IMG/VR virus record: IMGVR_UViG_3300002142_000016
Span: 1-23,408 of that record
Source: a virus
DNA: 23,408 bases
Strand: one strand, 5' to 3'
Under the pieces are notes generated by a model. The model worked only from the letters and a program-made list of their open reading frames with translations. It did no database searches and was not told the DNA's origin. Every line of letters starts with the position of its first letter. Position 1 is the first letter of the stretch. Positions 1-23,408 of this stretch are shown here, in pieces. A program made the translations under genes and the position numbers.

Positions 1-996
1 ATCATCAGTAACTTTAGTAATTTCGTTAGTACCGCCAAGTTCAACAACGGTACCTGCTTCTAGTAAATCATCTGCCGCAAAACGTTCTGCAACGTCGGCG
101 TATTGAGCACTAATATTTGTACCACTAATACCACCAGTAGCACCATTAATTGTCATGGCAGTAGTTGGTACTCCTGCTTTATTAACATTAAATGTTATAT
201 TTCCGTTACTAGTTTGATTATATAGTGTTACTGCTGTTCCTGCAACCCCAATTCGAGCATCTTGATTAGAACCAACTGATAAACCAGTATTATTCAAAAC
301 AGCAAATGTGCCGGTTGTAGTTTCTGCTACATTCTTTAACAAGAAGTCAGTTGGGTCATATCCTTCAAGTGTTTGAGCAACACTTGCAGTTCCTTGGAAT
401 AAAGGAATTTGTGCACCGACCAATGTACTTAATGTAATACCTGGACGGATTGTTGTGTATCCTGAAATAGAGCTTGCTGGAGTAAATGCGGCATCTTTAC
501 TAACAATGCCAACTACATCATCTTCAACATATAATTTAATTACAACGTGACTTACTGCTACGTTGTCTGTAATAGAATCAGCAATAGCACCTGTTGTGCC
601 TTGACCGGATGTAAATGCTGGACCAACTAATAACCAAGCACTACCTGTCCAAACTTTTAACTGAGCATTAACTGTATCGTACCATAAATCGCCTGTTACA
701 TTATTGCTTGGAGCACTTGCTTGAGCAGTAGTAGAGGAAATTGTTTTCCATTGTGCTCCGTTATAGGCTTTCATTAAACCATTGGCACTATCCCACCAAA
801 GTTGACCAGTTAGTGGTGCGCCTGGTGCTGTTGTATTGGAAGAATTTTCCAATAAGTGGATAACGTTTTCGTTTAAGAATTCACCGTAACCAGCGTAATT
901 TTTACCAACCAGAACCATTGAACTGGAAGTATTGATAGTGCCATCTGCAACTGTAGCAAAGATTTGACCATCTGTTAAGTTAATTGTATATGCCAT
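1..996 (-). CDS. Tail fibre protein, N-terminal 332 residues (runs off the left edge)
   Basis: This is the start of a phage tail fibre or receptor-binding protein. The ATG is at 996-994 and the frame stays open to base 1, so the C-terminus is missing. Residues 29-51 carry a block (VGKNYAGYGEFLNENVIHLL) that I know from the N-terminal part of marine T4-like fibres. Two repeats of the GxLWxD type follow, GQLWWDS (64-70) and GDLWYDT (102-108), each followed by a Lys-aromatic-Trp strand. A beta-rich shaft comes next. YADVAERF (299-306) and AGTVVELGG (314-322) mark the beginning of the C-terminal module common in such fibres, which often precedes a chaperone or autoproteolytic region. A good ribosome site (CGGAG) lies about 10 bases before the ATG, and a late promoter box lies 22 bases upstream, so this gene can be expressed separately from the genes before it. 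Fibre identity is strong; which fibre it is remains open. Confidence 0.85.
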   Translation of the reverse strand, partial: MAYTINLTDGQIFATVADGTINTSSSMVLVGKNYAGYGEFLNENVIHLLENSSNTTAPGAPLTGQLWWDSANGLMKAYNGAQWKTISSTTAQASAPSNNVTGDLWYDTVNAQLKVWTGSAWLLVGPAFTSGQGTTGAIADSITDNVAVSHVVIKLYVEDDVVGIVSKDAAFTPASSISGYTTIRPGITLSTLVGAQIPLFQGTASVAQTLEGYDPTDFLLKNVAETTTGTFAVLNNTGLSVGSNQDARIGVAGTAVTLYNQTSNGNITFNVNKAGVPTTAMTINGATGGISGTNISAQYADVAERFAADDLLEAGTVVELGGTNEITKVTDD

Positions 997-1018
997 TTGT
1001 AGCTTACTCCGTTAATTG

Positions 1019-1026
1019 TATTTATG
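1019..1026 (-). promoter_or_regulatory. Candidate T4-type late promoter for the tail fibre
   Basis: The minus strand reads CATAAATA, which matches the NATAAATA late box of marine T4-like phages and 7 of 8 bases of the T4 TATAAATA box. It overlaps the TAA stop of the preceding gene and lies 22 bases before the fibre ATG, with the ribosome site CGGAG in between. The same arrangement is found before the gp6-like gene. Function is inferred from motif and position; an 8-base motif in AT-rich DNA can occur by chance. Confidence 0.55.
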
Positions 1027-1642
1027 CCGCACTAAGGTTCGTTAAAGTTTGGATACGAATCGTATAATCGATCTGTATCTGTCTGTTCAAACTCTTTTGT
1101 ACTGGGTGAAAAATTACATGGGTAATCAAGCGCAAATCTGTAGCACTACCGTTCCATGTTTTAAGCCCTAGTTCGTCAAACACATATTCACCATTGAAAT
1201 TTGTGCTGTTATCAAACGCTTGTTGCCCGTTTGGCTCTCCGTAATCCAACAAACATGTCACTAAAATGTCTGTATAAACCTTACCTGATGTGTGTAATAC
1301 TGTCATTTTATTGTTAGCAGTATCTAAGTCAGCAGCAGAATTATCATCTACTACTTTGGCATAAGTTTCGTTGTATAGATTGGCATTTTGACCAACTGTA
1401 TTTGGGGGCAAATAGGTAATAATACCTGTGGGATCTACGCTAGATCCACCGTTACCAAACGCCATTGAATATATCCATCCACCACCTTGTGCTGATGTTC
1501 TATTGCTCAGTGTTTGAGCCATAGCGTACGATATGTTTTCGTAATGAATTGCGTTCTTTTTATCTACTAATACTTCACCAGTGACAGGATTATGTATCTT
1601 AACAAACCCTTCAATTTTGGCTAGACCTGGTTGAATTATCAT
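1022..1642 (-). CDS. Virion structural protein, 206 aa, baseplate or fibre-associated
   Basis: This is a conserved structural protein of marine T4-like phages without a T4 name I can assign. Residues 11-28 (EGFVKIHNPVTGEVLVDK) form a short beta unit, followed by NAIHYENISYAMAQTLSNR (30-48). A Gly-rich stretch with FGNGGSSVDPTGIITYLP and the block LDYGEP / YVFDELGLKTW come after; I recognise these as the family signature. The C-terminus is beta-rich with alternating hydrophobic residues (HVIFHPV, IQIDYTIRIQTL). There is no signal peptide, membrane helix or catalytic motif. The start overlaps the stop of the 45-codon gene as ATGA, so it is probably translated by coupling. It lies between the giant protein and the tail fibre, which suggests a fibre connector or peripheral baseplate part. 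A separate tail-tip or adaptor role is equally possible. Confidence 0.75.
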   Translation of the reverse strand: MIIQPGLAKIEGFVKIHNPVTGEVLVDKKNAIHYENISYAMAQTLSNRTSAQGGGWIYSMAFGNGGSSVDPTGIITYLPPNTVGQNANLYNETYAKVVDDNSAADLDTANNKMTVLHTSGKVYTDILVTCLLDYGEPNGQQAFDNSTNFNGEYVFDELGLKTWNGSATDLRLITHVIFHPVQKSLNRQIQIDYTIRIQTLTNLSAA

Positions 1643-1776
1643 GCTCGCTTCTCCACTATAACTTCCTTAGTTTTTGGGTCAAAAATACGAATATGTCCTT
1701 CAACAGAAATAGTCCCCGTTTCTTGGGGCTTTTTAGCCGGTGTTACAGGCTGTTGCGGTGTTGTATTTTGAATCAT
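1639..1776 (-). CDS. Small 45-aa protein, paralogue of the N-terminus of the next gene
   Basis: The frame runs from ATG at 1776 to TGA at 1639-1641, and the TGA overlaps the next gene's ATG as ATGA. It starts 16 bases after the stop of the giant gene, with AAGG about 10 bases before the ATG. Residues 1-20 are rich in Pro, Gln and Thr. Residues 26-43 (EGHIRIFDPKTKEVIVEK) align without gaps to residues 11-28 of the following 206-aa protein, with 9 of 18 identical and most of the rest conservative. The protein therefore looks like a one-unit version of that protein's N-terminal beta module, ending just where the larger protein continues. It could be a small structural protein, a remnant of tandem duplication, or a leader that couples translation. 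The tight fit between two genes and the paralogy argue that it is real; its function is unknown. Confidence 0.7.
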   Translation of the reverse strand: MIQNTTPQQPVTPAKKPQETGTISVEGHIRIFDPKTKEVIVEKRA

Positions 1777-1792
1777 ACTTTATTTACCTTGA

Positions 1793-4700
1793 TTATTCGC
1801 CCCGTAAAAACCTTGCGGCCTCGGTGTCTGTATCTTGTAAAGCAACTCCATTACTTGGAGTACCTACACCGAGTGCGTACCATGTTACACCACGACGTAC
1901 TAAAATAGTAACTTCGGAACCGTCTGCTGGTGCTGTATCAAACAATACAGTAACAGGATTTTCGTTAGTAATTGTATATCCGCCTAATTGTAGTGTTCCA
2001 CCTACATATACTTCAACTGCTTCAATATCAACAGTACTATCAGCGGCTGATACATCTATTAGTGTAGCAACAAACGATGTTGTAACTCCGTCGCCAAGAT
2101 TTACTCCGGATACCAATGGGTTAGTTGTGTTAGAAACAATATAGTTTTGATAGTTTGAGAATAATAAATTACCACGACTAATATTATAAACGTCTGTACC
2201 TACCGCGTGGTCAGCAGCACCAGTTCCGGCTGTTCCGCGACGTAATCCACTAATAGTATTAGTGTTAAGATTACGATTACGATACATAATTCTTTCACCA
2301 TTAATAGTTAATAGTCCCCATACATTACTAGATAAGTTTGGTTGGTTGAGTGCAGCAGCGTTATATACATAAATTGTATCATCGGTAGCACTTAATGCTT
2401 GAGTCAAATATGTTGTAGTTGCAGAAGTAATACGATAAGTTGCTTGGACACCACGCATGTCTTGGAATATACGGAATGCCATTGCTTCTGGAGCAATGCT
2501 AGCAGTAAACTGTGTAATCATTACTACATCAGTTGGGGATAATGTATATCCACCTGCTAGTATAATTTCGTTGTTTAAAACTGTAAAGTCAACATTATTA
2601 AATATTAAACCACCATTTAATGTAACAAATAAACGATCTGGATCTGTGTTTAAGTGATCAATGAATAAATTATTCAGTGAAACCGCTTGAGTAGCACTAT
2701 AATCAAATGATCCGGGATCACCTGTAACATTTCCGGCATCAAAGTTTAAACTATCAAATGGTTCTGTATTTGTTCGTGTACCACCTGTTGGGCCAACATA
2801 TACTTGTGTTAATACATCTTGCTGGCGAGTGTCATTCCAACTTGTTACAGAAATAATTTCTCCGTCTGCCGGTACAAAGCCACCGTACTGATTAAAGAAT
2901 ATTTGATTACCTGTAACTACTGCTTGTGCGTTTGTAGTTACACAGATTAAAATTTTCTCGCCATTTGACGGAGTGATAGCAAATATTACAGCACGTGGAG
3001 TTTCTGCGTCGTATGGTTCAACAATGTAATCTATATTAAGAGTTTGTGGAATATCATTTATATAAACACGAACTTCATTGTCAGCAATTATTTCTTGACT
3101 AAATCCTAAGCGTTGTGGCAATAAGTATTCACTTGTACCATCAGCAAGGTATTGAGCACCGGCAGCAGTTCTGGCACGACGTCCTTCAATAGTAACATAT
3201 ACATTGTCCGGATTAGTATAAATCATACTATTAGTCAGTGTATACAGATATTGATCGGTTACGCCTGTAATATACTGAGTAACTGGTACTGACCAACTAT
3301 AATCTACTAATGTGTCATCAATAGTTGTTGGGCCAATGGCTGCAATCATTAAGTAGTCAACAGCAGTATAGGTGTTAGAGAATGTTAATAATGTGTTTAC
3401 ACCGTCTTGAGCATAAGTGTAATTTGTAATTAAATTACCATTAACAAATATAACAAATTCAGTTATTAAGGAATACTCTACTGGAACTACTAAAGAGTTT
3501 CCAACTTCTTCGCCGTTATAAGGACGTTTAAGTAATTGATTACCGCCGCCAATTTGAAATAATGAAATTACTATAACATCACCAATGTCGGCACCGTTAA
3601 TTATTGTAACGGTACTATTTGCCCAATCAGCAGTATAGTCTGTGCCAATATGTAATAACAAACCTGTAGTTTGATTCTCTACAAGCAATGTAGCAGGAAC
3701 TGGTTCTACTCCAGCAAAACTAAATGTCTCTGGTATTGAACTGGCTGTATATTTTGTAAGTTCTATGCGGAAACCGTGTCCGTCACGTGCCCAATCAGCA
3801 CCAGGTGTTGTGTAAACACGTAGGTCTAATGTATCAAACTCGCTACCAGGAACTAATTCTTCTGGGGCATAACTTGAATATGTGTCAATGTATGCTCCGC
3901 CTTCGGGATTAATACTTGTAGCCAATGTTCCTAAGTAAGGATCGTTGTATGGACTTTCGTAAATAGCATCTAATATTGTTTGATCGTAAGTTGGTCGTCC
4001 TTCTGGACCGTATGTTAGGTTGTCAAATGGTGTTGTATCAAATGGTGATAAGTCAAATCCAGGATATTGATCATATCCCACACCAAACATTTGTACACCC
4101 GGATATTCAACTCCGTCAATTAGCAATGGTAAACTTAATCCTGGCTCATTGGCTGTAGGAGTATAGAAGCCCATTGTACGATCAACACCACTTAGTAATC
4201 CTGGATTAACTATGGTCCACTGATCTGGGTCAAAGGTATCACTTTGAATGCCAGTGCTGTCGTCAGCGTTGGCTTCCCACACACGATTTAAATGACGGAC
4301 CTGTGTGCCATTATCATAATTTACGCCAGCTTCCCATTCAACAATGTCAGATGAGTATTCATATCTGTCATACTTCATTCTAGTAGTGAGTTGGCGAACC
4401 AAATCATTACCCATTGTTACTGCGGCTGCTGCACCTGTTCCATTACCGCCAGTGAATGTTATAATGGCTGTAGTTGTATAACCACTACCATAATTATCAA
4501 TTGTAATACTGGTTACAAGACCGGCACCATTTATTATAGCAGTCATCTCTGCTTGTTCAACACAATCGCCAGTTACTGTAATCACTGGTGCTGTGGTATA
4601 TCCAACTCCGCCATTTGTAATTACAACACCTTGAATAGACAATGTATAATTGTTATACCATTCATCCCATGGTGTTTGTGCCCATAGTGTTGAATTAGAC

Positions 4701-7700
4701 TCTGTGTCGGCATTAAAGTTAGTATTGCTAACAGCAGTTGATTGTGTATAAGGCAACAATACCGGACTAATGAATTGAGGTACTGTTAATGTAGTATCCC
4801 AGTATGCTGGTAAATCAAAGTCGGTCATTAAACCTGGATACGCATCGTTTCCGTTATATGACAAATTAAACTCACGAATTTGTGTATGGTAAGGTTTAAC
4901 TTCTTGTATGTAGTTCAACACAAAATCTTGATTGTCTTGATTGTAGAATTGGTATGGTAACAAATTACGGATTTTATGATCAACATCAATTAAACTAGTT
5001 TTTATCAACCAGTCTGGTGCAGCAAATTCACTCATCACATATTCAAATACTAATATCAACGCACGATTGCGTTCAATTAATAATTCATCAACAAACAACT
5101 GCTCGTTGATTGCTTGAATAATTTTACGAGTTTCGATTACAGGTTCTTGATCAAAGTATTGAGCATCAAAAACTTCTACGTCAAATCCAAAATTGCCAGC
5201 GGTATAATTCCATAATGACTCACTGAATTCAATTGTGCCATCTTCTAATCCTACACGATCCCATCCAAGATCAGTACGTTGATAGATTTCAAACTTGCCT
5301 GTGCCTAGTATGTTAGTTACTTTAACACTTGCGCCAATTGGTGCTATGTTTAATGTTACACTGGCTAACCCAGAATAGTTTGATACTGTGGCCACTGGGT
5401 TTACTGTTTTATTATATCCTGGCAAATACCAATCAATATAACTCCAATAACGACGTGTGTCATAATTTTGAACACGGATTAATGCCAGGTCTTTAGAACC
5501 AATTAATGATCCTGCTATAACTTCATATATTGTCCAGAATCCAGAGTTAGTTGAATCAGATGCCACTAGATATTTGTATCCGTATGGTACAATAAGTAGA
5601 TTTTGATAACTTAATTCTGTAAGAGTTTCAACACGTTTGTTCCATGCACCGGAACTGACTGACGGCTCTGGCTCTCTGCTGTTGAGTAATGTAAAACTCT
5701 TTGTTTCACTGATAGGATACTGTGCTAATACTGTGTTGGCACGGCCTAAATAATTTTGTAATGCTGAGAAACGGTCAACAAACATACTTTGACGTGGACG
5801 GAATTCAACACCGTAACGCATTGCTGGGCTTAATCCAGCGTCGGGTACATTGGCACCGGTAATGTTAATACCAGAGAAACTGTCTTGTAGTTTTAAGTAT
5901 AGGTTGTCACTTAGGAAACTATCTTCACGGCCGTCTGCTATTAATTCATATTCTTGGTGAACGTTGTCATTGTTAACTAACCGATCATATTCAATATGTA
6001 AAATTGTGTCTTGGGCACTTACTAAATCAAGTACATTGTAAATTGCCACTGTGCTAGCATCCAATGGAGCAAGATACGCAATACCACTGGAACGTGGATA
6101 TTCAATATAGTTGGCAATGGCAGTTGTGCTAAGTTTTTTACCGGCAACGGTATTAACTGTGGAAATATTTCTTACCCAGAAATAATAACGAGTGGCAAAT
6201 ACATTTTCAGAATTTAATTCAGCACGAGTAGTATAGCTTAAGAAACTCAACGGAGTTCCTGGTCCTGTATAGTTAGCAGGTGTTACACCACTTTCGACCC
6301 ATTGATAAATGTCAATGCGGCTACCCGGGAATGTTTGTCCCCAACGACGACTTGCGTAAACAATATCATCTTGATTTGGATCAATGAAACGAACCGAGTT
6401 GGTATCCCACCAAATTTGTCCAACTCTTGCTCCACTCCACGGATTACCAACATTGTGAACTGGCCCATTGTTATAGTTCGCTGGATCTACTGCTCCAATG
6501 TAATCAATGTTTTCGCGGGCAACACCAAGGATCTTACCTTGTAATGGATTAAAGAAATCTAAGTAACTAGTAATTTGTGATTCTAATTTGTCATACATGT
6601 AAACAGAATTTAACAACGCAACATCTACCACTGGAGTTTGTTGATGTTTTACTGCCCATGCATTTATTCTTGTTGGATTATCAAATACAACAACTTGACC
6701 AAAATTAGCAAATTGGCTATCTTCTAAATCGTTGCCCGGTGCTCCAACTAATAGTTTACCTGTGATATAACTAAGTCCTGTTCCGTAGTTGTCAAGTTCA
6801 TTGGTTGTATCATTATATAATTGTTGACCAAATACAAATTGTCCCGGATCTGTTACTGTATCGCTGGCACTTGGCAAATAGTCAAATGTATATGCTACAC
6901 CACTTTGTACAATTGTAGTTGAGAATATAGTACTACGGTCATCAAAATAAGTTGTATCATTATCAAATGTCACTGGCTTATACATATTGCCACGCGGTGC
7001 GCCAATGACTAAAGTTAATCCTGTTGAATCAATGGTTAGACTAGACCCAAAGCGAGCAAACTGGCTTGGGTTTGGACTTGTAATAGTTTGTGTATAAGAA
7101 TAATTTACAAAGCCAATGTCAGCAAATGCTGTGCCAGTTAAACCAGGTAACACATTTAATTTTGTTCCTGGCAAGGCAGCAGCAGAGTTTATAACACTTA
7201 TGGTTAATATGCCGGATACTACACGAATTATAGTTTCGTCTGCCGGTGCGCTAACAAATGTAACAATGCCAGTGGTATTATTATAAGTGTAAGTGACATT
7301 TAATGTCTGTAATGTTGTGTTGACGTATATAACCGGTGTGTAACTATCATACTGTGAATATGTCACACCAATATCATATGTTTTAGTAAGGCCGTCGGCA
7401 GTAAAATATAAATCATCACTTACTACTGCTGTAACATTTGGTATACCAATGCCATTATTAGAAGCGTTAATTGCTGTGGCTAATCCAGCTACTGTATTGT
7501 CTGGTCCAGCAGGAACAGTAACTTCGTAGTTGTTAACACGAATTGTATCACCACCTGTTAATGTTGGGTTTGCCACCGGTGATGAAATTATTCCATACAC
7601 ACGAGCTTGATTTACATTGCGTTGAACTGCACCAGAATCGTTATTAGTGTTCTGCGGAGCACCTGTATAAACGCTACAATTTTGTGGACATAAATCTACA

Positions 7701-10700
7701 TCCCATCCAAATTGTGCTTCATAAATTGGTGCATTATTTGCTGTTTGATTTAACGAATCCCAATCAGATGTAGTTATAATTTGTTGTATTTGATTGAATA
7801 TATTACTTTCAATTTCAATTACATCACCAACTACTAATGTAACAGCACTGGTCAATATAACATCGTTAGCAACTATGTTAAATCCACCACCAATAAATTG
7901 ATCTGCATTGGTTAAAAATACATTATTAATTAATACAGCAACAGGTGGTTTCCATCCTGTTGGCAATGCAAAAGTTGTTGTGGCAGTTTCGTCTATTCCA
8001 ACTTGATATCTCAATACGCTACGATCGTAAACATATGTGCTACCAGATTCTAACGCACTAACTGTTGTAGTCGGTGCGCCAATAACTACTTGACGGCCAT
8101 CGGTTGCTGATGCTACGCTATGTCCAAAATTCTCACTACCGGCTGGTCCATCAATCTTATCAATATATTTAAAATATGTTTTGGCTGCTGCCATTATAAT
8201 TGCATCTGGATCTGGATTTGAACCAGCTTCAAATGTAACAGTTGTTCCGGCAAATGTATAATCAATCCACGGACGCTGTACTATTCCATCTACTGTAAGT
8301 GTAAACGAATCAATGTCTGTTGCTGTATACAAATATTCTGCTAGATCAAAATTAGTATCGTTGTCTACTCCGGAACCAACAGGAGTAAATGTAACTATGC
8401 CACCAACAGTCACGCTATCAACTGAAATAACTAAATCATTTGTTGGTGATGATCCGCCGCCAATAGTGGCAGCATTAATTGTAAGTGTATCGCTAACCGA
8501 ATATCCAAGTCCAGGAGCGGTTAATGAAACAGTATATAATCCGCGAGTGCGGTCAACTGTAAATGTTGCTTGTGACCCAGATCCAGATGTTGAATCTTGC
8601 GTTACACCATAATAAACTTGATGATCAAGTTGAGCAGATTCACGACGTGCAATTACAATAGTTAATCCAGAGTCCGGTGCATCAGTGAACAATACCGCAG
8701 TATTACTTAACACATAGTCAATACCTTCAGTTTGTGCTGTATTATTAATAACAACTACTAATTGATCCGGTTGCGTATAATCAATTATAATATTGTCTGC
8801 ATATTGGTATTGTTGATTTACACCATCTGCTATGTATGTTATTGATTGGTAAGTAGTATCAACACGACCATACGCATAAACTGCGTTTTCGTCAGGTGCG
8901 CCAATATATATAATTCTTTCGTCTTTGCTTATTGCAACAGAAGTACCAAAACTTCCTGCACTAGAACCGTAGTCAGGTGCCACTAACAATTGAGGTTGTG
9001 TGAAACTATTAGCAAGGCCGTCTCTGTTAATTACTGAAGCATAACCAACTCCGCTATAGCTAAGACTTGCTCCGGCTACTGCCCAGGTTTGATTTCCAAA
9101 CGCAATGTCATTACCAAATCCCAATGTGTCAAGGGCAGTTAAAAATAATGAATTATCTTCTAAATATAATAAATTATCTCCACGCAAGTAAGGATATACA
9201 ACACCTGTATATGTAGAGGTTGCGTCATTATAGTATGTTGGAGCACCAACTAATGCCGCAATATTATTGTACGCTTGAGCAACACTTGTACCATATCCGG
9301 TATTTTCAATAGGTAAATGTTGTGTTAAAGAATAGTTGTCAGTAAAGACATCTTGTTTTTCTAATACTTCCCATAACCCAGAGCCGTTATTATCAACCCA
9401 GGCCAATGCGCCAGGCACTAAATCATTAGCATACGACAATGATCCAATATCACTTGCTTGTGATACACGCATTGTGTCAAGATAAAATGCTAACCCCGAT
9501 CCAGTAGCAACTGTTTGTTTTCCAGTAAATGTGTAAGCCACTGTCAACGTTGTTGGTGTAGGCGTTGTTAATACTCGGTATATACCATCAAACCCTGCAT
9601 TGAAGAAACGAACAATTAATATATCTCCGCGAGTTCGATTGTGTATTGCCGAGAATGTAACTAAACTTGTTCCGTCAAGATTATCACTTACACGAGTAAT
9701 TTTTCCCGGAGTTTGAGTTGCACGATATACATTCCAATCGTAACTATTTGTTTTAGCTACCCAAATTCTTGTACCATCACCTACGTTGTCAAGATCAGCC
9801 GCAATAGCACTTGGGTCATTTAATGAGAATACTGTAATATCAACATCATTAATATTTACATAGCCTGCACTTGGCAAGGCCGTATCTGTAATAGTAGATG
9901 TTGTGGTAGGTAAAATGTTAGGCGAAGTTAACTTATAACTTTCACGCCATACATCATTTAACAATATGGTTTGGTTTGCTACACTTGTTTCGCCAACATC
10001 AATTACTTGAATTGTTGCTGGATCGCTTTGCAGTAATGCTTCGTTTAATTGTAGTTCAAAATAACTACGGTTGGCATTGGCACCATATGTTCCGCGAAGT
10101 ATTGCCCAGTTTTCGTATATTTGATAATCGGCAATTTCTTTACCAAGGTTTGCACCTGTGAATATTTCTGCACTTAATATAGTACCTTTGGTACCAATAA
10201 ATTGTTTGTATAAATTAACTTGACTTGTGTCATCAAGATTTAATGCAACCATGTAATCACGTGGCTGGAATCCAATCAACCCATAACTTAATAAATCGTT
10301 GTCACGTTCTAAGTTGGCTGTTTGTGTATTGTAACTGTTAGCCAACTGATCTGCTTTGTTAGCAATGTTAGGCAACAATCCTTTTTGTATTTTTGTATAA
10401 TCACTCTTAATCCAATCGGAGTAAGCAAACTCTCGTTTAGGTTGAATAATGTATTGTGCTGACCAGTAGTTATTTTTGTAATTAACAATTTCACCTTTGG
10501 CATACTTGCGATTTGGAATCCAACTCTGTACATTGTCTTGGTTAAGCACAAACCCTTGTGCGTTTAATGTTCCATCCCACTCAGTAGTAGTCATTGCCAC
10601 TACGTTAATACGGTTTTGTCTTGCGGCAGTTGTTGGATTATAAATTAAATCGTTAAAAATACTAACGTTGTCAAGTATTACAAGATTTTCATAACTTGTA

Positions 10701-13700
10701 TAACGTAAGTTAGCAAAGGCAATTGCTTGACCATTGGTACTGGTTACACTGAATCTATTTTCTAAACGTTCAATGCTTAAATTTCTAGCATCAAATGGCA
10801 AGCGGTTTTGATCCAGCATTATATTTTCTATATTCTGCATCATAACATTGTCAATCACTGCACCGGGCTTTTCGGCAATCAATTGAATTGCCGCTGGGTT
10901 TAAATTAATTAAACTGTTTACACCCCAGCCTTGATTTGCCCAGTATAAAAATTCTCTGGCCATTTGTTGCCAATCAAGTGGATAACCGTTTTCGCGATCT
11001 TCTCCAAATATTAATCCTTGGCTGGTTAAGTATTGACCATAACTTAATAAGAAGTCAACCATAGATGATTGGTTTGTGAATACAAATCCGTACGGTACTT
11101 GTACAACATTAGTTGTGTATTGTTTTGGTACACGAACAGTACTGCCGCCAGATGCAACTGTTTGTAATTGTCCATTGGCACGACTTGCTAAAATATTAAA
11201 ATATGGATCGGTGGTTCCGTATCCAAGTACAGCATATCCTGTTGCAACTGCTTGTACAATAACAGCACTATAGACTACCGAGCTAAATGGTACGTTCTTG
11301 TACAGCAATAAATTATAACTTTCGTCTGGCAATAGCAAACTTGAGTTTTGGCTGTTAGGGCTCGAACGCTCTGTGTATACTTTGAGATATTGCTTATCTG
11401 TGAAGCTGGCTGTTCTCCAGCATAGACGAACATCAAGACTTGCCAACGCATCTTCTAATGCATCGGTTGAATTAATACCTAACTGTTGGTTGTAATCAAC
11501 AATCCAGTTTATATAACTTGCTTTACTAACAGGAGTAATAGTCTTATTAATAGTATTAACATGCCCGCCATACACTTGTACACCATTGGCATCTAATCTA
11601 TAACGTCCGTTGTACAAATATTGCTCAAGGTCAGTATCGTATTTGTAAAGGTCGCGGTCAGCAAACAAGCTAAAGAATTCTGCAGGGCGTGTCAGTGCTA
11701 ATAAACGCATAACAGCAAATGGATAGCTACTGCTTGTCCACCATGCGGCTTCGGCCGGACCGCCATCGCCAACTACCCAACTCTTACGGAAAGCATTAGG
11801 ATCATATGATCCAACTACACTTTGTAATGGTGATAGCAATGCTCCCTCTGAACCAGATGGAATAAAATATGTTGACAAGTTTGGACGCTTGTATTTTTCA
11901 ATTACATAAGGTGCTATTGGATCAGCAACATAACCTGCTTGAATGTCATCCCACAATATCAAGTTATCACTTGTATAAGGAATAGGGCCGTAACGACCAG
12001 TCCACCATATAGGACGTTGACTGAAGCCAAGCATTTCCCACGGTGTTGTAGCAGGACTTAATGTATCATAAAAGTCTCTATAAATTCCACGCCATGCTCC
12101 AAGCAATGGCTCATTCTTTTGTTTGTCGCCTGCTTGGCTGTAGTTGTATGTAAACTCGTTGGTATTAATGTATTGTTGAGTTTTGTAATCAATTTTGTTT
12201 TGGCCAACCCATGTTAAGAAACTTTCACCAAGTATAGTTGTAATTTCTGCGGCAGTATAGTCTGTTGTACGGAAGTAACCGGGTATTACATCATCTTCAA
12301 CAAGCGGAACCGGGTTGCCTTGCGTTTTTAAGTTGTTAAAAATTCTACGTTCAAATTCTAACAATATATCATCACGCAAGTCGCCAAATGCGGTAGTAAT
12401 ACTACCGTCATGACCACGGATAACCATTGTAGGATTAACATAGTTTGTATCCAAGAACATTTCTGGTTTATAAGCTCCGTACAATCCTAACTTAGTAGGA
12501 GTATTAGGAACAAAACTTCCGGTAGTTGTAGTATATTCGCGGATAGTAACTTGATCACCAGTTACTAATGTTGTTGTAACATTAATACGTGGACCATCTG
12601 TTGCCACTGTATAATCATAATTCAATGTTAGCAAATTGCCATTAAGATAAACTAACAAACCTAAGAAGTTAGCAGAAGTAAATGTATATGTTTGGACAGT
12701 ATCAAATACTCCAGTGGAAATTGGAGTTACTGTATGAACAACTTCAGTATAGACACTACCACTTGGTATCATGTCACTATAGAAGAAACTGTTTATGTTA
12801 GATTTACCTAGTCCAAGATCAGTGATTATTGAATCAAGAATTTGACTTGTTGTAAATGTACCCCACTCACTTTTAATAGAATTTTCTAACATTCTATTTT
12901 TAAATTTATTATATTCTCTATCGTTAAACTCTAGTGACTTAAATATATTATATTCTGGCTCTCGCATAAAGAAACCAGCCAATGTCACAGGAGCACTTTG
13001 TTGTAATATTGTTGTTCCGTAACGACTAATGTTGCCCAAGTCTCTAGTATTATTAGAGCCGTTAATATGTCCAGAGAAGTTAATAAGATTCTCTGCAATA
13101 CTTTCGTAATGTGTTCTTACTGTGCCTAATGTAAAAGAAGGACTGTTGGCATTAAACGGATTATTTTCTAAGTTAACAGGAACTTCGTAGAATCCTGTAG
13201 CACTAATTTGATCACTTAATACTTGAACTTCAATTACTGACCCGGGAACATAAATTTTGTTGAGAGCAATTAAAGTTGTATTTGTATTTCTAGTAACTGT
13301 GTACTCTTCTGGCAATACAAATTCATTGGCCACATAAAGTAAAATAGCAGGAACTACAGTATTAATAGGAACGTTAATATCTAATTGTAATGTTGTTCCA
13401 TCATATGTGAATTGGAACTGTTGGCGAATTTGACTTGGTGTGGCAGCAACTTCCCATCCAATTTTGCGTGAGTATAAAACACGATTGGCGTATTGATATA
13501 CAAAGCCATCACTAACATTGCCGACAACACCGGACGTACCAGTTACATAATTAAATGTATCAGTATATAAATTGTTATTAAAAACAATATCGCCAATGTT
13601 GCTGAGACTTAAATATTTTATCGGAAATCCTAATACAGGATCTGCTGTTCCTGTCCCGGTTGCATAGCTGAATAGTTTACTACCAATGAATGTAGAACTA

Positions 13701-16222
13701 GGATATGTTGTTTGACTATTAAAACTTATACCATTAGAATCAAACACATCAAATAATGGTGCTTGATTAGTAGATGTTTTTTCTTGTGCTAATATCCAGT
13801 TAACGCCATCAAAGTAATAACTTAGACCTTGCTGTGTTAGTCCATTTAACGCAACTACTGTTTGATTAACAAGAACCGTAGCATCATTTGCTGGAACTAA
13901 ATTTATAATAGGTTGATTAATTAATGGATTAACAGTATCTGGTTCAATAAATGTTACTTCGTATATTTTATTGCGGACTTGTGCGTCTGAATCATTGGCA
14001 AAAATTACACGACTGCCGGTAATAAAGGTATAGCCATCTGTACTGTAACCAATTGACCCGTTTATATTACTAAATGCGTCAGTTGCAGTAAAGTCAATAA
14101 TATTAACTGGTTGTTTACCTTCGGTTCCAAATCCAAATAATTGTGTGCCGGCATTAAATTCTATCACCGGGCGTTTGGCTCTAAAGTTATTGTTTAAAAC
14201 TGCTATAGTATTATTATAATCAGCACTGGTATTAATAACGTCAATGTGGAACCAACGGTTAGATCTTGACCATGCATTTAAATCTGGACTAGCACGATTA
14301 ATTGTTAGATAGTCGGGAATTAAAGGAGCATTATTGGTAGAATCATAGTTGCCAACATCATATCCAATACTATCAAAAGGAATACTAGCACTTTGTGTAT
14401 ATGTTTCAGGAGTAACAAAATCAGCAACTGGCAATAATTTAATTGCAGTACCTACACCTTCAACATAGTATTCTTGATTTTCGTAATTAGTAGGAAATGT
14501 TGTTCCTCGGAATTGGACTTTAAGACCGTTTGTAAGTAATACTCCGTTTGGACTGGTGTATGTTTGTTGACCAATAATATCTTCAATAAAAATTGTACTG
14601 GCTTGATCTTGGTCAATTAATCGTATCTGTCCAAATATTTCTGGATCAGTTCCGTCTTGATAAAATAACACATCTTTGATTGCTGTTAACAAAGGAATCT
14701 GTTCAAATATTCCATCGGCATTTTTATACCATTCTGTACTTGAATATTGTGTTCCAAATAATATATTAAATTTGTCCAAATTTTCAACAGGCAATATGCT
14801 ATTCAATCTAATATATTGTTGTCCGCCTGTTGTAGTAACATATTCAATTTTCCATACGCTATAACGTTGCGCTTGAGTTAATGGTGTTGCTTGCGAAAAT
14901 GATGTACTATCAAAACTACCAGCTCCGGCTACCCCACCACCTGTATTAATTAATGGATCAAATTGTGTAGAAACTTCCCAGCCGCCTTGGTCGGGGTCGG
15001 CATTATTAATAAATGCAACAGTACGCCCATTTAAATTAGTAATCCCATCAATACCACTTGGATTTAGTGAGAAGAACTCTGTTAAAAATTGATTATTAAT
15101 TTGTTCAAATTTTAAATTAGTTATTAAATCAACTGATCCAATACTAGGAAGTGAATAATAAAAACTCTGTGCGGTTGATTGTGGCACACTAAATGTAACT
15201 GATCCAAGATCCTCACCATTGTTAATTACACCCAATACATCTCTACTACTAATGTTTGGTGCCCAAGGTAATGTCCCAGAAACACCAGGTTCCATTTGAA
15301 TCCAAAAGCCAGGTCCAGTGCCCGGTGTTCCATCTACAATTGTAAATGTTCCTTGCATGTTGAATTGTGTTTCACTGGTATAATATAAATTATCCGGTGC
15401 GTCTTGCGGAACTGTAAATGTAATATTGCCAGTCTGTGAACCATTGCGACTTACACCTGTATTGTATTGGTCGCCTGTGCCTTGACTAGGAGCAGTTTTA
15501 ATCCAAAAAGGAGATGTTACATCAAGATTTAAATTAAAGACGTAAGTGTTACCACGAATTAATGTTAGTGCTGGGTTTGGAACATAATCAATTACATAAG
15601 CAGATATACCAGTTGTTGTAACACGAAAGTTTACTGATTCTTTTTCGTTTTGCGCTACATTAAATGTATAGTTGCCGCCGCGAACAAGAGTAATTGCAGG
15701 ATTACTTGTGGTATAATTAGAAAAGTTATATACCCCATTTTCTCTTGTGACAGTATAATCCGCCATCAATGGTACAGCAGTAGCACCAACATCAACCGAT
15801 AACGGTCCTGCTGGTAACCAATAATATTGGCTAAAGTTTACAAACTTATCAAAGTCAACTTGTGGATTCCATGCATAGTATTCACTAGTGTAAAGTCTAT
15901 CGCTGTCATTAGTAAAAGCACCTTGGGTTGCTAAAGCATCACCGATGCCCGGATATGTAATAGCGTCTTCAACGGTATCACTATCGGTCTTTAAGATAAC
16001 AACACCGGGTTCTAATTGGTAGTTGGTGCGAGCGGTTGTAGGTTCAACTACATATCGGTTGTCGGCATTAACGCCTGGGCCAACACGACGTCCAACAAAT
16101 CCTTGTGTCTTTTTAAACTGCGGTTCTTGAACCAGCTGATCCAATGTTGCAGCCAAGAACTGTTTATTTGTAGATGTTTGGAATATCTCGGGTAAGAAAT
16201 CTACCGTTCTCACTTTTGCCAT
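1793..16222 (-). CDS. Giant multi-domain baseplate/tail structural protein, 4809 aa (position of T4 gp7/gp8)
   Basis: This is one uninterrupted frame of 4809 codons (about 525 kDa), starting at a TAATG junction with the gp6-like gene; GGAG lies 7 bases before the ATG. The N-terminus (RTVDFLPEIFQT, then NKQFLAATLDQLVQEP and GRRVGPGVN) is a conserved opening that I know from proteins after gp6 in marine T4-like phages. Approximate module order: cupredoxin-like repeats 170-360; T7-fibre-like beta modules near 941-1004 and 1176-1230; a conserved WWTSSSYPFAVMRLLAL region near 1480-1510; a carbohydrate-binding-like module 1898-1943; seven FG-GAP repeats 2305-3180; a helical region with EYVMSEFAAPDWLIKT and VKPYHTQIREF near 3700-3800; GxGY repeats 3868-3935; a second carbohydrate-binding-like module 3958-4005; and a run of beta modules 4165-4782. 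No enzyme motif or membrane helix was seen. It probably forms the peripheral wedge and host-contact part of the baseplate. That role is inferred from position and domains. Confidence 0.85.
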   Translation of the reverse strand: MAKVRTVDFLPEIFQTSTNKQFLAATLDQLVQEPQFKKTQGFVGRRVGPGVNADNRYVVEPTTARTNYQLEPGVVILKTDSDTVEDAITYPGIGDALATQGAFTNDSDRLYTSEYYAWNPQVDFDKFVNFSQYYWLPAGPLSVDVGATAVPLMADYTVTRENGVYNFSNYTTSNPAITLVRGGNYTFNVAQNEKESVNFRVTTTGISAYVIDYVPNPALTLIRGNTYVFNLNLDVTSPFWIKTAPSQGTGDQYNTGVSRNGSQTGNITFTVPQDAPDNLYYTSETQFNMQGTFTIVDGTPGTGPGFWIQMEPGVSGTLPWAPNISSRDVLGVINNGEDLGSVTFSVPQSTAQSFYYSLPSIGSVDLITNLKFEQINNQFLTEFFSLNPSGIDGITNLNGRTVAFINNADPDQGGWEVSTQFDPLINTGGGVAGAGSFDSTSFSQATPLTQAQRYSVWKIEYVTTTGGQQYIRLNSILPVENLDKFNILFGTQYSSTEWYKNADGIFEQIPLLTAIKDVLFYQDGTDPEIFGQIRLIDQDQASTIFIEDIIGQQTYTSPNGVLLTNGLKVQFRGTTFPTNYENQEYYVEGVGTAIKLLPVADFVTPETYTQSASIPFDSIGYDVGNYDSTNNAPLIPDYLTINRASPDLNAWSRSNRWFHIDVINTSADYNNTIAVLNNNFRAKRPVIEFNAGTQLFGFGTEGKQPVNIIDFTATDAFSNINGSIGYSTDGYTFITGSRVIFANDSDAQVRNKIYEVTFIEPDTVNPLINQPIINLVPANDATVLVNQTVVALNGLTQQGLSYYFDGVNWILAQEKTSTNQAPLFDVFDSNGISFNSQTTYPSSTFIGSKLFSYATGTGTADPVLGFPIKYLSLSNIGDIVFNNNLYTDTFNYVTGTSGVVGNVSDGFVYQYANRVLYSRKIGWEVAATPSQIRQQFQFTYDGTTLQLDINVPINTVVPAILLYVANEFVLPEEYTVTRNTNTTLIALNKIYVPGSVIEVQVLSDQISATGFYEVPVNLENNPFNANSPSFTLGTVRTHYESIAENLINFSGHINGSNNTRDLGNISRYGTTILQQSAPVTLAGFFMREPEYNIFKSLEFNDREYNKFKNRMLENSIKSEWGTFTTSQILDSIITDLGLGKSNINSFFYSDMIPSGSVYTEVVHTVTPISTGVFDTVQTYTFTSANFLGLLVYLNGNLLTLNYDYTVATDGPRINVTTTLVTGDQVTIREYTTTTGSFVPNTPTKLGLYGAYKPEMFLDTNYVNPTMVIRGHDGSITTAFGDLRDDILLEFERRIFNNLKTQGNPVPLVEDDVIPGYFRTTDYTAAEITTILGESFLTWVGQNKIDYKTQQYINTNEFTYNYSQAGDKQKNEPLLGAWRGIYRDFYDTLSPATTPWEMLGFSQRPIWWTGRYGPIPYTSDNLILWDDIQAGYVADPIAPYVIEKYKRPNLSTYFIPSGSEGALLSPLQSVVGSYDPNAFRKSWVVGDGGPAEAAWWTSSSYPFAVMRLLALTRPAEFFSLFADRDLYKYDTDLEQYLYNGRYRLDANGVQVYGGHVNTINKTITPVSKASYINWIVDYNQQLGINSTDALEDALASLDVRLCWRTASFTDKQYLKVYTERSSPNSQNSSLLLPDESYNLLLYKNVPFSSVVYSAVIVQAVATGYAVLGYGTTDPYFNILASRANGQLQTVASGGSTVRVPKQYTTNVVQVPYGFVFTNQSSMVDFLLSYGQYLTSQGLIFGEDRENGYPLDWQQMAREFLYWANQGWGVNSLINLNPAAIQLIAEKPGAVIDNVMMQNIENIMLDQNRLPFDARNLSIERLENRFSVTSTNGQAIAFANLRYTSYENLVILDNVSIFNDLIYNPTTAARQNRINVVAMTTTEWDGTLNAQGFVLNQDNVQSWIPNRKYAKGEIVNYKNNYWSAQYIIQPKREFAYSDWIKSDYTKIQKGLLPNIANKADQLANSYNTQTANLERDNDLLSYGLIGFQPRDYMVALNLDDTSQVNLYKQFIGTKGTILSAEIFTGANLGKEIADYQIYENWAILRGTYGANANRSYFELQLNEALLQSDPATIQVIDVGETSVANQTILLNDVWRESYKLTSPNILPTTTSTITDTALPSAGYVNINDVDITVFSLNDPSAIAADLDNVGDGTRIWVAKTNSYDWNVYRATQTPGKITRVSDNLDGTSLVTFSAIHNRTRGDILIVRFFNAGFDGIYRVLTTPTPTTLTVAYTFTGKQTVATGSGLAFYLDTMRVSQASDIGSLSYANDLVPGALAWVDNNGSGLWEVLEKQDVFTDNYSLTQHLPIENTGYGTSVAQAYNNIAALVGAPTYYNDATSTYTGVVYPYLRGDNLLYLEDNSLFLTALDTLGFGNDIAFGNQTWAVAGASLSYSGVGYASVINRDGLANSFTQPQLLVAPDYGSSAGSFGTSVAISKDERIIYIGAPDENAVYAYGRVDTTYQSITYIADGVNQQYQYADNIIIDYTQPDQLVVVINNTAQTEGIDYVLSNTAVLFTDAPDSGLTIVIARRESAQLDHQVYYGVTQDSTSGSGSQATFTVDRTRGLYTVSLTAPGLGYSVSDTLTINAATIGGGSSPTNDLVISVDSVTVGGIVTFTPVGSGVDNDTNFDLAEYLYTATDIDSFTLTVDGIVQRPWIDYTFAGTTVTFEAGSNPDPDAIIMAAAKTYFKYIDKIDGPAGSENFGHSVASATDGRQVVIGAPTTTVSALESGSTYVYDRSVLRYQVGIDETATTTFALPTGWKPPVAVLINNVFLTNADQFIGGGFNIVANDVILTSAVTLVVGDVIEIESNIFNQIQQIITTSDWDSLNQTANNAPIYEAQFGWDVDLCPQNCSVYTGAPQNTNNDSGAVQRNVNQARVYGIISSPVANPTLTGGDTIRVNNYEVTVPAGPDNTVAGLATAINASNNGIGIPNVTAVVSDDLYFTADGLTKTYDIGVTYSQYDSYTPVIYVNTTLQTLNVTYTYNNTTGIVTFVSAPADETIIRVVSGILTISVINSAAALPGTKLNVLPGLTGTAFADIGFVNYSYTQTITSPNPSQFARFGSSLTIDSTGLTLVIGAPRGNMYKPVTFDNDTTYFDDRSTIFSTTIVQSGVAYTFDYLPSASDTVTDPGQFVFGQQLYNDTTNELDNYGTGLSYITGKLLVGAPGNDLEDSQFANFGQVVVFDNPTRINAWAVKHQQTPVVDVALLNSVYMYDKLESQITSYLDFFNPLQGKILGVARENIDYIGAVDPANYNNGPVHNVGNPWSGARVGQIWWDTNSVRFIDPNQDDIVYASRRWGQTFPGSRIDIYQWVESGVTPANYTGPGTPLSFLSYTTRAELNSENVFATRYYFWVRNISTVNTVAGKKLSTTAIANYIEYPRSSGIAYLAPLDASTVAIYNVLDLVSAQDTILHIEYDRLVNNDNVHQEYELIADGREDSFLSDNLYLKLQDSFSGINITGANVPDAGLSPAMRYGVEFRPRQSMFVDRFSALQNYLGRANTVLAQYPISETKSFTLLNSREPEPSVSSGAWNKRVETLTELSYQNLLIVPYGYKYLVASDSTNSGFWTIYEVIAGSLIGSKDLALIRVQNYDTRRYWSYIDWYLPGYNKTVNPVATVSNYSGLASVTLNIAPIGASVKVTNILGTGKFEIYQRTDLGWDRVGLEDGTIEFSESLWNYTAGNFGFDVEVFDAQYFDQEPVIETRKIIQAINEQLFVDELLIERNRALILVFEYVMSEFAAPDWLIKTSLIDVDHKIRNLLPYQFYNQDNQDFVLNYIQEVKPYHTQIREFNLSYNGNDAYPGLMTDFDLPAYWDTTLTVPQFISPVLLPYTQSTAVSNTNFNADTESNSTLWAQTPWDEWYNNYTLSIQGVVITNGGVGYTTAPVITVTGDCVEQAEMTAIINGAGLVTSITIDNYGSGYTTTAIITFTGGNGTGAAAAVTMGNDLVRQLTTRMKYDRYEYSSDIVEWEAGVNYDNGTQVRHLNRVWEANADDSTGIQSDTFDPDQWTIVNPGLLSGVDRTMGFYTPTANEPGLSLPLLIDGVEYPGVQMFGVGYDQYPGFDLSPFDTTPFDNLTYGPEGRPTYDQTILDAIYESPYNDPYLGTLATSINPEGGAYIDTYSSYAPEELVPGSEFDTLDLRVYTTPGADWARDGHGFRIELTKYTASSIPETFSFAGVEPVPATLLVENQTTGLLLHIGTDYTADWANSTVTIINGADIGDVIVISLFQIGGGNQLLKRPYNGEEVGNSLVVPVEYSLITEFVIFVNGNLITNYTYAQDGVNTLLTFSNTYTAVDYLMIAAIGPTTIDDTLVDYSWSVPVTQYITGVTDQYLYTLTNSMIYTNPDNVYVTIEGRRARTAAGAQYLADGTSEYLLPQRLGFSQEIIADNEVRVYINDIPQTLNIDYIVEPYDAETPRAVIFAITPSNGEKILICVTTNAQAVVTGNQIFFNQYGGFVPADGEIISVTSWNDTRQQDVLTQVYVGPTGGTRTNTEPFDSLNFDAGNVTGDPGSFDYSATQAVSLNNLFIDHLNTDPDRLFVTLNGGLIFNNVDFTVLNNEIILAGGYTLSPTDVVMITQFTASIAPEAMAFRIFQDMRGVQATYRITSATTTYLTQALSATDDTIYVYNAAALNQPNLSSNVWGLLTINGERIMYRNRNLNTNTISGLRRGTAGTGAADHAVGTDVYNISRGNLLFSNYQNYIVSNTTNPLVSGVNLGDGVTTSFVATLIDVSAADSTVDIEAVEVYVGGTLQLGGYTITNENPVTVLFDTAPADGSEVTILVRRGVTWYALGVGTPSNGVALQDTDTEAARFLRGE
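1880..3735 (-). repeat. C-terminal run of T7-fibre-like beta modules in the giant protein
   Basis: Residues of about 4165-4782 hold five diverged copies of a 55-70 residue module. The pattern is a hydrophobic strand, then V-x-V-NG (or similar), a short turn ending in D-Y/F-x-V, then a strand with F, a P-x-D/G-x turn, and a final V-x-I strand. Approximate copies: 4165-4223 (HIGTDYTADW), 4243-4295 (EFVIFVNGNLITNYTY), 4363-4428 (VRVYINDIPQTLNIDYIV), 4513-4571 (LFVTLNGGLIFNNVDFTV) and 4708-4782 (VEVYVGGTLQLGGYTI, then FDTAPADGSEVTILVRRG). The last copy resembles the repeat type near the N-terminus of podovirus T7-like fibres. Between copies four and five lies a phage tail motif with INGERIMYRNR and SGLRRGTAGTG (about 4645-4685). 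Confidence 0.6.
4210..4350 (-). other. Second carbohydrate-binding-like module in the giant protein
   Basis: Residues of about 3958-4005 have the spacing of short CBM5/12-type modules: W, then Y-x-x-G-T-x-V, then R-V-W-E-A, then D-x-W at the end. Visible pieces are VEWEAGVNYDNGTQVRHL and NRVWEAN, ending FDPDQW. It lies next to two GxGY repeats (VTNGG-type, about 3868-3935). Sugar binding is not shown; the fold may be used only as a structural strap. Confidence 0.45.
6690..9300 (-). repeat. Seven FG-GAP repeats: predicted seven-bladed beta-propeller
   Basis: Seven blades are visible at about residues 2308-2327 (GYGTSVAQAYNNIAALVGAP), 2368-2387 (GFGNDIAFGNQTWAVAGA), 2421-2449 (SFGTSVAISKDERIIYIGAP), 2696-2718 (NFGHSV to VVIGAP), 2835-2855 (QFGWDV to VYTGAP), 3055-3075 (RFGSSL to LVIGAP) and 3143-3160 (NYGTGLSYITGKLLVGAP). 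Most end with a V-x-V/Y-x-aromatic strand. FG-GAP repeats build the seven-bladed head of integrin alpha chains, and the count of seven fits one closed propeller. Gaps 3-4, 4-5 and 5-6 contain extra beta modules. Confidence 0.7.
10395..10530 (-). other. First carbohydrate-binding-like module in the giant protein
   Basis: Residues of about 1898-1943 read W-x-x-x-x-x-Y-x-x-G-E-I-V-x-Y, then N-N-Y-W-S-A, and close with S-D-W (pieces: QSWIPNRKYAKGEIVNYK, NNYWSAQYI, YSDWIK). This is the aromatic spacing of CBM5/12 or chitin-binding-like modules. It is similar in plan to the module near residue 3958 of the same protein. The assignment comes from the pattern alone. Confidence 0.45.
15150..15710 (-). 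repeat. Cupredoxin-like repeats near the N-terminus of the giant protein
   Basis: Residues of about 174-360 contain repeated units. Unit one opens NPAITLVRGGNYTFNV (about 174) and unit two opens NPALTLIRGNTYVFNL (about 215). Unit two continues PFWIKT, GVSRNGSQTGNITFTVPQ, then APDNLYYTSETQFNMQG. A third partial unit has GFWIQM (about 305), GVINNGEDLGSVTFSVPQ and FYYSLP (about 328-358). The plan is that of the cupredoxin-like module common in marine phage structural proteins. In the better-known copies the segment after YY carries Cys, His and Met; only Met remains here. Confidence 0.55.
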
Positions 16223-19200
16223 TAAATTACTCCGCTGCCTGGGGCAGTTCTAAGGTTAGTACTTGTTAATGCTTCAATAACTTGAATGTCAACTACGGTA
16301 GCAGCGTTGACAAAAATCTCGTTAGGTGCTGATCTAATTTCATATAGATCACCAAAACTCTTTTGTGGGTTTAATGGCACTAATACGGCAGAACTCACGA
16401 TGTCGCCCATCTGTTGATGTAAGTATGCTGACAATTCTGAGAAGTAAAATGTATCACCAAAGTCCCAATTTTCAATTGCAAAATATGCATCTAAGTTAGC
16501 AACAACCGAACTCTTAATTTCACTAACAGAAGCAGTTGAGTTGCTGGCACGAATAACTTTAATAGTTGCTCGTAATTGTTCTGCTGCCTTGGCACCAAAC
16601 AACGGTTTAAACTTTACAGGATTCACAATCATGTTGTCAGAAATCATTTTATAATTTTGTAATCCTGCATACTCTGTACTTAGCGCATCAATTGTTGGGG
16701 GTGTTGGCACCGGTATGGTGTTAGTAGAATCTTGAATATAATTTCTATAAGCAGTATAGTAATCTTGTGTCACAACATACAAATCAATAATGTTTGACGA
16801 TCCTGGATCAATACGATTAGTCAACGCACTATTGTGACGGTATTGATAATATAAATCTTGACGTCCGATACGTGACACATATTCAGTTGTTGCCACCAAT
16901 GCTGTTGTTCCAGCTGTGGTTATACTTAAAATATAAAATAACTCATCGGTATACGCATAGAATACTTGTCCAACAAGGTACTGTGCTTTTTCTAATGTAA
17001 TATTGTTTAATGTTGCATATTGATCATTAACAATCCCGGAGTCAACTAACACATAGCGTTCAAGATTATCAAAGTCGACAATCTGTTGGAAAAATACTAA
17101 CTTAGTAGTTGAGTTTACACTTGGAGCAACTATTTCTTTAAAGAAATCTGGATCATCTGGTACGCCGTCGGCATCTCTATCTTGCCAAGATACCAATACT
17201 TGATAATCGTCAACATATCCATCTGGTTGTACTGGTTGAGCAATAATACGCATTGTAATATCGCTATCAAGTGGCAAGTTTGAATCTGGACGACTATTTG
17301 TTTTTAATACTCTTACAAAGTCGCGAATAACTGTTCCTGTGCGGCTATCATAAATTTGTTCGTCGCCATAGAAGAAGAATCTTGTTTCAAGTACACTACC
17401 AAAATAATAATTTAATGCCCTTGTTGTTACTGTGTATGATTCGCCATCTGTGACAAATTGTACAACCCAACTTGCATCTAAATTTGCACCTGATGTATCA
17501 CCTGCGTAATCTTCATTCCATGTTGCATTAACAGCAAGATTGGTAGAAGTGATTACATACCATGTGTTAGTTAAGTTGTTATAACCTAGACCAAAATTAC
17601 GATATAATTCAATTTGCGCCAACGCACTTTGTTTAACAGTTGTACCTAAGTCAGTTACAAATAATGGAATAACTTCAACACATTGTGCATTTGTAGGAAC
17701 ATAGTTATTAAGAACAACAGGACCTAACCCATTGGCAAAATTTCCTAATCCTTGATTAGTTCCGTCAAGATATACCGCAGTAGCAGAAGCCCATATAGTT
17801 AATTTTTCATCAGCCCTTGTGGGGGTGCCTAATACTAATCTATTATTGGCATCAAAGTAATAACCAGTTGGAGATCTAAATTTAATTAAACTACCAATCT
17901 GAATATATTTCATGTTATTACTGGCATATACTCCTACTGACACAGGAATACCAGCAGTATTTTTAAAATAACCAGTAGTTTCATTTGCTAATGTTGTACT
18001 TAGATTCCAACTTACTGCCAACGCAGTCAATGATGGTCTTGGATAGTTAGCATAGTAAAATTGCTTGGCAGCTTCTGTTGCCAGTATTGGTTCAACACGA
18101 TTAGAAAGTATATCACTAATGTCATTGGTGGTTAACCAGCTAAACAAAAATGTTGGTAATTCGTTTGATTCATATAACGCACCATCACTACCAAATGTGT
18201 TTGTAGAACTATACTTGCCAGTGTTATCAACTAAATCAAGATAACGACTTGTTCCAATTGAAGCACGGTTAAGTGCTTTGGATTTAATAATTGAATTGTA
18301 TTGTGTAAACGGAAAGTTATTATAATCTTCACCATTGACCATACGGTTTTGTGTATAGTAACGAGCAGGGGCACGTTGTTTAATTTCGTCAATGGTCTCA
18401 CGAGCAAGAGCATTGCTCACTGGCTCTGTTATACCACAAGTAACTGTTAATGTTTCTGTTTGTCCAGTGCGACTAATATAAGCAATGCTTAATACTACAC
18501 TTTGCATTTCTTCTGGATTAATAATATATTGCAATCCATTTGAAGCACGAACATACGCACGGAAAAATCCAACTGGAATTTCAGAAAATACGCCATCACC
18601 AAAATTCATTGTAATTTGATCATTTGATCTGCTGGTGACTGAATACAAAGGACGTAATGTTGTTTGTTGTTCAACTGCGGCAGTATAAACACTTTCAACA
18701 AAATCCCATTCACGGGCAATGTTGCCTACATTATCTAACTGGTACAACCAGCGGTCTGTGTTGTTAACACCTTCAATATTAACATTGACTGCACGGTTAG
18801 CAATACGTTCTGCTAAATTAAAATCTTGATTCTGTAGTACACCTTGTTTAAACAAGAAGAAGAATCCTGTATTAGAAGAAGCAAATCCTAACTGGTCGTT
18901 GCGAAACAACATTCCAAACTTTCCATTGGGTAATGGGCTTGGTTCGTAGACATATTCTACTCCGGCGGCTAGTCCAGCAGCAGTGGCACTAACAGCCTCA
19001 AATGGCATATTAACGCCATCAACTACAGCACTATAAGGAATTACAGGAAGGAATCCCGGAATTAAATTAACCGTGTATTCATCTGTACGAATGCCTTGAA
19101 TAGTAGTTCTGTTGCCAGGACGACCAACACGCTGAGTGTTTACTAATGTAGAATTTATAATGGCATTGAATTGCTCTTGCCAATCAAAATTTGTAGGGTC

Positions 19201-19635
19201 GGCCCAGTTAATAGTAAGGTTTGCTAAATTAATACCATTGTAATCAATAACATTTTCTGTTGTTTGAATGGAAAATACTTTAAGGTAACCATTTGCTTCT
19301 GTGTTACGCTTAGGAGTATAGCTCACTAAGTTAGCAAGTTTAACAACGCTGTCACGACGTTCGGCGGTGTCTAAATAATTTTCACGAGTGTTTAAGTCTG
19401 TGCGGAAGGCCAATGATTGACCCATAAATGCCATTACATCTAGTATGGCAATAAATTCTGATGATTCAATGTAGTCATTGAATGTTTCGGGGTAGTACAA
19501 CCGTACATAGTCAACAAAACTCTTACGCAGAGTTTCAAAATCGTAACTCTGGAAGTCAGCTTCGCGGTAGGTTTGGTAGATCCTTTTCCAATCTTCAACT
19601 CCAAATACTGCGGTTTGTCTAGTAGTTTTTGCCAT
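16222..19635 (-). CDS. 6: gp6-like baseplate wedge protein, 1137 aa
   Basis: This is the baseplate wedge protein that in T4 forms the ring joining the wedges around the hub (gp6, related to the baseplate J family). The N-terminal 120 residues carry the family core: a helical start (EDWKRIYQTYREADFQSYDF), YYPETFNDYIESSEFIAIL near 47-65, MAFMGQSLAFRTDLNTREN at 68-86, and YLDTAERRDSVVKLANLVSY near 87-106. The Asn-Tyr-Leu-Asp and Ser-Tyr-Thr-Pro elements are typical of J-like wedge proteins. T4 gp6 has 660 residues; the extra length here is beta-rich and lies in the middle and C-terminal parts. The last part again looks gp6-like (YFSELSAYLHQQMGDIVSS). A late promoter box and the weak site GATGGA lie just upstream. 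Its stop shares a base with the next ATG (TAATG), so it is coupled to the giant gene. Confidence 0.88.
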   Translation of the reverse strand: MAKTTRQTAVFGVEDWKRIYQTYREADFQSYDFETLRKSFVDYVRLYYPETFNDYIESSEFIAILDVMAFMGQSLAFRTDLNTRENYLDTAERRDSVVKLANLVSYTPKRNTEANGYLKVFSIQTTENVIDYNGINLANLTINWADPTNFDWQEQFNAIINSTLVNTQRVGRPGNRTTIQGIRTDEYTVNLIPGFLPVIPYSAVVDGVNMPFEAVSATAAGLAAGVEYVYEPSPLPNGKFGMLFRNDQLGFASSNTGFFFLFKQGVLQNQDFNLAERIANRAVNVNIEGVNNTDRWLYQLDNVGNIAREWDFVESVYTAAVEQQTTLRPLYSVTSRSNDQITMNFGDGVFSEIPVGFFRAYVRASNGLQYIINPEEMQSVVLSIAYISRTGQTETLTVTCGITEPVSNALARETIDEIKQRAPARYYTQNRMVNGEDYNNFPFTQYNSIIKSKALNRASIGTSRYLDLVDNTGKYSSTNTFGSDGALYESNELPTFLFSWLTTNDISDILSNRVEPILATEAAKQFYYANYPRPSLTALAVSWNLSTTLANETTGYFKNTAGIPVSVGVYASNNMKYIQIGSLIKFRSPTGYYFDANNRLVLGTPTRADEKLTIWASATAVYLDGTNQGLGNFANGLGPVVLNNYVPTNAQCVEVIPLFVTDLGTTVKQSALAQIELYRNFGLGYNNLTNTWYVITSTNLAVNATWNEDYAGDTSGANLDASWVVQFVTDGESYTVTTRALNYYFGSVLETRFFFYGDEQIYDSRTGTVIRDFVRVLKTNSRPDSNLPLDSDITMRIIAQPVQPDGYVDDYQVLVSWQDRDADGVPDDPDFFKEIVAPSVNSTTKLVFFQQIVDFDNLERYVLVDSGIVNDQYATLNNITLEKAQYLVGQVFYAYTDELFYILSITTAGTTALVATTEYVSRIGRQDLYYQYRHNSALTNRIDPGSSNIIDLYVVTQDYYTAYRNYIQDSTNTIPVPTPPTIDALSTEYAGLQNYKMISDNMIVNPVKFKPLFGAKAAEQLRATIKVIRASNSTASVSEIKSSVVANLDAYFAIENWDFGDTFYFSELSAYLHQQMGDIVSSAVLVPLNPQKSFGDLYEIRSAPNEIFVNAATVVDIQVIEALTSTNLRTAPGSGVI

Positions 19636-19654
19636 AATAATCCATCTTGTAAAT

Positions 19655-19662
19655 TATTTATC
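19655..19662 (-). promoter_or_regulatory. Candidate T4-type late promoter before the gp6-like gene
   Basis: The minus strand reads GATAAATA within the 53-base gap between gp25 and the gp6-like gene, 19 bases before the ATG. It matches the NATAAATA late box of marine T4-like phages and 7 of 8 bases of T4 TATAAATA. It directly follows a hairpin with a T-run, giving a terminator-then-promoter order in the largest gap of the window. It would drive gp6, the giant gene and the genes after it. Confidence 0.6.
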
Positions 19663-19664
19663 GC

Positions 19665-19686
19665 AAAAATAAACCACCCAGTTTAT
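19665..19686 (-). terminator. Weak candidate terminator or hairpin after gp25
   Basis: Two bases after the gp25 stop the minus strand has a perfect 6-base inverted repeat, ATAAAC and GTTTAT, around the loop TGGGTG. TTTT follows directly. The shape is that of an intrinsic terminator, but the stem has only one G-C pair, so it is at best leaky. It could instead be an RNA-end stabiliser or a chance palindrome in AT-rich DNA. Confidence 0.35.
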
Positions 19687-19688
19687 GT

Positions 19689-20063
19689 TTATGAATATCC
19701 AGCAGTTTGAGTTTGCTGGTCAAAATATAAACTTAAAAATTCAGTTGTTTGTCCAGGAACCATAGTTACTTGCAGTTCGATTAATATGCCATTTTCTTGT
19801 GGATACATGTCAGCAGATTGTAAATAAATTCGTGGGTCTAAGCTGGCTATACGCTGTATTTCTGCTAAAATAGCACGTTCAGTATCTTGTGTTTGATTTT
19901 CAAATATGTAATTCCATATTTGAGTTCCATATCCAGGGCGGCCAACTAATTGCCCTTGCTGTATATTAAGCGCATTCAGCAGATCACGCTTGACTAACTC
20001 AAAATCTACTAATGTAAATTTCTTTGTTTGCCCTATTGTATTAAATCCTTTGAATGTTGTCAT
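19689..20063 (-). CDS. 25: gp25-like baseplate wedge protein / sheath initiator, 124 aa
   Basis: This is the small baseplate protein that nucleates the contractile sheath and is conserved across myophages, type VI secretion and related injection machines (gp25/GPW family). Its length of 124 residues compares with 132 for T4 gp25. The central element LVGRPGYGTQIWNYIFE (39-55) is the family core with the turn before the conserved wedge helix. After it come a helix (ERAILAEIQRIASLDPRI) and a beta hairpin (GILIELQVTMVPGQT), the normal order of this fold. It starts 16 bases after the preceding gene, with a weak GAG site. Being next to gp6 is the usual order in marine T4-like phages, unlike T4 where gene 25 lies apart from gene 6. 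Confidence 0.92.
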   Translation of the reverse strand: MTTFKGFNTIGQTKKFTLVDFELVKRDLLNALNIQQGQLVGRPGYGTQIWNYIFENQTQDTERAILAEIQRIASLDPRIYLQSADMYPQENGILIELQVTMVPGQTTEFLSLYFDQQTQTAGYS

Positions 20064-20079
20064 AATTGTATTTACTCAG

Positions 20080-20916
20080 TTAAGCTTCATCATATGGTGC
20101 TTGATACGGTGGTAACCCCATTCGTTGTCTAATAATTGGATCATCTCCTTCGTATGGTGGTGCGTTAGGATCATTTAATGAATTAACCCCAGCATCTAAA
20201 TTTGAACCAAATCCACTAAGTCCTCCGGGTACACTTCCGTTAAGTGCTGCTCTTGCTTGTAATGCGCCTGCCTCCAGTGCAGCAGTATCAACTGCTTGGG
20301 GACTAAATTCTGGTATAGATATTTTATTGCTTCCTACAAGTTTAGTAAACGCAGAATTTAATGTTGCTCGATCAATTGTTCCTTCAAATCCCGGGGCCGG
20401 CACAACCCCTGCTACCGCCGCTGGTAATTTAAAATCACTAAAGTTAACGGCAAATTGTCCTTGCTTGGCCAATGAGTCCATTTGTGTCTTTATTGAGCCG
20501 GTGTCAATACTTGGTAAAGCACCTTTGGCCCAGTCTGTTGCAGGACCAACTCCAAACTTACTAGCATTTGCTAATAATCCACCAAGGTCGGCTGTTCCGC
20601 TAGTTAAACTACTTAAATTATTTGGAATTCCTGCCAATGTACTTGTTGAGAGACTACTAAGTGCGGTTGTTGCAGAGGATAATCCTCCGTTAGCAGCATT
20701 AAATATTTGTCCAATGGGGGCAGTTGCATCTGTTCCCGGTGTTATAATTTGTCCAGTTTGTACCATTGTGTCAAAACTAGATTTCATAAGTCCAAATTGG
20801 ATCTTATCTTGTAGTGCTGGATTTGTTAATATATCAGAAGCAGATGTTACACCATCTTTACCGGTCCAAACACTTGGACTTCTTAATACATCAACAAAAT
20901 TATTTGAAGTAGCCAT
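20080..20916 (-). CDS. Baseplate-associated structural protein, 278 aa (possible second half of a split protein)
   Basis: The start is ATG at 20916, 8 bases after the previous stop, with the clear ribosome site TAAGGA before it. Residues 14-30 (SPSVWTGKDGVTSASDI) and the next helix (LQDKIQFGLMKSSFDTMV) form a block that I remember from a longer protein in marine T4-like phages, where it follows the end of the preceding gene's product. The middle is Ala-, Ser- and Gly-rich and largely helical or disordered. The C-terminus has PYEGDDPIIRQRMGLPP (about 254-270), also a family signature. No catalytic residues, signal peptide or membrane segment were seen. Its place between the spike and gp25 suggests a baseplate hub or spike-associated role. 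I cannot name a T4 equivalent. Confidence 0.75.
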   Translation of the reverse strand: MATSNNFVDVLRSPSVWTGKDGVTSASDILTNPALQDKIQFGLMKSSFDTMVQTGQIITPGTDATAPIGQIFNAANGGLSSATTALSSLSTSTLAGIPNNLSSLTSGTADLGGLLANASKFGVGPATDWAKGALPSIDTGSIKTQMDSLAKQGQFAVNFSDFKLPAAVAGVVPAPGFEGTIDRATLNSAFTKLVGSNKISIPEFSPQAVDTAALEAGALQARAALNGSVPGGLSGFGSNLDAGVNSLNDPNAPPYEGDDPIIRQRMGLPPYQAPYDEA

Positions 20917-20924
20917 AATTGTCC

Positions 20925-21488
20925 TTATAAAAATCTTTCTCTAGTGCCGCACTTTAAATATCCAGCTGCTTCTAATTGCTCTGCGTTAAATCCATATTTG
21001 CCTAGGCCTAGATCGTTAGTCATTATATCAGCAGGTTGACATACACTTGCTGCACATGCTGCCATAATTGCTTGGACATTTGTAGTTGATAATGGACCAA
21101 TTGGTTCCGTTACAACTGATGTATCAACATAATCCGAGACAGTGATGCCATTATTAATTGGCACATCTAGTAACACTGGCAAGGATGATATAATAGTAAG
21201 CCCGGTGTTAATGCCGGTAATACCATTGGTTGATATAGCGCCACCATTATAAATGGCTAATAAAGGAATATCAGGTACACCGGCTGTTCCTCTGGATAGC
21301 CTAGACTGTGCAAATTCAATTGATGTAGTTTCTATGGGCTGTAATATGTCTCCGGATTGTAATCCTATAAAAGCACCTGCGGCCAGTTGTTCGAGATAAA
21401 CTCGCTCAGCTTCGGCGGCAGTAGTTCCGGCAGGAGCTTCTAGTGTAAATAACAATCCATTAGGAAGATTAAAAGTAAACTTGGCCAT
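20925..21488 (-). CDS. Baseplate-associated structural protein, 187 aa (possible first half of a split protein)
   Basis: This gene starts at a TAATG junction with the gp5-like gene; the nearest purine-rich site is AGGAA, about 10 bases upstream. Residues 1-50 form a compact N-terminal domain with FTFNLPNGLLFTLEAPAGTT, a helix (AAEAERVYLEQLAAGAFIGL) and SGDIL. This opening recurs in virion proteins encoded next to the spike in marine T4-like phages. The middle is Gly/Ile-rich, and the C-terminus has a Cys pair (MAACAASVCQPADIM) followed by FNAEQLEAAGYLKCGT (167-182). The last segment resembles a short helical motif that in relatives reads KPGT and continues into the sequence found at the start of the next gene. 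Function is unknown; a spike-tip or hub accessory is plausible. Confidence 0.75.
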   Translation of the reverse strand: MAKFTFNLPNGLLFTLEAPAGTTAAEAERVYLEQLAAGAFIGLQSGDILQPIETTSIEFAQSRLSRGTAGVPDIPLLAIYNGGAISTNGITGINTGLTIISSLPVLLDVPINNGITVSDYVDTSVVTEPIGPLSTTNVQAIMAACAASVCQPADIMTNDLGLGKYGFNAEQLEAAGYLKCGTRERFL

Positions 21489-23002
21489 TATGATACTGTT
21501 CCTGTATATCCCGATGGCAACGGTTTAGTATTTGGGGCCGTAGTCGGCTGTCCCGGTTCCATTGCTACTTCTACACTAATGCCTTTATTATGTAACGGAT
21601 ATGGCTCGTGTGTGGGTGCTCTTGTAACAATACTTTCTAGTCCAACCGGAGCAACTTGCCAGCCGGTTGCTTGATTGAATGATGTGTCCGGCATTACTCG
21701 TTTTTCTAATTTCTTAGGAGTTTCTATATTTTCTGCAGAACCGCCATTGAGATCAATTCCACCAGCTTGAAGTACCATAGCACTTCCAGCGTTCCACGAC
21801 CCTTTATTACTGACCAATGCTAAACTTCCATCTGCCTTTACAGCAATACGGGCTTTACTATATAACGTAGTTTCTTCTGTACTGTATAGTGTTAATTTCT
21901 TTTCAGTCTCTATTGTAGTGCCACCAATACTTTTCATATTAATTTTACCACCGGCAAACATATTAATATCTTTGTCTGCGTGAAGATTAATTGTTCCTTG
22001 TGTTCGTAGATTGACCGAGTTTGTAGCATATACATCTAGTGTGCCTTCTTGCCCAAACTCTAACCAAGTTTGTCCATTAGCGTGAATGATGTACAAGAAA
22101 TTACCATCATCGCTCATTGTAATTTGATGCCCGGCACTAGTTCTAATACGGACAAGATTGTCTTTACCTTCAATATTGCCGTCATCCATAACAATGTTAT
22201 GCCCACCGCGGCGGCCAATAACATTTACATCGTCATTTGTAATAGTACCTGCATCAATTTTCTGTTGTACGTCTTTTTCTTGTATCCCACTTTTGTATAC
22301 TGCTCGTCCAGGAGTGCTAACTCCGAATACAGCACTAGGGCTTTCTCGTTGACTGGTAGAACTAATAGGTCCACGTTTTGGATCTGCTAAAGTTCCTTGC
22401 TGAAACATTTCAGCTGCCAACACACTATGAACTGGTTTTGGTTGATTATAATATTGTGGATTATCATCAATTTGTTGATTGTTGGGATTGATTTCAGTTA
22501 CAGGTAATACCGTTGCACCTAGATAATAACTTTTTTGATCACTATTTTGTAAATCAAAATGTGTGCTTGCTCCTATAGCAGGAATCATATGTGTCATTCC
22601 TTGATCTGGGATACATCCTAAGTAATATCCTAGACTAGGGTCGCCGCCAGCAAATACGCACAATACACTAACACCCAAATCGGGTGTAGTAAACCACATG
22701 CCGTAACTTTGTGGATTGCCATCTAAGTATCCGCCAACACCATCAGTGTCGCCTTTTTTTCCTGGTTGTGGAGGTGTTGCTCCGTAGAATGACGGGCAAT
22801 AGCTAACCGTGCGCCACAAAGACGGATTCTCTGGATCATTGCCAGATAGTTGTTCAATATAAACTTGTAATCTTCCTTGACGTGTTGGATCAATATTATT
22901 TTTTACAACGCCAACGAATGGGCCAAAGTCCGCGGTCATGCCTCCGCGATCGTATTTGTAGTTTCTCGCTACGCCACTTGATCGTTGTATATTATCTGCC
23001 AT
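21488..23002 (-). CDS. 5: gp5-like baseplate hub / central spike, lysozyme-less, 504 aa
   Basis: This is the trimeric central spike that pierces the outer membrane when the sheath contracts. Residues 24-160 form the OB-fold hub domain: FGPFVGVVKNNIDPTRQGRL, then VYIEQLSG, SLWRTVSYCPSFYG and a VLCVFAGGDPSLGYYLGCIP end. T4 gp5 carries a lysozyme between the OB fold and the needle. Here there is no lysozyme-like segment, only a linker (about 160-260). Residues of about 262-420 form the beta-helix needle, with strands such as GHNIVMDDGN, AGHQITMSDDGN, INLHADKDINMFAGGKINM and TLYSTEETTLYSKARIAV. The C-terminal tail has TRAPTHEPYPLHNKG (about 460-475), a signature of marine T4-like gp5 proteins. 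AAGGA lies before the ATG, and the start overlaps the upstream stop as TAATG. Confidence 0.9.
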   Translation of the reverse strand: MADNIQRSSGVARNYKYDRGGMTADFGPFVGVVKNNIDPTRQGRLQVYIEQLSGNDPENPSLWRTVSYCPSFYGATPPQPGKKGDTDGVGGYLDGNPQSYGMWFTTPDLGVSVLCVFAGGDPSLGYYLGCIPDQGMTHMIPAIGASTHFDLQNSDQKSYYLGATVLPVTEINPNNQQIDDNPQYYNQPKPVHSVLAAEMFQQGTLADPKRGPISSTSQRESPSAVFGVSTPGRAVYKSGIQEKDVQQKIDAGTITNDDVNVIGRRGGHNIVMDDGNIEGKDNLVRIRTSAGHQITMSDDGNFLYIIHANGQTWLEFGQEGTLDVYATNSVNLRTQGTINLHADKDINMFAGGKINMKSIGGTTIETEKKLTLYSTEETTLYSKARIAVKADGSLALVSNKGSWNAGSAMVLQAGGIDLNGGSAENIETPKKLEKRVMPDTSFNQATGWQVAPVGLESIVTRAPTHEPYPLHNKGISVEVAMEPGQPTTAPNTKPLPSGYTGTVS

Positions 23003-23408
23003 TATTCGTCCTTCTTCATTAATTGATTTTCCCGAGCAAGTCGTTTTTCTGCATCAGTTAACGAAGCACTAGTTCCAGTAATATATACTCTAAACGGTTC
23101 GGTGCTGGAAACAGCGGGGCCTACAGCCGGATAAGCTACATTAGGTGGCCAACCCGGCGGAGCTCCTTCTGCAATAGTTGCATTAGGTTTTGCAGGCAGT
23201 GGATTACTATTAATTAATCTAGGATCAGTTGCGCCAAAGTTTTGACGTGCTACTGCTGCATTATTAATTGCTAATTCTTCTGCGGTGGGTCCACCTATTC
23301 CTCCTCGTCCACCTCCAATGGTAGCAGGATCTGTTCCGCGACCGCCATCAGTTCCGTCATCAGTCCAGTCTGAGTCATTGCCGTTTGCGTCTCCGTCTAT
23401 AGTGCCGC
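23002..23408 (-). CDS. Gly-rich structural protein of unknown function, C-terminal 134 residues (right edge)
   Basis: An open frame enters from the right edge and ends in TAA at 23004-23002, sharing a base with the gp5 ATG. The visible part begins with an acidic, Gly/Asp-rich stretch (DGDANGNDSDWTDDG, then GGGRGGIGG). A short helix follows (TAEELAINNAAVARQNFG), then a Pro-rich linker. The end is a strand-helix unit (PFRVYITGTSASLTDAEKR, then LARENQLMKKDE). The low-complexity front looks like a flexible linker. There is no recognisable domain. Coupling to gp5 suggests a baseplate or hub role; gp53 is one candidate by position only. The start lies outside the window. Confidence 0.6.
   Translation of the reverse strand, partial: GTIDGDANGNDSDWTDDGTDGGRGTDPATIGGGRGGIGGPTAEELAINNAAVARQNFGATDPRLINSNPLPAKPNATIAEGAPPGWPPNVAYPAVGPAVSSTEPFRVYITGTSASLTDAEKRLARENQLMKKDE

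Follow-up and report, generated by a model that had tools for sequence, protein, structure and literature searches.

A predicted seven-bladed FG-GAP propeller of integrin-alpha type inside a giant structural protein of uncultured jumbo phages

The giant protein and its gene neighbourhood

The window, which is the whole stretch of 23,408 nucleotides of viral DNA analysed here (IMG/VR record IMGVR_UViG_3300002142_000016), carries on its minus strand an open reading frame (1793..16222) for a protein of 4809 aa, P0001. The match to phrog_10938 (E 1.8e-297) together with the place after gp6 identifies P0001 as a giant virion structural protein of the RaK2 type. The adjoining gene (16222..19635, minus strand) encodes a gp6-like baseplate wedge protein, which matched phrog_10646 with an E of 4.4e-280 as well as phrog_219, baseplate wedge subunit. 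A gp25-like baseplate wedge protein (19689..20063; phrog_43, E 6.4e-12) and a gp5-like baseplate hub protein (21488..23002; phrog_13211, E 7.8e-37, with Phage_base_V slightly under the cut-off) lie on the same strand. The start codon of P0001 overlaps the end of the gp6-like gene at 16222; genes 6 and 7 overlap likewise in T4.

Homologues of P0001 were found in syntenic position in 57 phage records, and the synteny of the giant protein and gp6 was seen in L010-L019. The nearest annotated relatives are jumbo phages of the RaK2/PA5oct/Atu_ph07 type. In RaK2, 121Q, CBB, PA5oct, Atu_ph07 and Phosso, the giant protein (phrog_10938) is likewise located after gp6, is 23-29% identical to P0001 and has the N-terminal, middle and C-terminal cores in common with it. 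Virion proteomics detected the homologue PA5oct gp355, and 21 peptides were reported for CBB_236 (PMC5259590) and 17 peptides for the 382 kDa phAPEC6 gp245 (PMC7247149). With the gene adjoining gp6, these detections bear out the earlier note, which had placed the propeller in a phage structural protein. From the gene order and the virion proteomes of relatives, we infer a baseplate location for the giant protein.

The description of the protein as T4-like was not borne out. Comparison of T4 gp7 with four core profiles of the giant protein by hhalign gave probabilities below 4% and no sequence similarity. The C-terminal core (residues 3200-3880), the sole core part modelled for a gp7-like fold, yielded a pTM of 0.57 and a best fold match of Z 3.9, with none of the known folds above Z 4. 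The lack of a fold match and of T4 gp7 similarity in this core is a point against the baseplate placement. Sequence searches with the propeller and core profiles found no significant relative of solved structure.

FG-GAP repeats and the predicted fold

A strict FG/YG...GAP/GAS expression applied to the whole of P0001 returned exactly seven matches, the number that the earlier note had given, spanning residues 2310-3162 and starting at residues 2310, 2369, 2425, 2699, 2838, 3058 and 3146. In 2000 shuffles of P0001 the mean was 0.082 matches and the maximum was 2. Shuffles, the reversed control and conservation rule out chance, composition and frame artefacts as the source of the motifs. The profile search against the FG-GAP families agreed, as PF14312 (FG-GAP_2) scored 41.8 bits on the whole of P0001 against a cut-off of 23 (E 1.3e-10); among the three single matches in the window, one exceeded the cut-off by itself. 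Five further large contigs from the propeller clade were searched with FG-GAP_2; four (L003, L041, L044 and L105) exceeded the cut-off and L093 fell below it. The Pfam search of P0001 detected no integrin domain besides FG-GAP_2, Pfam and NCBIfam together detected no enzyme family, and tblastn of the propeller against annotated phage records returned no relatives.

Residues 2250-3220 were modelled by AlphaFold2 from an alignment of 81 rows, resulting in a pLDDT of 88.0 and a pTM of 0.87. Model residues 42-944 align end to end with closed seven-bladed propellers, and integrin alpha heads were among the best fold matches (Z 31-34, rmsd 2.6-2.8, 17-21% identity), including integrin alphaM 9t3y with a Z of 33.6 and an rmsd of 2.6 over 355 aligned residues and integrin alpha5 4wjk with a Z of 31.9 over 372. 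WD40 propellers matched with Z about as high, at 7-16% identity. Ring closure and blade count were derived from DSSP strands and from how the model aligns with known seven-bladed propellers. On this model, P0001 is predicted to carry a complete closed seven-bladed FG-GAP propeller of integrin-alpha type, as the earlier note had proposed. The span given there, 6690-9300, corresponds to residues 2308-3178 and does hold the propeller, but the alignment over model residues 42-944 puts the true extent, inserts included, slightly wider, at residues 2291-3193 (6644..9352, minus strand).

All parts of the propeller are encoded on the minus strand. It begins with a DSSP strand at residues 2294-2299 (9326..9343), where integrin residue 1 aligns at model residue 42; judged by the register of the integrin alignment, this N-terminal strand likely joins blade 7 and closes the ring. 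Motif and model strands place FG-GAP repeat 1 at residues 2310-2355 (9158..9295; YGTSVAQAYNNIAALVGAP), repeat 2 at residues 2369-2413 (8984..9118; FGNDIAFGNQTWAVAGAS) and strands 1-3 of repeat 3 at residues 2425-2454 (8861..8950; FGTSVAISKDERIIYIGAP), with the fourth strand of repeat 3 at residues 2683-2691 in the model. The connection between strands 3 and 4 of this repeat is occupied, according to the model strands, by an insert (residues 2455-2682, 8177..8860) with two copies of a beta module, matched by the module HMM at 2477 and 2629. Repeat 4 covers residues 2699-2740 (8003..8128; FGHSVASATDGRQVVIGAP), where the best Pfam FG-GAP_2 stretch is 2694-2732, and has an insert at residues 2741-2800 (7823..8002) with one module copy (HMM match 2740-2805). 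Repeat 5 at residues 2838-2871 (7610..7711; FGWDVDLCPQNCSVYTGAP), again located by motif and model strands, has an insert at residues 2872-3040 (7103..7609) with one module copy (HMM match 2950-3001). The same two lines of evidence place repeat 6 at residues 3058-3135 (6818..7051; FGSSLTIDSTGLTLVIGAP) and repeat 7 at residues 3146-3195 (6638..6787; YGTGLSYITGKLLVGAP).

The integrin alpha-chain head (alpha4, alpha5, alphaM, alphaV) likewise has seven FG-GAP repeats in a closed seven-bladed propeller, and it aligns with the P0001 model from integrin residue 1 to the propeller end. Several differences are evident. The spacing of the repeats in P0001 is uneven: repeats 3, 4 and 5 each carry a beta-rich insert (about 228, 60 and 169 aa, respectively) between strands 3 and 4, whereas an I domain between blades 2 and 3 is the most that integrins have. 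By the usual propeller topology, strand 3-4 connections lie on the face opposite the integrin ligand face. The beta module of the inserts recurs elsewhere in P0001, as found with the module HMM. The DxDxDG calcium loops that integrin alpha chains carry between FG and GAP are absent from the FG-GAP stretches of P0001, and the 81 aligned rows contain two in total. An integrin is an extracellular alpha chain with thigh and calf domains, a membrane anchor and a beta partner, whereas P0001 is a phage structural protein and does not belong among integrins by this measure.

A length-variable slot in the giant protein

The propeller occupies a slot of variable length flanked by two conserved cores. 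In many relatives the slot measures 227-368 aa, whereas members of the propeller clade have about 980-1230 aa there, and the short slots in relatives with the same scaffold mark the propeller as an addition to that scaffold. A blade HMM built in this analysis and applied to 286 slots detected seven blades in 118 and six in 10, the window included, counts that come from the earlier, non-iterated profile and therefore undercount blades in the sister clades. We quote the earlier profile because iterating it over all slots made it shorter and reduced the number of blades counted in the propeller clade. No match was obtained in reversed slots or in the remaining parts of the same proteins. In the core tree the 128 slots with six or seven detectable blades, from the window and other uncultured phages, form one clade. 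In the sister clades most slots are shorter, compact ones such as those of L208 and L246 measuring about 750 aa, and fewer blades are detectable; the FG-GAP_2 repeat that Pfam detected in L072 was missed by the blade HMM.

None of the 10 cultured relatives examined had FG-GAP blades in the slot. Unlike P0001, the giant proteins of RaK2, 121Q, CBB, PA5oct, Atu_ph07 and Phosso are without an FG-GAP blade, and their slot either measures 235-350 aa or is filled by some 1560 aa of other repeats. The slot of L203 contains a CBM_5_12 chitin/sugar-binding module (26.7 bits, over the cut-off), a module with matches in five out of ten giant homologues; a LamG domain suspected by eye in the SCTP-2 slot was not confirmed by Pfam. 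The finding thus marks a definite virion-protein slot in which relatives carry different domains.

Propeller and core distances are correlated with r=0.90, and the propeller tracks the phage tree while diverging 1.4 times faster than the core. Identities of close relatives are 78-83% in the propeller versus 86-93% in the cores, and those of distant relatives are 45-51% versus 59-75%. Few parts of the giant protein diverge as fast as the propeller, which is expected of an exposed part. Blade number and inter-blade spacing are kept across the propeller clade, and no hypervariable tip was seen. An integrin-type seven-bladed head can sit inside a phage tail protein and be retained over long divergence, and part of a family listed in databases as 'hypothetical' or 'virion structural protein' gains a name and a fold. 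As a hint to the host, photosystem genes were sought in 14 propeller-phage contigs; no match was over the cut-off.

Possible roles and known phage propellers

We consider the likeliest reading, at about even odds, to be that the propeller is a built-in, non-catalytic adhesion head of a giant tail or baseplate protein, binding a host-surface glycan or protein. Built into the giant protein whose gene follows gp6 in a large, uncultured clade of RaK2-related jumbo phages, the head would project from the conserved scaffold and may be exposed at the surface, where it could bind a glycan or protein of the host cell surface, or of its capsule or matrix, and act alongside the tail fibres during attachment. 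A propeller common to the nearest relatives is probably an exposed binding head, and the receptor contact and place on the baseplate rim suggested in the earlier note are both plausible. The motif count, the fold match, the addition to the slot, the confinement to one clade, the faster divergence, CBM_5_12 and the virion proteomics of homologues are points for adhesion. Points against it are the inheritance of the propeller with the scaffold (r=0.90) rather than swapping like a host-range cassette, the lack of a hypervariable tip, the missing integrin calcium loops and the inserts on the face opposite the integrin ligand face by usual topology. The propeller gives a large jumbo-phage group without cultured members a testable host-contact candidate. 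The further step, in which an integrin-like head permanently in the central baseplate protein of a widespread clade of uncultured jumbo phages is a primary host adhesin and the slot an interchangeable site for binding modules (FG-GAP, CBM_5_12 and others) in RaK2-type phages, appears rather unlikely.

FG-GAP propellers in general bind proteins, as is established for integrins, and the partner here could be a phage protein. It is possible, though we entertain it tentatively, that the propeller is an architectural part, a docking hub for fibres or whiskers or a wedge brace, with no host contact. Apart from the general binding preference, its vertical inheritance with the scaffold and the constancy of blade number and spacing across the clade favour this role, and the occurrence of the inserts' beta module in other parts of P0001 suggests scaffold-like packing. 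However, relatives with the same core and gp6 neighbour have a short or otherwise filled slot, so that their common architecture does not depend on the propeller, and the propeller diverges faster than the cores. The giant protein might instead lie outside the baseplate, as tail-sheath whiskers or another surface decoration with the propeller as its head. Its relatives CBB and phAPEC6 do have hair-like appendages along tail and capsid that are assigned to no protein (PMC5259590, PMC7247149), and the giant protein matches no known baseplate protein by sequence or fold; but its gene immediately follows gp6, as gp7 does in T4, with gp25 and gp5 homologues close by, both in the window and in cultured relatives, and we regard a place outside the baseplate as improbable. 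Several phage propellers are enzymes, endosialidases among them (PMC4901313). An enzyme head, such as a glycan hydrolase or lyase with polymers of the host surface as its substrate, is nevertheless very improbable here, as the FG-GAP family shows no enzymatic signature, Pfam and NCBIfam found no enzyme family and the closest folds, integrin and WD40, are binding propellers.

The novelty is less than the earlier note had supposed, since FG-GAP or seven-bladed propellers of jumbo phages precede it; the setting is new. The jumbo myophage phiKZ has a propeller of seven blades, gp131C (PDB 4GBF), at the periphery of its baseplate, and this is suggested as a putative receptor-binding or enzymatic head (PMC4901313). 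Like the propeller of P0001 it is part of a tail protein of a jumbo myophage and has seven blades, a likeness drawn at blade count, but it belongs to another phage lineage and another protein. Closer to the window, Sinorhizobium phage AP-J-162, a RaK2-related jumbo phage, has an integrin-like 'hemagglutinin', gp213 (PMC11242549). Both gp213 and its homologue Atu_ph07 gp320 have an FG-GAP/integrin-like propeller like that of P0001, a likeness supported by FG-GAP_2 matches in Atu_ph07 and by a BFVD match, but they are separate proteins of about 375-394 aa, whereas the P0001 propeller is built in; in the giant protein of Atu_ph07 the slot is free of FG-GAP blades. With the domain itself already known in phages, what is new is an FG-GAP propeller built into this giant protein and its conservation there. 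Propellers serve, or are presumed to serve, in host contact in other phages (PMC4901313), which is a further point for adhesion. The receptor-binding protein of Staphylococcus phage phi11 (Gp45) includes a baseplate propeller that presumably holds the GlcNAc receptor (PMC4901313); it differs from P0001 in being a five-bladed, trimeric and separate receptor-binding protein of a siphophage.

FG-GAP repeats and the predicted fold

The earlier note had read seven FG..GAP repeats, enough for an integrin-like propeller, in what it took to be a T4-like baseplate protein, the 4809-aa giant protein P0001 (16222-1793, minus strand; residue n begins at window position 16222-3(n-1)). The seven motifs are real, at residues 2310, 2369, 2425, 2699, 2838, 3058 and 3146, and no others occur anywhere in P0001; the shuffled protein gave a mean of 0.08 motifs and a maximum of 2. 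The family assignment held in a profile search, with Pfam FG-GAP_2 scoring 41.8 bits against a cut-off of 23. The spacing of the repeats is uneven because inserts of about 228, 60 and 169 residues interrupt repeats 3, 4 and 5, respectively, between the third and fourth strand. P0001 contains at least ten copies of a beta module that is ~50 aa long. Four copies (residues 2477, 2629, 2740 and 2950) account for four of the roughly five units inserted in the propeller, and the others lie outside it (residues 1179, 4187, 4248, 4386, 4525 and 4721). By eye, the module resembles the N-terminal domain of the T7 tail fibre.

Relatives for modelling were collected from viral contigs, resulting in an 81-row alignment of residues 2250-3220. 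The AlphaFold2 model of this stretch had a pLDDT of 88.0 and a pTM of 0.87. In agreement with the integrin comparison made from the sequence, VIA-align placed integrin alpha heads and WD40 propellers across model residues 42-944 at Z 31-34, with identities to the model of 17-21% for integrins and 7-16% for WD40. The best Foldseek matches include integrins in the PDB and, among viral proteins, FG-GAP proteins of phages and giant viruses. Since integrin residue 1 aligns at model residue 42, the predicted ring is probably closed integrin-style by the N-terminal strand (residues 2294-2299). Whereas integrins carry typical calcium loops, the FG..GAP stretches of the window contain no D-x-D-x-D, and only two were found in all 81 rows.

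Genomic setting of the giant protein

The 23,408-base record encodes on its minus strand, in order, a gp5-like hub protein, two small genes, a gp25-like and a gp6-like protein, P0001, a 206-aa protein and a fibre-like protein. P0001 matches phrog_10938 (E 1.8e-297), and in tblastn its middle part matched 57 annotated phage records at 24-31% identity, all of them from jumbo phages of the RaK2, 121Q, CBB, PA5oct, Atu_ph07 or Phosso type and a small number of others; a gp6 search gave 63 records. In the P0001-related phages examined, a protein of 3.3-4.6 kaa is always encoded directly after gp6. Proteomics of homologues establishes that this type of giant protein is a virion protein: PA5oct gp355 was identified by ESI-MS/MS (record note), CBB_236 by 21 virion peptides (PMC5259590), and the 382-kDa phAPEC6 gp245, which adjoins the baseplate wedge protein gp244, by 17 peptides (PMC7247149).

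The T4 gp7 gene likewise comes after gp6, and this gene order is the sole pointer suggesting kinship with gp7. Profile comparisons gave no similarity between P0001 and gp7, and the C-terminal core, modelled with a pTM of 0.57, had no fold match; a placement in the baseplate is therefore no more than likely, and the description as T4-like was too strong.

Elsewhere in P0001, residues ~165-370 (15113-15730, minus strand) hold tandem stretches, e.g. NPALTLIRGNTYVFNL...NITFTVPQDAPDNLYYTSETQFNMQGTFTIVDG, which by eye look like cupredoxin-like domains with the copper ligands lost and gave no Pfam match. The hub protein (21488-23002, minus strand) has OB-domain and DUF2345-like matches, neither of which reaches the Pfam cut-off. 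It has no detectable lysozyme domain, whereas the hub genes of RaK2 and 121Q are annotated as lysozymes. The protein at the window edge (1-996, minus strand) carries repeats of the type GQLWWDSANGLMKAYNGAQWKTIS, which turn up in matches to several families of phage structural and tail-fibre proteins.

A variable slot and the role of the propeller

The propeller fills a slot between two conserved cores (residues ~1860-2060 and 3205-3400), the length of which ranges from 227 to ~1560 residues among relatives. No blade was detectable in the slots of the 10 cultured phages examined, namely RaK2, 121Q, CBB and XaC1 (235-236 aa), Vibrio phage 2.275.O (296 aa), PA5oct and MIJ3 (350 aa), SCTP-2 (537 aa), and Atu_ph07 and Phosso (~1560 aa). 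The last two slots (L011 16980-21662; L016 slot) are made up of repeats rich in glycine with the pattern GxGYxxxPxVxVxGG. A blade HMM, which had zero matches in reversed slots and in the remainder of the same proteins, detected seven blades in 118 of 286 slots, six in 10, one to five in 67 and none in 91, in a sample skewed to relatives of the window because the best 80 of >560 loci were kept per search; outside the propeller clade the counts are lower bounds, since the HMM overlooked a Pfam FG-GAP_2 match in the slot of a sister sequence, L072. In the core tree, the slots with six or seven blades, including that of the window, form one clade (support 1.0). In its sister clades the slots are mostly shorter and their blades partly detectable; the cultured phages branch outside.

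Chitin-binding CBM_5_12 modules (Pfam) occur in the giant proteins of five homologues, all without a propeller; in one of them, L203 (slot 7649-10003), the module lies within the very slot that the propeller fills in the window. Together with the FG-GAP_2 match in L072, this indicates that the slot houses differing binding-type domains.

The best reading of the predicted propeller, which we put at about even chances, is an exposed, non-catalytic binding head. It is favored because the fold corresponds to that of binding propellers, the domain has been added to the scaffold, its divergence outpaces that of the cores, and a sugar-binding module occupies the same slot elsewhere. Within the propeller clade the mean distance is 0.48 for the propeller versus 0.34 for the core, and the two sets of distances are correlated (Pearson 0.90, 87 sequences). 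Conservation along P0001 is lowest in the propeller and in the far C-terminal part; inside the propeller, good conservation is seen in the FG-GAP strands but not in the inserts or in some of the loops. This pattern fits an exposed domain passed down with its scaffold and does not fit an often-swapped host-range cassette. Strict vertical inheritance is also compatible with the main rival, in which the propeller has only an architectural role and binds other proteins of the virion; we consider this possible but less likely. No photosystem genes were found in 14 contigs of propeller-bearing phages.

Propellers in phages

Propellers are already known in phage host-contact devices, as in the five-bladed phi11 Gp45, PRD1 P2 and the seven-bladed gp131C of the jumbo myophage phiKZ, located at the periphery of its baseplate (PMC4901313). 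The RaK2-related Sinorhizobium phage AP-J-162 is reported to have an integrin-like 'hemagglutinin' of 375 aa (PMC11242549), a homologue of which is encoded by Atu_ph07. The literature searched, with incomplete coverage, contained no description of FG-GAP in a phage baseplate protein. What is new is the predicted FG-GAP propeller within a P0001-type giant protein, along with the variable slot itself and a blade number that stays constant across a large clade of uncultured phages. In Sinorhizobium phage Phosso, 55 FG-GAP_2 matches lie in genes other than that of the giant protein, namely those of two hypothetical proteins of ~3.2 and ~3.7 kaa and two of ~400 aa (L309, 48338-68978 and 92124-94532); the number is far beyond the need of one seven-bladed ring and may correspond to several propellers.
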